Source: Streptomyces sp. NBC_00490
GTDB lineage: Bacteria; Actinomycetota; Actinomycetes; Streptomycetales; Streptomycetaceae
Direction of reading: 5' to 3'
Length of the DNA: 64,000 bases
Assembly (NCBI RefSeq): GCF_036013645.1
Contig: NZ_CP107869.1
Coordinates: forward strand, 6,014,001-6,078,000
In this document: positions 1 through 64,000 of the stretch, piece after piece
How the letters are laid out: each line of letters opens with the position of its first letter
How positions within the stretch are numbered: the first letter of the stretch is position 1
Program-made: the position numbers and the translations under genes
The notes under the pieces: model-generated
The model's database searches: none
Told to the model about the DNA's origin: nothing
Seen by the model: only the letters and a program-made list of their open reading frames with translations

Positions 1-2
1 AC

Positions 3-197
3 CTGGGCCTCGGCCCCCAACACACCATCGCCTTCGGCGACATGCCCAACGACATCCCCATGTTCGACTGGGCGGCTCACGGGGTCGCGATGGCCAACGC
101 CCACCCCGAACTCAAGGCCGTGGCCGACGAGGTGACGATGTCGAACGAGGACGACGGCATCGCCGTCGTCCTCGAAAGACTCTTCCGACAGGCTTAG
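3..197 (+). CDS. HAD superfamily hydrolase (Cof type), C-terminal fragment
   Basis: The last 64 codons of a gene that enters from the left edge. The fragment contains GDMPNDIPMF, the conserved motif IV (GDxxND) of Cof-type HAD phosphatases, whose aspartates bind the catalytic Mg2+. The following residues (GVAMANAHPELKAVADEVT) match the usual end of the family, in which a small aliphatic run and an AD-V sequence precede a short terminal helix. The substrate (sugar phosphate, nucleotide or other) cannot be told from this end. The stop lies in a short palindrome shared with the convergent transglycosylase gene. Confidence 0.85.
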   Translation: MGLGPQHTIAFGDMPNDIPMFDWAAHGVAMANAHPELKAVADEVTMSNEDDGIAVVLERLFRQA

Positions 198-212
198 GCC
201 CCTGTCGGCCTA
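195..212. terminator. Short palindrome holding both stop codons of convergent genes
   Basis: TAGGCC (195-200) and GGCCTA (207-212) form a 6-bp stem with a 6-nt loop. The plus-strand TAG of the HAD gene and the minus-strand TAG of the transglycosylase gene are the outer triplets of the two arms. It may act as a weak bidirectional terminator, but there is no T-tract. Confidence 0.35.
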
Positions 213-692
213 GTACGCGCCCCACACGTTGTCGATCGACCCGTACCGCTGCGCCGCGTAGTTGCAGGCGGCGGTGATGTTGGCGACCGGGTCGTAGGGG
301 TCCCACGAGGTGCCGGACACGTGGTACGCCTGGAAGGTGGGGTCGATCACCTGGAGCAGGCCCTTGGAGGGGGTGCCGGCGGCCGCGTTGGAGTCCCAGT
401 TGTTGATGGCGAAGGGGTTGCCGGACGACTCGCGGATGATGTTGCGGTAGATGCTGTCGTACGACCCGGGGATGCCGTTCTGGGCCATGACCTGGAGCGA
501 CGCCCGGATCCAGCCGTCGAGGGTGTCGGTGTAGCCCAGCGAGGTCGCCGTGGCCACGGTCGGGGTGGCGGCGGAGGCGCTGGTCGCGCCGATGACCGGG
601 AGCGCGAGCACCGCGATGCCGGTACCGGCGACGGCGAGCTTGCGGGCGAGGCGGGACGTTCTGGTGCGACGGTGCTGAGCGGCAGCAGGCAT
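210..692 (-). CDS. Secreted lytic transglycosylase (SLT domain)
   Basis: A 160-residue exported peptidoglycan hydrolase expected to cleave the MurNAc-GlcNAc bond outside the cell. Residues 1-41 form a twin-basic start, a hydrophobic core and an ASA cleavage site. The SLT core follows: RESSGNP with the likely catalytic Glu at residue 88, then INNWDSNA and GLLQVIDPTF, the family's glycan-binding motifs. The chosen ATG at 692 is preceded by GGAGAGG; a longer reading frame upstream would run through the riboswitch and was rejected. There is no LysM or other wall-binding domain, so this is a minimal enzyme. Regulation is probably by c-di-AMP through the leader described separately, as for rpf and other wall-lytic genes of actinobacteria. 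Confidence 0.85.
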   Translation of the reverse strand: MPAAAQHRRTRTSRLARKLAVAGTGIAVLALPVIGATSASAATPTVATATSLGYTDTLDGWIRASLQVMAQNGIPGSYDSIYRNIIRESSGNPFAINNWDSNAAAGTPSKGLLQVIDPTFQAYHVSGTSWDPYDPVANITAACNYAAQRYGSIDNVWGAY

Positions 693-710
693 GACGGTTT
701 CCTCTCCTGC

Positions 711-890
711 GCCTGCGAGGTGAGCTGTCGGGTTCGGGCGGGAGCTGCCCGGCCGGGCCGCCGTACGGCGACACGACTTCACCCCAAGCCGGTCCGTTAT
801 GTCCGGCGACTTACCTGGTTCCCCCGCTCCTGCCGTGAGTTCTCGTAGGTGAGCGGTCTCCGGGCGGCGGCAGGATTCGGCGTTCCGCCC
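711..890 (-). ncRNA. c-di-AMP (ydaO/yuaA class) riboswitch
   Basis: Read on the minus strand, the leader of the transglycosylase gene has the ordered conserved pieces of the actinobacterial ydaO class: CGCCGAATCCTG near 880, then CAGGAGCGGGGGAACCAGG, then GGGGTGAAGTCG, then CCGGGCAGCTCCCGCC, then CGAACCCGACAGCTCACC and CTCGCAGGCG ending near 711. The ribosome binding site GGAGAGG follows within 15 nt. In Streptomyces this class binds c-di-AMP and turns off genes for cell wall hydrolases. Identification is by eye; a covariance search would settle the boundaries. Confidence 0.85.
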
Positions 891-899
891 GGCCGGGAA

Positions 900-1802
900 C
901 GTATGCGAGAGCACATGTCCGGAACAAGTACCGGATTCACACAACAGGCCCATTGACCTCGGTCTGAGGCGTATGGGGTGCTTGATCCTTTGCGACCGCC
1001 AATCACCAACTGGCTTTCGGGCAAAGCGGATCGGCGGAGGTGATCTCACAGGCCGTCCACAGGATGAAGTGACTCAAGTCACTGAAGATGAAGTCCGGCC
1101 GCAAATCGGGCAATTAGCCTTAACCGGCCGTTCTCGGAATGTCCCAGGGGAGTTGACGCCGAGCGGCTCGGACTACTCGGGCTCGTCGAAGGTGATGCCG
1201 TCCGCCGACTCACGGGATCGCACCGAAAGTTCGAGAAAACTGCCCGGCGAACCGGATGCGGTGCCCGGGCGGGAAAGCGTGCCCGATGCCGTTCAGCTCG
1301 AACGCCACCTCCTCGGACGTCCCCGGCTCCCACGACACCGCCCGGTCCCGCCCGTGCCGCGCCGACAGCTCAGCGCACCCCGGGGGCCAGCGTCGACGAA
1401 CCGTCCGGCGCCACATCGCGGAGCCGGTCCTGCCCTCTGTGACCCTGCCCGGCCGGCGACGCGGGAAGCCCGCTCGTCCACCGCGCGGGCGGAGCCACGC
1501 CCAGGCCCACCCGGGTCATCCGCTCGGCGAGCCGGCCCCGCCCGAGGGCGACACCGCCTTCTTCGGTCGGCCGAAAGGCCTGCTCGCCCTGGTATCCACG
1601 TCTGCTTCCGGGGAAGTCGGAAGATATCCGTTCTTTTCAGGTGATCAAAAACATACCGGTCGTGATCCGATACCACCCGTGCTGCACGGGTGGGCGGCAG
1701 CGGTGATCGAAACGTGACCGGATACGCTGACTTGAGTGAGGGCAGCGACCTATCGACAAACCGTGTAATCGCCAGTAGACACCAGCAGACAGGAGACCCC
1801 TC
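900..1802. other. Long intergenic region holding a decayed gene
   Basis: About 900 bp between the riboswitch and the polyprenyl synthase with no intact gene. The part nearest the riboswitch (about 900-1050) should hold the promoter of the transglycosylase on the minus strand. The middle (1160-1435) holds a hydrolase relic listed separately. The last 150 bp should contain the promoter of the synthase gene; I could not fix a convincing -35/-10 pair. Confidence 0.5.
1160..1435 (-). pseudogene. Relic of a CocE/NonD (X-Pro dipeptidyl-peptidase type) hydrolase C-terminal domain
   Basis: On the minus strand one frame reads DVAPDGSSTLAPGVR followed by a stop. An overlapping second frame continues with VSWEPGTSEEVAFELNGIG then HAFPPGHRIRF. 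These match the order of the C-terminal jelly-roll domain of CocE/NonD family serine hydrolases, where a DVxPDG strand is followed by the strand with H-F-GHRIR. A third frame ends DGITFDEPE then a stop. The pieces lie in different frames and the alpha/beta hydrolase domain is absent, so this is a frameshifted remnant. Family assignment rests on two short motifs. Confidence 0.45.
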
Positions 1803-2813
1803 GTGACCGTCGTCGGGCCGTTCGGGCTGAGCGTGCGGGACCAGGCTCTGGAAGCCGATGTCCAGGCCGGATTGGCGGCCGTCGAGGAGGGTTTGCTCGA
1901 AGCCACCAAGAGTGAGGTCCCGTTCATCACGGAGGCCGCGCAGCACCTCGTACGGGCGGGCGGAAAGCGCTTCCGTCCGCTGCTCGTGATGCTCGCCGCC
2001 CAGTTCGGCGACCCCGACGCCCCCGGAGTCGTGCCGTCGGCCGTGGTGGTGGAGCTGACCCACCTGGCGACGCTCTACCACGACGACGTGATGGACGAGG
2101 CGTCCGTGCGGCGCGGGGTCGACAGCGCGAACACCCGGTGGGGCAACTCGGTCGCGGTCCTCACCGGCGACTTCCTCTTCGCCCGCGCCTCCCACATCCT
2201 GGCCGACCTCGGTCCGGAGGCGGTCCGGGTGCAGGCCGAGGCGTTCGAGCGGTTGGTCACGGGCCAGATCCTGGAGACCGCGGGGCCGGTGGACGGCCGG
2301 GACCCGGTCGAGCACTACCTGGACGTGCTCGGCGGCAAGACCGGCTCGCTGGTCGCGGTGTCCTGCCGGTTCGGCGCGATGATGTCGGGCGCCGACGAGA
2401 CGGTGGTCGACGTGCTGACGCAGTACGGCGAGCGGCTGGGCGTCGCCTTCCAGCTCGCGGACGACGTCCTGGACATCGCCTCGGACTCCCGTGAGTCCGG
2501 CAAGACCCCGGGGACGGATCTGCGCGAGGGCATCCCGACCATGCCGGTGCTGCGACTGCGGGAGCGGGCGGCGCGGCTGGGCCTCGCGGAGGACATCGCG
2601 CTGTGTGAGCTGCTGGACTCCGACCTGGCCGACGACGCGCGGCACGCCGAGGCGCTGACCAAGCTGCGGGCGCATCCCGCGCTGGAGCAGGCGCGGCGGG
2701 ACACGGTGCGGTTCGCGGAGGAGGCCCGGGCGGCGCTCGCTCCGCTGCCGGAAGGCGATGTGAAGGCAGCGCTCATGGAGATGTGCGACGCGGTGGTGCA
2801 CCGGGCGGGCTGA
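1803..2813 (+). CDS. Long-chain polyprenyl diphosphate synthase (menaquinone side chain type)
   Basis: A 336-residue class I trans-prenyltransferase that adds isopentenyl diphosphate units to an allylic primer. Residues 54-59 are GKRFRP, the first Asp-rich motif is DDVMD at 94-98, and the second is in QLADDVLD near 220; both DDxxD motifs are complete for Mg2+-diphosphate binding. Length and sequence fit hepta- to nonaprenyl synthases rather than farnesyl or geranylgeranyl synthases, so supply of the menaquinone tail is the likely role. That fits the respiratory genes further along the window. The start is a GTG behind CAGGAGACCCC. It appears monocistronic, with the CHRD gene starting 126 bp downstream under a separate leader. 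Confidence 0.9.
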   Translation: MTVVGPFGLSVRDQALEADVQAGLAAVEEGLLEATKSEVPFITEAAQHLVRAGGKRFRPLLVMLAAQFGDPDAPGVVPSAVVVELTHLATLYHDDVMDEASVRRGVDSANTRWGNSVAVLTGDFLFARASHILADLGPEAVRVQAEAFERLVTGQILETAGPVDGRDPVEHYLDVLGGKTGSLVAVSCRFGAMMSGADETVVDVLTQYGERLGVAFQLADDVLDIASDSRESGKTPGTDLREGIPTMPVLRLRERAARLGLAEDIALCELLDSDLADDARHAEALTKLRAHPALEQARRDTVRFAEEARAALAPLPEGDVKAALMEMCDAVVHRAG

Positions 2814-2939
2814 CCCACCCGCGGTGCATGTGACGTACGTCACCAACCTGGACTGAGTCCAATCTAAGATCAACCCCGTATTCATGCCCAGAAGCTGACG
2901 CAGGGGGCGTCAGCTGCAATACGGGGAGAAATCAGAATC

Positions 2940-3947
2940 ATGGGCATGAACGCGACGTTCTCCAAGCGCCGTAAGAGCCTCGTCGTCGCCGCCGTAGCGG
3001 TGGCCGCCGCCGGTGGTGTCGCCGCCTCGGTGATTCCCGCCTTCGCCGCCGGAGGTGACCGCGCCGACCACGCGGGCCACTCGGGCGGCGAGAGCGTCGT
3101 CAGTCAGAGCGGAGCCCTCGGCGGCAGCGGCGGCACGATCCTCGCCGCGAGCCTCCGGGGCGCCAGCGAGGTGCCCGTCCAGGGCGGCCCCGCCGTGAAC
3201 GACGAGGACGGCGCCGCACTGGAGTTCATCAAGGTCAAGGGCGACAAGGTGTCCGTCGCCGTGACCTGGCGCGGCACCGGCAGGCCCACCCTGCTCCACA
3301 TCCACCAGGGCGCCAAGGGCACCAACGGTGGCGTCAGGGTCGACTTCACCAAGCTGCTCGACAAGGCCAAGGGCCACAGCGTCACCGGCACCGTGAAGGT
3401 GAAGGACGGCGCACTGCTCGACGCCCTGAAGTCCGACCCCGGCGCGTTCTACGCCAACCTGCACACCGCCGAATTCCCCGGCGGAGCCGTCCGCGGCCAG
3501 CTCCACCAGGTCACCGTCGCGGGCTTCGACTTCCGGGACGCGCTGCACAATTTCCAGGCGTCCGTCGTCAAGGGCCGGCAGATCTACGAGTGCAAGCCGG
3601 TCGAGGGCGGCGGGTACGCCTTCGCCCAGCGGGACGTCAGCGCCGCGCTCGCCGGCCACATCGCGCACTCCTTCGTCGAGCCCAACTCCGGTACCCCGCA
3701 ATGGATCGCGCGGGACGGCAGCGCGGTCACCGGCTCGGTCGTCTCCCGCACGCCGAACGGCGACGGGAACATCCCCGAGCTGGACCTCAAGGCCACGCAG
3801 TCCGGCAAGCACCACGGCCTGCTCGCCGACACCACCGAGATCCTGCGCCTGAACACCGTCGGCGGCGTCGCCCCGGCCGGCTCCTGCACACCCGGCGCGA
3901 TCGTCGGCGTGCCGTACCAGGCGGACTACGTGTTCCTGCGCGGCTGA
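2940..3947 (+). CDS. Secreted CHRD domain and DUF3455 fusion protein
   Basis: A 335-residue exported protein of unknown function. Residues 1-36 are a signal peptide (basic start, Val/Ala core, AFA cleavage site). Residues about 68-190 are a CHRD domain, named after chordin: it has the opening LRGASEVP, the central LLHIHQGAKG and the closing FPGGAVRGQL. Residues about 205-335 match DUF3455: QIYECKP, PQWIARDGSAVTG, the ILRLNTVGG strand, a Cys near the end and VPYQADYVF. The two domains usually occur in separate proteins, so the fusion is noteworthy. The start at ATG 2940 gives the best signal peptide. A strong terminator follows directly. Confidence 0.8.
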   Translation: MGMNATFSKRRKSLVVAAVAVAAAGGVAASVIPAFAAGGDRADHAGHSGGESVVSQSGALGGSGGTILAASLRGASEVPVQGGPAVNDEDGAALEFIKVKGDKVSVAVTWRGTGRPTLLHIHQGAKGTNGGVRVDFTKLLDKAKGHSVTGTVKVKDGALLDALKSDPGAFYANLHTAEFPGGAVRGQLHQVTVAGFDFRDALHNFQASVVKGRQIYECKPVEGGGYAFAQRDVSAALAGHIAHSFVEPNSGTPQWIARDGSAVTGSVVSRTPNGDGNIPELDLKATQSGKHHGLLADTTEILRLNTVGGVAPAGSCTPGAIVGVPYQADYVFLRG

Positions 3948-3962
3948 TCCACCGACGTAAAA

Positions 3963-4009
3963 GGCGGCGTCTCCCCTCGCGACCCCTACGGGTCGGGGGA
4001 GGCGCCGCC
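3963..4009 (+). terminator. Intrinsic terminator after the CHRD gene
   Basis: GGCGGCG plus TCTCCCC on the left arm pairs with GGGGGA plus GGCGCCGCC on the right, around a GACCC-CTAC-GGGTC inner stem. It is a long GC-rich hairpin 15 bp after the stop, with no clear T-tract, as is usual in streptomycetes. Confidence 0.7.
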
Positions 4010-4195
4010 TCCATGTGTCATACCGCAGGTGTACGTGGAGTTGAGCCCGGGGGCTGACGTATCGCCCGGTCGGATTTGGTCAGATGGGAACCACGGGAAA
4101 ACACCACTCCTCACCGATTCGGGTGAGAATGGCGGCTACGGGGTGGACGAGTGGAGCAGTTGAAAGCCGCCGCCGATCACGGAGGTAGGGCACAC

Positions 4196-5437
4196 ATGGC
4201 ACCGTACGGATCCGACGACAGCACGACGCCGGACGAGACCGACGACCTGCGCGCCGGAAGGCGCAGGGCCGCGCGGTACGTCGTCCCGGTCGCGGTCGTG
4301 GGAGTGGCTGCGGCGACCATCGGGCTGGTCCCGGCGCTCGCCGATTCCGGCGACCCCGATCTGCCGAAGATCAGCGCACAGCAACTCATCGAGAAGATCG
4401 CCGCGTCGGACGTGGAGCAGCTGTCCGGCACCGTGAAGATCACCACGGATCTGGGGCTGCCGGACTTCGGCGGGCTGGAGAACAGCCTGACCGGCGCAGG
4501 CGGCGGTTCGGGATCGGGTGACGGTTCGTCGGCCGATCCGACGTCCAAGCTCACCGAACTCGCCACCGGCACGCACACCCTGCGCGTCGCGGCCGACGGC
4601 GAGGACAAGCAGAAGCTCTCGCTCCTGGAGAACGCGGCGGAGTACAGCCTCATCCACAACGGCAAGGACGTGTGGGGCTACGACAGCGGGACCAACGAGG
4701 TCTTCCACGGCACCGCCGACGACAGCGACGGCAAGGGCAAGAACGACAAGGGCGAAGAGGTCCCGGCCACGCCCAAGGACCTCACCGAGGACGCCCTCAA
4801 GGCGGTCGACGACACGACCTCGGTGACCGTCGAGGGCACCGCGCACGTCGCGGGCCGCGACGCCTACCGGCTCGTCATCAAGCCCAAGGACTCCGGGTCC
4901 ACCGTCGGACAGGTCACCGTGGCCGTGGACGCGAAGACCGGGCTGCCGCTGAAGTTCACGCTGACCCCGGCGAGCGGCGGCGCGGCCGTCGTCGACGCCG
5001 GCTTCACCCAGATCAGCTACGCCAAGCCGGCCGCGTCCACCTTCGACTTCACGCCTCCCAAGGGCGCGAAGGTCACCGAGGAGGACGCCGCCGCGGCACC
5101 TGAGCGCCACTCCGGCGACTCCGGCCGCTCCGGTGGCTTCTCCGGCGACGAGGGCTTCGCCCCGGGCGGCCCCGACGGGCTGGACGTCATCGGCGAGGGC
5201 TGGACCTCCATCGCCACCTTCGACACCGGCGGCGAGGGCATCCCGTCCGGCTCCGAGGCCGGCGGCGCCTTCGGCGGCTTCCTCGACTCGCTCGGCGACA
5301 AGGCGAGCGGCAAGTTCGGCGAGGGCACGGTGTTCAAGACCCGGCTGATCAACGCCCTGATCACCGACGACGGCAAGGTCTACGTCGGCGCGGTGACCAA
5401 GGACGCGCTGGTGAAGGCAGCCAACGAGGCCAAGTAA
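4196..5437 (+). CDS. LolA/MucB-like membrane-anchored protein
   Basis: A 413-residue protein with a short cytoplasmic N-terminus, one membrane segment at about residues 23-46 (VVPVAVVGVAAATIGLVP) and a large outside domain. The outside part opens with ISAQQLIEKIAASDVEQLSG and continues with the half-barrel pattern of LolA/RseB-like proteins (HTLRVAADGEDKQKLSL, VWGYDSGTNEVF, AYRLVIKPKD, GLPLKFTL), which bind lipid-like ligands. About residues 300-370 are Gly/Ser-rich and look unstructured. ATG 4196 was chosen over the upstream GTG because GGAGGTAGGG precedes it. The ABC ATPase and permease follow after 33 bp, so the three genes probably form one export unit. The cargo is unknown. Confidence 0.7.
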   Translation: MAPYGSDDSTTPDETDDLRAGRRRAARYVVPVAVVGVAAATIGLVPALADSGDPDLPKISAQQLIEKIAASDVEQLSGTVKITTDLGLPDFGGLENSLTGAGGGSGSGDGSSADPTSKLTELATGTHTLRVAADGEDKQKLSLLENAAEYSLIHNGKDVWGYDSGTNEVFHGTADDSDGKGKNDKGEEVPATPKDLTEDALKAVDDTTSVTVEGTAHVAGRDAYRLVIKPKDSGSTVGQVTVAVDAKTGLPLKFTLTPASGGAAVVDAGFTQISYAKPAASTFDFTPPKGAKVTEEDAAAAPERHSGDSGRSGGFSGDEGFAPGGPDGLDVIGEGWTSIATFDTGGEGIPSGSEAGGAFGGFLDSLGDKASGKFGEGTVFKTRLINALITDDGKVYVGAVTKDALVKAANEAK

Positions 5438-5470
5438 CCACCGCACGCGCACGACGGATCGAGGGAGCCG

Positions 5471-6463
5471 ATGGACCAGCCGCCCGCCACGGAGCCGCAA
5501 CCGGAGGGCGACGGTGACAGCGCGGACGTGGGTGACACCGTCATCCACACCCGCGCCCTCACCAAGCGCTACCGCGGCGGGCAGCTCGCCGTCGACGGTC
5601 TCGACCTGACCGTCCCGGCCGGCAGCGTCTTCGGCTTCCTCGGCCCGAACGGCTCGGGCAAGACCACCACCATCCGCATGCTGATGGGCCTCATCGAACC
5701 GACCTCCGGGTCGGCCCGGGTGCTGGACCGCCCCATGCCGCGCTCCTCGCGCGCCGTACTGCCGCACGTGGGCGCGCTCATCGAGGGCCCGGCCCTCTAC
5801 GGCTTCCTCTCCGGCCGCGACAACCTCATCCGCTACGACGCCGCCGACCCGACCGCCGACCCCCGCACCCGGCGCGCACGCGTCGCGACGGCACTGGACC
5901 GGGTGGGCCTGGCGGCCGCGGCCGGCAAGAAGGCCAAGGCGTACTCGCTCGGCATGAAACAGCGCCTGGGCCTCGCGGCGGCCCTCCTGCAACCCCGCAA
6001 GCTCCTCGTCCTCGACGAGCCGACCAACGGCCTCGACCCGCAGGGGATGCGTGAAATCCGTTCCCTGGTGAGGGAGTTGGCCTCGGACGGCACGACGGTC
6101 TTCCTGTCCTCGCATCTGCTGGACGAGATCGAGCAGGTGTGTACCCACGCGGCCGTGATGGCCCAGGGCCGCCTGATCACCCAGGGCCCGGTGGCCGACC
6201 TGGCGGCGGGGACGCGGGGACGGCTGGTGGTCACGACCCCGGACACGGGGGACGCGGCGCGGGTGCTGAAGGAACAGGGCGTCGCGGATGTCGTGGTCGC
6301 CGAGGACCGGGTGACCGCGGATCCCCCGGACGGCGAACTGGCCGACATCAACGCCGCGTTGGTGGGAGCGGGCGTGCGCGTACGGGCCTTCGGAGTGGAA
6401 CGGGCCTCGCTGGAGGACGCCTTCGTGGCGCTGACGGGAGAGGGCTTCGATGTCGCGGGCTGA
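5471..6463 (+). CDS. ABC transporter ATP-binding protein
   Basis: A 330-residue ABC-2 type exporter ATPase. It has Walker A GPNGSGKTT at residues 58-66, signature YSLGMKQRLGLA, Walker B LLVLDEPTNGLDP, and the switch His in FLSSHLLDE. The C-terminal 90 residues form the small accessory domain common in DrrA/CcmA-type ATPases. The N-terminal 22 residues are Pro/Asp-rich and precede the domain proper. It overlaps the permease gene by 14 bp, which points to translational coupling, and follows the LolA-like gene closely. Substrate not predictable. Confidence 0.9.
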   Translation: MDQPPATEPQPEGDGDSADVGDTVIHTRALTKRYRGGQLAVDGLDLTVPAGSVFGFLGPNGSGKTTTIRMLMGLIEPTSGSARVLDRPMPRSSRAVLPHVGALIEGPALYGFLSGRDNLIRYDAADPTADPRTRRARVATALDRVGLAAAAGKKAKAYSLGMKQRLGLAAALLQPRKLLVLDEPTNGLDPQGMREIRSLVRELASDGTTVFLSSHLLDEIEQVCTHAAVMAQGRLITQGPVADLAAGTRGRLVVTTPDTGDAARVLKEQGVADVVVAEDRVTADPPDGELADINAALVGAGVRVRAFGVERASLEDAFVALTGEGFDVAG

Positions 6464-7316
6464 GGTCCCGGTCAAGCCGAGTCCGTTGTGGACCTTCGGG
6501 TTGTTCCGCAGTGAGCTGATCACCACCTTCCGCCGCTGGCGCACCCTCGCGCTCCTCGGCGTCCTCGCGGCCGTACCGATTCTCGTCGGCATCGCCGTGA
6601 AGATCGAGACGGGCGACGGCGGCCCCCGAGGAGGCGGCGGTGGCGGCCCCGCCTTCGTCTCGCAGATCACCAACAACGGCCTGTTCCTGGTCTTCACCGC
6701 ACTCGCCGCCACCCTTCCCTTCTTCCTCCCCATGGCCATCGGCGTCATCGCGGGCGACGCGATAGCCGGTGAGTCGAACGCCGGCACCCTGCGCTACCTC
6801 CTGGTCGCCCCGGCCGGCCGCACCCGCCTCCTCCTCACCAAGTACGCGACGGTGATGACCTTCTGTCTCGTGGCCACCCTGGTGGTCGCGGCCTCGGCGC
6901 TCACGGTCGGCGCCCTGCTCTTCCCGCTGGGGGACCTGACCACCATCTCCGGCACGGAGATCAGCTTCGGCGAAGGCCTCGGCCGGGCCTTCCTGATCGC
7001 CCTGGTGGTCGCCGCGTCACTGACCGGCGTGGCGGCCCTCGGTCTGTTCGTGTCGACGCTGACGGGCAGCGGCATCGCCGCGATGGCGACGACCGTGGGT
7101 CTGCTCATCACGGTCCAGATCCTCGACCAGATCCCCCAACTGCACGCGCTCCAGCCGTACTTCTTCTCCCACTACTGGCTGTCCTTCGCCGACCTCATGC
7201 GCGAACCCGTCTACTGGGACGACCTGGTGAAGAACCTCGGCCTCCAGGCCCTGTACGCGGCGGTCTTCGGCTCGGCGGCATGGGCGAGGTTCACGACGAA
7301 GGACATCACGGCCTGA
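6450..7316 (+). CDS. ABC-2 type transporter permease
   Basis: A 288-residue integral membrane protein with about six hydrophobic segments: near 32-50, 83-105, 138-165, 178-205, 213-232 and a last one at the C-terminus. A Gly-rich loop (GGPRGGGGGGP) lies between the first two. GDAIAGESNAGTLRYLLVAP is the conserved coupling region of ABC-2 permeases, where the first cytoplasmic loop contacts the ATPase. It starts inside the ATPase gene and is the last gene of the LolA-like/ATPase/permease unit. The next gene is convergent. Confidence 0.88.
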   Translation: MSRAEVPVKPSPLWTFGLFRSELITTFRRWRTLALLGVLAAVPILVGIAVKIETGDGGPRGGGGGGPAFVSQITNNGLFLVFTALAATLPFFLPMAIGVIAGDAIAGESNAGTLRYLLVAPAGRTRLLLTKYATVMTFCLVATLVVAASALTVGALLFPLGDLTTISGTEISFGEGLGRAFLIALVVAASLTGVAALGLFVSTLTGSGIAAMATTVGLLITVQILDQIPQLHALQPYFFSHYWLSFADLMREPVYWDDLVKNLGLQALYAAVFGSAAWARFTTKDITA

Positions 7317-7323
7317 GCACCGG

Positions 7324-7908
7324 TCACGGGGTCTCGTACGGGAAGCGCGCGAGCGGTGCCTCCTGGGCGAAGAACGTCTTCGCCCGGGCCAGCGCATCGG
7401 TGTCGCCGAGTACGTCGCCCGGCTTGCTGCCGTTGCCGAGCAGGACCCCGCCGAACCGCATCCCCATGTACGCGGCCGAGTGGTGAAGGGTCCCGATCAA
7501 CGGATCGGCCACCTCGAACTCCTCGTGCGCGAGCGCGGTGACACCCCACAGGGTGCGGCCCGCGAGCGTGCCCTTGAAGTCGGCGCCGGGGGTGCGCAGC
7601 CAGCCCGACCAGTAGTCGAGGTAGCGCTTGGCCTGCCCGGAGAGCGAGTACCAGTACAGCGGGGACGCGATCACGATGTCCGTCGCCGCGAGGGTGGCGT
7701 CGAACAGCAGCCCGACGTTCCCCTCCGTCGGTCGCACATGGTCGCTGTCGTGGCGCAGGTCCTCGAAGTCGGGCAGCGGGTGGTCGTTGAGGTCGATCCA
7801 CTCCTGCTCGACGTCATCGGCCAGCTGCTCGGCCGCCGCGCGTGCCAGCAGCTCGGTGTTGCCGTCGTCGCGGCTGCTGCCGAGCACGAACAGGAAACGG
7901 CGCGTCAT
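7324..7908 (-). CDS. NAD(P)H-dependent flavin reductase (flavodoxin-like fold)
   Basis: A 194-residue cytoplasmic flavoprotein. The N-terminal LGSSRDDGNTELLA is the phosphate-binding loop for FMN seen in NADPH-dependent FMN reductases and MdaB/YwqN-type quinone reductases. SPLYWYSLSGQAKRYLDYW is the second flavin-contact loop with the signature P-Y-S-----K-D. It is likely a two-electron reductase of quinones or flavins that protects against electrophiles. The ATG at 7908 has GGGGGA upstream. A near-consensus promoter with an overlapping palindrome lies 33 bp further up, so it is probably an inducible single-gene unit. Confidence 0.8.
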   Translation of the reverse strand: MTRRFLFVLGSSRDDGNTELLARAAAEQLADDVEQEWIDLNDHPLPDFEDLRHDSDHVRPTEGNVGLLFDATLAATDIVIASPLYWYSLSGQAKRYLDYWSGWLRTPGADFKGTLAGRTLWGVTALAHEEFEVADPLIGTLHHSAAYMGMRFGGVLLGNGSKPGDVLGDTDALARAKTFFAQEAPLARFPYETP

Positions 7909-7940
7909 GGAATCCCCCAGGTGATGGACGTCGTACGCCG

Positions 7941-7968
7941 ATTATATGCGCATGCAAGTATCTGTCGA
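7941..7968 (-). promoter_or_regulatory. Consensus-like promoter with overlapping palindrome
   Basis: On the minus strand TCGACA, a 16-bp spacer and a perfect TATAAT lie just upstream of the flavin reductase. The spacer contains TTGCATGCGCA, with TGCATGCGCA nearly self-complementary, placed where a MarR- or TetR-type repressor would block polymerase. A perfect -10 hexamer is rare in DNA this rich in GC, which supports a real promoter. Confidence 0.6.
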
Positions 7969-7989
7969 GGGGGTTTGTGCCCGGAGCCG

Positions 7990-8487
7990 TCAGCGCGACC
8001 GGCCGGTGAGGCGGGCCAGGGGCGCCGTCTCGCGCGGGGGATGGCCGCCGAGATCGCCGAGGCGCCAGGCGGGCACCCACGGCACGCGGTAGACGTCGAT
8101 CAGCGACTCGATCACCTTGACATGCTGGGCCAGCGGCTTCGGCAGCCGGCCGGGGGCGTCCGCGACGAGCACCACGGCGTCGAGGTCGAGGCCGTGCGGG
8201 GCCGTTCCGCGCCGGAAGGCGTCCAGGGTGTGCAGCGCCGCGGACAGCCCGCTCGCATGGGTGCGGGCGACGAGCAGCACGGACGGGGGAGCGTCGGGGC
8301 CGGGCCAGTCACGTCCGCAGTCGTACCCGCCGTAGACGGCGGCCAGCGTGGAGACACCGGCCCCGCCATGGGTGCCGACGAAGGAGAAACGCCGGGCGGA
8401 GGCATGGGCGGCGACGGCCCCCGGAGGTCCCTCCGGTACGGTCACCGGACCACGGATCCAGATCTCCGGTCCCTGCGCCTGCTGCAC
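7990..8487 (-). CDS. DUF6668-like protein with degenerate P-loop
   Basis: A 165-residue protein resembling the DUF6668 family of actinomycetes. After a short lead (GPEIWIRGPV) it has RRFSFVGTHGGAGVSTLAA, which looks like the deviant Walker A of MinD/CpaE/TadZ proteins (GGxGxST) but without the signature lysines. PSVLLVARTHASGL and LDAVVLVADAPGRLP resemble the later core strands of that fold. The GTG at 8487 was chosen because GGAGAGGAG stands 7 nt upstream; longer versions would add an unconserved Ser/Pro stretch. It is divergent from the large repeat/TPR protein, with a 218-bp shared control region, so the two may act together. Function unknown. Confidence 0.7.
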   Translation of the reverse strand: MQQAQGPEIWIRGPVTVPEGPPGAVAAHASARRFSFVGTHGGAGVSTLAAVYGGYDCGRDWPGPDAPPSVLLVARTHASGLSAALHTLDAFRRGTAPHGLDLDAVVLVADAPGRLPKPLAQHVKVIESLIDVYRVPWVPAWRLGDLGGHPPRETAPLARLTGRSR

Positions 8488-8705
8488 GTACGGTCTCCTC
8501 TCCGGGGCCGTCCCTCCGCCGGGCTGGGACGAGCCTGTGACGCCACGGTGACGTGAGAACCGTGAGCGAGCGGAGAGACTACTCAACAGTACGGGTACGA
8601 CCGGCTCTTGACGCCGGGGGAGCGGGAGGGCGGCGGCCGATGGAGGCACCATGGAGTTCGAACACGCCGTCCGCCCACTCCCCGACGGATCCGAGTGAGG
8701 GAACG

Positions 8706-11944
<3,239 letters not shown>

Positions 11945-12060
11945 TCACAGGGATTCCACAGCGAATGGGGTGCCTGGATGGTGAAGCTGTGACTAACTCT
12001 CCGTCAAGAGCGGTATCAGGACACGGAGTTCGGATTCCGGAGCCCGGTGACGCGACCGGC

Positions 12061-12097
12061 CGTGCAGGGGGCCGAAGGCCCCGGAGCTCACTGCACG
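12061..12097 (-). terminator. Hairpin at the end of the VOC gene
   Basis: CGTGCAG (12061-12067) pairs with CTGCACG (12091-12097), enclosing a perfect GGGGCC-GAA-GGCCCC stem-loop at 12068-12082. It overlaps the last codons of the VOC gene and separates it from the aminopeptidase gene downstream. Confidence 0.55.
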
Positions 12098-12540
12098 CAG
12101 AACTCGTTCCCCTCCGGATCCGCCATCACCACCCACTCGCTCCCCGCCTCCTTCACCTCCCGCAGCACGCTCGCGCCGAGCCCCGTCAGCCGTTCCACCT
12201 CGGACGCCCGCTTCCCCTCACCCGGGTGCAGGTCGAGATGGAGCCGGTTCTTGACCGACTTCTCCTCCGGAACCCGCTGGAACAGCAGCCGCCGGCCCAG
12301 ACCGGTGCCGCTGTCCTCGTCGTACGGATCGTCGGGATGCCGTACGGCGACCAGGTCACGGAAGGCGAGCCGGGCGTGGAACTCGACGGTGGCCTCACGG
12401 GGGAGGGCGCCGAGCTCCAGCAGACGCTGGATCAGGGCGTCGTTGTCCTCGATCTCGTACCGCAGCGCGGCGGCCCAGAAGTCGGCCTGCGCTTGAGGGT
12501 TTCCGGCATCGATGACGAGCTTCCAGTGCACGGGAGTCAT
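12088..12540 (-). CDS. VOC superfamily (glyoxalase/bleomycin-resistance fold) protein
   Basis: A 150-residue protein of the glyoxalase-like fold found in many Streptomyces as small stand-alone enzymes or binding proteins. The first half-module opens with HWKLVIDAGNPQAQADFWAA, and the second has NRLHLDLHPGEGKRASEV and WVVMADPEGNEFCVQ, the typical VOC ending. Metal or substrate is not predictable. The ATG at 12540 begins MTPVHWK, directly before the first strand. It runs in the same direction as the HxlR gene upstream, 39 bp away. Confidence 0.75.
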   Translation of the reverse strand: MTPVHWKLVIDAGNPQAQADFWAAALRYEIEDNDALIQRLLELGALPREATVEFHARLAFRDLVAVRHPDDPYDEDSGTGLGRRLLFQRVPEEKSVKNRLHLDLHPGEGKRASEVERLTGLGASVLREVKEAGSEWVVMADPEGNEFCVQ

Positions 12541-12579
12541 GCGTCCACTTATAGCGCCGCCCACTGACAAAGCCCGGCA

Positions 12580-13023
12580 TCACGGCCGCTGGACCGCCTC
12601 CGCCGCCCGGTGGTCGTACGCCTCCCGCGCCGCCGCGATCTCCCCCTGGTGCACCTCCGTCCACGTCACCAGCGACTGGATGGTGGCGTGCAACGTCCCG
12701 CCCAGCGGCGTCAGTTCGTACTCCACCCGGGGCGGCACCACCGGATGCACGGTCCGTTTCACCAGCCCGTCCCGCTCCAGCTGCCGCAGTGTCACGGTCA
12801 GCATGCGCTGGCTGACGCCGTCGATCTCCCGGCTCAGTTCGGTGAAGCGGAGCCGGCGGTTCTCCAGCAGGGCGATGACAAGAAGCGACCACTTGTCGGC
12901 GACCCGATCGAGGATCTGCCTTACCTGACAGTCCTCCCGGGTGTCCCATTGGAAGGGGTCGGCGTCGCCGTAGTCCACGGTGCTCTCGCAGTAACCAGGT
13001 GACTTCGAAGTGCCTTCTTCCAT
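12580..13023 (-). CDS. HxlR family transcriptional regulator
   Basis: A 147-residue winged-helix DNA-binding protein. The HxlR core runs from CQVRQILDRVADKWSLLVI through LRFTELSREIDGVSQRMLT, LRQLERDGLVKRTVHPVVPP and VEYELTPLG, with the early Cys that many members use as a redox or electrophile sensor. It is divergent from the MFS pump with only 90 bp between, and a nested inverted repeat lies in that gap. It therefore most likely represses the pump gene and its own gene. Confidence 0.9.
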   Translation of the reverse strand: MEEGTSKSPGYCESTVDYGDADPFQWDTREDCQVRQILDRVADKWSLLVIALLENRRLRFTELSREIDGVSQRMLTVTLRQLERDGLVKRTVHPVVPPRVEYELTPLGGTLHATIQSLVTWTEVHQGEIAAAREAYDHRAAEAVQRP

Positions 13024-13052
13024 GTCTGTCGATGCTGCCGGAGGCTGGGGGT

Positions 13053-13088
13053 GGTTACAAGAGGGAACCGACCCTCATTCGGGTAACC
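13053..13088. promoter_or_regulatory. Nested inverted repeat between HxlR and MFS genes (candidate operator)
   Basis: GGTTAC (13053-13058) matches GTAACC (13083-13088), and inside it GAGGG (13061-13065) matches CCCTC (13072-13076). The element occupies the middle of the 90-bp divergent intergenic region, where a regulator could control both directions. Confidence 0.5.
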
Positions 13089-13113
13089 GTCCCCCTATCT
13101 ACGGAGCATTGCC

Positions 13114-14565
13114 ATGGGCACGCGCGCGTGGGCGCTGTTACTCGTTCTCTGCGGAACGGTCTTCCTGGAGGGCGCCGACATCGCGATGATGGCGATCGCG
13201 ATCCCGTCGATCAGGTCCGACCTCGGGCTCGCGACGGACACCGCGGCGTGGGTGATGAGCGCCTATGTCCTCGGCTACGCCGGCTTCACCCTGCTCGGCG
13301 GCCGCGCCGCCGACCTGCTCGGCCGCCGCCGGATGTTCCTGCTCTGGCTGGCGGTCTTCCTCGCCTTCTCCGGCCTCGGCGGGTTCGCGACCGAGGGCTG
13401 GATGCTGATCGTCGCCCGTTTCGTCACCGGGGTGGCCTCCGCGTTCATGACGCCGGCCGCACTGTCCCTGATCACCACCTCGTACCCGGCGGGCCCCCAG
13501 CGCGACAAGGCCCTCCTCGTCTACGCCGGTACCGGCGCCGGCGGCTTCTCGCTGGGCCTGGTGATCGGCGGCCTGCTCACCTCGCTCGACTGGCGCTGGG
13601 TGTTCTTCGCCCCGGTGCTGATGGCGGCCGCGCTGCTGGTGGCGGCGGTGCGGGTGATTCCGCACCAGGAGGCCCCGCGGGCCGGGCGCGGGAGCTTCGA
13701 CCTGCCCGGCACGATCATCGTCGCCGGCGCCATGCTGCTGGCCGCCTACACCGTCGTACGACTGGAACACGGCCTGCACGGCTGGCCGCTGACGGCGGCG
13801 TCGGCCCTCGCGGCGCTCCTGCTCGCCGTGCTCTTCGTGGCCGTCGAACGCCGTTGCGCCAACCCCCTGGTGCGGCTCGGCCTGCTGCGCGAGGGGCCGG
13901 TGGCCCGCGCCAACGTCGGCATGATGCTCTTCGTCGGGGCCTTCTTCGGCTTCCAGTTCGTCGTGACGCTGTACCTGCAGGAACTGCGCGGCTGGTCGGC
14001 GCTCCAGACCGCGATCGCCCTGGTGATCATGGGATGCGACGCCGTGCTGGCACCCACGCTCACCCCGCGGCTGGTCGCACGGTTCGGGCACGCGCGCGTG
14101 ATCGTCGTCGGCTTCGTGCTGGCGGTGGTGGCGTACGGGCTGTTCCTGCCGGTCGGCATGGACTGGCCGTACTTGGCGATGCTGCCGACGCTGTTCGTCG
14201 CGGGCACCGCTTTCGCGCTGGCGTACGGGCCGCTGACGATCGCGGCGACCGAAGGGGTGAACGACGCCGAGCAGGGGCTGGCCGGCGGGCTGCTGACCAC
14301 CGCCGGCCAGTTCGGCTCGGCGGTCGGGATCTCGGCGGTGACGGCCGTCTACGGCTTGGCTTCCACCGGGTCGGGGGCCGAGGCGACGCTCTCCGCGTTC
14401 CGTACGGCGCTCGTGGTGCCCGTCGCGATGGTGGTGCTCGGCCTGCTGGTCTCCGCCCTGAGCCTGCGCGCCGTGCGCAGCGCGTCCCAGGTGAGCAGCG
14501 ACAGCGCCAGCCAGACCAGCGAGAAGCCGGCCCAGCGCTCCGGCGGCATGGCCTCGTGGAAGTAG
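13114..14565 (+). CDS. MFS drug efflux transporter (DHA family), TTA-containing
   Basis: A 483-residue multi-pass membrane exporter. The first helix (LVLCGTVFLEGADIAMMAIAI) carries the early acidic residue of multidrug pumps. GGRAADLLGRRRMFL is the loop 2-3 signature, and RFVTGVASAFMTPAALSL and GTGAGGFSLGLVIGGLL are the conserved helix 4 and helix 5 regions of DHA proton antiporters. The ninth codon is TTA (13138-13140), so translation should need the bldA leucyl-tRNA and be tied to development. The ATG at 13114 follows ACGGAGC. The last 70 codons overlap rarD on the other strand; the final ~30 residues look like an unconserved tail. Confidence 0.88.
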   Translation: MGTRAWALLLVLCGTVFLEGADIAMMAIAIPSIRSDLGLATDTAAWVMSAYVLGYAGFTLLGGRAADLLGRRRMFLLWLAVFLAFSGLGGFATEGWMLIVARFVTGVASAFMTPAALSLITTSYPAGPQRDKALLVYAGTGAGGFSLGLVIGGLLTSLDWRWVFFAPVLMAAALLVAAVRVIPHQEAPRAGRGSFDLPGTIIVAGAMLLAAYTVVRLEHGLHGWPLTAASALAALLLAVLFVAVERRCANPLVRLGLLREGPVARANVGMMLFVGAFFGFQFVVTLYLQELRGWSALQTAIALVIMGCDAVLAPTLTPRLVARFGHARVIVVGFVLAVVAYGLFLPVGMDWPYLAMLPTLFVAGTAFALAYGPLTIAATEGVNDAEQGLAGGLLTTAGQFGSAVGISAVTAVYGLASTGSGAEATLSAFRTALVVPVAMVVLGLLVSALSLRAVRSASQVSSDSASQTSEKPAQRSGGMASWK

Positions 14566-15350
14566 GTGATGCCGAGCAGGAACTGGAAGACCGGCGCCAG
14601 GTACTGGAGGAGACCGAGGGTGGAGAGGGGCACGCGGATGGCCGCCGCGCCGAAGCAGATCAGGGGGAGCGCGGTGACCAGGCCGGTCCCGGCGAGCAGG
14701 GCGGCGTGCCCCGGGCCCTCGGTGAGGATCGTGGCGTCGCCGTGGGCGGTCAGCCACACCAGATAGCCCAGCGCGGGCAGGAACTGGATCGCGGTCTCGG
14801 CGGCCAGCGATTCGAGCCCGCTGAGGTTGACCTTCTTCTTCACCAGGCCGTACGTGGCGAAGGAGAAGGCGAGCACGAGTGAGATCCACGGCGGACGCCC
14901 GTACCCGACGGTGAGCACGACCACGGCACCCGCACCGACGGCGACCGCCGCCCACTGCACGGGCCGCAGCCGCTCCTTCAGGAGCAGCACGCCCATCGCG
15001 ATGGTGACCAGGGGGTTGATGAAGTAGCCGAGGGAGGCCTCGACGACCCGCTCGTTGTTCACGGCCCAGATGTAGACGCCCCAGTTCACGGCGATCGTGG
15101 CCGCGGCGACGGAGATGAGCGCGAGCTTGCGCGGCTGCCGCAGCAGCTCACCGGCCCACTTCCAGCGTCGTAGGACGACCAGCGTCAGGGTGACGAAGAG
15201 GAAGGACCAGGCCATCCGGTGGGCGAGCACCTCGGCCGAGCCGGCGGGCTTCAGCAGGGGGAAGTAGAGCGGGAACAGCCCCCACATCCCGTACGCGGCG
15301 AAGCCGTTCAGCAGTCCTATGTGCCGCTCGCCCCTTGGCTTCCCGCTCAC
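14349..15350 (-). CDS. rarD: EamA family transporter RarD
   Basis: A 333-residue ten-helix membrane protein of the drug/metabolite transporter superfamily. It opens with the RarD pattern GLLNGFAAYGMWGLFPLYFP, then AEVLAHRMAWSFLF, INPLVTIAMGVLLLKERLRP and LGLLQYLAPVFQFLLG, all diagnostic of the RarD branch. The physiological substrate of RarD is not established. The GTG at 15350 has GAGGGAGGG upstream. The ~50 residues after LLTWDALRTARRL look like an extension, and it is this part that lies antisense to the MFS gene (217 bp of 3' overlap). Confidence 0.88.
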   Translation of the reverse strand: MSGKPRGERHIGLLNGFAAYGMWGLFPLYFPLLKPAGSAEVLAHRMAWSFLFVTLTLVVLRRWKWAGELLRQPRKLALISVAAATIAVNWGVYIWAVNNERVVEASLGYFINPLVTIAMGVLLLKERLRPVQWAAVAVGAGAVVVLTVGYGRPPWISLVLAFSFATYGLVKKKVNLSGLESLAAETAIQFLPALGYLVWLTAHGDATILTEGPGHAALLAGTGLVTALPLICFGAAAIRVPLSTLGLLQYLAPVFQFLLGITYFHEAMPPERWAGFSLVWLALSLLTWDALRTARRLRAETSRPSTTIATGTTSAVRNAESVASAPDPVEAKP

Positions 15351-15400
15351 GGGCCCTCCCTCTCACGTCGACCTCGCCTGCACGAAGGTAACGCCGAGCA

Positions 15401-15448
15401 CCCCCGCCTGTCATGCCCGTATCGCTATACGGTCATGACAGGCGGGGG
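15401..15448. terminator. Long bidirectional hairpin terminator
   Basis: CCCCCGCCTGTCATG (15401-15415) pairs perfectly with CATGACAGGCGGGGG (15434-15448), enclosing a second stem CCGTAT/ATACGG with a CGCT loop. It stands just beyond the stop of the NmrA-like gene (minus strand) and upstream of rarD. Confidence 0.8.
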
Positions 15449-15478
15449 TCGGAGGCTCAAGGACCTTGAGGGGAGTGA

Positions 15479-16333
<855 letters not shown>

Positions 16334-16396
16334 GATGTGCGATCTCCTTGTGGGGTGCGGTGACGCTAACCCTAGGTGGTGCGCTAACTCTTGGAA

Positions 16397-16421
16397 AGTA
16401 CCCACTTTGAAGTAAGGTACT
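16397..16421. promoter_or_regulatory. HxlR operator candidate (nested palindrome)
   Basis: AGTACC (16397-16402) is matched by GGTACT (16416-16421), enclosing ACTT-TG-AAGT. The 25-bp element ends 3 bp before the start codon of the HxlR gene and lies in the divergent region shared with the NmrA-like gene, the usual layout for HxlR autorepression. Confidence 0.65.
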
Positions 16422-16424
16422 GGC

Positions 16425-16823
16425 ATGGCAGTAAGTAGCGTGGAGACGAACGCCGAGGCGATGTGCCCGCACCGTCTGGTCCTGGAGCACGTCACCAGCC
16501 GCTGGGGCGTCCTGGTCCTGATCGCCCTCCTGGACCGCTCGTACCGCTTCAGCGAGCTCCGCCGCGAGATCGGGGGCTTCGGCCGCGGCGTCAGCGAGAA
16601 GATGCTCACGCAGACCCTCCAGACACTGGAGCGGGACGGCTTCGTGCACCGGGACGCCAAGCCGGTGATCCCGCCCCGCGTCGACTACTCCCTCACCGAC
16701 CTGGGCCGCGAGGCGGCGGAACAGGTACGGGGGCTCGCCGCGTGGACGGAGACGCGGATGGGGGCGGTGCAGGAGGCGCGGGAGGGGTACGACGCGCGGA
16801 AACGGGCCTCTGAGCAGGAATGA
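16425..16823 (+). CDS. HxlR family transcriptional regulator
   Basis: A 132-residue winged-helix protein with the full HxlR core: CPHRLVLEHVTSRWGVLVLI, YRFSELRREIGGFGRGVSEK, MLTQTLQTLERDGFVHRDAK, PPRVDYSLTDLGREA. A single Cys (near residue 14) precedes the DNA-binding region, as in the redox-responsive HypR/YodB/QorR type. It resembles the other HxlR protein of this window in domain layout but is a distinct paralogue. It is divergent from the quinone reductase gene, and the palindrome overlapping its ribosome binding site is its probable target. Confidence 0.9.
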   Translation: MAVSSVETNAEAMCPHRLVLEHVTSRWGVLVLIALLDRSYRFSELRREIGGFGRGVSEKMLTQTLQTLERDGFVHRDAKPVIPPRVDYSLTDLGREAAEQVRGLAAWTETRMGAVQEAREGYDARKRASEQE

Positions 16824-17099
16824 CGCATTCGCTCGGGCCTACCGAACGTATGCCGACGGCGCTCGCCGGGCACATACATGACAGGGCGTTGGTCGACACG
16901 AGCGGTACGTCCTTCCATGCGCCCCCTTTCCGCCTCCCACGCGGGCTTGAGCCGCCCGGCATGCTGGGGGCGGGCGTTGTGCCCACCCGCACGCCGGTCC
17001 TCGTGCCGCCCACGAGATCACCGACCGGCAGCCGGACGCCTGACTCGGGGGTTCGCATTGGCCACACAGAATCCGGATGAGCGCAGGATCGATTCTGCA

Positions 17100-17621
17100 A
17101 TGAGGGCGCGGGCCGGCCGGGTGCGCACCCCCTTTCCACGCCGGGCCTGGCGTCGCCGCCGAGAGGAGTTGGCTCTGGACCTCCTTCGCGAGGTCACCCG
17201 ACTCACCGAGGAGATCCGCAACTCCAACTTGATCCAGCATCACCGCATCGTCGCGGCCCAGGTGGACCACGCCATGGCGGACCCCACGCTGGCATCAGCG
17301 ATGAGCACGCTGGACAGCCTCTCGGACGCCAAGCGGCGGCAGTTGCTGTTCGTCAACCGGGAGTACGTCGCGGTGCTGCTGGGACACCGCATCGGCGCCT
17401 ACGGCTGGAACGAACTGATCGGCCACTTACGCATTCTGGCCCGCAATCAGGTGTTCAAGGAGTACTGGGAGATGACGGTCGAACACCGTCGGAGTCTTCC
17501 GGAGGAGTCCCTGGAGGGAAAGGCGGGAAAAGCGGTCGACGTGATCGTTGAGGAACTCGGCGAGGATCCGGACGAATGGTGGGTTGTCGGGCCGGGAGAC
17601 GAGGGTGACCCGTCCGGTTGA
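17100..17621 (+). CDS. DUF6082 family protein, copy 1 (TTA-containing)
   Basis: A 173-residue cytoplasmic protein of the Streptomyces DUF6082 type. After a basic Arg-rich start it has a helical stretch, then NLIQHHRIVAAQVDHAMADP, SDAKRRQLLFVNREYVAVLL, GHRIGAYGWNELIGHLRIL, NQVFKEYWE and the end motif EDPDEWWVVGPGD. Residue 110 (Leu in IGHL) is encoded by TTA at 17427-17429, so expression should depend on bldA. The ATG at 17100 was chosen; a TTG at 17058 in the same frame is an alternative with a better GGGGG site. It forms a module with the small gene at 17704, and the whole module is repeated downstream. Molecular function unknown. Confidence 0.7.
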   Translation: MRARAGRVRTPFPRRAWRRRREELALDLLREVTRLTEEIRNSNLIQHHRIVAAQVDHAMADPTLASAMSTLDSLSDAKRRQLLFVNREYVAVLLGHRIGAYGWNELIGHLRILARNQVFKEYWEMTVEHRRSLPEESLEGKAGKAVDVIVEELGEDPDEWWVVGPGDEGDPSG

Positions 17622-17703
17622 GTGGGTTGGCGTGCCTTGGGGTACCGTAATTCGTTTTGGCGCTGAGAGGCCCAGAGTTGGGGCCTGCCAGGAAGAGGTC
17701 ACA

Positions 17704-17964
17704 GTGCCAAGCAAAGAGTTCCGGTCTGTCCACATCACTCGCCGACTCGGGGCCACGCCTCGCCAACGAGGATCCGTGACGGGCGAGTCGTGCCCGGATC
17801 TCTTCGAGTTGAGCGACGGTGACTTCGCGGTGATCGGAACCGACCGGACCGAAGAGCTGGACGCGTTGCTACCGGCGGACGCCGCCCGGGCCGACTACGA
17901 ACGCATCGTGGTCATCACCCGCGACACCTTGCTGCGTGCCAAGAGAGACATCCCTGACGCGTGA
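17704..17964 (+). CDS. Small conserved protein, copy 1 (module partner of DUF6082)
   Basis: An 86-residue protein of no family I can name. The core CPDLFELSDGDFAVIGTDRT, then LLPADAA and ERIVVITRDTLLRAKRDIP, is shared almost residue for residue with the copy at 18640. The single Cys before the PD is conserved in both. It starts at a GTG behind GGAAGAGG, 82 bp after the DUF6082 stop. The core looks like a short beta-sheet and a helix; it has no membrane segment or signal. Confidence 0.6.
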   Translation: MPSKEFRSVHITRRLGATPRQRGSVTGESCPDLFELSDGDFAVIGTDRTEELDALLPADAARADYERIVVITRDTLLRAKRDIPDA

Positions 17965-18119
17965 CGAAGGGGGGTCTGGGTGCCGAGCGTGAGGCGCACG
18001 GTGCCCAGGCCCCCGCCCCGCGGCGGGTGCGTCGGTCGATGCGCCCCTTTCCGCTTCCCGCTCCGGCTTGCACGCTGGAGGCGGGATGCGTTGTCCGCTC
18101 AACGGATCGGGGGTGGGGC

Positions 18120-18626
18120 ATGACCGTGCCGAATCAGGAAGAGCCGGTGCAGGAGCTGCTTGGGCAGCTTGTCCAGCAGCTCGGCCGCATGGCCGACGGG
18201 TACGACCGGATCGCGAGGGAGCTGCATCGGGCGAACCTGATCCAACTACAGGGCTTCTTCCTGGGACGCCTCGACCGGGCGACCGACGATCCGGTGCTCG
18301 CCGACGCGCTGAACACCTTCACGGATCTGTCCGGTGACAAGCGCCGCCAGATGTTCACCGCCAACGCGCAGTACGCGCTCATCCTGCTGTCACACCGGAT
18401 CGGCGCCATCGACCGCACCGAACTCCTCGGGTATCTGAAGGTGCTGCGCCGCAGTCCCGTCTTCACCGAGTACTGGGAGCGGTCGGCCCACGGGCGAGCA
18501 GGGCTGCCGCCGGAGTCCTTCGAGGCTCGGGTGGGCAGGGCTGTCGACGCCATCATGGAGGAACGGTTGGACGACCTCGAAGAGTGGTGGGTCGTCGGCC
18601 CGGACTCCGAGCCCCCGTCCCCTTGA
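18120..18626 (+). CDS. DUF6082 family protein, copy 2
   Basis: A 168-residue paralogue of the protein at 17100. It has the same landmarks in the same order: RANLIQLQGFFLGRLDRATD, SGDKRRQMFTANAQYALILL, SHRIGAIDRTELLGYLKVL, SPVFTEYWERS and DLEEWWVVGPDSE. The N-terminus differs, being an acidic coiled-looking stretch (EEPVQELLGQLVQQLGRMAD) instead of an Arg-rich one. There is no TTA codon here, so unlike copy 1 it should not need bldA. The ATG at 18120 follows GGGGGTGGGGC. Only 13 bp separate it from the next small gene. Confidence 0.7.
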   Translation: MTVPNQEEPVQELLGQLVQQLGRMADGYDRIARELHRANLIQLQGFFLGRLDRATDDPVLADALNTFTDLSGDKRRQMFTANAQYALILLSHRIGAIDRTELLGYLKVLRRSPVFTEYWERSAHGRAGLPPESFEARVGRAVDAIMEERLDDLEEWWVVGPDSEPPSP

Positions 18627-18639
18627 GGAGTCGGTTCCC

Positions 18640-18891
18640 ATGGAGAGCTCGCCCCACCGCATCGTTCGTCGTCTGGGAGACTCCCCGCGCCTGCGGGGAA
18701 GTAGCTCGGGTGCCAACTGTCCCGACATCTTCGAACTCAGCGACGGCGATTTCGCCGTGATCGGCACCGAGGCGACCGCTGCGCTGGCGTCGCTCCTCCC
18801 AGCGGACGCGGCCCTGGCCGATGACGAGCGCATCGTCGTGATCACGCGCGAGACGCTTCTCCGGGCCAAGCGGGACATCCCCGAGACCTGA
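18640..18891 (+). CDS. Small conserved protein, copy 2
   Basis: An 83-residue protein, close paralogue of the one at 17704. It keeps the core CPDIFELSDGDFAVIGTEAT, LLPADAALADDERIVVITRE and TLLRAKRDIP, with an N-terminal RRLGDSPRLRG like the RRLGATPRQRG of copy 1. The ATG is preceded by TTGAGGAG at the DUF6082 stop, so the two genes of the module are cotranscribed and possibly coupled. Such strict pairing suggests the proteins act together. Role unknown. Confidence 0.6.
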   Translation: MESSPHRIVRRLGDSPRLRGSSSGANCPDIFELSDGDFAVIGTEATAALASLLPADAALADDERIVVITRETLLRAKRDIPET

Positions 18892-18898
18892 CAAAGGC

Positions 18899-18930
18899 AG
18901 GGCCTGGACGCCGTACGACATCCAGGCCCT
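18899..18930. terminator. Perfect hairpin between the module and korB
   Basis: AGGGCCTGGA (18899-18908) pairs perfectly with TCCAGGCCCT (18921-18930). It serves the small gene on the plus strand and the convergent korB on the minus strand. Confidence 0.8.
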
Positions 18931-18951
18931 CCGTGATCGTCGAAGTGTCCG

Positions 18952-20031
18952 TCAGCCGACGACCGTCCAGGTGTCCCCACCCGCCAGCAGCGCCGCCAGG
19001 TCGCCCTTCCCGTTCTGTTCGATCGCCGCGTCCAGCTGGTCGGCCATCTGCGTGTCGTAGACGGGGCGTTGGACGGAGCGGAGGACGCCGATCGGGGTGT
19101 GGTGGAGGGTGTCCGGGTCGGCGAGGCGGGAGAGGGCGAAGGCGGTGGTCGGGGATGCGGAGTGGGCGTCGTGGACCAGGACCTGGGACTCGTTCTCCGG
19201 CGTGACCGTGACGACCTTCAGGTCACCCGTCGCCACGTCCCGGACCACGCCGCGCGAGCCGTCGGCGCCGAAGCGGATGGGCTGCCCGTGTTCGAGGCGG
19301 ATGACCGCTTCCTCGGCCTGCTGCCTGTCCTTGAGGACTTCGAAGGCGCCGTCGTTGAAGATGTTGCAGTTCTGGTAGATCTCGACGAGGGCGGTGCCGG
19401 GGTGGGCGGCGGCCTGGCGCAGAACCTCGGTGAGGTGTTTGCGGTCGGAGTCGACCGTGCGTGCCACGAACGACGCCTCCGCGCCGATGGCCAGCGACAC
19501 CGGATTGAAGGGGGCGTCGAGGGAACCCATCGGCGTTGACTTCGTGATCTTCCCGACCTCCGACGTCGGGCTGTACTGGCCCTTCGTCAGGCCGTAGATC
19601 CGGTTGTTGAACAGCAGGATCTTGAGGTTGACGTTGCGGCGCAGGGCGTGGATGAGGTGGTTGCCGCCGATGGACAGGGCGTCGCCGTCGCCGGTCACCA
19701 CCCACACGCTCAGGTCCCGCCTGGAGGTGGCGAGTCCGGTCGCGATCGCGGGTGCGCGGCCGTGGATGGAGTGCATGCCGTACGTGTCCATGTAGTACGG
19801 GAAGCGGGAGGAGCAGCCGATGCCGGAGACGAAGACGATATTCTCTTTGGCCAGGCCCAGTTCCGGCATGAAGCCCTGGACCGCGGCGAGGATCGCGTAG
19901 TCACCGCAGCCGGGGCACCAGCGCACTTCCTGATCGGACTTGAAGTCCTTCATGGACTGCTTGGCCTCGGCCTTGGGGACGAGGGAGAGTGCCTCGATCG
20001 TGCCCGTGCCTTCCGTGGACGTCTCAGCCAT
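18952..20031 (-). CDS. korB: 2-oxoacid:ferredoxin oxidoreductase subunit beta
   Basis: A 359-residue thiamine-diphosphate subunit that with KorA oxidatively decarboxylates a 2-oxoacid (probably 2-oxoglutarate) to acyl-CoA and reduces ferredoxin. Three of the four [4Fe-4S] cysteines are visible as CPGCGD (C39, C42) and SGIGCSSR (C73). The TPP/Mg2+ motif is GDGDALSIGGNH to FNNRIYGLTKGQ (residues 114-150). ARTVDSDRKHLTEVLRQA and VEIYQNCNIFNDGAFEVLKD are typical of the oxygen-tolerant actinobacterial KorB. It overlaps korA by 8 bp and is the downstream gene of the pair. Confidence 0.93.
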   Translation of the reverse strand: MAETSTEGTGTIEALSLVPKAEAKQSMKDFKSDQEVRWCPGCGDYAILAAVQGFMPELGLAKENIVFVSGIGCSSRFPYYMDTYGMHSIHGRAPAIATGLATSRRDLSVWVVTGDGDALSIGGNHLIHALRRNVNLKILLFNNRIYGLTKGQYSPTSEVGKITKSTPMGSLDAPFNPVSLAIGAEASFVARTVDSDRKHLTEVLRQAAAHPGTALVEIYQNCNIFNDGAFEVLKDRQQAEEAVIRLEHGQPIRFGADGSRGVVRDVATGDLKVVTVTPENESQVLVHDAHSASPTTAFALSRLADPDTLHHTPIGVLRSVQRPVYDTQMADQLDAAIEQNGKGDLAALLAGGDTWTVVG

Positions 20032-21952
20032 CGATGGCCTCCTTGAGAGCCGTGGCGAGCTGCTCGGCCTTGAACGGCATGCCGTTCACCTGGTTGTACG
20101 AGTGGGCGTCGACCAGGTACTTCGCCCGGATCAGCGTGGCGAGCTGCCCGAGGTTCATCTCGGGGATCACCACCTTGTCGTAACGCTTCACCACCGTGCC
20201 GAGGTTCCGCGGGAAGGGGTTGAGGTGGCGTAGGTGCGCCTGCGCGATGGACTCCCCGGCCGCTCGTAGCCGTCGTACGGCTGCGGTGATGGGGCCGTAG
20301 GTGGAGCCCCAGCCCAGGACGAGGGTGCGTGCCTCGTGCGGGTCGTCGACCTCGACATCGGGGACGTCGATGCCGTCGATCTTGGCCTGGCGGGTGCGGA
20401 CCATGAAGTCGTGGTTGGCGGGGTCGTAGGAGATGTTGCCGGTGCCGTCCTGCTTCTCGATGCCGCCGATGCGGTGTTCCAGGCCGGGTGTGCCGGGGAT
20501 CGCCCAGGGGCGGGCCAGGGTCTGCGGGTCGCGTTTGTAGGGCCAGAAGACCTCGGTGCCGTCGTCCAGGGTGTGGTTCGGCCCCTGGGTGAACTGCACG
20601 GTCAGGTCGGGGAGTTCGTCGACGTCCGGGATCCGCCAGGGCTCGCTGCCGTTGGCCAGGTAGCCGTCCGACAGCAGCATCACCGGCGTGCGGTACGTCA
20701 GTGCGATGCGGGCCGCCTCCAGGGCGGCGTCGAAGCAGTCCGCTGGCGTCTTCGGCGCGATGACCGGGACGGGGGCTTCGCCGTTGCGGCCGAACATGGC
20801 CTGGAGCAGGTCTGCTTGTTCGGTCTTGGTGGGCAGGCCGGTGGAGGGCCCGCCGCGCTGGATGTCGATCACCAGCAGCGGCAGCTCCAGCGACACCGCC
20901 AGACCGATCGTCTCCGACTTCAGGGCGACACCCGGGCCGGAGGTGGTGGTCACGGCCAGGCTGCCGCCGAAGGCTGCGCCCAGGGCGGCGCCGATGCCGG
21001 CGATCTCGTCCTCGGCCTGGAAGGTGCGGACACCGAAGTTCTTGTGGCGGCTCAGCTCGTGCAGGATGTCGGAGGCGGGGGTGATCGGGTAGGAGCCCAG
21101 GAACAGGGGCAGGTCCGCCTGGCGGGATGCGGTGATCAGTCCGTAGGACAGGGCCAGGTTGCCGGAGATGTTGCGGTAGGTGCCGGTGGGGAACGCGGTG
21201 GCGGCGGGGGCGACTTCGTAGGAGACGGCGAAGTCCTCGGTGGTCTCGCCGAAGTTCCAGCCGGCGGTGAAGGCGGCCAGGTTCGCCTTCATGATCTCGG
21301 GTTTCTTGGCGAACTTGGTCTTCAGGAAGCGTTCGGTGCCGGCGGTGGGCCGGTGGTACATCCAGGACAGCAGGCCGAGCGCGAACATGTTCTTGCTGCG
21401 TTCGGCTTCTTTGCGGCTGAGGTCGAATTCCTTGAGGGCTTCGACGGTCAGCGTGGTCAGGGGGACGGGGTGGAGGCTGTAGCCGTCCAGGGAGCCGTCT
21501 TCCAGCGGTGAGGTGGCGTAGCCGACCTTCTGCAGGGCTCGTTTGGTGAACTCGTCGGTGTTGACGATGATCTCGGCGCCGCGTGGCAGGTCGGCGATGT
21601 TGGCTTTGAGGGCGGCCGGGTTCATCGCGACCAGGACGTTCGGTGCGTCGCCGGGGGTCAGGATGTCGTGGTCGGCGAAGTGCAGCTGGAAGCTGGAGAC
21701 ACCGGGCAGGGTTCCGGCGGGTGCCCGGATCTCGGCGGGAAAGTTCGGCAGGGTGGACAGATCGTTGCCGAAGGTCGCTGTCTCGGAGGTGAAACGGTCA
21801 CCCGTGAGCTGCATACCGTCACCCGAATCGCCCGCGAAGCGGATGATCACCCGGTCCAGCCGGCGGACGTCCTTGGTCCCTGCCGGTTTGCGCTGCTCTC
21901 CCACGACGGCTTCGTCGGCCTGCTCCGCTGGGCTACTGACCTGGCTGGTCAC
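20024..21952 (-). CDS. korA: 2-oxoacid:ferredoxin oxidoreductase subunit alpha (gamma-alpha fusion)
   Basis: A 642-residue fusion. The N-terminal ~200 residues are the gamma domain (IRFAGDSGDGMQLTGDRFTS, NFPAEIRAPAG, VNTDEFTKRALQKVGY). The rest is the alpha pyrimidine-binding domain (SYPITPASDILHELS, FQAEDEIAGIGAALGA, TTSGPGVALKSE, QRGGPSTGLPTKTEQADLL) and its transketolase-C part. Together with KorB it forms the ferredoxin-reducing 2-oxoglutarate oxidoreductase of aerobic actinobacteria. The start is a GTG with AGGAGG 7-8 nt upstream. There is no ferredoxin gene beside it, so the electron acceptor is encoded elsewhere. Confidence 0.93.
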   Translation of the reverse strand: MTSQVSSPAEQADEAVVGEQRKPAGTKDVRRLDRVIIRFAGDSGDGMQLTGDRFTSETATFGNDLSTLPNFPAEIRAPAGTLPGVSSFQLHFADHDILTPGDAPNVLVAMNPAALKANIADLPRGAEIIVNTDEFTKRALQKVGYATSPLEDGSLDGYSLHPVPLTTLTVEALKEFDLSRKEAERSKNMFALGLLSWMYHRPTAGTERFLKTKFAKKPEIMKANLAAFTAGWNFGETTEDFAVSYEVAPAATAFPTGTYRNISGNLALSYGLITASRQADLPLFLGSYPITPASDILHELSRHKNFGVRTFQAEDEIAGIGAALGAAFGGSLAVTTTSGPGVALKSETIGLAVSLELPLLVIDIQRGGPSTGLPTKTEQADLLQAMFGRNGEAPVPVIAPKTPADCFDAALEAARIALTYRTPVMLLSDGYLANGSEPWRIPDVDELPDLTVQFTQGPNHTLDDGTEVFWPYKRDPQTLARPWAIPGTPGLEHRIGGIEKQDGTGNISYDPANHDFMVRTRQAKIDGIDVPDVEVDDPHEARTLVLGWGSTYGPITAAVRRLRAAGESIAQAHLRHLNPFPRNLGTVVKRYDKVVIPEMNLGQLATLIRAKYLVDAHSYNQVNGMPFKAEQLATALKEAIDG

Positions 21953-22207
21953 TGAACTGGACCTCCTTCGAGGCAGCTGTCCGGGACAGGCGCTCCCGCA
22001 GGCCCGCCCTGGATCAACCCTACGTCCGTAAGGGTCGCCTTCCTGTGGCCAATCGCATGATGGACACGATTTTGAGACGGTTCGCCGCCCCGACTTGTCA
22101 TGATTTACTCGCCCCCCGGCGCTTCCCTACAAGACGCTCCCCGTTGACGTTCGGTTCTGGACCCGCTGATCGGGTGTCACCCATATGGCTGACACGGTGT
22201 CAGAGCG

Positions 22208-22879
22208 TCAGGAGTTCAGATAGGTGAGGACCGCAAGAACCCGACGGTGATCCCCGTCACTCGGGGAGAGGCCCAGCTTCAGAAAGATGTTGCTGACGTG
22301 CTTCTCGACGGCGCCGTCGCTCACCACGAGCTGGCGTGCGATCGCCGAGTTCGTCCGGCCCTCGGCCATCAGCCCCAGCACCTCCCGCTCCCGCGGGGTG
22401 AGTCCCGCGAGCACGTCCTGCTTGCGGCTGCGGCCCAGCAGCTGCGCGACGACCTCGGGGTCCAGCGCCGTACCACCCCCGGCGACCCGTACCACCGCAT
22501 CCACGAACTCACGAACCTCGGCTACCCGGTCCTTGAGGAGATAGCCGACGCCGGTACTGGAACCGGCGAGCAGTTCCGTCGCGTACCGCTCCTCCACGTA
22601 CTGCGACAGCACCAGGACCCCGAGTCCGGGATGAGCCTTCCGCAGCTGTACGGCGGCCCGCACCCCTTCGTCGGTGTGCGTCGGCGGCATCCGCACATCG
22701 GCGACGACGACGTCGGGCAGCTCCCCCTGTGCGTCCAGCTCGGTAATGGTCTTGACCAGTGCTTCACCGTCGCCGACGCCGGCGACGACGTCGTGCCCAC
22801 GGTCGGTCAACAGCCGGGTCAGCCCTTCCCTGAGCAGAACCGAATCCTCGGCGATGACCACCCGCACCCTGTCCTCCAC
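22208..22879 (-). CDS. LuxR-type (NarL family) response regulator
   Basis: A 223-residue two-component regulator. The receiver domain has the acidic pocket in VVIAEDS, the phospho-acceptor Asp in VVVADVRMPP, and the switch Lys in GYLLKDRV. The C-terminal helix-turn-helix (LTPREREVLGLMAEGRTNSA, VVSDGAVEKHVSNIFLKLGL) is of the NarL/FixJ type. The GTG at 22879 follows GGGGGACGAGG; an upstream extension is unconserved. Two histidine kinase genes lie directly upstream in the same direction, but a strong terminator at 23147-23188 separates them from this gene, so it probably has its own promoter. Confidence 0.9.
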   Translation of the reverse strand: MEDRVRVVIAEDSVLLREGLTRLLTDRGHDVVAGVGDGEALVKTITELDAQGELPDVVVADVRMPPTHTDEGVRAAVQLRKAHPGLGVLVLSQYVEERYATELLAGSSTGVGYLLKDRVAEVREFVDAVVRVAGGGTALDPEVVAQLLGRSRKQDVLAGLTPREREVLGLMAEGRTNSAIARQLVVSDGAVEKHVSNIFLKLGLSPSDGDHRRVLAVLTYLNS

Positions 22880-23198
22880 GATCCCTCGTCCCCCCACAGC
22901 CCGCCTCCGTGCCCGACTCCCCGACGGACGAAGTCCAGCATTCCAGCATTCGCACCCTGGTGCGCCGGGGCGGCGGGAATCCATGGGAATACGTGCACGG
23001 CACGGCGGGTTTCGGCCTCCGGTCAGGCCTGTTGTCGATCATCCGGTGCCGATCATCCGGTGCCGATGTCGACGGGGTCCGTGTCTTTCAGTCCGTCTGG
23101 GGCTGCCCTCTCTGGGGGAGTGGCGGCAGCTCCTGGGGACGGGAACGGGTGAGGGCGGCGGGGGCGAAAACCCCCACCGCCCTCACCCGGGCGCCCGC
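22880..23198. other. Intergenic region upstream of the response regulator
   Basis: A 319-bp gap without a gene. The right end holds the terminator of the kinase genes. Near 23036-23064 a 14-bp unit (CGATCATCCGGTGC) occurs twice in tandem. The left 100 bp should contain the response regulator promoter, for which I see no convincing hexamers. Confidence 0.5.
23147..23188 (-). terminator. Terminator of the histidine kinase gene
   Basis: GGGTGAGGGCGG (23147-23158) pairs with CCGCCCTCACCC (23177-23188), and inside it GGGGG pairs with CCCCC around CGAAAA. It lies 10 bp past the stop of the kinase gene on the minus strand. Confidence 0.8.
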
Positions 23199-24545
23199 TC
23201 AGCCCAACGCCCGCTCCCCCCGCCAAGGCAGCTCAGCCGTGACCCGGGTAGGCCCGCCCACCGGCGAATCCACCACCAGGATCCCGTCCACCGCACCCAG
23301 CCGCTCCGCCAGCCCACCGAGCCCGGAACCGGCGGCCGTGTCGGCGCCCCCCACCCCGTTGTCCACGACCTGGAGCATCAACCGGTTCTCCACCCGCCAC
23401 ACATCCACGGCCGCCCACGTCGCCCGCGAATGCTTGCTGATGTTCTGCAGCAGCTCCGAGACCGTGAAGTACGCGATCCCCTCGATCGCCGGCGCCGGCC
23501 GCGCCGGAAGATCCACCTCCACCTGCACCGGCACCGTGCACCGGGAAGCCACCGAGGACAACGCCGCGTCCAGCCCGCGATCCGTCAGTACCGCCGGATG
23601 AATCCCGCGCGCCAGATCCCGCAGCTCCTGCAGGGCCGTCTTCACCTCACCGTGCGCCTCGTCCACCATCCGCGCCGCGGCCTGCGGATCCTCCGTGAGC
23701 TTCTCCTTCGCCAGCCCCAGATCCATCGCCAGCGCGACCAGCCGCGCCTGCGCCCCGTCGTGCAGATCGCGCTCGATCCGCCGCAGATCCGCCGCCGCCG
23801 TATCCACCACGACCCCCCGGTCGGACTCCAGCTCCACCACCCGCGTGGCCAGCCGGGACGGCCCGAGCAGCCCGTGCACCATCACCCGGTCCACCATCGT
23901 CAGCGCCCGCACGATCCACGGCGTGGCCAGCGTGAACAACAGCCCCACCAGCGCGGTCACCGCGATCTCGAACGGGTTGTCGAGATAGATGTGGTGGGTC
24001 TGGTCGCCGTACAGCTGAAGCCCGTCCTGGCCGCCGTACACCGGAAAGAGCCAGAACCACAGCGGATACGTCAGCAACGCCCACCCGTACGCCCAGAAGT
24101 TCACGGCGACGACGAACGAGAACACCGCCCACGGCAGATGGATCACCGAGTACAGCAGCGTCCGCCAGGACGTGCCGCTCTTCAGCACGGCCCCCATCCA
24201 CGCTAGAAACCCGTTCCCCCGCATCCTGAGCGGCTCCGGATCGGCGACATCGAGCTCCAGCAGCCCCCGCGCCCGGACCCGCTCCAGCGCCCCGAACCCC
24301 CGGCACCCGGCCAGCCCCGCCGCCAGGACCGGAATCCCGAGGAACGTCACCAGCAGCCCGGCGCCGATGGCGACCATCGTGACGGCGTACGTGAACAGCA
24401 CGATGCTGATCGGCAGGCCCAGCAGCACATATCCGAACTCCCGCCAGGTCCGCCCCTCGAACGGCGCCCGCAGCCCCGTCGGCAGCCGGCGCCGCCGCGT
24501 CTGCTCGTCGAGGAACCCGTAGCTCTGTCCGTAGTCCGTGGCCAT
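23199..24545 (-). CDS. Sensor histidine kinase, paralogue 1
   Basis: A 448-residue membrane kinase of the NarL-partner (HPK7) class. The N-terminal half has four or more hydrophobic helices of the 'putative sensor' domain (VLLGLPISIVLFTYAVTMVA, GLLVTFLGIPVLAAGLAG, LIYSVIHLPWAVFSFV-like, VTALVGLLFTLATPWIV). The dimerisation/phosphoacceptor segment is RRIERDLHDGAQARLVALAM with the His of DLHDG. The ATPase domain has ELLQNISKHSRA (N box), VVDNGVGG (G1) and GSGLGGLAERL (G2). The ATG at 24545 follows GAGAAGG. It is about half identical to the next kinase gene; both likely signal to the response regulator at 22208. Confidence 0.88.
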   Translation of the reverse strand: MATDYGQSYGFLDEQTRRRRLPTGLRAPFEGRTWREFGYVLLGLPISIVLFTYAVTMVAIGAGLLVTFLGIPVLAAGLAGCRGFGALERVRARGLLELDVADPEPLRMRGNGFLAWMGAVLKSGTSWRTLLYSVIHLPWAVFSFVVAVNFWAYGWALLTYPLWFWLFPVYGGQDGLQLYGDQTHHIYLDNPFEIAVTALVGLLFTLATPWIVRALTMVDRVMVHGLLGPSRLATRVVELESDRGVVVDTAAADLRRIERDLHDGAQARLVALAMDLGLAKEKLTEDPQAAARMVDEAHGEVKTALQELRDLARGIHPAVLTDRGLDAALSSVASRCTVPVQVEVDLPARPAPAIEGIAYFTVSELLQNISKHSRATWAAVDVWRVENRLMLQVVDNGVGGADTAAGSGLGGLAERLGAVDGILVVDSPVGGPTRVTAELPWRGERALG

Positions 24546-24672
24546 CGGCGTCGTCCTTCTCTCGTCCCCCGCCCGGGGTGTCTGGAGTGGTCTCGCTGTC
24601 CTACCTCCACCCTGCTTGGCCGCAGGTCGGCGGACCATGGAGTCCGTCGGCGTCTTGGAAGGGGGGTTTTCC

Positions 24673-25878
24673 CTACCTACGGCCCGTGTCGAACGACCGG
24701 TCCCGCCACGGCAGCTCCGCCGTCACCGTCGTAGGACCGCCCGGCGGGGAGTCGATGACGAACAGGCCGTCGACGGCGTCGAGACGTTCCGCGAGGCCCT
24801 GCATGCCGGTGCCGCCGTCGAGGCGGGCGCCGCCGCGGCCGTCGTCCCACACCTGGATGAGCAGCCGGTCCTTCGTGCGCCACACGTCCACGGACGCGGT
24901 CCGCGCCCCGCTGTGCTTGCTGACGTTCTGCAGCAGCTCGGACACCGTGAAGTAGGCGATGCCCTCGATGGCCGCGGCCGGTCTGGCGTTCAGATCGGCC
25001 GTCACCTTCACCGGCACCGTGCAGCGCGAGGCCACGGAGGACAGGGCGGCATCGAGCCCGCGGTCGGTGAGTACGGCGGGATGGATGCCCCGCGCCAGAT
25101 CCCGCAGCTCCTGCAGCGCGAGCTTCACCTCACCGTGCGCCTCCGAGACCATCGCCGCCGCGTACTCGGGGTCCTCCAGCAGCTTCTCCTTCGCCAGACC
25201 GAGCCCCATCGCCAGATTGACCAGCCGGGCCTGCGCCCCGTCGTGCAGATCGCGCTCGATGCGCCGCAGATCGGACGCGGCCGCATCCACCACGACCCCC
25301 CGGCCCGACTCCAGTTCGGCGATCCGCCGCTCCAACTCGTCGGAGGGCGACAGCAGTCCGCGCACCATCGCCCGGTCGGCGTTGGTGAGGCCACGCGCGA
25401 TGAACGGCAGCACCGGCCACAGCACGAACAGCGAGGTCAGCGTGATGGTGAAGGTGAGGATGCCCCAGGGCAGCCGGATGAAGTCGTACAGGATCGTGCG
25501 CCAGCCCACCGGGTCCTTCAGCATCATCCACAGCCGCTGGAAGAACCCCGAGTCGCTGCTCCTCAACGGCAGCGGACTCGGCTCGTCGATCCGCACCCCG
25601 AGCAGCTTCCGGGCCCGGGCCCGTTCCATCGCGCCCAGCTTCCGCGCGCCCATCAGCCCCAACGCGAGCACAGGGAACCCGATCACGGTCACCGTCAGCA
25701 TGAAGCCGGTGAACAGCACTGTCGTCACATAGACGAACCCGATCAACGCCACCGGAAAGTTGACGAGGAGATGCGTGATCTCCTTCCAGGTGTGCGCGTC
25801 GTAGGCGAACCGGACCGGCGGAAGAGGCGCGGTGGCCTCGGCTTTCCGTTCGGGTGAGTATCTGGGGCGTTCGGTCAT
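24673..25878 (-). CDS. Sensor histidine kinase, paralogue 2
   Basis: A 401-residue membrane kinase with the same architecture as its neighbour but a shorter sensor part. Hydrophobic helices occur at residues about 35-75 (VNFPVALIGFVYVTTVLFTG, MLTVTVIGFPVLALGLMG) and 130-160 (IRLPWGILTFTITLTSLFVL). The phosphoacceptor segment is RRIERDLHDGAQARLVNLAM, followed by ELLQNVSKHSGA, VWDDGRGGA and GTGMQGLAERL of the ATPase domain. The stretch from LARGIHPAVLTDRGLDAALS into the ATPase domain is nearly identical in the two kinases, which marks a tandem duplication. It is divergent from the nuo operon, with about 200 bp between. Confidence 0.88.
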   Translation of the reverse strand: MTERPRYSPERKAEATAPLPPVRFAYDAHTWKEITHLLVNFPVALIGFVYVTTVLFTGFMLTVTVIGFPVLALGLMGARKLGAMERARARKLLGVRIDEPSPLPLRSSDSGFFQRLWMMLKDPVGWRTILYDFIRLPWGILTFTITLTSLFVLWPVLPFIARGLTNADRAMVRGLLSPSDELERRIAELESGRGVVVDAAASDLRRIERDLHDGAQARLVNLAMGLGLAKEKLLEDPEYAAAMVSEAHGEVKLALQELRDLARGIHPAVLTDRGLDAALSSVASRCTVPVKVTADLNARPAAAIEGIAYFTVSELLQNVSKHSGARTASVDVWRTKDRLLIQVWDDGRGGARLDGGTGMQGLAERLDAVDGLFVIDSPPGGPTTVTAELPWRDRSFDTGRR

Positions 25879-25979
25879 ATGGGCTAGCGTGCCGCGCGAC
25901 GCGCCGCGGCGCCATGAGGCGAGCCGCCGCGATCCCCTGGGGAAAACCCCACCCCGGCGGGTTCAGCCGTGACGGGCTG

Positions 25980-26008
25980 CTTACGGTCTCTTTAGCAGGC
26001 CCTAGACT
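25980..26008 (+). promoter_or_regulatory. Candidate promoter of the nuo operon
   Basis: CTTACG, a 17-bp spacer and TAGACT lie 74 bp upstream of the first nuo gene, in the region divergent from the histidine kinase gene. The -10 fits the streptomycete vegetative pattern; the -35 is a weaker match. Confidence 0.4.
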
Positions 26009-26081
26009 CCCGTGCGTACAGATCGTCGAACAGCGGGTGTCCAGCATCTTCGGTGTGTTCACAGGGAGCGAGGGGTCGGAC

Positions 26082-26489
26082 GTGCCGGCACAGACCGTCG
26101 GGTCGACCGTCGTCGTTGCGGCGGACTACTTCCAGTCGTACTCGGTCGTCGGACTGCTCGCCGTCGTCGGCGTGCTGTTCGTCGCCGTGGCCTTCGGCGC
26201 GGCCCGCCTGCTGCGCCCCGTCGTCCCGACCCCCGAGAAGCTCCTGACGTACGAGTGCGGCGTCGACCCCGTCGGCGAGGGCTGGGCACACACCCAGGTC
26301 CGCTACTACGTCTACGCCTTCCTCTACGTCATCTTCGCCGTCGACTCGATCTTCCTGTTCCCGTGGGCCACGGTCTTCGCCGCCCCCGGCTATGGCGCGG
26401 CCACACTCGTAGAGATGTTCATCTTCCTCGGCTTCCTGGCCGTGGGTCTGCTGTACGCATACAAGAAGGGCGTCCTGACATGGACGTGA
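26082..26489 (+). CDS. nuoA: NADH-quinone oxidoreductase subunit A (second cluster)
   Basis: A 135-residue membrane subunit of a complex I-type enzyme. It has three helices ([60 protein letters not shown]) and the conserved loop [18 protein letters not shown], whose Cys in the TYECG loop lies near the quinone entrance. The start was set at GTG 26082 behind GGAGCGAGGGG; a GTG at 26037 would add 15 residues. It overlaps nuoB by 10 bp and opens a tightly coupled ten-gene operon that lacks nuoDEFG. Confidence 0.88.
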
Positions 26490-27238
26490 CCCCCTCGGAA
26501 CCGGTGCTGCTCCCCGAGCCGAAACGGCTGGGCGCCCTGGCCCGCCTCGCTCCCGAGCCGATGAAGGTGGTCCTCAACTGGGGCCGCCGCTACTCGCTCT
26601 GGGTCTTCAACTTCGGCCTCGCCTGCTGCGCGATCGAGTTCATCGCCGCGTCGATGGCCCGCCACGACTTCATCCGCCTCGGCGTGATCCCCTTCGCACC
26701 GGGCCCCCGCCAGGCCGACCTCATGGTCGTCTCCGGCACGGTCACCGACAAGATGGCCCCCGCCGTCAAGCGCCTCTACGAGCAGATGCCCGAGCCCAAG
26801 TACGTCATCTCCTTCGGCGCCTGCTCCAACTGCGGCGGTCCCTACTGGGACTCGTACTCCGTGACGAAGGGCGTCGACCAGATCATCCCGGTCGACGTCT
26901 ACGTCCCCGGCTGCCCACCCCGCCCCGAAGCCCTCCTCCAGGGCATCCTCAAACTCCAGGAGAAGATCGCCCGAGAGTCGCTGGGCGAGCGGTACGGGGT
27001 GACCGGCGGGCGGGCGTCGACGGCCGCGCTGCAGAGCGGGTTGGTACGGGGTCCGGGGGCGGTTTCGGAAGAGGCTTCGGGCTCGGCGGCCGGGTCGCCT
27101 CCGAGCGGGGGTTCGGAGTCGGCTCCAGGCCCTGCATCCGGTACGGCTTCTGACTCCGCCTCGGGCCCGACGTCCGGCCCCGCCTCGGGCCCGGCTACCG
27201 GTTCGTCCGACGGCCCGGCGTCCCGGGAGGAACGATGA
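26480..27238 (+). CDS. nuoB: NADH-quinone oxidoreductase subunit B (second cluster), with Ser/Gly-rich tail
   Basis: A 252-residue subunit that holds the terminal N2 [4Fe-4S] cluster. All four ligands are present: the CC pair in GLACCAIEF, the Cys of [10 protein letters not shown] and the Cys of VPGCPPRPE. The core of about 165 residues is complete. It is followed by some 85 residues of low complexity ([20 protein letters not shown] and similar), absent from ordinary NuoB. It overlaps nuoC by 4 bp (ATGA). In normal complex I NuoB contacts NuoD, which this operon does not encode. Confidence 0.92.
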
Positions 27239-29073
27239 CCGCGGTCGGCTGGCTGCCTGCCCCCGCCGAGGAACTCTTCGGCGCGGAGGCCACGGCCGAG
27301 GAGTCGTACGAGGTCCTGACGGTGGACGTGCCGCCGGCGTCCTGGATCACGGCGCTGGAGACGGCACGCGACGAACTGGGCTGCACCTACTTCGACTGGC
27401 TGAGCGCGGTCGATGAACCGGGCACGGGCTTCCGCGTCGCCGTACACCTCGCGGCCCTCTCACCGGTACGCCGACTGCTGCTGCGCACCACCGTCCCGCA
27501 CGAGTCCCCGACCCTGCCCAGCGCCGTGGACGTGTTCGCGGGCGCGGCCTGGCACGAACGCGAGACGCACGAAATGTTCGGTGTCGTCTTCGAGGGCCAC
27601 CCCGCCCTGGACCACCTCCTCCTCCCCGAGAACTTCGAGGGCCACCCCCTGCGCAAGGACTTCGTCCTGGCAGCCCGGGTCGCCAAGGCCTGGCCCGGCG
27701 CCAAGGAACCGGGCGAGTCCGACCACGGCGGCCCCAAACGCCGCCAGATGCTCCCCCCAGGCGTCCCCGACCCGAACGAATGGGGCCCCCTCAAAGGCCA
27801 GCTCCCCCCAGCCCCGACCCGCCCCGCCCGAGCCGCCGGAGCCCGAGCGACAGCAACCGGGGCAGCGGGAGAACGCCCGGCCCGAGCTGCCGGCGAACGC
27901 CCGGTACGTCGCGCTCGCACCGCGGCTGCGGGTTCGGCGAGTCAGGCGGAGGAGGCCGCGACTCCGGCTGCCGCGCCGCGCCGTGCCCGCACCGCGGCGG
28001 AGGGCTCAGCCAGCCAGACGGAGACGCCCTCGTCCCCGGGCACGCCGACGACTGGGCCACGTGGCGCCGGTACGCCGGCCGAGGACTCGGCGGATCGGGC
28101 CGGGGCAACGGCGGCTGAAGGCTCGGCAAGGCAGTCGGAGACGCCCGCCCCTTCGGGTACGGCGGCCGGCCCGCGTCGCGCCCGTACTGCCGCGGAGGGA
28201 CCCGCCGACCGAACCGCCGCGGCCCCCGAGCCTCCGACCCCGGGCACCGACGACGCTCCGTCGGGCACCGGCACGCCGACCGGACCGCGTCGTGCGCGAA
28301 GCGCGGGCGAGGGCTCGGCATCCCAGCGCCCCGGACCGGACACCACCCCCTCCGGCCCACGCCGATCCCGCAGCGCCTCGGACGGCTCCGCGACCCAACG
28401 GACCACACCCGACGCCCCGTCGTCGCCCGCCCCGACCGAGGACACCCCGAGCGCCGAGGCCACACCCCCGAAGCCCGCCACGGCCCCCCGCAGCCCCGAC
28501 GCCCCGTGGCACCACGCCCGCCCGGCCTTCGACGAGCCGGCAACCGACCAAAAGCCCGAGGCCAAACCCCTCCCGGAGCCCGACACCCGACCCGAGCCCG
28601 GAACCCAGCCCCAGCGGGAGACCGAACCGCGCACGGGGCCCGAACCGTCCACTGGGCCCGAACCCTCCACTGGGCCGGAACCGCGCACGGAGCCGCAGCC
28701 TCGACCAGAGGCCGAACCGCGCCCACAGGTCGGGCTGCACCAGGAGTCCGAGCCAGTGACCCAGCAGCGGCCGACGCCCGAGTCGGAGCCGGAGCCGGAG
28801 GCCGAGGCGGATTCTGAGCCGGGGCCGGAGCCCTCTGAACCGGGGCCGGTGGCCAAGCCGCACCCGGAGTCGAAGGCTGAGCCGGAGACCCCGCCCACCG
28901 TGGCCTCCACCCCCGCGCCTGCCCCGACCCCGATCCCCGAGGCGGACTCCACCCCCACCCCCGAAGAACCCCCGGGAACCTCCGTAGAGCCCGAAGTCCC
29001 TGAAGCGCCCGAAGACCCCGCAACTCGCGAAAACCCCGCAACTCCCGAGAACCCCGCAGGAGGCCCGCAGTGA
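27235..29073 (+). CDS. nuoC: NADH-quinone oxidoreductase subunit C (second cluster) with very long disordered tail
   Basis: A 612-residue protein. Only the first ~200 residues are Nuo[21 protein letters not shown], then [34 protein letters not shown], the 30-kDa subunit signature. The remaining ~410 residues are low complexity: first repeated [17 protein letters not shown] units, then Pro/Glu/Thr-rich repeats ([20 protein letters not shown]), then a Pro/Glu tail ending [13 protein letters not shown]. Some complex I operons fuse nuoC to nuoD; here the position of NuoD is taken by unstructured sequence instead. The frame is maintained for 1.2 kb of repeats and ends in a 4-bp overlap (GTGA) with nuoH, so the tail is translated. 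Confidence 0.88.
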
Positions 29074-30038
29074 ACGACGCTCTCGACGTCGCCCTGCGAC
29101 TCCTGATCGTCTTCGTCGTCTTCCTCACCTTCCCCCTGATCGTCGGCCAGACCGAACACAAGGTCATGGCTCACATGCAGGGTCGCCTCGGCCCCATGTA
29201 CGCCGGCGGCTTCCACGGCTGGGCCCAACTCGTCGCGGACGGCGTCAAGTTCGTGCAGAAGGAAGACGTCGTACCCGCGGGCGCGGACCGCCGTGTCTTC
29301 CAACTCGCCCCCGCGGTCGCCCTCCTGCCCTACCTCCTGATCCTCCTCGCCATCCCCATCGGCCCCGGCGAGGGCGCGGTCGGCGAGGTCGTCGACGCCG
29401 GCGTCTTCTTCGTCCTGGCCGTCATGGGCGTAGGTGTCCTCGGCTCACTCATGGCCGGCTGGGCCAGCGCCAACAAGTTCTCCCTCCTCGGCGGTCTCCG
29501 CACCGCCGCCCAACTCCTCGCCTACGAACTCCCGATGCTCCTGACCGCCGCCTCCGTCGCCATGGCGGCCGGCACGGTCTCCCTCCCCGGCATCCTCGAC
29601 GCCTTCGAGTGGTGGTGGCTGCCCTGGCAGATCGTCGGCGCGATCGTCTTCTTCGTCGCCGGCCTCGCCGAACTCCAGCGCCCGCCCTTCGACATGCCGG
29701 TCGCCGACTCGGAGATCATCTTCGGTGCCTACACCGAGTACACCGGCCTCCGCTTCGCTCTGTTCCTCCTCGCCGAGTACGCCGGGATCGTCGTCCTCTG
29801 CGGCCTGACCACCGTCCTCTTCCTGGGCGGCTGGCACGGCCCGTGGGGCGCCGACGGCCTGGGCTGGGTCTGGACCCTGCTGAAGGCCGCGATCCTCGCC
29901 TTCCTCGTCATCTGGCTGCGTGTGACCTATCCCCGCCTGCGCGAGGACCAGCTCCAGAAGCTCGCCTGGACCCTCCTCGTCCCCCTTTCCCTCGCTCAGA
30001 TCGCCCTCACCGGCATCGTCAAGGTGGTGATCTCCTGA
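29070..30038 (+). CDS. nuoH: NADH-quinone oxidoreductase subunit H (second cluster)
   Basis: A 322-residue membrane subunit with about eight helices that forms the quinone tunnel and links the arms of complex I. Conserved features are [20 protein letters not shown] (normally E-R-K-R-x-GP), [18 protein letters not shown], and [19 protein letters not shown] followed by [18 protein letters not shown], the acidic loop that contacts the quinone head. The GTG start overlaps the nuoC stop, and its own TGA overlaps the ATG of nuoI by one base. The quinone-side residues are intact, so quinone reduction remains possible. Confidence 0.93.
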
Positions 30039-30667
30039 TGGCCGAGTCGCTTCCGCCCACCCGGTCCCGGTTTCCCGGCGCCGGTCTCGCCAAGGGCCTG
30101 GCCGTCACCCTCCGGACGATGACGAAGAAGACCGTCACCGAGCAGTACCCCGACGTCCAGCCCGACCTCCCGCCCCGCACCCGCGGTGTCATCGGCCTGT
30201 TCGAGGAGAACTGCACGGTCTGCATGCTCTGCGCCCGGGAGTGCCCGGACTGGTGCATCTACATCGACTCCCACAAGGAGACGGTCCCGGCTGCCGCCCC
30301 CGGCGGCCGGGAGCGCAGCCGCAACGTCCTCGACCGCTTCGCCATCGACTTCTCCCTGTGCATGTACTGCGGTATCTGCATCGAGGTCTGTCCTTTCGAC
30401 GCCCTGTTCTGGTCACCGGAGTTCGAGTACGCCGAGACCGACATCCGCGAACTCACCCATGAACGCGACAAGCTCCGTGAGTGGATGTGGACCGTCCCGG
30501 CCCCGCCGGCCCTCGACCCCGCGGCCGAGGAGCCGAAGGAGATCGCGGCCGCCCGCAAGACCGCCGAGAAACTGGCAGCGGCCCAGGCCGAACCGACCGA
30601 GCCCCGGTCCGGGCCGTCGACCGGACCGTCGACCGGGCCGACCGCACCCGAGGGGGGTGCGTCATGA
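30038..30667 (+). CDS. nuoI: NADH-quinone oxidoreductase subunit I (second cluster), ferredoxin type
   Basis: A 209-residue peripheral subunit carrying two [4Fe-4S] clusters. Both motifs are complete: [12 protein letters not shown] and [21 protein letters not shown] follows the usual GLFE lead, and the core ends near [17 protein letters not shown] further ~55 residues are Pro/Ala/Glu- and Ser/Gly/Thr-rich ([20 protein letters not shown]). With no NuoE, F or G encoded here, this subunit is the natural entry point for electrons, perhaps from ferredoxin. It overlaps nuoJ by 4 bp. Confidence 0.93.
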
Positions 30668-31461
30668 CCCTCGCCGCAGCCATCGCCACGGCCACCACGG
30701 CGCACGGCACGCCGGGCAAGGCTCACGCCGGTGTCATCGCCGCCGCCGAAACCCACGGGTTCCTCTCGCCGACCGGCGTCGAGATCGCCTTCCTCCTCGT
30801 CGGCCTGGTCACCTTCGGGGCCGCCCTCGTCACCGTCACCACCCGGCAGCTGGTGCACGCCGCCCTGTGGCTGGTGGTGACCCTCGGCGGTCTCGCCGTC
30901 GAATACCTCCTGCTCACCGCGGAGTTCATCGCCTGGGTGCAGGTCCTCATCTATGTGGGTTCCGTCGTCGTACTCCTCCTCTTCGGTCTGATGCTCACCA
31001 AGGCGCCCATCGGCCGCTCCCCGGACGCCGACTCCGGCAACCGCTGGGCGGCCCTCACGGTCGCCGTCGCCTCGGCCGCCGCCCTGGTGTGGGTCGTCGT
31101 CGATGCGTTCCGCGCGACCTGGATCGACCTGGACGGCCCCGCCGCCGGCTCCACCGAGGCCACCGGAGCGAGCCTCTTCCAGAACTGGGTCCTCCCCTTC
31201 GAGGCCCTCTCCGTCCTCCTCCTCGCCGCACTGGTCGGCGCGATCGTCCTGTCCCGCAAGGCGAAGGCGGAGTCGAGCTCTCCCCCTGTGAACTCCCGGC
31301 CCGCGACCGGTAGTTCCCCATCCGCACCGAATTCCCGTAATCACCCGATCGGGCGAAACAGGCCGGTCGAGCGAACCGAACCGCCCGAGCCCAGCGCCCA
31401 CGCCGAGCGCACCACTCCGGCCGAGCCCGGCACCCCGGCCGAGCAGGAAGGCGCCCGCTGA
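30664..31461 (+). CDS. nuoJ: NADH-quinone oxidoreductase subunit J (second cluster)
   Basis: A 265-residue membrane subunit. It has five helices, among them [60 protein letters not shown] and [35 protein letters not shown] is the conserved pi-bulge helix of NuoJ that gates the proton path. After the last helix come about 60 residues of Pro/Ser/Glu-rich tail. An extra 30-residue N-terminus precedes the first helix. Its stop overlaps the nuoK ATG by one base. Confidence 0.9.
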
Positions 31462-31844
31462 TGCACCTCGCCTATCCCGCCGTACTCTCCGCCCTCCTGT
31501 TCTGCACCGGCCTGTACGGCGTCCTCGCGCGCCGCAACGCGATCCTGGTCCTGATGTCGGTCGAGCTGATGCTCAACGCCGTCAACCTCAACCTGGTCGC
31601 CTTCGACGTCTGGCTCAGCAGGACCGCCGAGGAGACCCTCCACTCCGGCCAGGCCCTGACCCTGTTCACCATCGCCATCGCCGCCGCCGAGATCGGCATC
31701 GGCCTGGCGATCGTCCTCGCCGTGTACCGCAACCGCGGCACCTCGGACATCGACAGACTCCGCGACACCGCCGAGGGCCACGAGCCCGACCACGCCGACG
31801 ACTCCGACGCCCCCGCGGCCGAGAAGGCTGAGGCCACCGCGTGA
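31461..31844 (+). CDS. nuoK: NADH-quinone oxidoreductase subunit K (second cluster)
   Basis: A 127-residue MrpC-like membrane subunit with three helices. Both buried glutamates of the proton path are present: [17 protein letters not shown] and [17 protein letters not shown]. The usual protein ends soon after the third helix; here about 35 further acidic residues follow ([20 protein letters not shown]). It overlaps nuoL by 4 bp (GTGA). Confidence 0.92.
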
Positions 31845-33835
31845 CCACCACCACCCTCGCCGTCCTCGTCCCCCTCCTTCCCTTCCTGGGCGCGGCCGCC
31901 GGCCTGCTCCTGGGCCGCACGGCACCCGGCTTCGTCCGTCCGCTCGCCGTCCTGCCGGCGCTCGCCTCCCTCGTGCTGGCCGCCGTGGTCGCCGTACGCC
32001 AGGGCGGCGACGAGGCCGTGAACGCCGCCACCGAGCTCACGCCCACCGGCTCGATCCCCATCGAACTCGCCCTGCACATCGACGGCTTCGCCGCCCTGGT
32101 CGCCGTACTCGTCGGCCTCGTCGCCACCTGCGTGCAGATCTACTCGACGGGCTACCTGCGCGACGACCCGCGCTACCCCTCCTACGCCGCCCTCGTCTCC
32201 CTCTTCACCGCCGCGATGCTCCTCGTCGTCTACTCGGGCGAGCTGATGGTGCTGCTGGTGGGCTGGGAGATCATGGGCATCTGCTCGTACTTCCTGGTCG
32301 GTCACTACTGGGAGACCCCGGAGGCCCGCGCCGCCTCCATCAAGGCCTTCCTGGTCACCAAGCTGGGCGATGTCCCGTTCCTGATCGGCCTGTTCGCGCT
32401 CGCCACCGACGCCGGCTCCTTCCGCATCACGAAGGTCCTCGGCGCCGTCGCGCACGGCGGGCTCGACAACCCGACCCTGATCGCCCTGCTGCTCCTGGCG
32501 GGCGTGGCCGGAAAGTCGGCGCAGTTCCCGCTGCACACCTGGCTCCCGGACGCGATGGCGGGCCCGACGCCCGTCTCCGCGCTCATCCACGCCGCGACCA
32601 TGGTCGCCGCCGGTGTCTACTTCATCGCCCGTCTCCTCCCGGTCTTCGAGGCCTCGCGGGCCGCGATGACGGTCCTCGCCGTGATGGCCGCCGTCACGAT
32701 GGTCGGCTCGGCGCTCGCCGCACTCGCCCAGGACGACATCAAGCGCGTCCTCGCCTACTCGACGATCGGCCAGCTCGGCTACATGACCGGCGCCCTCGCC
32801 GTCGGCGACCGCGGTGCCGCCGTCTTCCACCTCCTGTCGCACGGCGCCTTCAAGGCGCTGCTGTTCCTCGCGGCCGGCGTGATCATCCACGCCGCCGGCA
32901 CCAACTCGCTGGCCGCCATGTCCCGCATGGGCCACCTCCGCGACCGCGTGCCGGACGCCTTCTGGACGATGACCGTGGCCCTCCTCGCGCTCGCCGCGAT
33001 CCCGCCCTTCAGCGGCTTCTTCTCCAAGGAGTCCGTCCTCGGAGCCGCCGAGCACGTCGTCACCGGCCACACCGAGTACGTCCCCGGCGCCGCGGGCTGG
33101 CTCGTCCTCGTCGCCGGTCTGCTCACGGCCCTGCTCACCGCGGCGTACGCGACGCGTCTGTGGCTGCTGGCCTTCCACGGCCGGGGTGCGGAGGCCCCCG
33201 ACCACGGCCGCCAGCCGCTCACCATGACCACGGTCCTGTGGGTTCTCGCGATCCCGTCCCTCGCCGTCGGCGCGTTCGCCTACCGCGTGCTCCCGGACTG
33301 GTTCGACGGCAACGACCTCGCCCCGACCCTCACCACGTCCGTCGTCGGCACCGGCATCGCCCTGGTCGGCGGCATCGTGACCTACGCCGCCTGGCGGCAC
33401 ACCACCGTGCTCGCCGACCGCGTCCCGCTGGGTGCGGTCGCCGCCCACCCGGACGGTGACGCCGGACTCGTCGAGGCCGAGGCCATCGCCAGCCACGAGC
33501 CCGCGTACGGAGACGTGGCCTACGCACCCGACCCCTCGGACCCGGGCCGCCTCCTGCTCGGCCCGCTGCACCGGCACGCGGCGGTCGGCTTCCACCTCGA
33601 CGCCGTGTACTCGGCCCTCTTCGTCCGCCCGGTGCAGGCCGGCGCCACCCTCGTCCGGTTCCTCGACCGCGAGGTCGTCGAGACCTACGTACGAGGCGCG
33701 GGCGCTCTACCCCGACTGCTGGGCACGGCCGTACGGCGTGCCCAGACCGGAAATGTGCAGACCTATGTGAGCGCGCTGCTCGCCGGCACCGTCGTCCTGG
33801 TGGTCGCCGCCGTCCTCGTCGCCACGGGAGCGTGA
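31841..33835 (+). CDS. nuoL: NADH-quinone oxidoreductase subunit L (second cluster)
   Basis: A 664-residue antiporter-like proton-pumping subunit with about 16 helices. Key residues are in place: the Glu of [20 protein letters not shown], the Lys of [34 protein letters not shown] with the broken helix 7, and [18 protein letters not shown] with the helix 8 Lys. The C-terminal part (from about residue 530) corresponds to the long lateral helix and last helix that clamp NuoM and NuoN. The GTG start lies within the nuoK stop. Six bp separate it from nuoM. Confidence 0.93.
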
Positions 33836-33841
33836 GCAGGC

Positions 33842-35416
33842 GTGATCGATATCAACGAGTCCGTGATGCAGTTCCTTCTGGCGTTCCTCGTCGTCGGCCC
33901 GCTCCTCGGCGCGGTCGCCGCTCTCCTGCCGGCCCCGCCGGGACTGAAGGGGAAGTCGCCCGAGCAGGCGGTACTGCGGCACGGCGTGACCGCGACCGGC
34001 GTGGTTCTCATCGCAGCGATCGTCCTCGCGCTCGGCTTCGACCACGACCACCCGTCGAAGATGCAGGCCACGACCGACATCAGCTGGATCCCCGCACTCG
34101 ACGTGCGCATCCACCTCGGCATCGACGGCATCTCCCTCCCCCTTCTGGTCCTGACCGCGCTGCTGACCTTCCTCTGCGCGCTCTACTCGTACTTCAAGAT
34201 GCCCGCGGGCCCGACCCCGAAGGCATTCGTCGCGCTGCTGCTCGTCCTCGAGTCCGGCACGCTCGCGACCTTCGCCGTCCTCGATCTGCTGCTGTTCTTC
34301 CTCGCGTTCGAGATGGTGCTCATCCCGATGTACTTCCTCATCGCCCGCTGGGGCGGAGCGGGCCGGACCCAGGCCGCCTGGCGGTTCATCCTCTACACGC
34401 TGCTCGGTTCGGTCGTCATGCTGCTCGGCCTGCTCCTGATCGGGATCAAGGCGGGCACATTCGACATGGTGGCACTCGCCACTGACAACGGCCGGTCCCT
34501 CACCTCATCCGTGCAGGTCATCGCGGTTCTGGCGATCGGGATCGGGCTCGCGGTGAAGACCCCGATGTGGCCGCTGCACAGCTGGCTGCCGGACGCCCAC
34601 ACCGCCGCGCCGACCGTCGGCTCGGTCCTGCTGGCAGGCGTCATGCTGAAGATGGGTACATACGGGTTCGTCCGGATTCTCCTCCCCATCGCGCCGGACG
34701 GTTTCCGTGACTTCGCGCCCTACCTCGCGGCCTTCGCCGTCGTCGGCATCATCTACGGATCCCTGGCCTGCCTCGCCCTCGCCAAGCAGGGCGCGAAGGG
34801 TGACCTCAAGCGCCTCATCGCCTACTCGTCCGTCGGCCACATGGGCTTCGTCCTGCTCGGCATCGCCACGATGACCCCGACCGGCGTGAACGGCGCCCTG
34901 TTCGCCAACATCGCCCACGGCCTCATCACCGGCCTCCTGTTCTTCCTGGTCGGCGCGCTGAAGGACCGTACGGGCAGCACCGACCTCGACGCCCTCGCCG
35001 AGCAGACCGGCGCCGCGCTGTACGGGAAGGCCCCGCGCCTCGGCGGCCTGCTCGCGTTCGCCGCGGTCGCCTCCCTCGGACTGCCGGGCCTCGCCGGGTT
35101 CTGGGGCGAGATGCTGGCGCTGTTCGGCGCGTTCGATCCCGCAGAGGGCCTCAGCCGCCCGGCGTTCCTCACGTTCATGGCGATCGCGGCCTTCGGCACC
35201 CTCCTCACGGCCGCGTACCTCCTCGTCGTGGTCCGCCGCGTCTGCATGGGCGCCGTACCGCAGGACGCCCCGAAACTCGCCGACGTCCACACGTACGAGT
35301 TCGCGGCCTGGACGCCGCTCGTCGCCCTCACCGTCGTGGCAGGCCTGTGGCCGAAGGCCCTCCTCGGTCTGACCGACCCGGCCGTACAGCAGCTGCTCGC
35401 AGGAGGCACCCGATGA
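33842..35416 (+). CDS. nuoM: NADH-quinone oxidoreductase subunit M (second cluster)
   Basis: A 524-residue antiporter-like subunit. [20 protein letters not shown] has the essential Glu, [20 protein letters not shown] is the helix 7 signature with its Lys just before, and [20 protein letters not shown] holds the helix 8 residues. [15 protein letters not shown] is the helix 12 region with the proton-exit Glu. The GTG at 33842 has GAGCAGG close upstream. It overlaps nuoN by 4 bp. Confidence 0.93.
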
Positions 35417-36945
35417 GCTCCCTGGCCTCCATGGCCCAGCCGATGGCCGCCAACCTCGTCCAGTCCGTCGACTGGCTCGCCATCGCACCGCCCACCATCG
35501 CGGCGGTCGTCGGCCTCGTCGCCCTCGTCGCGGACCTCTTCATCGGCGACCACAAGAAGGCGCTGCTCGGCTGGCTGTCCGTCGCGGGTCTCGCCGCCTC
35601 CACGGCGATGCTGCTGCCCCTCCTGGACGGCGACCGCGCCACCTTCTGCCTGACCGGCGCTCCCGACGTCTGCAGTTACACCGCGGACCGCTTCACCCTC
35701 GTCCTGCAGCTCCTGGTGCTCGGGGGAGCGTTGCTGACAGCGCTCCTGTCCGTCACCGCCCTCAAGGACGCCGACAAGGGACTCCCCGAAGGGGAGTACT
35801 GGTTCCTGCTGCTCTCCTCCGCCGCCGGCGCCGCCCTCCTGCCCGCCTCGCGCGACCTGGCGACCCTGATCGTCGCCTTGGAGGTCGCCTCCCTGCCGGC
35901 CTTCGCCCTCGTCGGCCTGCGCCACGGCGACCGCAAGTCCTCCGAAGCGGCCCTGAAGTTCTTCCTGTCCTCGGTCACCGCGACCGCGGTCAGCCTCATG
36001 GGCATCAGCTTCGTGTACGCCTCCACCGGCACCCTCTACCTGACCCAGATCGCCGACCGCATCCAGAACGTCGACGGCCAGCTCCACACCCTTGCCCAGA
36101 CCGGCGTCGTCCTCACCCTCGTCGGCTTCGCCTTCAAGACGGCCGCCGTCCCCTTCCACTTCTGGGTCCCGGACACCTACGTAGGGGCGCCGCTCCCCAT
36201 CGCCGCCTACTTGTCGGTCGTCGGCAAGGCGGTCGGCTTCTCAGGCCTGATCCTCGTCACGGTCGTCGCCCTCCCGTCGTACGCCGACGTCTGGGGCCCG
36301 GCGCTCGCGGCCCTGGCCGCCCTCACCATGACCGTCGGCAACGTCGGCGCCCTCCGACAGCAGACCACGCGCGCGTACAGCGCCGTACGGCTGCTCGCCT
36401 GGTCCTCCGTCGGCCAGGCCGGCTACCTCCTCGTGCCGATCGCCGCCGCCGCGTACTCCGACGACGCCGAGCGCTCCGTCGGCTCCACCGTCGCCTACGC
36501 CCTCATGTACGCCGCCGTGAACCTCGGTGCCTTCGCGGTGGCCGCCCTGGTCGGCCGTACGAGAGCCCTCAACCGCCTCACCGACTACCGCGGCCTGTAC
36601 GCCTCGAACCCCCTGGCCGCCCTCCTCCTGGCCTTCTTCCTGCTCTGCCTCGCCGGACTGCCGCCGGGTATCATCGGCCTCTTCGCGAAGGTCACCGTCT
36701 TCTCGGCGGCCGTCGACGCGGGCCTCGGCTGGCTCGCCGTGGTCATGGCCGCCAACGTCGTGATCGCGCTGTTCTACTACCTCCAGTGGACGGCCCTGCT
36801 GTTCCGCGCCCCGGAAGGCGAACCCGCACGGCACCGGATCCCGGCCCCGCTCACCGCGGCCATCGCCCTCACCGGCGTCCTCGGAATCGCCCTGTCGGGC
36901 GCGCCCCAGCTGATCCTGCGCTTCACCGACACCGGCCTCTTCTGA
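35413..36945 (+). CDS. nuoN: NADH-quinone oxidoreductase subunit N (second cluster)
   Basis: A 510-residue antiporter-like subunit and the last gene of the operon. [20 protein letters not shown] carries the Glu, [19 protein letters not shown] and [20 protein letters not shown] the Lys and the WVPD motif, and [20 protein letters not shown] the later charged residue. [20 protein letters not shown] closes the channel core. The ATG at 35413 has AGGAGG 6 nt upstream. No clear terminator follows; htpX starts 185 bp downstream. Confidence 0.93.
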
Positions 36946-37130
36946 GCCCACGGCCGGACAACTCCCGAGCCCTCACCCGGATGGCTCACGTCCGCCTCCG
37001 TACGCACAAGGGAACTAGCTGCTCTCGCCTGGCGTTGACAAGAACAGGAGGGTCCACTGGTGGTGACACCAGAAGGACCGCAGATCAGCACGCAAAGGGT
37101 TCCCCTGCTGCACGATTTGGAGGGCGTACC

Positions 37131-37994
37131 GTGCACCGCCGGCACAACGGGCTCAGGACCGCAGTACTCCTCGGGGGACTGTCCGCACTCATCATCGTCA
37201 TCGGCAGTTTCTTCGGCCGTATGGGGCTCGTGGTCGCTGTCCTGATCGCCCTGGGGACCAACGCGTACGCGTACTGGAACAGCGACAAGCTGGCGCTACG
37301 CGCGATGCGCGCCCGCCCGGTCAGCGAGTTCGAGGCCCCCGCGCTCTACCGCATGGTCCGCGAACTCTCCACCCAGGCCCGCCAACCCATGCCGCGCCTG
37401 TACATCTCCCCGACGGAAGCCCCGAACGCGTTCGCGACGGGCCGCAACCCGCGCAATGCCGCCGTCTGTTGCACGGACGGCATCCTGCGCATCCTCGACG
37501 AGCGCGAACTGCGCGGTGTCATCGGCCACGAGCTCAGCCATGTCTACAACCGCGACATCCTGATCTCTTCCGTGGCCGGAGCCCTCGCCTCCGTGATCAT
37601 GTTCCTGGTCAACTTCGCCTGGCTGATCCCCATCGGCCGCTCCAGCGACGACGACGGCCCCGGCATCCTCGGCATGCTGCTCATCATGATCCTGGGCCCG
37701 CTCGCCGCGAGCGTCATCCAACTGGCCATCAGCCGCTCGCGGGAGTACGAGGCCGACGCGTCCGGCGCCCAGCTGACCGGCGACCCCCTGGCCCTGGCCA
37801 GCGCGCTGCGCAAGCTCGAGATGGGCACCAAGCAGCTTCCGTTGCCCCCGGAGCCGCGAATCGAGACCGCGAGCCACATGATGATCGCGAACCCCTTCCG
37901 TCCGGGCCAGGGATTCTCGAAGATGTTCTCCACGCACCCGCCGATGGCGGACCGCATTGCCCGCCTTGAGAAGATGGCAGGTCGCCACCAGTGA
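37131..37994 (+). CDS. htpX: M48 family membrane zinc metalloprotease HtpX
   Basis: A 287-residue membrane protease for quality control of membrane proteins. Two N-terminal helices ([39 protein letters not shown]) precede the catalytic part. The zinc site is HELSH (with Glu as base) near residue 138 and the third ligand in [15 protein letters not shown]. Two more helices lie between them. [19 protein letters not shown] and [17 protein letters not shown] are typical HtpX landmarks. The GTG at 37131 follows TTGGAGGG. It is translationally coupled to yccF through a GTGA overlap. Confidence 0.92.
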
Positions 37995-38386
37995 AAACCA
38001 TCCTGAACGTCATTTGGCTCGTGCTGAGCGGCTTCTGGCTGTTCCTCGGCTATCTGCTCGCCGGTGTGCTGCTGTGCATCACGATCATCGGCATCCCCTT
38101 CGGCATCGCCGCTTTCCGCATCGGCGTCTACGCCCTGTGGCCCTTCGGGTACACGACGGTCGAACGCCGTGACGCCGGCGCCCCCTCCTGCGTCGGAAAC
38201 GTCCTGTGGCTGGTCCTCGCGGGCTGGTGGCTGGCTCTGGCCCACATCGTCACGGGCATCGCCCTGTGCGTCACGATCATCGGTATCCCGTTCGGCATCG
38301 CCAACTTCAAGCTGATCCCGGTCTCGCTGCTTCCGCTGGGCCGCGAGATCGTGTCGACCGACCAGCCGTTCTCCTCACGCTGGTAG
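37991..38386 (+). CDS. YccF domain membrane protein
   Basis: A 131-residue inner membrane protein made of two YccF repeats. Each repeat has a helix followed by a hydrophobic hairpin: [20 protein letters not shown] with [20 protein letters not shown], and [20 protein letters not shown] with [20 protein letters not shown]. The repeated [11 protein letters not shown] motif is the family signature. The GTG start overlaps the htpX stop. Function unknown. Confidence 0.88.
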
Positions 38387-38717
38387 GCGGGTACGGGCAC
38401 GGCACAGGGTTTTCCACAGCCCGACGGTTGTCCACAGGGCCGCCCGAATGTCAGTGGCGGCCCGCATCATGAACCCATGACCGCGAACGAGCAGTTGCGG
38501 GCAGGGGAATGCCGGGATGCGTAACGCCCGCCCGTGGGCCCGCACTTCCCCCGAGTCTCATGACCACACCGGCCCTCGCCGTGCGTACATAGCCGTCCAG
38601 CAGCACGCTGAGCTGCCCGCCATCCATATACACGCGGCCTGACGGGCACTTGGCGTACGCGGGCGCCAAGTACGGTGCCGGCACGGCCGGTCGCCCCATC
38701 CGTCGGCGTACGTCACT
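38387..38717. other. Intergenic region after yccF with two DnaA-box-like sites
   Basis: A 331-bp gap. At its left end TTTTCCACA (38410-38418) and TTGTCCACA (38428-38436) stand 18 bp apart in the same orientation. The second equals the Streptomyces DnaA-box consensus. The rest shows no convincing gene; an open minus-strand frame at 38451-38699 has no recognisable features. Confidence 0.5.
38410..38436 (+). promoter_or_regulatory. Pair of DnaA-box-like 9-mers
   Basis: TTTTCCACA and TTGTCCACA in direct orientation, 18 bp between equivalent positions. Two sites are too few for an origin. They may bind DnaA for titration or regulation, or be chance. Confidence 0.4.
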
Positions 38718-39968
38718 TCACCGCGCCGCCAGCCACCGCCGTACGCCGTACGCCACCACACCCACCACCAGCACACCCGCGCCCACGGCCACCGACACCC
38801 CCGGCAGCGCGAACGCCAGCACCACGCACCCGAGGAGCCCCACCGCCGGCACCACCCGTGCCGTCGGAGCGGAACCGAGCGTCCAGGCCGAGGCGTTGGC
38901 CACCGCGTAGTACGCCAGCACACCGAAGGAGGAGAACCCGATCGCGCCCCGCACATCCACCGTGGCGGCAAGAACCGCGACCACCGCGCCCACGGCCAGC
39001 TCCGCCCGGTGCGGCACCTGGAACCGCGGATGCACCTCCGCCAGCGCGCCGGGCAGATGACGGTCACGAGCCATGGCCAACGTCGTCCGAGAGACACCCA
39101 GGATCAGCGCGAGCAACGAGCCCAGCGCAGCCACGGCGGCACCCACCCGCACAACCGGCACCAGCCCCGGCACGCCTGCGGCACGGACCGCGTCGGCCAG
39201 CGGTGCGCCCGCCTGCCCCAGTTCCTCCGCTCCCAGCACAGAAAGGACAGCCACCGCCACACACGCGTACACGCCCAACGCGATGCCCAGAGCCAGCGGG
39301 ATCGCACGCGGGATGGTGCGCGCGGGATCCCGTACCTCTTCCCCCAGAGTCGCGATCCGGGCGTACCCGGCGAACGCGAAGAACAACAGACCAGCGGCCT
39401 GCAGCACCCCGCCCAGGCCACCCGATGCCCCGCTGTCCAGCCGCCCGGCCTCGGACGCCCCGGAGCCCAGACACACGACCACCACGGAAGCGAGGACAGC
39501 CAGCACGACTGCCACGATTCCCCGCGTCAGCCACGCGGACTTCTGTACCCCGCCGTAGTTCACCGCGGTCAGCGCCACCACGGCCGCGACCGCCACGGCG
39601 TGCGCCTGCTCCGGCCAGACGTACGCGCCCACGGTGAGCGCCATCGCCGCACAGGAGGCCGTCTTCCCGACCACGAACGACCAGCCCGCGAGATAACCCC
39701 AGAACGGACCGAGCCGCTCGCGCCCGTAGACATACGTGCCGCCGGAGGCGGGATAGAGGGCGGCCAGCCGTGCCGACGACGTGGCGTTGCAGTAGGCGAC
39801 CACGGCGGCGACCGCGAGCCCGAGCAGCAGCCCGGACCCGGCCGCGCCGGCCGCGGGTGCCAGAGCGGCGAAGATGCCGGCCCCGACCATGGAGCCGAGC
39901 CCGATGACCACGGCGTCCCCCACACCCAGGGTGCGTCGCAGCTCGGAAGGGGAACTGGAGGGTGTCAT
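38718..39968 (-). CDS. APC family amino acid permease
   Basis: A 416-residue amino acid/polyamine transporter with about 12 helices. The start GVGDAVVIGLGSMVGAGIFA is the APC helix 1 with its unwound GSMVGAGIF substrate motif. YPASGGTYVYGRERLGPFWG is the loop 2-3 region, and FFAFAGYARIATLGEEVRDP, with RTIPRAIPLALGIA, is the helix 6 to 7 signature. It resembles the cationic or basic amino acid subgroup, but substrate is not certain. The ATG at 39968 places helix 1 about 15 residues in. It is divergent from the GlsB-like gene. Confidence 0.88.
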   Translation of the reverse strand: MTPSSSPSELRRTLGVGDAVVIGLGSMVGAGIFAALAPAAGAAGSGLLLGLAVAAVVAYCNATSSARLAALYPASGGTYVYGRERLGPFWGYLAGWSFVVGKTASCAAMALTVGAYVWPEQAHAVAVAAVVALTAVNYGGVQKSAWLTRGIVAVVLAVLASVVVVCLGSGASEAGRLDSGASGGLGGVLQAAGLLFFAFAGYARIATLGEEVRDPARTIPRAIPLALGIALGVYACVAVAVLSVLGAEELGQAGAPLADAVRAAGVPGLVPVVRVGAAVAALGSLLALILGVSRTTLAMARDRHLPGALAEVHPRFQVPHRAELAVGAVVAVLAATVDVRGAIGFSSFGVLAYYAVANASAWTLGSAPTARVVPAVGLLGCVVLAFALPGVSVAVGAGVLVVGVVAYGVRRWLAAR

Positions 39969-40158
39969 GGGCCGCACCCTACTGATCAGCGCAACCGCCC
40001 GGTGCATCCATGACGTCCTGTTCGGTAACACGGTACGAACAAGTGCCGTCGCCAGGCGACGAACGCACCACGCACACCCTGTGAGCGCACAGCCGGACGG
40101 GACCAGAATCACAGCGCCGGGACAGTGCGGGCACAGCACGGAAGGGCAGGTTCAGGGC

Positions 40159-40425
40159 ATGAGCATCATCGGTTGGATCATCCTGGGACTTCTGGCCGGG
40201 GCCATCGCCAAGTTCCTGCTGCCGGGCCGCGACCCGGGCGGCTTCATCGGAACGACCCTCATCGGCATCACGGGCGCGTTCATCGGCGGCTGGATATCGG
40301 CCCGCTGGCTGGACCACCCGGTCACCAAGAACTTCTACGACGGCACCACCTGGGCGGCCGCGATCGGAGGCTCACTCGTCCTCCTGATCGGCTACCGCAT
40401 CCTGTTCGGCAACTCGCGCAACTGA
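40159..40425 (+). CDS. GlsB/YeaQ/YmgE family stress-response membrane protein
   Basis: An 88-residue protein with three hydrophobic helices. IIGWIILGLLAGAIAKFLLP opens the family, GGFIGTTLIGITGAFIGGWI is the Gly-rich second helix with the transglycosylase-associated (TAG) motif, and a third helix ends GYRILFG. Members are small stress-induced membrane proteins of unknown mechanism. A strong terminator lies 27 bp downstream, so it is monocistronic. Confidence 0.88.
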   Translation: MSIIGWIILGLLAGAIAKFLLPGRDPGGFIGTTLIGITGAFIGGWISARWLDHPVTKNFYDGTTWAAAIGGSLVLLIGYRILFGNSRN

Positions 40426-40452
40426 GCACCCCTGAACCGCAGCCAGCAGGCG

Positions 40453-40489
40453 AGAAGGGTGGGCACCGGCCAGGTGCCCACCCTTTCTC
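40453..40489. terminator. Intrinsic terminator after the GlsB-like gene
   Basis: AAGGGTGGGCACC pairs perfectly with GGTGCCCACCCTT over 13 bp with a GGCCA loop, followed by TTCTC. It lies between convergent genes and can serve both the GlsB-like gene and yajQ. Confidence 0.85.
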
Positions 40490-40538
40490 GTGGTTCCACG
40501 CGCTTCCTTGCTCGACGCGCGACCGAATCAGGCGTCGC

Positions 40539-41027
40539 TCACCGGTAGTTCACGAACTGGACGGCGAAGTCGAGGTCCTTGCCCTTCAGCAGGGAGATGA
40601 TGGTCTGCAGGTCGTCACGGCTCTTCGAGCTGACACGCAGCTCGTCGCCCTGGACCTGGGCCTTCACACCCTTCGGACCCTCGTCACGGATGATCTTCGC
40701 CACCTTCTTCGCGTTCTCCTGGGAGATGCCCTCCTCGATCGACGCGAAGATCTTGTACTCCTTGCCGGACAGCTGCGGCTCACCGGCGTCCAGCGCCTTC
40801 AGCGAGATCCCGCGCTTGATCAGCTTGGACTGGAAGACGTCGAGGACAGCGTTCACCCGGTCCTCGGAGTTCGCCTCCATGAGGATCTTTTCGCCGGACC
40901 ACGAGATCGAGGCGCCCACGCCCTTGAAGTCGTAGCGCTGGGAGATCTCCTTGGCGGTCTGGTTGAGGGCGTTGTCGACCTCCTGCCGCTCGACCTTCGA
41001 GACGATGTCGAAACTGGAGTCGGCCAT
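40539..41027 (-). CDS. yajQ: YajQ family nucleotide-binding protein
   Basis: A 162-residue protein of two RRM-like domains. [20 protein letters not shown] and [20 protein letters not shown] form the typical start, [20 protein letters not shown] leads to the second domain, and [20 protein letters not shown] and [12 protein letters not shown] are the family's closing signature. YajQ proteins bind nucleotides, and some bind cyclic di-GMP and act with transcription factors. Whether this one does is unknown. It is single and reads towards the GlsB terminator. Confidence 0.93.
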
Positions 41028-41262
41028 GTCCTGTGGCTCCTTGTATCAGGGGGCGTATCGGGGTGCGTGTCGGGTGCGCATCGGCGTAGTAGGGCAGCCG
41101 CCGAGCCCGGTACAGTCCCGGGCCGCACCCGGACAAGCCTAGCCACCCCACGCCCCCGGAGCGCTGATCAATCGGGTGGCGAAGCACCCCTCCACATCGG
41201 GTATTGTTTACGTCGTTGCCACGGAGCACCGCCGAAAGACGGTTCGAAGGGCAGCAAACCCC

Positions 41263-41344
41263 GGCGGTGTGCCCGAGCGGCCAAAGGGAGCAGACTGTAA
41301 ATCTGCCGGCTCAGCCTTCCCAGGTTCGAATCCTGGCGCCGCCA
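41263..41344 (+). tRNA. tRNA-Tyr (GTA)
   Basis: An 82-nt class II tRNA. The acceptor GGCGGTG pairs with CGCCGCC, with discriminator A. The anticodon loop reads CTGTAAA with anticodon GTA. A long variable arm follows, then the T arm CCAGG-TTCGAAT-CCTGG. CCA is not encoded. Confidence 0.95.
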
Positions 41345-41351
41345 CATGAAG

Positions 41352-41399
41352 GTAGACCCCCTCCGAACTGCGGAAACGCGGTTCGGAGGGGGTCTCTTC
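41352..41399 (+). terminator. Terminator of the tRNA-Tyr transcript
   Basis: AGACCCCCTCCGAACTG pairs with CGGTTCGGAGGGGGTCT around GCGGAAACG, followed by CTTCGTGTT. It begins about 8 bp after the tRNA end. Confidence 0.8.
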
Positions 41400-41518
41400 G
41401 TGTTCCGGGGTGATCGTTTGAGTCGAATCGAAACAGGGTGACTTGTCTCACGCTGTGACGCGTGGATCTCGGGGTTGATCAGAGGTTCCGGGCCGCATAT
41501 GGGTCACGCCGGACTGCG

Positions 41519-41960
41519 TCAACGTCGTCGTGCTCGATGCGGGGATGGTCGCTGAGCTATGAGCGGTTCAAAGGTGCCGCCGCCGGAGCGCCACCTCTTC
41601 CAGGTCGCCTTGTAGCCCCACGAACCGTACTGCTGATGGCCGTACTTGCTTCTGTTGATGTCGTGAGAGTGCGTGTGTCCGGTGGCGACGGTTGCGCTCC
41701 CCGCGACCTTGACGCTAATGGTGGTCTTTGCCTTCGCGAGGATTGCCCCGGCCTACCACTCGCCCGCTGCCCGAGACTTCGAGGGAACTGGTGCCGCTCT
41801 TGGCCACGGACACGTCCACCTTGGCTTCACCGCGGTAGGCCCCAGTCATCCGGTTGACCGTCCGGCCGGGAACGCAGGCGCCCTGTTGGCCGTGGCCGGC
41901 GAGCAGGGCCAGCGGCAGTGCCGGCGATCCTCGGCACCGCACGCTCAGGCGCATCGCCGA
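41519..41960 (-). pseudogene. Frameshifted relic of a secreted-type protein
   Basis: On the minus strand one frame reads GEAKVDVSVAKSGTSSLEVS and stops at about 41715. A second frame that overlaps it carries AKAKTTISVKVAGSATVATG, HTHSHDINRSKYGHQQYGSW and GYKATWKRWRSGGGTFEPL, then stops at 41519. The two share the same beta-rich, Lys/Ser/Gly style and join naturally at 41715-41752, as expected of one gene broken by a frameshift. The protein family is not recognised. Confidence 0.35.
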
Positions 41961-42030
41961 GCCGCCGCCGAGCCACCGAATGCGATCCTCTTGCTGGCCC
42001 AATAAATCGAACACATGATTGAATTCGGTC

Positions 42031-42264
42031 ATGCGACCGTTCCCAGACGACCTCGTCCAGGCCCAGCAGGAGTGGAGTGCCACCTATCGACAGCTCGCCG
42101 AGCGGCCCGGCCGCACCGAGCTCCGCCGCAGCCTGTACCGGTTGTCGACTCAGCTGTTCTTCCATCGCTACTGGCAGCATCGACGTCAAGGCCCCGCGGG
42201 TTGGTGCGAGTTGCGTGAACTGGGACGGTTGGACGGGGACGTGAAGGGGCGGCCTCATCAATGA
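42031..42264 (+). CDS. Small hypothetical protein
   Basis: A 77-residue protein: MRPFPDDLVQAQQEWSATYR, QLAERPGRTELRRSLYRLST, and then a second helix region with HRYWQH. It looks all-helical and soluble. I have seen similar short Streptomyces proteins of unknown function but cannot name a family. The ATG at 42031 begins the sequence that looks conserved. It overlaps the next gene by 4 bp (ATGA), so the two are likely cotranslated. Confidence 0.55.
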   Translation: MRPFPDDLVQAQQEWSATYRQLAERPGRTELRRSLYRLSTQLFFHRYWQHRRQGPAGWCELRELGRLDGDVKGRPHQ

Positions 42265-42533
42265 CGTCCTGGAATGCGGGCCCGCGGGGCTCGGATGATC
42301 CTGAAGGTATGTCCGGACCGATTCGCGTGATTGTGCATCCGCCCTCACTCACCGGCGGCCGGCGCGTGCGCGTGGACGGCGAGATCCTCGGGTTGGCCCA
42401 CAACGTGGTCGACATCGCGGAGTTCCTCCGCCGAGCGGGGTTGGAGATCGACCCGGCAGAGGTGGCCGAGTCACCATGGATCGACTGGCGGGGAGCAGGG
42501 CCCGAGCGCTGGGGCCCGGAGTCGGGCAGCTGA
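42261..42533 (+). CDS. Small hypothetical protein
   Basis: A 90-residue protein beginning MTSWNAGPRG, with the conserved-looking part from MSGPIRVIVHPPSLTGGRRV and RVDGEILGLAHNVVDIAEFL to RRAGLEIDPAEV and a Trp/Arg-rich end. The ATG at 42261 overlaps the upstream stop; an internal ATG at 42309 behind CTGAAGG would give a 74-residue product starting exactly at MSGPIRV and is a good alternative. Strand-helix pattern suggests a small soluble domain. Function unknown. Confidence 0.6.
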   Translation: MTSWNAGPRGSDDPEGMSGPIRVIVHPPSLTGGRRVRVDGEILGLAHNVVDIAEFLRRAGLEIDPAEVAESPWIDWRGAGPERWGPESGS

Positions 42534-43003
42534 CACGCCGAAGGCAACACACCTCAAAGAGAAGGGCGATTCAAGGGGAGAGGAGCCGAACCTCCGCCGA
42601 GTGGGAGTCACCTACCGCTTCTGCGTCCGGTACCGCTTCATCAGCGCGGTGATCCGCGCGTGGTCCGACTGGCCGTTGAGCTCGGCCACGAGATCGTCAG
42701 AGCACAACTCGTAGACGCCTCCTGCTCACGGTCCCTCAGTCTCCGGCACAACCCCGTGCCGTCTTCAGCGAGTCCCTCCCGACGCGCGACCATACGCGGG
42801 CCGCGGCCAGCAGGCGAGGCAGTATGCAGCGACTGACCCACACGCATTCCCAGCGTGTTCACCTGGGTTCATGGGTGGCCACCCCTGAGGCGAAATCGGC
42901 GCGCGGCCCTCGATGAGCGACCGTGAACGGGGCTGCATGAGACGGAAACTGAGACGCCCGGGCGGGCAAGGCTGGCTAGCATTCTCGGAGTCGAGGAGGA
43001 GCC
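42534..43003. other. Intergenic region without an intact gene
   Basis: About 470 bp. On the minus strand 42612-42728 reads GVYELCSDDLVAELNGQSDH and then ARITALMKRYRTQKR before a stop. This looks like the real C-terminal end of a lost protein, as it stops upstream at once. The remainder shows no coding pattern I trust. The last 60 bp should include the promoter of the gene at 43004. Confidence 0.4.
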
Positions 43004-43333
43004 ATGGCGCTGGGCCGCAAGGGATCGCGACGCATCGTCGTCGACGGTACGGCTTACCGCTGGCGGTTGCGACGCAGGCCGACCTACTTCCAGGCACTTG
43101 CCTGGACACCCTGCACCTTCGCAGTCGAGCACGCAGACATTCCCGGGGCAACGCTCGTGGTCACCACCGACCAGCCGCACCCGAGCAACTGGTTCGGGCG
43201 CGAAGCCAAGCCCGTACTGCCGTCCGACGTTGCCCAGACCATCCAGCGTGCTCTTCGCGAGGGCTGGACCCCCACGGCTCCGGGCTCCCCGTTCCACCTG
43301 AACCTCTCCACCGGCTTCACGCCCTCACCCTGA
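43004..43333 (+). CDS. Conserved hypothetical protein
   Basis: A 109-residue soluble protein. It starts MALGRKGSRRIVVDGTAYRW with a strand-turn-strand, has CTFAVEHADIPGATLVVTTD in the middle, and ends with LPSDVAQTIQRALREGWTPT and APGSPFHLNL. The pattern of a small beta-sheet followed by a helix recurs in Streptomyces proteins of unknown role. The ATG follows GAGGAGGAGCC. The 8-bp tandem repeat begins inside its stop codon, which suggests that an original longer 3' end or downstream sequence was altered. Confidence 0.65.
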   Translation: MALGRKGSRRIVVDGTAYRWRLRRRPTYFQALAWTPCTFAVEHADIPGATLVVTTDQPHPSNWFGREAKPVLPSDVAQTIQRALREGWTPTAPGSPFHLNLSTGFTPSP

Positions 43334-43412
43334 GCTCGGCAGCTCGGCAGCTCGGCAGCTCGGCAGCTCGGCAGCTCGGCAGCTCGGCAGCTCGGCAGCT
43401 CGGCAGCTCGGC
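43333..43412 (+). repeat. Ten perfect tandem copies of an 8-bp unit
   Basis: AGCTCGGC is repeated ten times without a mismatch (80 bp). It begins at the last base of the stop codon of the preceding gene and ends at the edge of an ATPase relic. As 8 is not a multiple of 3, copy-number change would shift any frame read through it. Confidence 0.95.
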
Positions 43413-43560
43413 AGCCGCTTCAGCCGGGTGCTGATTGCCTCCATCGCCTCGACGACACTGTGCACGTCACCGTCGAGGTAGGCGGTCGTCACCCCGACTC
43501 CCGGGCGGAGAAGTCCCATTGCCCGATCAACGAGGTCTTGCCGACCCCCGCCTGCCCATC
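43413..43560 (-). pseudogene. Relic of a P-loop NTPase
   Basis: On the minus strand one frame has DGQAGVGKTSLIGQWDFSAR followed by ESG and a stop. The next frame continues TTAYLDGDVHSVVEAMEAIS then TRLKRL and runs into the tandem repeat. GQAGVGKTSL is a perfect Walker A, and the second stretch fits strand 2 and the next helix of AAA_16/NB-ARC-like ATPases. A single frameshift near 43495 would join them. Everything after the first 50 residues is missing. Confidence 0.5.
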
Positions 43561-43741
43561 ACATGAAAGAGGTAGCGGAAGGCAGCGCGGCGCGTGGGCT
43601 CCGTCGCCCCCACTCGACTGTGCCTCGTAGCCCGGATTGCAGGCCAAGTTCGCGCAGGGCGGCTCCAGTTCACCGCGCCGCCCGACTGCCCCGGCCGCCC
43701 CGCCTCACACCGCACACTCGACGTACAACGCATGAAGAATC

Positions 43742-44119
43742 TCAAGGTAGTTGGCCCAGTGCTGCCCCTCGCCGTGCACCGCGACCCCTCGGCCGAGTCC
43801 CGCGACCACACTCAGCCGACGCTGCCGAATCGAAGCGGCCGTCCAGCTCGGGATCGCCCACGGCGGGCGGGACCGTGGCCGCACGCGCCAGGTACGTGAT
43901 GTCGAGTCCCGCGGCTGCCGCGCGGCGCCGGGCGAAGTCGAGCACGCCCTCGGCGCTGTCGATCCCGGCCACGGCCGAGGCGCCGAGCTCGCGCAGCCGG
44001 CGCGTGTAGAGGCCACTGCCACTGCCCAGGTCCAGGACGGCCCTGCCCTCGACATCGTCCAGCAGCCCGAACAAGGTGTGGGCCTCGACGTACTCGCGCA
44101 GCGGCAAAGTCGTGGCCAT
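43742..44119 (-). pseudogene. Truncated SAM-dependent methyltransferase
   Basis: The frame encodes REYVEAHTLFGLLDDVEGRA then VLDLGSGSGLYTRRLRELGA, motif I of class I methyltransferases, and VAGIDSAEGVLDFARRRAAA, motif II. Homology ends after DGRFDSAAS near 43815, before the acidic and aromatic post-motif segments, and the rest is unrelated. The upstream start is also lost: FDGLAEAYERMATTL reads back in frame without an initiation codon, while an ATG at 44172 is out of frame. So it is broken at both ends. Confidence 0.6.
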
Positions 44120-44301
44120 ACGTTCGTACGCCTCGGCGAGTCCGTCGAATCCGTGCCGTCGTCCTCGTCCATGGAGTCTCCGTGAGTCGTGTCAGGTGGC
44201 CCGAGGGCGGCCGGATCGACGTCCTCGCCCTCGCGGCGCCGCCCCCGGCTGCCACCCGTCCGGCATGCACGACACCGCCTCGCGCGGGGCACACTGATCA
44301 C

Positions 44302-44514
44302 ATGTCCAGCCGCCGTAGGAACTGCCCCGAATGCCGCCGCGAGATCGCCGTCGTCGCCGGTCGCTTCGCGCGACACGACCCGCCCGGCGCCCGCGAGAAC
44401 GGCGCGCTCACGTCCTGCCCGGGCTCCCGCCGCCAGGCCCAACTGGGCGCGGCCCAACCGTCGTTGGACGGTTACCTGGTCCCCGACATGCCGGGGCAGA
44501 TGCCCCTGTTCTGA
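44302..44514 (+). CDS. Small zinc-ribbon-like protein ending in a clamp-type motif
   Basis: A 70-residue protein. The N-terminus has RNCPECRREIAVVAGRFARH and, after a disordered linker, TSCPG, so a CPxC...H/C zinc knuckle is possible. The C-terminus GYLVPDMPGQMPLF ends in QMPLF, close to the QLxLF/QxxLF pentapeptide by which many bacterial proteins dock on the DNA sliding clamp. The ATG at 44302 follows a purine-poor region, so translation may be weak. No family name known to me. It stands alone between two oppositely oriented units. Confidence 0.5.
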   Translation: MSSRRRNCPECRREIAVVAGRFARHDPPGARENGALTSCPGSRRQAQLGAAQPSLDGYLVPDMPGQMPLF

Positions 44515-44551
44515 TGGCTGGCTGGTTCCTACGACTGTCGGCGGACGATTC

Positions 44552-44932
44552 TCACGACCCGGCTCGCACATCCGTACGAGCCACCAGCCCGTCCCCGTCG
44601 AACCGGTACACGTGCTCGACCGTCCCGTCCGCCCAGTGATCCCCGGCCGCGTCCCGCATCCCCTGGCGGACGCTCGCCACCACCGACGCACCGTCCCCGT
44701 CGAGCCGTAGCCCTTCCAGCCGTACGAGGGGATGCCCGGTCGCGAACTGCCGCGCCCAGTACGCCTGTACCGCCGCTCGCCCGTGCAACCGGACCCCGTC
44801 CAGGACGTTCGGCCAGTCCACGTCCGGGGCCAGGCAGTGCGGTACGAAGGCGTCCCGCTCGTCGGTCGAGAAGACCTCGTACATCCGCCGCAGCAGTTCC
44901 TCCTGCGCGGTCGGCACCCCCTCCGCGGCCAC
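44552..44932 (-). CDS. SnoaL-like (NTF2 fold) protein
   Basis: A 126-residue protein of the nuclear transport factor 2 fold. LLRRMYEVFSTDERDAFVPH and CLAPDVDWPNVLDGVRLHGR, then AAVQAYWARQFAT, are the helix-and-cone pattern of SnoaL-like domain 2, with the polar residues lining a small pocket. HWADGTVEHVYRFDGDGLVA is the last strand pair. Such proteins can be isomerases, hydratases or binding proteins; there is no clue to the substrate. The GTG start lies 2 bp after the stop of the SDR-like gene, so they form one transcript. Confidence 0.75.
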   Translation of the reverse strand: MAAEGVPTAQEELLRRMYEVFSTDERDAFVPHCLAPDVDWPNVLDGVRLHGRAAVQAYWARQFATGHPLVRLEGLRLDGDGASVVASVRQGMRDAAGDHWADGTVEHVYRFDGDGLVARTDVRAGS

Positions 44933-44934
44933 CC

Positions 44935-45591
44935 TCAGTTCCCGGCCACGGCCTTCACCGCCACCGACACCGGCGTCGACCCGGCGACCAGCTCCAGGGT
45001 CAGACCGGCCGTCGCCGGGGTTTCCAGCAACTCCGCCACCACGGCGGCCACATCGTCCCGCGTGACGGGACCGCGACCCGTGCGTGCCTCGAGCCGTACG
45101 AGGCCCGTACCGGCGTCGTTCGTCAGCGCGCCGGGGCGCAGGATCGTCCAGTCCAGGGCGTCGAGCCCGCGGACGTGGTCGTCGGCCTCGCCCTTGGCGC
45201 GCTGGTAGACGTCGAAGACGTCGTCGCCCTGGTGGTTCGCATCGGCGCCCATCGACGACACGACCACATGACGCCGTACGCCGGCCAGGACCGCCGCGTC
45301 CGCGAACAGCACCGCCGCACCCTTGTCCACCGTGTCCTTGCGGGTCGCGCCGCTGCCAGGGCCCGCGCCCGCCGCGAAGACCGCCGCGTCCGCGCCCCGC
45401 AGCTGGGCCGCGACCTCCTCGACCGAGGCCGACTCCAGATCCAGGAGCACCGGTTCGGCACCGGCCTCCCGCAGGTCGTCGCCCTGCTCGGCCTTGCGGA
45501 TGATTCCCGCGACCTCGTTCCCGCGCGCGGCGAGCAGCCGCTCCAGCCGCAGCGCGATCTGACCATGACCACCAGCGATGACAATGCGCAT
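44935..45591 (-). CDS. NAD(P)-binding SDR (atypical) family protein
   Basis: A 218-residue Rossmann-fold protein. MRIVIAGGHGQIALRLERLL has the dinucleotide loop GGHGQIA of the YwnB/YhfK type. AAVFAAGAGPGSGATRKDTV is the family's mid-sequence landmark, VVVSSMGADANHQGDDVFDV the strand after it, and LDWTILRPGALTND the substrate-side segment. These proteins bind NADP(H), often without the full SDR catalytic triad. It is cotranscribed with the SnoaL-like gene. The ATG at 45591 starts exactly at the first strand. Confidence 0.85.
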   Translation of the reverse strand: MRIVIAGGHGQIALRLERLLAARGNEVAGIIRKAEQGDDLREAGAEPVLLDLESASVEEVAAQLRGADAAVFAAGAGPGSGATRKDTVDKGAAVLFADAAVLAGVRRHVVVSSMGADANHQGDDVFDVYQRAKGEADDHVRGLDALDWTILRPGALTNDAGTGLVRLEARTGRGPVTRDDVAAVVAELLETPATAGLTLELVAGSTPVSVAVKAVAGN

Positions 45592-45792
45592 GCGTCGACC
45601 GTACGCCGGAACGGATGTGATTGCCGAGTTCGGTTGTCGGGTGAGTGCGCCGCAGTCATGGCTGGTCGCGCGGGTCGTCGCCGGCATCGGGGGCGCGGGG
45701 AACCGCGCGGGACGCCCACCCCCACCCGATCCGCACTCAACCCGCACCCAACCCGCACTCGCCCAAGCCGCACTCGCCCGACCTGTACCCGC

Positions 45793-47049
45793 CTACGGCG
45801 ACTCCCCCCGCCCCTGCCGCGGCAGCCCCAACTCCACCGCCACCGCCGAGTCGCAGAACTCCCGCACCGCGCTCGTCCGCGCCACCACGCGCCCCCGGTG
45901 CACGACGATCCGGCTGTACGCCAGCGACAGCGCCCCCGCGAGCCGATCGCCGCGCACCGCCAGCAACTCGGCCGGAAATCCCGCCTCCACGCGCACCTCG
46001 GGCAGCCCTAGGACGGCCCGGGCGGAGGTGCTCACCGCGTCGTAGGCGTCCTCGGGGCGCAGGCCGTACCGCGAGGCCAGCAGATAGGCCGCCTCCAGCG
46101 GATCCCCGCGGCCCACCGGGTTCGACACGTCCCGCAGTGCGCCGCTGCCGGCCGCCACCCGTACCCCGGCCGCACGCAGCAGCCGTACCGGAGCCGTACC
46201 GCGCCGCTCCACGCCCCCGCAGCCGCCCTGCGGCAGGCACACCACGGTCACCCCGGCCGCGGCGAGTTGGTCGGCGGTGCGGGAGGCGATCTCGGAGGGC
46301 AGCCGGCCCAGGAAGCCGCACGGGCCGATGGTCACCCCGGGACGCAGTCCGCCGGCCATCGCCGCGAGGCGGGAGAGGCGGGCCGGGTCGGTGCCGTCGG
46401 TGTGCAGATCGACGGGGCAGCCCTGCTCGGCGGCGACATCCAGCACCGCCTGCACATACCCCGTCGGATCGGGGTCGAGGTCCGGGCAGCCGCCCACCAC
46501 CGAGGCGCCCATCTTCACCGCGTCCCGCAGTACCGCGAGCCCCTCCGCCCCGGCCACCCCGGTCAGCACCCGCGGCATCGCCACCGTGGTCAGCTCGGTG
46601 AGCCCGCGCAGCGAACGCCGCGCCCGCAGTACGGCGGCCAGCGCGCCCAGCCCCTGGACGTCGCCCACACGCACGTGTGCCCGCAGCGCGGTCGCCCCGT
46701 GCCCGAGTTGCAGCAGGGCCGCCTCGGTGGCCCTGCGCTGGACGTCCTGGGGGTCGTAGGAGACCGGGCCGCCCTCGTCGGCCGACAGGGCCGTGTCGCC
46801 GTGGATGTGCGGCTCGACCGGCGCCGGGAGCAGCAGATAGCCACTGAGGTCCACCCGCGAGCCGCACGCGCGCGTGCCGTCCGCCGCCAGGCTGCCCGCC
46901 GTGCCGACCGCCTCGATGCGTCCGTCGCCCAGCCGTACGTCCACGGTCCGGCCGTCGGTCAGCCGCGCCCCGCACAGCAGGAGTGACGTGGCGTCGGCCG
47001 GGCCCGGCGAGGACGAGGAGGGGGGCGGCTGCGGCTGGCTGTCGGGCAT
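45793..47049 (-). CDS. Amidohydrolase-fold protein (cytosine deaminase-like) with degenerate active site
   Basis: A 418-residue TIM-barrel protein similar to cytosine deaminase/CodA relatives. The first metal motif is intact as VEPHIHGD (H81, H83), and a further His is in VDLHTDGTD. The general acid region expected as HxDE reads HTDG, the SH(C) strand reads IGPCGFLG, and the SDN(V/I)RD motif whose Asp binds metal and activates water reads SGALRD. So Glu, His and Asp of the catalytic set appear replaced. The fold is otherwise complete, including the C-terminal beta-sandwich. It may be a non-catalytic homologue. The ATG at 47049 follows CTGGAG. Confidence 0.75.
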   Translation of the reverse strand: MPDSQPQPPPSSSSPGPADATSLLLCGARLTDGRTVDVRLGDGRIEAVGTAGSLAADGTRACGSRVDLSGYLLLPAPVEPHIHGDTALSADEGGPVSYDPQDVQRRATEAALLQLGHGATALRAHVRVGDVQGLGALAAVLRARRSLRGLTELTTVAMPRVLTGVAGAEGLAVLRDAVKMGASVVGGCPDLDPDPTGYVQAVLDVAAEQGCPVDLHTDGTDPARLSRLAAMAGGLRPGVTIGPCGFLGRLPSEIASRTADQLAAAGVTVVCLPQGGCGGVERRGTAPVRLLRAAGVRVAAGSGALRDVSNPVGRGDPLEAAYLLASRYGLRPEDAYDAVSTSARAVLGLPEVRVEAGFPAELLAVRGDRLAGALSLAYSRIVVHRGRVVARTSAVREFCDSAVAVELGLPRQGRGESP

Positions 47050-47301
47050 CGCGCTCCAGGGGCTCAAGGCTCGTGGCTCGGGGCTGCGGACGGGGACGCA
47101 AGATCACGCAGAGTGAGTCGAGCCTAGGGCGGTGATCCGCTCGCGGCGGGGAGGAGCGCAATAGTCGTACCGGCTGTGGTTCGTCGTACGGGAGGGGCCT
47201 CAGAGGCTGGTGGGAGGTCCCTGGAGGAGCCGCCCGACAAGCGTCCGGACGGCCCTTCGGACGGGCCGCGGACGGGCCATGGACGAGGGCTCGAAACGGA
47301 T

Positions 47302-47329
47302 TTGGGTGAACGGCGGCCGAGCGTGTAAT
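47302..47329 (+). promoter_or_regulatory. Candidate promoter of the tRNA-Thr unit
   Basis: TTGGGT, a 16-bp spacer and TGTAAT (or 18 bp to TAATGT) end about 13 bp before the mature tRNA-Thr. The spacing fits the vegetative sigma factor. Confidence 0.5.
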
Positions 47330-47342
47330 GTCTTCATCGCTC

Positions 47343-47415
47343 GCCCCAATAGCTCAGTCGGTAGAGCGTCTCCATGGTAAGGAGAAGGTCTACGGTTCGA
47401 TTCCGTATTGGGGCT
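47343..47415 (+). tRNA. tRNA-Thr (GGT)
   Basis: A 73-nt tRNA. The acceptor GCCCCAA pairs with TTGGGGC with discriminator T. The anticodon arm TCTCC-ATGGTAA-GGAGA gives anticodon GGT. The T loop is TTCGATT. CCA is not encoded. Confidence 0.95.
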
Positions 47416-47461
47416 CTGGTGTGAAAGGTTCCCGCCGCAAGGTGGGAACCGATCGCATCAC

Positions 47462-47534
47462 AGCGGTGTAGCTCAGTCGGTAGAGCAAGCGGCTCATAAT
47501 CGCTGTGTCACCGGTTCAAGTCCGGTCACCGCTA
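47462..47534 (+). tRNA. tRNA-Met (CAT), elongator type
   Basis: A 73-nt tRNA 46 bp after tRNA-Thr, probably on the same transcript. The acceptor AGCGGTG pairs with CACCGCT with discriminator A, and the anticodon is CAT. The fully paired first acceptor pair argues against an initiator tRNA. An isoleucine tRNA with modified C34 is a less likely alternative. Confidence 0.9.
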
Positions 47535-47622
47535 CTGACAGTAGCCGATTGCGGGGTCGGTCCTTCGATCGGCTACTCTTTCATGCGTTAATCGTCCCAT
47601 CCGTTCGTCAAGGAGCACTCCT

Positions 47623-47787
47623 GTGGCTGCCACCGACGTCCGCCCGAAGATCACGCTGGCCTGCGTGGAGTGCAAGGAGCGGAACTACATCACCAAGAAG
47701 AACCGGCGTAACAACCCGGACCGACTGGAGATGAAGAAGCACTGCCCGCGTTGCAACGCGCACACCGCGCACCGCGAAACGCGATAA
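47623..47787 (+). CDS. rpmG: 50S ribosomal protein L33 (zinc-binding form)
   Basis: A 54-residue ribosomal protein of the large subunit. It has [40 protein letters not shown], with both CxxC pairs (CVEC and CPRC), so it is the C+ paralogue that binds zinc. The GTG at 47623 follows AAGGAG. It is too short for most gene finders to score well. It is followed by the hadAB-like genes in the order also seen in mycobacteria (rpmG-hadA-hadB). Confidence 0.95.
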
Positions 47788-47893
47788 ATCAGGCTCGTAC
47801 ACGAGGCCGTCCCCTGTACTCCAGGGGGCGGCCTCGCGTCGTTTCTCTCACTTCAGCGAACGTTCGTTATCGACACCAGGAGGTGCCGAGCCC

Positions 47894-48346
47894 ATGGCGC
47901 TCGACCAGTCCTTCGTGGGGCGGAGCTACCCGCCCACCGACCCCTATGAGGTGGGCCGGGAGAAGATCCGCGAGTTCGCGGAGGCCGTGGGGGACGCCAA
48001 CCCGGCGTACACCGACCCGGATGCCGCCAAGGCGCTCGGTCACCCCGATGTGATCGCCCCGCCGACCTTTGTGTTCGCTATCACGTTCAAGGCCGCCGGA
48101 CAGGTCGTGGCGGACCCGCAGCTGGGTCTGGACTACAGCCGTGTCGTGCACGGCGACCAGAAGTTCGCCTACACCCGCCCGGTCCGCGCCGGTGACCGTC
48201 TCTCGGTCACCTCGACCATCGAGGCGATCAAGTCCATGGCGGGCAACGACATCGTGGACATCCGTGGTGAGGTTCACGACGAGGCCGGCGAGCACGTCGT
48301 GACGGCCTGGACCAAGCTGGTCGCGCGCGCGGCAGAGGGGGCGTGA
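47894..48346 (+). CDS. MaoC-like N-terminal hotdog dehydratase (HadA-like)
   Basis: A 150-residue hot-dog fold protein. FVGRSYPPTDPYEVGREKIR and EFAEAVGDANPAYTDPDAAK form the family opening, PDVIAPPTFVFAITFKAAGQ is the central helix, and VVHGDQKFAYTRPVRAGDRL the substrate-contact segment. It lacks the catalytic Asp-His hydratase motif and thus resembles HadA/HadC, the non-catalytic partner that holds the acyl chain. The likely substrate is a 3-hydroxyacyl thioester of fatty acid synthesis. AGGAGG precedes the ATG. It overlaps the next gene by 4 bp. Confidence 0.85.
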   Translation: MALDQSFVGRSYPPTDPYEVGREKIREFAEAVGDANPAYTDPDAAKALGHPDVIAPPTFVFAITFKAAGQVVADPQLGLDYSRVVHGDQKFAYTRPVRAGDRLSVTSTIEAIKSMAGNDIVDIRGEVHDEAGEHVVTAWTKLVARAAEGA

Positions 48347-48780
48347 CGAAGATGACGGCGAAGATCGCCTACGACGACGTCGAGGTCGGCACCGAACTGC
48401 CCGCTCAGACCTTTCCCGTGAGCCGCGCCACTCTCGTCCAGTACGCGGGCGCCTCCGGTGACTTCAATCCGATCCACTGGAACGAGAAGTTCGCCAAGGA
48501 GGTCGGGCTGCCGGACGTCATCGCGCACGGCATGTTCACCATGGCCGAGGCGATCCGCGTGGTGACGGACTGGGTCGGCGACCCGGCCGCCGTCGCAGAG
48601 TACGGCGTCCGCTTCACCAAGCCCGTCGTCGTCCCCAACGACGACCAGGGCGCCGTCATCGAGGTCAGCGCCAAGGTCGCGGCCAAGCTCGACGACAACA
48701 CGGTCCGCGTGGACCTCACGGCGACCAGCGCCGGACAGAAGGTGCTGGGGATGTCCCGGGCGGTCGTACGACTGGCCTGA
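48343..48780 (+). CDS. MaoC-like dehydratase (HadB-like)
   Basis: A 145-residue hot-dog dehydratase. It has the catalytic hydratase-2 motif SGDFNPIHWNEKFA with Asp and His, then GLPDVIAHGMFTMAEAIRVV and FTKPVVVPNDDQGAVIEVSA. It is the active partner of the HadA-like protein in dehydrating 3-hydroxyacyl thioesters. In mycobacteria HadAB serves mycolate synthesis; Streptomyces has no mycolates, so here the pair probably acts in ordinary or special fatty acid elongation. The start at GTG 48343 overlaps the upstream stop; ATG 48352 is also possible. A strong terminator follows. Confidence 0.87.
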   Translation: MTKMTAKIAYDDVEVGTELPAQTFPVSRATLVQYAGASGDFNPIHWNEKFAKEVGLPDVIAHGMFTMAEAIRVVTDWVGDPAAVAEYGVRFTKPVVVPNDDQGAVIEVSAKVAAKLDDNTVRVDLTATSAGQKVLGMSRAVVRLA

Positions 48781-48790
48781 CCTGCGGGTG

Positions 48791-48829
48791 AAGTAAGGGG
48801 CGCCCTCCATGGCGGGGCGCCCCTTACTT
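48791..48829. terminator. Intrinsic terminator after the hadB-like gene
   Basis: AAGTAAGGGGCGCC (48791-48804) pairs perfectly with GGCGCCCCTTACTT (48816-48829), loop CTCCATGGCGG, followed by GTTCTC. It separates the hadAB unit from the TetR gene. Confidence 0.88.
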
Positions 48830-48855
48830 GTTCTCCGACGCAGCCTCTTGACGTG

Positions 48856-48875
48856 GTTAGTGATTGAGTACTAAC
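48856..48875. promoter_or_regulatory. TetR operator, copy 1
   Basis: GTTAGT-N8-ACTAAC forms a 20-bp palindrome 9-18 bp before the TetR start. A near copy (GTTAGTAATCAATAACTATC) lies before the MFS gene at 49497-49516, consistent with one repressor controlling both. Confidence 0.65.
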
Positions 48876-48884
48876 TTACTGGAC

Positions 48885-49454
48885 ATGGTCAGGATGAGCG
48901 CAGAGGAAAGGCGCGAGAGCGTGATCCGCGCGGCGACGATCGAGTTCGCCCGCGGTGGTTACCACGGCACGTCGACCGAGGTGATCGCCAAGCGGGTCGG
49001 GGTCTCGCAGCCGTATCTCTTCCGGCTCTTCCCCGGCAAGAAGGCGATCTTCCTGGCGGCCGCCCAGCGGTGCATGGAGGACACGATCCAGACGTTCGCG
49101 GAGGCCGCCGAGGGACTGGAGGGCGAAGAGGCCCTGCATTCCATGGCGAACGCGTACACCAAGGTCATCGCGGAGCGGCCGGAGCGGCTGATGATGCAGA
49201 TGCAGACGTACGTCGCGGTGGCGGCCGCCGAGCAGGAGGGTGACCACGAGTTCGGCACGGTGGTGCGCGACGGCTGGATGCGGCTGTGGGACACGGTCCA
49301 CCCGCCGCTGGGTGCCGACATCGACGACACGACGACCTTCCTGGCGTACGGCATGCTCGTCAACTGCCTGGTCGCCATGGGCTTTCCGCCCGGGCACCGG
49401 GTGTGGGAAGGGCTGTATCCGTCGGCGCGGATCAAGGGCCGGCTGGAGCACTGA
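48885..49454 (+). CDS. TetR family transcriptional regulator
   Basis: A 189-residue repressor. The N-terminal helix-turn-helix is typical: RRESVIRAATIEFARGGYHG, TSTEVIAKRVGVSQPYLFRL then FPGKKAIFLAA. The C-terminal ligand and dimer domain is all-helical. The ATG at 48885 is used; ATG 48894 has a slightly better purine run. It sits just upstream of an MFS pump gene whose promoter carries the same palindrome, so it most likely represses itself and the pump and is released by a pump substrate. Confidence 0.9.
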   Translation: MVRMSAEERRESVIRAATIEFARGGYHGTSTEVIAKRVGVSQPYLFRLFPGKKAIFLAAAQRCMEDTIQTFAEAAEGLEGEEALHSMANAYTKVIAERPERLMMQMQTYVAVAAAEQEGDHEFGTVVRDGWMRLWDTVHPPLGADIDDTTTFLAYGMLVNCLVAMGFPPGHRVWEGLYPSARIKGRLEH

Positions 49455-49459
49455 GCGTT

Positions 49460-49484
49460 AAAGGCGTCATCGGCGCCTTTTTTC
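49460..49484 (+). terminator. Small T-tailed terminator after the TetR gene
   Basis: AAAGGCG pairs with CGCCTTT across a 7-nt loop and is followed by further Ts. It separates the TetR transcript from the MFS promoter 13 bp downstream, so the two genes are controlled in parallel, not as one operon. Confidence 0.7.
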
Positions 49485-49496
49485 TTGAGCGCGAAA

Positions 49497-49516
49497 GTTA
49501 GTAATCAATAACTATC
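49497..49516. promoter_or_regulatory. TetR operator, copy 2 (MFS promoter)
   Basis: GTTAGTAATCAATAACTATC resembles the element at 48856 in its left half and spacing. It lies 20 bp before the start of the MFS gene, where it would overlap the promoter. Confidence 0.55.
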
Positions 49517-49536
49517 CAGAAAGCTCTGGGGGAGCG

Positions 49537-50988
49537 ATGTCACAGTCAGCCGCACGGAAGTCACCACGTGGGGGAGCCGTCTGGGCTCTCGTCATCACCA
49601 GCGTCGCCGGATTCATGGCGGCCCTCGACAACCTCGTCGTCACCACCGCCCTGCCCTCCATCCGCGAGGACCTCGGCGGCGGACTGCACGACCTGGAGTG
49701 GACGGTGAGTGCCTACACCCTCACCTTCGCCGTCCTGCTGATGTTCGGCGCGGCCCTGGGCGACCGCTTCGGCCGCCGCCGGCTCTTCCTCGCCGGACTG
49801 GCCGTCTTCACCGGGGCGTCCGCCGCGGCGGCGCTGGCCCCCGGCATCGACAGCCTCATCGTGGCCCGCGCGGTCCAGGGCGTGGGCGCGGCCGTCATGA
49901 TGCCGCTGACCCTCACCCTCCTGACGGCGGCCGTGCCGGCGGCCAAGCGCGGGATGGCGTACGGCATCTGGGGCGCCGTCAACGGACTGGCGGTGGCCTC
50001 CGGGCCCCTCATCGGCGGCAGCCTGACCGAACACATCTCCTGGCAGTGGATCTTCTGGCTGAACGTCCCGCTGGGCATCGCCCTCCTCCCCCTGGCCCGT
50101 CTGCGCCTCGCGGAGTCCTACGGCACCGGCGCGCCCCTCGACATCCCCGGCACCCTCCTCGCCAGCGGCGGCCTCTTCGGCATCGTCTACGGCCTCGTGC
50201 GCGGCCCCGCCGACGGCTGGACGGACAACCTCGTCCTGGCCTCCCTCTTCGCCGGTACGGCGCTCCTCGCCGGCTTCGTCCTCTACAGCGCCCGTGCCAA
50301 GAACCCCATGCTGCCCATGCGGCTGTTCCGCTCCCGGGCCTTCGCCGGCATCAACGCGGCCAGCCTTCTGATGTTCCTCGGCATGTTCGGGTCGATCTTC
50401 CTGCTCAGCCAGTACATGCAGGGTGTTCTCGGGTACTCGCCCACCGAGGCGGGGCTGCGGATGCTGCCGTGGACCGGTATGCCGATGCTGGTCGCGCCGA
50501 TCGCGGGCATCCTCTCCGACCGCATCGGCGGCCGGCCGGTCGTCGCCACCGGCCTCTTCCTCCAGGCGGCAGGCCTCGGCTACCTGGCCTACGTCATCAC
50601 GGCGGACGCCTCCTACTCGATCCAGCTGCCCGGCCTGATCATCAGCGGCATCGGCATGGCCCTCTTCTTCGCTCCCGCCTCCAACCTGGTCATGTCCAGC
50701 GTGCGGGGGTCCGAGCAGGGTGTGGCGTCCGGTGCGAACAACGCTCTGCGGGAGGTCGGTGGTGCCCTCGGTATCGCGATCATGGGGTCGATCTTCTCCG
50801 CCCAGGGTGGTTACGAGACGGGTCAGACCTTCGTGGACGGTCTGCGGCCCGCGCTGGTGACGGGGGCGGCGGTGGTGGGGCTCGCGGGTGTCGCGGCTCT
50901 GCTGATCCCGTCGAGGCGGTCCGTGCGGGTTGCGGTGGGCACGGTGACGGAGGAGCGGGCGCCGGTCCTGGAGAGCGTCGCCGGCTGA
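49537..50988 (+). CDS. MFS efflux transporter (DHA2, EmrB/QacA type)
   Basis: A 483-residue exporter with about 14 helices. The first helix ALVITSVAGFMAALDNLVVT has the Asp of DHA2 pumps, followed by TTALPSIREDLG. FGAALGDRFGRRRLFLAGLA is motif A, RAVQGVGAAVMMPLTLTLLT is motif B, and IWGAVNGLAVASGPLIGGSL is motif C of antiporters. Typical substrates are antibiotics or dyes, not predictable here. The ATG is preceded by CTGGGGGAG. Regulation is probably by the adjacent TetR protein through the palindrome at 49497. Confidence 0.9.
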   Translation: MSQSAARKSPRGGAVWALVITSVAGFMAALDNLVVTTALPSIREDLGGGLHDLEWTVSAYTLTFAVLLMFGAALGDRFGRRRLFLAGLAVFTGASAAAALAPGIDSLIVARAVQGVGAAVMMPLTLTLLTAAVPAAKRGMAYGIWGAVNGLAVASGPLIGGSLTEHISWQWIFWLNVPLGIALLPLARLRLAESYGTGAPLDIPGTLLASGGLFGIVYGLVRGPADGWTDNLVLASLFAGTALLAGFVLYSARAKNPMLPMRLFRSRAFAGINAASLLMFLGMFGSIFLLSQYMQGVLGYSPTEAGLRMLPWTGMPMLVAPIAGILSDRIGGRPVVATGLFLQAAGLGYLAYVITADASYSIQLPGLIISGIGMALFFAPASNLVMSSVRGSEQGVASGANNALREVGGALGIAIMGSIFSAQGGYETGQTFVDGLRPALVTGAAVVGLAGVAALLIPSRRSVRVAVGTVTEERAPVLESVAG

Positions 50989-50999
50989 CCTCACACCAC

Positions 51000-51033
51000 G
51001 AGACGGCTCTGCCCTGCGGGGCGGGGCCGTCTC
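51000..51033 (+). terminator. Terminator after the MFS gene
   Basis: GAGACGGC (51000-51007) pairs with GCCGTCTC (51026-51033), enclosing TGCCCTGCGGGGCGG, itself able to pair. It lies 11 bp after the stop. Confidence 0.7.
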
Positions 51034-51144
51034 GCGCGGCGTGCCTCGGACGTTTTTCGCCCCCGCCGCCCTTACCCGTTCCCATCCCCAGGGGCTGCCG
51101 CCCCTTCGACCCCGCCCCTTCGACCCCGCCCCTTCGACCCCGCC

Positions 51145-51165
51145 CCAGGGGGCTCCGCCCCCTGG
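51145..51165. repeat. Streptomycete GC hairpin element
   Basis: CCAGGGGG and CCCCCTGG pair perfectly around CTCCG. With the flanking GGGGCTGCCGCCCC-like and TTCGACCCCGC repeats this matches a family of intergenic hairpins widespread in Streptomyces chromosomes. Confidence 0.7.
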
Positions 51166-51187
51166 ACCCCCATCGGCCCTGAAGGGG

Positions 51188-51438
51188 CCTCGTCCTCAAA
51201 CGCCGGACGGGCTGAAATACCTGGACCGGCGTCGAGGGGCGCAGCTGCCTACGGGTGGGTGGGGACCGGGACGGCAGACCCTCGTCCTCAGGCGCCGGAC
51301 GGGCTGAAAGACACGGGTGGGCGGGGGATTGGGATGGCGGGCCCTGGTCCTCGAACGCCGGGCTGGTTGAAATGCCTGGACCGGCGTCGAGAGGTGCAGC
51401 CGCCTGCGGGTGGGTGGGGGACCGGGATGGCGAGCCCC
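51188..51438. repeat. Three tandem REP-like units
   Basis: Units begin at 51188, 51279 and 51343 with CCTCGTCCTCAAACGCCGGA or a close variant, continue CGGGCTGAAA, and end in a GGGTGGG-GGGATGGCG stretch. Units 1 and 3 also share CCTGGACCGGCGTCGAG in the middle; unit 2 is shorter. The core is a common dispersed repeat of Streptomyces intergenic DNA. Confidence 0.75.
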
Positions 51439-51610
51439 CGTCCCGGGGAAGCCGGGCCGGTCGGCCCGCGCCGCGCGGACCACCGTAGAGCCGTCTCCTG
51501 CGCCCCGGCGGGGCACCACCCGCACTTGCGCGCCGTCCTCAGGCGGAAACGCGCCCCACCGCCCCCAGGCGGGACGGGCCCGCGCCTGCGCAACGGCGAG
51601 CAGGGGACGT

Positions 51611-51703
51611 ACCGGGGGGTGTCCGCCCGCAGCGTCGGGCGACCAACCAAGAGCACATCCCCAACCCACAGCACCGCCCGACCGAGGACGGACACCCCCC
51701 GGT
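51611..51703. other. Large imperfect hairpin (structured element)
   Basis: ACCGGGGGGTGTCCG (51611-51625) is perfectly complementary to CGGACACCCCCCGGT (51689-51703). Further in, GTCGGGCG (51634-51641) pairs with CGCCCGAC (51675-51682), leaving a ~33-nt loop. It lies about 120 bp before murB. It could be a terminator, a mobile repeat or a structured RNA; the sequence alone does not decide. Confidence 0.6.
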
Positions 51704-51820
51704 GCGGCACCGACCCCCAACCGGACCGGCATGCGCGACGCACGCCCCCACCGAAGCCGCCACAGGCCGCCGCAGGCATCCACCCACTCGCCGTCAGACG
51801 CGTCTCGTACTCTTGAGCCC

Positions 51821-52876
51821 GTGCAGGAACGACACCACGCCCCCCTCGCCCCGCTGACCACCTTCCGCCTGGGCGGTCCCGCCGCTCGGCTGATCACGGC
51901 GACCACCGACGCCGAGGTGATCGCGGCCGTGCGCGAGGCCGACGACAGCGGGACCCCGCTCCTGCTCATCGGCGGCGGATCGAACCTCGTCATCGGCGAC
52001 CAGGGCTTCGACGGCACCGCCCTGGTCATCGCGACCAAGGGCTTCGAGCTCACCGGCACCCGTCTCGAGCTCGCCGCGGGCGAGGTCTGGACCGACGCCG
52101 TCGCCCGCACCGTGGAGGCGGGACTCGCCGGCATCGAGTGTCTCGCCGGCATCCCCGGCTCCGCGGGCGCGACCCCGATCCAGAACGTCGGTGCGTACGG
52201 CCAGGAGGTCTCCGCCACGATCACCGAGGTGGTCGCCTACGACCGCCGGACCCGCGAGGCGGTCACCGTCAGCAACGCCGACTGCGGGTTCTCCTACCGT
52301 CACAGCCGCTTCAAGGCCGACCCCGAGCGCTACGTCGTCCTGCGCGTCGCCTTCGAGCTCGAGGACGCCGACGGCCTCTCGGCGCCGATCAAGTACGCCG
52401 AGACCGCCCGCGCCCTCGGCGTGGAACCCGGCGACCGCGTCCCCCTCGCCGCCGCCCGCGAGACCGTACTGAAGCTGCGTGCGGGCAAGGGCATGGTGCT
52501 GGACCCGGAGGACCACGACACCTGGTCGGCGGGCTCCTTCTTCACCAACCCGATCCTCACCGACGAACAGTTCACCGCGTTCCACGCGCGCGTGAAGGCC
52601 CACCTCGGCGACACCGCCGAACCGCCCGCCTACCCGGCGGGGGAGGGCCACACCAAGACCTCCGCGGCCTGGCTCATCGACAAGGCGGGCTTCACCAAGG
52701 GCTACGGCACCGGCCCCGCCCGCATCTCCACGAAGCACACCCTCGCCCTCACCAACCGCGGCGAGGCCACCACGGAGGACCTCCTCGCCCTGGCCCGCGA
52801 GGTCGTCGCCGGTGTCCACGAGACGTTCGGCATCACGCTGGTCAACGAGCCGGTGACGGTCGGCGTCAGCCTGTAG
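51821..52876 (+). CDS. murB: UDP-N-acetylmuramate dehydrogenase
   Basis: A 351-residue flavoenzyme that reduces UDP-GlcNAc-enolpyruvate to UDP-MurNAc with NADPH, a cytoplasmic step of peptidoglycan synthesis. LTTFRLGGPAARLITATTDA opens the FAD domain, LLIGGGSNLVIGD is the flavin loop, and GIECLAGIPGSAGATPIQNV and GAYGQE are the VAO-fold signature. FSYRHSRFK has the substrate Tyr/Arg, and SAGSFFTNP the proton-donating Ser. LVNEPVTVG near the end has the catalytic Glu. The GTG start has only a weak upstream purine run, so translation may be modest. The gene is away from the dcw cluster, as usual in streptomycetes. Confidence 0.95.
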   Translation: MQERHHAPLAPLTTFRLGGPAARLITATTDAEVIAAVREADDSGTPLLLIGGGSNLVIGDQGFDGTALVIATKGFELTGTRLELAAGEVWTDAVARTVEAGLAGIECLAGIPGSAGATPIQNVGAYGQEVSATITEVVAYDRRTREAVTVSNADCGFSYRHSRFKADPERYVVLRVAFELEDADGLSAPIKYAETARALGVEPGDRVPLAAARETVLKLRAGKGMVLDPEDHDTWSAGSFFTNPILTDEQFTAFHARVKAHLGDTAEPPAYPAGEGHTKTSAAWLIDKAGFTKGYGTGPARISTKHTLALTNRGEATTEDLLALAREVVAGVHETFGITLVNEPVTVGVSL

Positions 52877-52878
52877 TC

Positions 52879-52913
52879 GACCAGACCAGACCAGACCAGA
52901 CCAGACCCGACCC
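52879..52913 (+). repeat. 5-bp tandem repeat after murB
   Basis: Five perfect copies of GACCA (52879-52903) followed by two GACCC variants. The run begins 3 bp after the murB stop codon. Slippage here would not affect either neighbouring protein. Confidence 0.9.
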
Positions 52914-52981
52914 GCCCGCCGGGAATCTCCGTTGCGAAGCGCCCCGCTCACCCCCGACCCTGGCCCCATGAGGCACCCCGT

Positions 52982-53689
52982 ATGCAGCTGAGGCTGCGCC
53001 AGTTCCGGCCCCGGACCGGGCCGCACGAGTACCGAGTCGTCCAGCCCCGCCACCCCCTGCGCCACACCTCTCTCACCGCCCCCGACCCCATCGGCCTGCT
53101 GCTCGGCGACCACGACGGGCTCAACCGGCTGGCCGGACTGTTCTCCTTCGCCGCCTACTCCCGCCACACCATCGTTCACGTCCCGCTGCGCGACGGAGTC
53201 CCGCCCGACGAGGGCTGGGGCGAGCGAGTCGACCTCGTCCTGGTCCACCACAGTCTCGGCCTGCGTGCCGGCCAGTGGCCCGAGCTGCGCCGGAAGCTCA
53301 CCCACGCCACCCCGCTGACCGTAGGCACGGACGAGGCCCGCACCGCGCGGGACGCGGAGTCCTGGCGTGCCCGCCACTCACGCGCGGACGCCCGGGACGA
53401 GCTGCGGCACGCCACTCACGCCCGGACGTTCTTCCTCTTCGGCAGCAGAGACGTCTTCGCCCAGACGGCCACCGAGTTCGCCTACGCGGCCGGCTGGGGG
53501 CCGCGTCAGAAGCATGTCGCCGAGGGGCACATGGCGTTCATGACGGCCCTCACCCTGGCCGAGCCGCCGAACACCGGCGGGCATCCCCTGGAGGTGGACA
53601 TCTGCTACAAGCCGTATCCGCCCTACGCGCACTTCAAGCAGCCGGGCGAGCGAGCCACTCGTCCACCCCGGCCAGCATGCTCGCCTTGA
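52982..53689 (+). CDS. Hypothetical protein
   Basis: A 235-residue soluble-looking protein without a family I can name. It starts with an Arg-rich strand region, followed by PDPIGLLLGDHDGLNRLAGL, DLVLVHHSLGLRAGQWPELR, THARTFFLFGSRDVFAQTAT and LEVDICYKPYPPYAHFKQ. The pattern of alternating strands and helices with a conserved-looking HH pair and GSRDVF would suit an alpha/beta protein. No signal peptide or membrane helix. Its last 56 bp overlap the add gene on the other strand, and the tail after HFKQP is likely unstructured. Confidence 0.6.
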   Translation: MQLRLRQFRPRTGPHEYRVVQPRHPLRHTSLTAPDPIGLLLGDHDGLNRLAGLFSFAAYSRHTIVHVPLRDGVPPDEGWGERVDLVLVHHSLGLRAGQWPELRRKLTHATPLTVGTDEARTARDAESWRARHSRADARDELRHATHARTFFLFGSRDVFAQTATEFAYAAGWGPRQKHVAEGHMAFMTALTLAEPPNTGGHPLEVDICYKPYPPYAHFKQPGERATRPPRPACSP

Positions 53690-54674
53690 CGCCCTCGGGC
53701 GCCGCGGAGGCCCGGATGGACTGCCGGGCCAGCTCCGCCAACTCCTGGTCCGTGAAGCCGTGGTGCTGCCGCGCGATCTCGTACTGGGCGGCCAGCCGCG
53801 ATCCGAAGAGCAGCGGGTCGTCGGCGCCGAGCGCCATCGGGACGCCCGCCTCGAACATCGTCCGCAGCGGCACGTCCTCGGGCTTCTCGTAGACGCCCAG
53901 CGCCACGTTGGAGGCGGGGCAGACCTCGCACGTCACGCCCCGGTCGGCGAGCCGCTTCAGCAGCCGCGGGTCGTCCGCCGCGCGCACCCCGTGCCCGATC
54001 CGGTTCGCCTCCAGGTCGTCGAGACAGTCCCGTACCGACGACGGTCCGGCCAGCTCGCCACCGTGCGGCGCCGACAGCAGCCCGCCCTCGCGCGCGATGT
54101 TGAAGGCCCGGTCGAAGTCCCGTGCCATGCCCCGGCGTTCGTCGTTCGAGAGGCCGAAGCCGACCACGCCCTTGTCCGCGTAGCGCACCGCCAGCCGGGC
54201 CAGCGTGCGGGCGTCCAGCGGATGCTTCATCCGGTTCGCGGCGACCAGCACCCGCATCCCGAGCCCGGTCTCGCGCGAGGTCGTCTCCACCGCGTCCAGG
54301 ATGATCTCCAGCGCAGGGATCAGCCCGCCGAGCCGTGGCGCGTACGACGTCGGGTCGACCTGGATCTCCAGCCACCTCGAGCCGTCGCGCACATCCTCCT
54401 CCGCGGCCTCCCGCACCAGCCGCCGGATGTCGTCGGGCTCGCGCAGACACGAGCGGGCCGCGTCGTACAGCCGCTGGAAACGGAACCAGCCCCGCTCGTC
54501 CGTCGCCCGCAGTTGCGGCGGTTCGCCGCTGGTCAGTGCTTCGGTCAGCGTCTCGGGCAGCCGTACTCCGTACTTGTCGGCCAGTTCCAGAACCGTCGCC
54601 GGGCGCATCGACCCGGTGAAGTGCAGGTGCAGATGGGCTTTCGGCAGCTCAGAGACATCACGTACACGCTCCAT
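53634..54674 (-). CDS. add: Adenosine deaminase family protein
   Basis: A 346-residue TIM-barrel zinc deaminase. LPKAHLHLHFTGSMRPATVL has the two metal His, LSAPHGGE the third His and the catalytic Glu (HAGE in most members), RIGHGVRA the His that orients water, and VPMALGADDPLLFG the Asp pair. All catalytic residues are present. Adenosine is the likely substrate, but Streptomyces also uses members of this family to deaminate aminodeoxyfutalosine in menaquinone synthesis, so that cannot be excluded. It follows the aminotransferase gene on the same strand but behind a strong terminator. Confidence 0.88.
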   Translation of the reverse strand: MERVRDVSELPKAHLHLHFTGSMRPATVLELADKYGVRLPETLTEALTSGEPPQLRATDERGWFRFQRLYDAARSCLREPDDIRRLVREAAEEDVRDGSRWLEIQVDPTSYAPRLGGLIPALEIILDAVETTSRETGLGMRVLVAANRMKHPLDARTLARLAVRYADKGVVGFGLSNDERRGMARDFDRAFNIAREGGLLSAPHGGELAGPSSVRDCLDDLEANRIGHGVRAADDPRLLKRLADRGVTCEVCPASNVALGVYEKPEDVPLRTMFEAGVPMALGADDPLLFGSRLAAQYEIARQHHGFTDQELAELARQSIRASAAPEGVKASMLAGVDEWLARPAA

Positions 54675-54744
54675 TCGAGGATCCTGCCGTACGTCACGGG
54701 TGTCCCGGTACCGCTTTCCCCTTTAGTGGTCTTGCTCGCACAAA

Positions 54745-54776
54745 AAAGCCACCCCCTCACGTGAGGGGGTGGCTTT
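54745..54776. terminator. Perfect 32-bp palindromic terminator
   Basis: AAAGCCACCCCCTCAC and GTGAGGGGGTGGCTTT are perfect complements, flanked by a run of A on the left (a T-run for the minus strand). It ends the aspartate aminotransferase transcript 17 bp after its stop and can work in both directions. Confidence 0.9.
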
Positions 54777-54792
54777 GGTTTTCACGGCGGGC

Positions 54793-56019
54793 TCAGTCCT
54801 GCGCCTCCGCCAGCAGCTTCTGGATCCGCGAGACACCCTCGACGAGATCCTCGTCGCCCAGGGCGTACGACAGCCGCAGATAGCCCGGCGTACCGAAGGC
54901 CTCACCCGGGACGACCGCGACCTCGGACTCCTCGAGGATCAGCGCGGCCAGTTCGACCGTGTCCTGCGGGCGCTTGCCGCGGATCTCCTTGCCGAGCAGA
55001 CCCTTGACCGACGGGTAGGCGTAGAAGGCGCCCTCGGGCTCCGGGCAGAGCACACCGTCGATCTCGTTGAGCATCCGCACGATCGTCTTGCGACGGCGGT
55101 CGAAGGCCTCCTTCATCTGCTCGACGGCCGACAGGTCGCCGGAGACCGCGGCCAGGGCAGCCACCTGGGCGACGTTGGAGACGTTCGACGTGGCGTGCGA
55201 CTGGAGGTTCGTCGCGGCCTTGACCACGTCCTTCGGGCCGATGACCCAGCCCACGCGCCAGCCGGTCATCGCGTACGTCTTCGCGACGCCGTTGACCACG
55301 ATCGTCCGGTCGGCCAGCTCCGGCACGACCACCGGCAGGGAGTGGAACTCCGCGTCGCCGTAGACGAGGTGCTCGTAGATCTCGTCGGTCAGGACCCACA
55401 GACCCTTGTCGGCGGCCCAGCGGCCGATCTCCTCGATCTGCGCGCGGGTGTAGACGGCGCCGGTCGGGTTGGAGGGGGAGACGAAGAGCAGGACCTTCGT
55501 GTTCTCCGTACGGGCCGCCTCCAGCTGTTCCACGGAGACCCGGTAGCCGGTCGTCTCGTCCGCGACGACCTCGACCGGGACACCGCCCGCGAGGCGGATC
55601 GACTCCGGATACGTCGTCCAGTACGGGGCCGGGACGATGACCTCGTCGCCCGGGTCGAGGATCGCGGCGAAGGCTTCGTAGATGGCCTGCTTGCCGCCGT
55701 TGGTCACCAGGACCTGGGAGGCGTCGACCTCGTAGCCGGAGTCGCGCAGCGTCTTCGCGGCGATCGCGGCCTTCAGCTCGGGCAGGCCGCCGGCCGGTGT
55801 GTAGCGGTGGTACTTCGGGTTCGAGCAGGCCTCGATGGCGGCCTGGACGATGTAGTCCGGGGTCGGGAAGTCGGGCTCACCGGCGCCGAAGCCGATCACC
55901 GGACGCCCGGCGGCCTTGAGGGCCTTGGCCTTGGCGTCCACGGCGAGGGTGGCGGACTCGGAGATCGCGCCGACTCGGGCGGAGACCCGGCGCGCGGTGG
56001 GAGGGGTTGCAGCGCTCAT
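54793..56019 (-). CDS. aspC: PLP-dependent aminotransferase (aspartate aminotransferase type)
   Basis: A 408-residue class I aminotransferase of subgroup Ib. [20 protein letters not shown] is the substrate-loop start and [15 protein letters not shown] the dimer contact. [10 protein letters not shown] holds the Asn, [11 protein letters not shown] the Asp and Tyr that bind PLP, and [17 protein letters not shown] the Schiff-base Lys. [20 protein letters not shown] near the end has the Arg that binds the substrate carboxylate. It interconverts aspartate and 2-oxoglutarate with oxaloacetate and glutamate. The ATG at 56019 lies 273 bp from the divergent tRNA-Trp. Confidence 0.93.
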
Positions 56020-56291
56020 GGGCCCATCGTTCCAGACCGGAAACGCCAGCGGCACACGGGTTTCACAGACTGAACACGCACTGAACAACCGTCCGGATTC
56101 GCGCGATGGCCTGGGTGATCTTCGGCAGCCGTGCTGACGATCTTCCGTCGGCAAAGCCCGTACGGGCGCTTTCTGTTCGACGGGGGACTCCGGAACACGT
56201 ACACTCTCACCTCGTTGGCCTCACAACGGCCGTACTCATCCGGTGCACACCGAGCACCCGGGCGGATGCGGTACGTTTGGGAGAACCACAA

Positions 56292-56364
56292 AGGGTCGTA
56301 GCTCAATTGGTAGAGCACCGGTCTCCAAAACCGGCGGTTGGGGGTTCAAGTCCCTCCGGCCCTG
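56292..56364 (+). tRNA. tRNA-Trp (CCA)
   Basis: A 73-nt tRNA. The acceptor AGGGTCG pairs with CGGCCCT (one G-U pair) with discriminator G. The anticodon loop CTCCAAA gives CCA. The T loop is TTCAAGT. It precedes secE by 106 bp, the order conserved in actinobacteria. Confidence 0.95.
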
Positions 56365-56470
56365 CTACACACACCGCCAGGATGTGTACGCATGTACGTA
56401 CAGGTAATGCACCGCCGTGCGGCTCAGACCGGGCGCGGCACGGCCACGACCCGGGAACAGGTGAGGACGA

Positions 56471-56755
56471 ATGGCGGATGCCGTGGGCTCCATCGACACG
56501 CCTGATGCCCAGGATGAGGCGTCAGAGTCGAAGAAGACCCGCAAGGGCGGTAAGCGTGCCAAGAAGGGCCCGCTGAAGCGTCTTGCCCTCTTCTACCGGC
56601 AGATCGTCGCGGAGCTTCGCAAGGTCGTCTGGCCTTCGCGGAGCCAGCTGACCACCTACACGACCGTGGTGATCGTCTTCGTGATCGTCATGATCGGCCT
56701 GGTCACCGTGATTGACTATGGACTCGACCACGCCGCCAAGTACGTTTTCGGCTGA
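56471..56755 (+). CDS. secE: Preprotein translocase subunit SecE
   Basis: A 94-residue single-span membrane protein that clamps SecY in the Sec translocon. The first ~40 residues are an acidic then basic lead (SESKKTRKGGKRAKKGPLKR). The amphipathic helix LALFYRQIVAELRKVVWPSR has the family's ELRKVVWP motif, followed by QLTTYTTVVIVFVIVMIGLV as the membrane helix. Eighty-one bp separate it from nusG. Confidence 0.95.
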   Translation: MADAVGSIDTPDAQDEASESKKTRKGGKRAKKGPLKRLALFYRQIVAELRKVVWPSRSQLTTYTTVVIVFVIVMIGLVTVIDYGLDHAAKYVFG

Positions 56756-56836
56756 GCAACGTTGCGAAGGGCGCCGCGGTTACCGGCGCCCCTTTCGCAT
56801 GTTCCACCCCTATGTATCCAGGAAGAAGCAGCCACC

Positions 56837-57706
56837 GTGTCTGACCAGAACCTGAACGACGCCATCGAGCCGGACGAGTCCGTGGAAGACGAGCTCGACA
56901 TCATCGAGGGCGCGGACGAGGACCTGGACGAGGTCGAGGCTGCCGACACCGAGGCGGGCGAGCCCGCCGAGGAAGCCGCTCTCCACGTCGAGGACGAGTC
57001 CGACGAAGACGCCGAGGCCGAGTCCGGCGGCGACATCGAAGCCGTCGAGGACGAGGAAGAGGACGCCGAGGAGGAGCCGGCCGAGCCGGTGGACCCCGTC
57101 GTCGCCCTGCGCGAGGAACTGCGCACCCTCCCCGGCGAGTGGTACGTCATCCACACCTACGCCGGTTACGAGAACCGCGTGAAGACCAACCTGGAACAGC
57201 GCGCCGTCTCGCTGAACGTCGAGGACTACATCTTCGCCGCCGAGGTGCCCCAGGAAGAGGTCGTCCAGATCAAGAACGGCGACCGCAAGACGATCCGTCA
57301 GAACAAGCTCCCCGGCTACGTGCTGGTGCGCATGGACCTGACGAACGAGTCCTGGGGCGTCGTCCGCAACACCCCCGGCGTCACCGGCTTCGTGGGCAAC
57401 GCCTACGACCCGTACCCGCTGACCCTGGACGAGATCGTCAAGATGCTCGCCCCGGAGGCCGAGGAGAAGGCCGCCCGCGAGGCCGCCGAGGCCGAGGGCA
57501 AGCCCGCTCCGCAGCGCAAGGTCGAGGTCCAGGTGCTGGACTTCGAGGTCGGCGACTCGGTCACCGTCACCGACGGCCCGTTCGCCACGCTGCAGGCCAC
57601 GATCAACGAGATCAACGCCGACTCGAAGAAGGTCAAGGGCCTCGTCGAGATCTTCGGCCGCGAGACGCCGGTCGAGCTCTCCTTCGACCAGATCCAGAAG
57701 AACTAG
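56837..57706 (+). CDS. nusG: Transcription antitermination/termination factor NusG
   Basis: A 289-residue transcription elongation factor. The first ~95 residues are strongly acidic ([20 protein letters not shown] and similar), an actinobacterial extension. The NGN domain starts at [20 protein letters not shown], with [40 protein letters not shown] and [10 protein letters not shown]. The KOW domain is [20 protein letters not shown] to [18 protein letters not shown] contacts RNA polymerase, and KOW binds Rho or S10. The start is GTG 56837 behind AGGAAGAAG. A strong terminator separates it from rplK. Confidence 0.95.
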
Positions 57707-57727
57707 CTTCGTCTGGAGCACAAGCCT

Positions 57728-57777
57728 CCGAGCAGGTCAGACAGGCTTTCGCAGCCGGTCTGACCTGCTCGGTTTTT
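57728..57777 (+). terminator. Intrinsic terminator between nusG and rplK
   Basis: CCGAGCAGGTCAGAC (57728-57742) pairs perfectly with GTCTGACCTGCTCGG (57758-57772), followed by TTTTT. It is one of the strongest terminators here and divides secE-nusG from the ribosomal protein genes. Confidence 0.92.
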
Positions 57778-57875
57778 GGCCGCGCACAGATACCCGTTAT
57801 CGTTGTGCGGTATGCCTCCATCCGGATCATCCGGACCGGACGGCTGAAAACTCTCACTAGGACCCGGAGAGAGCA

Positions 57876-58310
57876 ATGCCTCCCAAGAAGAAGAAGGTCA
57901 CGGGGCTCATCAAGCTCCAGATCAACGCCGGTGCGGCCAACCCCGCGCCGCCGGTCGGCCCCGCGCTCGGCCAGCACGGCGTCAACATCATGGAGTTCTG
58001 CAAGGCCTACAACGCCGCGACCGAGTCGCAGCGTGGCTGGGTGATCCCGGTGGAGATCACGGTCTACGAGGACCGCTCCTTCACCTTCATCACCAAGACG
58101 CCGCCGGCCGCGAAGATGATCCTCAAGGCCGCGGGTGTCGAGAAGGGCTCTGGCGAGCCGCACAAGACCAAGGTCGCCAAGATCACCGAGGCGCAGGTCC
58201 GCGAGATCGCCACGACCAAGCTTCCCGACCTGAACGCCAACGACCTGGACGCCGCGTCGAAGATCATCGCCGGCACCGCCCGCTCCATGGGCATCACGGT
58301 CGAGGGCTGA
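57876..58310 (+). CDS. rplK: 50S ribosomal protein L11
   Basis: A 144-residue ribosomal protein of the GTPase-associated centre, which binds 23S rRNA and is the site of thiostrepton action and stringent factor activation. [20 protein letters not shown] then [20 protein letters not shown] is the universal N-terminal domain with the proline-rich helix. [20 protein letters not shown] and [15 protein letters not shown] complete it. A weak promoter (TTGGCC, 16 bp, TATCGT) may lie right after the upstream terminator. rplA follows after 83 bp. Confidence 0.97.
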
Positions 58311-58393
58311 ACCCCAGCCTCGTAGCACCTTCGTAGCACCGTGGCAGGGCCTGCTCGGCCCGTACCACGACTCCTCAAGACACTGGAGCAGTA

Positions 58394-59119
58394 GTGAGCA
58401 AGCGCAGCAAGTCCCTCCGCGCTGCGGACGCCAAGATCGACCGGGAAAAGCTCTACGCCCCGCTCGAGGCCGTCCGTCTCGCCAAGGAGACCTCCACGAC
58501 CAAGTTCGACGGCACCGTCGAGGTCGCCTTCCGTCTGGGTGTCGACCCGCGTAAGGCCGACCAGATGGTCCGTGGCACCGTGAACCTTCCGCACGGCACC
58601 GGTAAGACCGCCCGGGTCCTGGTCTTCGCGACCGGCGACCGTGCCGAGGCCGCGCGTGCCGCGGGCGCCGACATCGTCGGCGCCGACGAGCTCATCGACG
58701 AGGTTTCGAAGGGCCGCCTGGACTTCGACGCCGTCGTCGCCACCCCGGACCTCATGGGCAAGGTCGGCCGCCTCGGCCGCGTGCTCGGTCCGCGTGGTCT
58801 GATGCCGAACCCGAAGACCGGCACCGTGACCCCGGACGTGACCAAAGCCGTCACCGAGATCAAGGGCGGCAAGATCGAGTTCCGCGTCGACAAGCACTCG
58901 AACCTGCACTTCATCATCGGCAAGACGTCGTTCGACGACGAGAAGCTGGTGGAGAACTACGGCGCCGCGCTGGAGGAGATCCTCCGTCTGAAGCCGTCCG
59001 CCGCCAAGGGCCGTTACATCAAGAAGGCCGCCGTCTCCACCACCATCGGTCCCGGCATCCCGGTCGACCCGAACCGCACCCGCAACCTCCTCGTCGAGGA
59101 GGACCCGGCCGCCGTCTGA
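58394..59119 (+). CDS. rplA: 50S ribosomal protein L1
   Basis: A 241-residue ribosomal protein that binds the L1 stalk of 23S rRNA and usually represses its own operon by binding the mRNA leader. [20 protein letters not shown] opens the rRNA-binding domain, [20 protein letters not shown] then [10 protein letters not shown] is the central signature, and [20 protein letters not shown] closes it. The start is GTG 58394 behind TGGAG. A terminator follows the gene. Confidence 0.97.
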
Positions 59120-59152
59120 TCCGACGGCAGTCGCGTCGCGATACGCGTTCTT

Positions 59153-59193
59153 GAGGCGGGCCCCGCAACCTTTCGAGGTGCGGGGCCCGTCTC
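59153..59193 (+). terminator. Terminator after rplA
   Basis: CGGGCCCCGCA pairs perfectly with TGCGGGGCCCG, extended outward by GAG/CTC with one mismatch between, loop ACCTTTCGAGG, followed by ATTTCC. Confidence 0.85.
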
Positions 59194-59262
59194 ATTTCCC
59201 GGTACGTGTGTCAGTGCTCCGCGCTAACGTGCGGACACAGCAACCGCATTGGGGTGGGACGA

Positions 59263-60177
59263 ATGAAGAGCACGACCATGCGCCGGACGGCTCTGGCGAT
59301 CGCGACAGCGACCGCGCTGACCGGCCTGGCTGCCTGTACGTCCTCGGGTGACTCGGGAGGCTCCGGCGACGACAAGGCGTCCGGCAAGGACACGAGCGAC
59401 CTCAGCCCCGTGGCGGCCCTGCGCTCCGCCGAGAAGTCCACCGAGGCCGCCGACTCCGCCAAGGTCGAGTCCACGACCACGGTGGGCACGATGATGTCCA
59501 TGACCGCCGACGGGGCCCTCGGCTGGGGCGACGGCATCACCGGCACCATGACCATCGAGTACACCGGCGGCACCATGGCCGACACCATGCGCCAGCTGGG
59601 CAGCACGTCGATGGAGGCCCGCTATCTGCCCGACGCCTACTACGCGAAGATGGGCGACCAGTTCGCCGAGCAGGCCGGCGGCAAGCACTGGATCCGCTAC
59701 GACTACGACGACCTCGCGGACCTCGGCGGCGGCTCCGGCGCCTACCTCCGCGACCAGATGCAGAACACCACGCCCAACCAGTCGGTGAAGCTGCTGCTGG
59801 CCTCCGGGGACGTGAAGAAGGTCGGCGCGGAGAAGGTCCGCGGCCAGGAGACCACGCACTACTCGGGCACCGTCGACGTCGCCGATCTCGCCGGCAAGAA
59901 CTCCAGCCTCAGCGCGAGCCAGCTCGCCGACCTCAAGAAGCAGCTCGAACAGGCGGGCGTGACCACACAGCAGGTCGACATCTGGGTCGACGACCAGGAT
60001 CTGCTGGTCAAGAAGGTCGAGAAGGGCAAGATGGCCACCGGAGACCTGACCCAGACCGCCTACTACAGCGACTACGGCGTGAAGATCTCCGCCGAGGAGC
60101 CCGCGGCCGGCGACACCCAGGACTTCAAGGAGCTGCTGGAGAAGCAGGGCGGCACCGTCGCCGGCACCACGTCCTGA
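59263..60177 (+). CDS. Lipoprotein, LppX/LprAFG-like, paralogue 1
   Basis: A 304-residue exported lipoprotein. The signal peptide ends in a lipobox (GLAAC, Cys at about residue 23), followed by a Ser/Gly/Asp linker to about residue 45. The rest has the half-barrel pattern of LppX/LprG/LolA-like proteins: VAALRSAEKSTEAADSAKVE, then alternating strands, HWIRYDYDDLADLG, TTHYSGTVDVADLA and VDIWVDDQDLLVKKVEKGKM. Members bind lipids or support lipid transport in mycobacteria; the role in Streptomyces is unknown. ATG 59263 follows GGGGTGGGAC. It is followed by a paralogue and the two sit inside the ribosomal protein region. Confidence 0.75.
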   Translation: MKSTTMRRTALAIATATALTGLAACTSSGDSGGSGDDKASGKDTSDLSPVAALRSAEKSTEAADSAKVESTTTVGTMMSMTADGALGWGDGITGTMTIEYTGGTMADTMRQLGSTSMEARYLPDAYYAKMGDQFAEQAGGKHWIRYDYDDLADLGGGSGAYLRDQMQNTTPNQSVKLLLASGDVKKVGAEKVRGQETTHYSGTVDVADLAGKNSSLSASQLADLKKQLEQAGVTTQQVDIWVDDQDLLVKKVEKGKMATGDLTQTAYYSDYGVKISAEEPAAGDTQDFKELLEKQGGTVAGTTS

Positions 60178-60270
60178 CAGGGGCCGGAAACCAGGGGGAC
60201 GGGGGAGTCCCACGGGGGCTATGGTCCTGGTCGAACTTTCAACAGACATCACTCGGTCCAGGGGGGACTC

Positions 60271-61212
60271 ATGAGCATGTCCATACGCGGCCCGGTACGC
60301 CGTAGTGGTGCGGGGGCCGTCGCGGCGGCCATGCTGCTGGCGGGAGCCGTGGCCTGCAGCGGCGGGGGAGAGAAGAACGACGCCACGGGTACGGGCGCGA
60401 AGACGGGCAAGAAACGTTCCGTCACGCAGGTCATCACCGCGGCGTACAAGAAGACGGCCGAGGCCAAGTCCGCCCGGGTCAACATGACCATGTCGGTGCC
60501 GGGCGCGGACGGCGGCGAGATGACCATGAGCGGGATCATGGGCTGGGACCCGACCCTCATGGACATGACGATGAAGGGCTCCGCTCTCGCCGCGGACGCG
60601 GACATGCCCAGGAACGCCCGCATCATCTGGCAGAACGACGTCGTGTACGTCGACGCCGGCGCGGCCGCCGCCAAGGAGATGGACGGCAAGCGCTGGATGA
60701 AGCTCGACCTCGGGGCCATGGCCGAGGAGGCCGCGAAGTCCGGGGACGACGAGCTCACCAAGGGGCTGACCGGCGGCCTGGAGGACATGAACCAGGACCC
60801 CGCCCAGCAGCTGGCGATGCTCCTGGACTCCCCCTACCTCAAGCACGTGGGCAGCGAGAAGATCGACGGGGCCGACACCGAGCACTACAAGGGCACCCTC
60901 ACCGTCGAGGAGATGATGGCGACCAACAAGTCGCTGGACGTCCTGGAGCCCAAGGAGCGCAAGGAGCTCCTGGCCGGCATGAAGAAGGCCGGCATCAAGG
61001 GCTACGACACCGAGGTCTGGGTCAACGAGGACGACCTCCCGGTCCGCATGGACGTCGGCATCAGCAGCCCGGAGGGCACCGTCGAGATGAGCATGAAGCT
61101 CTCCGACTACGGTGCGAAGGCCGAGGTCCAGGTGCCGCCGGCCGCCCAGACCTTCGACCTGATGGAGATGCTCAAGGAGCTCGGAGCGAGCGGCGATCTC
61201 AGCGGGAGCTGA
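60271..61212 (+). CDS. Lipoprotein, LppX/LprAFG-like, paralogue 2
   Basis: A 313-residue lipoprotein with the same plan as its neighbour. The lipobox is GAVAC (Cys near residue 29), then a Gly/Lys linker, then VTQVITAAYKKTAEAKSARV and a beta-rich domain with KRWMKLDLGAMAEEAAKSGD, ADTEHYKGTLTVEEMMATNK and YDTEVWVNEDDLPVRMDVGI. It is unusually rich in Met (MTMSV, MEDMTMK-like segments). Sequence similarity to paralogue 1 is clear mainly in the EHY/HYSGT-V and D-WVDD motifs, so the duplication is old. It ends 50 bp before the rplJ leader. Confidence 0.75.
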   Translation: MSMSIRGPVRRSGAGAVAAAMLLAGAVACSGGGEKNDATGTGAKTGKKRSVTQVITAAYKKTAEAKSARVNMTMSVPGADGGEMTMSGIMGWDPTLMDMTMKGSALAADADMPRNARIIWQNDVVYVDAGAAAAKEMDGKRWMKLDLGAMAEEAAKSGDDELTKGLTGGLEDMNQDPAQQLAMLLDSPYLKHVGSEKIDGADTEHYKGTLTVEEMMATNKSLDVLEPKERKELLAGMKKAGIKGYDTEVWVNEDDLPVRMDVGISSPEGTVEMSMKLSDYGAKAEVQVPPAAQTFDLMEMLKELGASGDLSGS

Positions 61213-61255
61213 GCACCGTAGGTCCCGATTTGCTTGACGGTGACCGGGTCACGTA

Positions 61256-61498
61256 CTCTCCTGAAGAAGCCAAAGACCGCTGGTCGTTGCCGTGCTCTCG
61301 CAAGAGGGTTCGGTGGCCGAAGGATCCGCTGAAAATCGCGGACGACCCGCGCAGGTGACTGTGGATGTGCTCCCGGAGTTCGCTGCTCGACAGCGTGCGA
61401 GTACCGGTCGAGCTACGCCCCGTGCGCCTGCGCCGGGGCGTTTCGTTTTCTGTAGCCCCTTCTGAGCGGTCCTCATCACCCGGAAGGAGGCCACGCTT
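61256..61498 (+). ncRNA. L10 leader RNA (rplJL autoregulatory leader)
   Basis: The 5' leader of rplJ has GAAGCCAAAGACCGCTGGTC, then GGCCGAAGGATCC and CGCAGGTGACTG, which match the kink-turn L10-L12 binding structure in other actinobacteria. It ends in a hairpin ACGCCCC/GGGGCGT at 61415-61441 followed by TTTCGTTTTC, which looks like an attenuator. L10 (with L12) binding normally represses translation or promotes termination. Upstream, TTGCTT or TTGACG near 61230-61239 and TACTCT at 61254 may form the promoter. Confidence 0.7.
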
Positions 61499-62029
61499 AT
61501 GGCAAGGCCCGACAAGGCTGCCGCGGTAGCCGAGCTCGCGGACCAGTTCCGCAGCTCGAACGCCGCTGTGCTGACCGAGTACCGGGGTCTCACCGTGGCG
61601 CAGCTCAAGACGCTGCGCCGTTCGCTCGGTGACGACGCCCAGTACGCCGTGGTGAAGAACACGCTGACCAAGATCGCGGCCAACGAGGCCGGGATCTCCA
61701 CGCTCGACGACCTGTTCAACGGTCCGACGGCGGTTGCCTTCATCTCCGGTGACCCGGTGACGTCGGCGAAGGGTCTTCGTGACTTCGCCAAGGACAACCC
61801 GAACCTCGTCATCAAGGGCGGTGTCCTTGACGGTAAGGCGCTGTCCGCCGACGAGATCAAGAAGCTCGCGGACCTCGAGTCCCGCGAGGTTCTGCTCAGC
61901 AAGCTGGCTGGTGCGTTCAAGGGCAAGCAGTCCCAGGCTGCCTCGCTCTTCCAGGCGCTCCCCTCGAAGTTCGTCCGCACCGCGGAGGCGCTTCGTGCCA
62001 AGAAGGCCGAGCAGGGCGGTGCCGAGTAA
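61499..62029 (+). CDS. rplJ: 50S ribosomal protein L10
   Basis: A 176-residue stalk-base protein that anchors L7/L12 dimers on 23S rRNA and binds its own leader. [40 protein letters not shown] and [15 protein letters not shown] form the RNA-binding domain, [20 protein letters not shown] the middle, and the C-terminal helix ([20 protein letters not shown]) binds L12. AAGGAGG precedes the ATG ideally. rplL follows after 110 bp. Confidence 0.97.
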
Positions 62030-62139
62030 TTCGGCTCGCGCATTGACCGCCGCCTGAGGCGACGGTCGCAGCGGGCCGAACGTACGCCCGCCTCACATGT
62101 ACATCCGGCACCAGCCGAATTAGTGGAAGGATCGCCCAC

Positions 62140-62523
62140 ATGGCGACGAAGCTGTCCCAGGAAGAGCTGCTCGAGCAGTTCGAGTCCCTCACCCTCATCG
62201 AGCTCTCCGAGTTCGTGAAGGCGTTCGAGGAGAAGTTCGACGTCACCGCCGCCGCCGCGGTTGCCGCCGCCCCCGCCGGCCCGGCCGCTGCCGCCGAGGT
62301 CGCTGAGGAGCAGGACGAGTTCGACGTCATCCTCACCGGCGCCGGTGACAAGAAGATCCAGGTCATCAAGGTCGTGCGTGAGCTGACCTCCCTGGGTCTG
62401 AAGGAGGCCAAGGACCTCGTGGACGGCGCCCCGAAGCCCGTCGTCGAGAAGGTCGCCAAGGAGGCCGCTGAGAAGGCCGCCGAGGCGCTCAAGGGCGCCG
62501 GCGCGTCCGTCGAGGTCAAGTAA
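62140..62523 (+). CDS. rplL: 50S ribosomal protein L7/L12
   Basis: A 127-residue stalk protein that recruits translational GTPases. The N-terminal dimer helix pair is [20 protein letters not shown] and [11 protein letters not shown], followed by the Ala-rich hinge [20 protein letters not shown]. The C-terminal factor-binding domain has [20 protein letters not shown], then [19 protein letters not shown] and a closing [21 protein letters not shown] terminator-like hairpin follows. Confidence 0.98.
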
Positions 62524-62590
62524 CACCTCACGGGTCCGCACGGACTCGCGCGAGCTACGGGCCTCGTAAGAGGGCTGTAACGCTGACGCA

Positions 62591-62628
62591 CCGAAGAGCG
62601 ATCATCCATCCGGGTGGTCGCTCTTCGG
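62591..62628 (+). terminator. Hairpin after rplL
   Basis: CCGAAGAGCGA pairs perfectly with TCGCTCTTCGG, loop of 16 nt. No T-tract follows, so it may attenuate instead of ending all transcription into rpoB, or act as an RNA processing site. Confidence 0.7.
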
Positions 62629-62933
62629 CGTTCCCGGGGGCGTCGTGGCGGCTGCCTTGCGACCGTGGTCGTGGGGAGTATGGTGATCTTCGTCGTGCCC
62701 CTTGAGCGCCCCTGGTGGCAGGCCAGAGGCAGACCGCAAGTGACGAGCGCAGCACCCGGTTTGGGCAAGACAGGCCTTGACGAACCGCACGCGGCGCGCA
62801 ATTCTCAGGACGCGTCGCCAGAACGGTCCGAATCCGAGGCATGGATCGGCGACGAAGAGGGCAGTATCAACGTGCGTTGAGGGCGAGCGTGCCGAAGGCG
62901 TTGAGGACAACGAGGGTCACAGAAAATCGGGGC

Positions 62934-62962
62934 TGGACATCAGTGCGCCATGTGGCTACACT
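62934..62962 (+). promoter_or_regulatory. rpoB promoter
   Basis: TGGACA, a 17-bp spacer and TACACT: a good vegetative (HrdB-type) promoter. It lies 186 bp before the rpoB start codon, so rpoB can be transcribed apart from rplJL. Confidence 0.75.
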
Positions 62963-63147
62963 GACCCTTTGCGCTGCCTGTTAGCTGCCCCCTGCCCGTC
63001 ACCAGGGGTCTGCCCTCGCCTCAGCATCGATGATCAGAACTTCTCTGACCTGGCCGAAAAGCCGGATCAAGGGGTCCCTGTCTCTTCGGGTGCAGGAGTG
63101 GGACCGGTACGCGCGTAGTGAGTCCGAGCCCTCGGAAGGACCCCCTC

Positions 63148-64000
63148 TTGGCCGCCTCGCGCACTGCCTCGAACGCGAATACGAACAATGGCGCCAGCAC
63201 TGCCCCGCTGCGCATCTCTTTTGCAAAGATCAAGGAGCCTCTCGAGGTTCCCAACCTGCTCGCGCTGCAGACCGAGAGCTTTGACTGGCTGCTCGGGAAC
63301 ACCGCCTGGCAGAGTCGGGTCGAGGAGGCTCTGGAGTCAGGTCAGGACGTCCCCACCAAGTCCGGTCTGGAGGAGATCTTCGAGGAGATCTCTCCGATCG
63401 AGGACTTCTCCGGGTCGATGTCGCTGACATTCCGCGACCACCGCTTCGAGCCGCCGAAGAACAGCATCGACGAGTGCAAGGACCGCGACTTCACGTACGC
63501 GGCCCCGCTCTTCGTGACGGCAGAGTTCACGAACAACGAGACCGGCGAGATCAAGTCCCAGACGGTCTTCATGGGCGATTTCCCGCTCATGACCCACAAG
63601 GGCACCTTCGTCATCAACGGCACCGAGCGTGTCGTGGTGTCGCAGCTGGTCCGTTCGCCGGGTGTCTACTTCGACTCCTCCATCGACAAGACGTCCGACA
63701 AGGACATCTTCTCGGCCAAGATCATCCCGTCCCGGGGTGCCTGGCTGGAGATGGAGATCGACAAGCGCGACATGGTCGGTGTGCGCATCGACCGCAAGCG
63801 CAAGCAGTCCGTGACCGTCCTCCTCAAGGCTCTCGGTTGGACCACCGAGCAGATCCTCGAGGAGTTCGGCGAGTACGAGTCCATGCGCGCCACCCTGGAG
63901 AAGGACCACACCCAGGGCCAGGACGACGCGCTGCTCGACATCTACCGCAAGCTGCGTCCGGGCGAGCCGCCCACGCGCGAGGCCGCGCAGACGCTTCTGG
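63148..64000 (+). CDS. rpoB: DNA-directed RNA polymerase subunit beta, N-terminal part
   Basis: The first 284 codons of the RNA polymerase beta subunit; it runs off the right edge. The start is a TTG at 63148 behind GGAAGGA, giving [20 protein letters not shown], then [20 protein letters not shown] and [10 protein letters not shown]. Beta protrusion and lobe segments follow ([64 protein letters not shown]). The rifampicin region lies beyond the window. Because of the TTG start, a search limited to ATG and GTG would miss the gene start here. Confidence 0.97.

Follow-up and report, generated by a model that had tools for sequence, protein, structure and literature searches.

Within the window (the whole 64-kb stretch of DNA that was analysed), Pfam and NCBIfam profile matches to the open reading frames placed ten complex I genes, all on the + strand, at positions 26082-36945 in the order nuoA-B-C-H-I-J-K-L-M-N (nuo2). 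These are nuoA2 (26082..26489; PF00507); nuoB2 (26480..27238; PF01058, NCBIfam NuoB), whose product has the four N2 cysteines and a low-complexity C-terminal tail; nuoC2 (27235..29073; PF00329); nuoH2 (29070..30038; PF00146), which has relatives with solved structures; nuoI2 (30038..30667; profile match), which encodes two 4Fe-4S motifs; nuoJ2 (30664..31461; PF00499); nuoK2 (31461..31844; PF00420); nuoL2 (31841..33835; PF00361, PF00662); nuoM2 (33842..35416; TIGR01972, above its cut-off); and nuoN2 (35413..36945; NuoN models, best E-value 3.7e-89, under the curated cut-off). Neighbouring genes overlap or are separated by at most 6 bases. No nuoD, nuoE, nuoF or nuoG was detected within the cluster with the Pfam and NCBIfam profiles, and PF00346 (the NuoD family) had no match in the entire window. 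The gene order, strand, close spacing and lack of nuoD, E, F and G given in a preliminary description of this DNA were thus confirmed. The length of nuoC2 (612 codons) prompted the idea of a NuoC-NuoD fusion, which was rejected because the NuoC domain occupies residues 30-148 and the approximately 460 extra residues form a low-complexity tail with no match to NuoD.

The iron-sulfur ligands of NuoB2 and NuoI2, read from the sequence, are all present. Among the charged residues of NuoK, L, M, N and H, 19 positions were compared in 16-21 sequences each, including those of the window, the best match of at least 35% identity being taken, which in loci such as L074 is possibly the canonical copy; 17 positions were invariant, and the exceptions were K272 of NuoN (15/16) and D66 of NuoH (17/21). 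In NuoA2, the motif FAVD replaces FDVE. FAVD occurred in 17 of 18 Actinomycete sequences, the window included, and FDVE in all 13 operons of other classes. The metal ligands are therefore intact, as had been proposed earlier; the proposal of an intact proton path holds for the charged residues of NuoK, L, M, N and H, but not for NuoA.

On the − strand before nuoA2 lie korB (18952..20031), encoding the beta subunit of a 2-oxoacid:ferredoxin oxidoreductase and a candidate ferredoxin reductase for the complex, and korA (20024..21952), encoding a fused gamma/alpha subunit (TIGR03710 above its cut-off; PF01855, PF01558). These are followed, on the same strand, by genes for a LuxR-type response regulator (22208..22984; profile match), which holds the position of AbrC3 of S. 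coelicolor (naming after PMC9739823), and two sensor histidine kinases (23199..24638 and 24673..25878; PF13796 and PF07730 in both), the second of which is divergent from nuoA2. Beyond nuoN2 lies htpX, a membrane metalloprotease gene (37128..37994, + strand, start approximate; NF002839 above its cut-off). Of 20 full loci, 14 had htpX beyond nuoN2 in the fetched stretch; among 18 loci of a reduced type described below, 7 had it with the cluster.

A search of the host genome revealed both a canonical nuo operon and an orphan nuoD. The two NuoD-family (PF00346) genes of this genome both lie outside the window: nuoD1 is a member of the canonical operon and ends about 55 kb before nuoA2, and nuoD2 (C1:5761011-5762162, 383 amino acids) is located 278 kb upstream of nuo2, adjoining midA. 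In loci fetched from other actinobacterial classes, nuoD lay in the operon between nuoC and nuoH in 16 of 20. In a NuoD tree, 17 orphan NuoD2 sequences formed a single clade (100/100) that grouped with the in-operon NuoD and was distant from 17 NuoD1 sequences. At the level of sequence, this tree establishes NuoD2 as the ortholog of the nuoD product of similar operons in other actinobacterial classes. NuoD need not be borrowed from the standard complex, as the preliminary description had supposed it might, because a dedicated nuoD2 exists. The possibility of another complex at the nuoD2 locus was rejected, no nuo2 cluster being present in the 20 neighbourhoods fetched. In one of these (L044), two genes matched NuoL2 and NuoM2 at 38% and 28%; judged from the open reading frames, this pair and its neighbours look like a Mrp-type antiporter.

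Mirror-tree analysis of 16 genomes gave distance correlations of NuoB2, NuoC2 and NuoI2 with NuoD2 of 0.86, 0.89 and 0.96, respectively, and with NuoD1 of 0.37, 0.56 and 0.35. The partial correlations with NuoD2 given NuoD1 were 0.84, 0.87 and 0.96, and none of 2000 permutations reached as high a value for any of the three. For NuoC2, the partial correlation with NuoD1 was still 0.47, a point against the 11-subunit reading given below. Taken together, these comparisons of sequence distances show co-evolution of NuoB2, NuoC2 and NuoI2 with NuoD2, not with NuoD1. In addition, NuoH2 was found in 53 of 197 genomes of the class, at least 51 of which also had NuoD2; the two others are 72% and 80% complete. 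Counting against the 11-subunit reading, at E<=1e-30 NuoD2 occurred without NuoI2 in 14 genomes and NuoI2 without NuoD2 in 5, NuoD2 being counted among the matches listed, so that weak NuoD2 relatives may be missed.

The gene adjoining nuoD2, midA, encodes a relative of NDUFAF7 (PF02636, E-value 1e-15). Among the matches listed, 74 genomes had both MidA and NuoD2, 12 only NuoD2, 5 only MidA and 106 neither, and in 3 of 20 loci from other classes midA followed nuoN of an 11-gene operon. NDUFAF7 dimethylates Arg85 of NDUFS2 (PMC3829151). The equivalent residue is Arg58 in NuoD2; it was R in all 37 NuoD2-type sequences aligned and T in all 17 NuoD1 sequences. The shared family and the shared target arginine suggest that MidA probably dimethylates Arg58 of NuoD2 during assembly; the present case differs from that of PMC3829151 in that the gene is bacterial and adjoins a relocated nuoD, with a putative activity on NuoD2. 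On the other hand, a quinone-site Tyr is replaced by Trp in NuoD2 (the DY/DW position, located by counting along the Thermus chain). Because of this Trp and the altered NuoA motif, the quinone chemistry of the nuo2 complex may differ.

Since this second cluster lacks the NADH module, electrons must enter elsewhere. No NuoE, NuoF or NuoG of its own, as in a 14-subunit NADH-dependent complex I, is encoded in the cluster. The NuoF family (PF01512) had three matches in the whole genome: canonical nuoF, a gene within a set (L008) resembling a formate dehydrogenase, and a protein (L009) that looks like an SLBB/ferredoxin protein, the last two judged from their open reading frames. No second complex-I-type NuoF was therefore found in this search, and of an unlinked nuoD2EFG set, which according to the preliminary description would make nuo2 an ordinary split complex I, only nuoD2 was found. 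Fpo (F420H2 dehydrogenase) and the group 4 [NiFe] hydrogenases have homologous membrane and Q-module subunits. Entry of F420H2 through FpoF was rejected, because PF04432 had no match in the host genome (3 of 14 control genomes matched). The large subunit of a group 4 [NiFe] hydrogenase has two CxxC nickel-ligand pairs; hydrogenase subunits were among the distant solved-structure matches of NuoD2, but its sequence contains no CxxC, unlike that of such a subunit. No ferredoxin-type motif was detected in the window outside NuoI2, which speaks against the reading given below. Electrons would most plausibly enter at NuoI; of the two ways out envisaged earlier, a borrowed NuoD or a different entry through NuoI, entry elsewhere stands and borrowing is not required. 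The likeliest donor would be ferredoxin reduced by KorAB.

All eleven homologues (A, B, C, D and H-N) are present, ten in the window and NuoD2 elsewhere; the genes do not form a single contiguous operon, which we did not regard as essential to membership. Given the orthology, the co-evolution and the arginine of this relocated NuoD2, we therefore consider it probable that nuo2 and NuoD2 constitute an 11-subunit, NADH-module-less complex I, a MidA-methylated proton pump that is fed by KorAB-reduced ferredoxin and reduces menaquinone. nuo2 would supply ten of the eleven subunits and NuoD2 the eleventh, nuoD2 having presumably moved out of the operon within the Actinomycete lineage, with its product still made for this complex. 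MidA would dimethylate Arg58 during assembly, and KorAB would reduce ferredoxin with 2-oxoglutarate. Reduced ferredoxin would then hand its electrons to the pair of 4Fe-4S clusters in NuoI2, from where they would travel to cluster N2 of NuoB2. Menaquinone would be reduced at a site formed by NuoB2, NuoD2 and NuoH2, while NuoL2, NuoM2 and NuoN2 would pump protons.

An 11-subunit enzyme with NuoD2 and another donor, such as flavodoxin, another ferredoxin system or a direct protein partner, appears rather unlikely. PMC11238625 calls the donor of such NADH-module-less enzymes an open question. KorA is not confined to nuo2 genomes: it was detected in 73 of 77 NuoI2 genomes and in 81 of 120 others (Fisher tests on such co-occurrence ignore the relatedness of genomes). 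Four NuoI2 genomes gave no KorA match at E<=1e-60, and two of these, G127 and G128, are 98-100% complete. The KorAB link is therefore not exclusive, and a strict KorAB-nuo2 pair was ruled out. Moreover, some genomes that lack nuo2 (G059, G124) have KorA at a distance of 12-15 kb from canonical nuoH, so the neighbourhood may be partly inherited. Against another donor, 10 of the 20 full loci had korA/korB and nuo2 together in one fetched stretch, the divergent arrangement of the host is conserved in several families, and F420H2 is unlikely given the PF04432 result. Complex I is reversible, and KorAB-type enzymes can be. Reverse running, in which proton-motive force and menaquinol would drive ferredoxin reduction for biosynthesis or a carboxylating KorAB, nevertheless seems very unlikely, since mycobacterial KorAB completes an oxidative TCA cycle (PMC2773412). 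That aerotolerant 2-oxoglutarate:ferredoxin oxidoreductase has a like architecture of fused alpha/gamma and beta subunits (PMC2773412), whereas korAB here is divergent from nuo2 and 2-oxoglutarate is its presumed substrate. Hybrid assembly, in which nuo2 products would be alternative parts of canonical complex I (NuoL2/M2 swapped in or NuoD1 borrowed), has been proposed (PMC9239103, PMC3765725, PMC8388888); we regard it as highly improbable in view of the full dedicated set, including a NuoD2 that tracks NuoB2, NuoC2 and NuoI2 rather than NuoD1, and of an identity of only about 30-54% between nuo1 and nuo2 subunits in the host genome. Although other genomes have lost membrane genes and one locus (L080) keeps an internally deleted nuoH remnant, a decaying relic can practically be discounted, because all ten frames are open, the key residues are retained and the two pairs of full loci that were tested gave dN/dS values of 0.02-0.35, in agreement with the earlier reading of the cluster as not decayed.

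Among known systems, the Desulfitobacterium hafniense enzyme (PMC11238625) has the same eleven subunits, counting NuoD2, and no NADH module, with ferredoxin as candidate donor. In Streptomyces, by contrast, nuoD is outside the operon and adjoins midA, korAB is divergent from nuo2, the quinone-site Tyr is Trp, NuoA has FAVD, and relatives with only B-C-I exist. The S. coelicolor nuo2 cluster, SCO4599-SCO4608, has the same gene content and the same kor and two-component neighbours (PMC9239103, PMC3765725, PMC8388888); the parts of these accounts available omit nuoC2, and PMC9239103 also lists L as absent. PMC9239103 describes the function of the cluster as unclear, consistent with the earlier remark that second clusters are known in streptomycetes but unsettled in function. 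PMC3765725 and PMC8388888 have already mentioned a separate nuoD2, whereas its orthology, the MidA and KorAB links and the reduced forms do not appear in the available parts of these three papers, and our literature search found no account of nuoD2 orthology, MidA or KorAB. The genomic evidence thus identifies the subunit that the operon lacks, points to a methyltransferase that probably acts on a specific arginine of it during assembly, and offers a candidate donor system. If the proposal is true, the actinobacterial 2-oxoglutarate:ferredoxin oxidoreductase gains a respiratory outlet.

In further Actinomycetes, for example Actinosynnema pretiosum and a Nanopelagicales genome, the membrane genes are gone; 14 of 18 examined loci retain only nuoB-C-I, with nuoD2 elsewhere. 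The iron-sulfur ligands are intact in these reduced loci, and purifying selection was seen in the four pairs tested. What remains is the core of complex I, deprived of its own membrane arm. We give an even chance to the view that NuoB2, C2, D2 and I2 make up an independent enzyme, an iron-sulfur module linked to ferredoxin that KorAB and MidA serve and that can do with or without the membrane arm; a separate nuoD2-midA locus fits a core matured independently of that arm. The module would then drive the 11-subunit pump in Streptomyces, and its reduced form would act as a soluble Q-module of complex I that reduces some acceptor. The position of several reduced clusters a short way downstream of canonical nuoM/N genes raised the idea of docking on the canonical membrane arm. 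However, the reduced forms lack the N-terminal segment of NuoI and most of a stretch of about 30 residues in NuoB, which face the membrane arm, and this loss makes docking less likely. Relatives with B-C-D-I only would show that a complex I core is selectable without its own membrane arm, and they bear on the modular origin of complex I and on the capacities of its quinone-site half by itself. A scan for further reduced loci returned mostly other operons, and four loci (L180 of Actinosynnema pretiosum, L189, L191 and L205) look reduced, L191 being titled Melainabacteria and taken as a mis-binned contig. Full and reduced states both occur within families f14, f17 and f28.

The ten nuo genes of the nuo2 cluster, placed at window 26082-36945 in the order A-B-C-H-I-J-K-L-M-N by the preliminary description, were confirmed in order and coordinates (assembly, 10.8 Mb in two contigs, apparently of Streptomyces type from its gene order and its relatives; window, C1:6014001-6078000). 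A genome search for NuoD-family genes revealed two, the canonical copy (nuoD1) and a lone nuoD2 at C1:5761011-5762162, 278 kb before nuoA2; an orphan nuoD, which the same description had considered, is thus present. The neighbor of nuoD2 on the opposite strand encodes a PF02636 methyltransferase, of the MidA/NDUFAF7 family. In the available text of earlier papers, a separate streptomycete nuoD2 was already mentioned, with a possible mixing of subunits as the sole role suggested (PMC3765725, PMC8388888), and the function of the nuo2 cluster was termed unclear (PMC9239103).

In the best reading, nuo2 and NuoD2 would form an eleven-subunit ferredoxin:menaquinone proton pump, with NuoD2 made from its separate locus and probably methylated by MidA. 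We infer the donor, the acceptor and proton pumping from family knowledge; the orthology and co-evolution of NuoD2 were obtained as results. A link of nuo2 to KorAB or MidA, a placement of NuoD2 in an 11-gene family and a description of the reduced form (nuoB-C-I) were not found in a full-text literature search that was judged by titles, abstract openings and selected passages and that covers few subscription journals. A further locus (L008, C1:8415150-8418665) resembles a NAD-linked formate dehydrogenase set with NuoE-, NuoF- and NuoG-like parts.

In 20 neighborhoods from other genera, nuoD2 lay outside any nuo2 cluster; midA was within the fetched stretch in 19 of them; in the remaining one, it is some 11 kb away from nuoD2. 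The 20 nuo2 loci examined within the class yielded no nuoD; 19 of them show both C and H, and the other (L073) begins at H. In Fodinicola feengrottensis, however, nuoD2 ends the nuo2 locus on the opposite strand and was read in two pieces. NuoD2 was present in all eight genomes searched behind loci with named records. In other classes of the phylum, 16 of 20 loci are nuo2-like operons with nuoD placed between nuoC and nuoH. In L130 and L132, nuoD2 stands alone and midA is 4-8 kb off; L143, a short contig, shows only nuoD, and L145 has a different gene order. The midA gene follows nuoN in three of these 20 loci (L137, L138, L139). Three Nitrospira-type records (L224, L228, L229) also have a midA-like gene immediately upstream of nuoA.

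A subunit tree of the kind envisaged in the preliminary description was run for NuoD (54 rows, five flagged as long, two of these being orphan NuoD2 of reduced genomes). The 17 orphan NuoD2 formed a single clade (support 100/100) apart from the canonical copies, grouping with NuoD of other classes, far from the 17 NuoD1. A mirror-tree test of 16 genomes tied NuoD2 to NuoB2, NuoC2 and NuoI2; the seventeenth genome (G034), whose stretch is without B and C, was left out.

Among 197 surveyed genomes of the class (cut-offs, E ≤ 1e-30 for NuoI2 and E ≤ 1e-60 for KorA), NuoD2-type genes were detected in at least 86 (58 of them reach about 70% identity, including two fragments), NuoH2 in 53, NuoI2 in 77, PF02636 in 79 and KorA in 154. 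All five were present in 16 of 16 genomes of the genus, that of the window counted. NuoH2 occurred without NuoD2 only in G014 and G108, both incomplete genomes. NuoD2 and MidA were both present in 74 genomes, NuoD2 only in 12, MidA only in 5 and neither in 106; for NuoD2 and NuoI2, the corresponding numbers were 72, 14, 5 and 106. At least two NuoB-family genes, some hydrogenase-like, were found in all 19 tested genomes with NuoD2 and without NuoH2, and one each in two control genomes without NuoD2.

The position of Thermus Nqo4 Y87, which we take to be the quinone-site tyrosine and which was located by counting along the chain, is Trp in 17/17 orphan NuoD2 and Tyr in 17/17 NuoD1; in other classes, both lone NuoD and 14 of the 18 remaining rows have Trp. 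The position of NDUFS2 Arg85, set by counting back from the residue presumably numbered Tyr108 in the mitochondrial protein, is Arg in 37/37 NuoD2-type rows and Thr in 17/17 NuoD1 rows. NDUFS2 Arg85 is methylated, according to the available text of PMC3829151.

The preliminary description had the proton-path residues intact, and this held for the pumping subunits; the FDVE motif of NuoA reads FAVD (window 26250-26400). FAVD was seen in 17 of 18 Actinomycete sequences, and FDVE in 13/13 from other classes. The length of NuoC2 is accounted for by a low-complexity tail of about 460 residues (window 27700-29073) rich in Pro, Glu, Ala and Thr; judged from the frames read, NuoC2 has about 170-230 residues in most other families, and other Streptomyces also have long frames. 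Two adjoining DUF6082 genes lie at window 16878-18626.

The korA and korB genes are located upstream of nuo2 on the other strand, past a two-component set. In S. coelicolor, SCO4594 has been termed an alpha-ketoglutarate ferredoxin oxidoreductase, with SCO4595 termed an alpha-ketoglutarate dehydrogenase (PMC8981147). The two-component genes of that species are AbrC1-3 and run divergently from SCO4599-SCO4608 (PMC9739823). The mycobacterial KorAB homologue is described, in the portion available, as an air-stable 2-oxoglutarate:ferredoxin oxidoreductase (PMC2773412). Among the 20 full loci, 10 have kor genes in the same stretch as the cluster, as do 12 of the 18 reduced-set loci; several loci without them stop at a contig edge. 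KorA was present in 73 of 77 NuoI2 genomes versus 81 of 120 others (p = 2e-6 by Fisher's test, which ignores relatedness). In some genomes without nuo2 (G059, G124), KorA lies 12-15 kb from the canonical nuoH; therefore, the kor-nuo2 linkage may be partly an inherited neighborhood. A second korA, 96% identical, is on the smaller 0.23-Mb contig (G000:C2:188718-190565), outside the window.

NuoI2 was found without NuoH2 in 24 genomes, of which 21 have one NuoH (E ≤ 1e-25) and three (78-85% complete) have none. NuoB2 loci were inspected in 18 genomes with NuoD2 and without NuoH2, namely 16 of the 24 plus G047 and G070. In 14 of the 18, nuoB-C-I occurred together and no membrane nuo2 gene was found; in L081, I and C are about 4.5 kb apart; L082 and L083 stop at a contig edge; and L080 has A-B-C, a nuoH remnant and then I. 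This remnant (L080 10939-11283, between nuoC2 and nuoI2), with two internal deletions and the frame kept, is a membrane arm in course of loss. L094 and L098, fetched alongside, were excluded, the former being hydrogenase-like and the latter a canonical locus.

In the reduced set, the N2 cysteines were kept in 18/18 NuoB and both 4Fe-4S motifs in the 16/16 NuoI seen, and dN/dS was 0.06-0.53 in four pairs. Of the 24 genomes with NuoI2 but without NuoH2, all but G016, G030, G060 and G161 (20 genomes) had a NuoI2 match that began no earlier than query residue 31; in full loci, it began no later than residue 15, the fragments G119 and G130 apart. Mean distances in seven reduced versus six full genomes (G030, G143 and G173 excluded) were 5.7-fold greater for NuoB2, 1.6-fold for NuoC2, 2.9-fold for NuoI2 and 2.6-fold for NuoD2, versus only 1.08-fold for NuoD1. 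Among the named records, Actinosynnema pretiosum (L180) and a Nanopelagicales entry (L189) exemplify the reduced form; NuoD2 is present in their genomes at 57% and 49%, respectively. Actinobacterial nuo2-type loci were also seen in a record titled Bifidobacterium breve (L198) and a Melainabacteria record (L191), probably mis-binned contigs.
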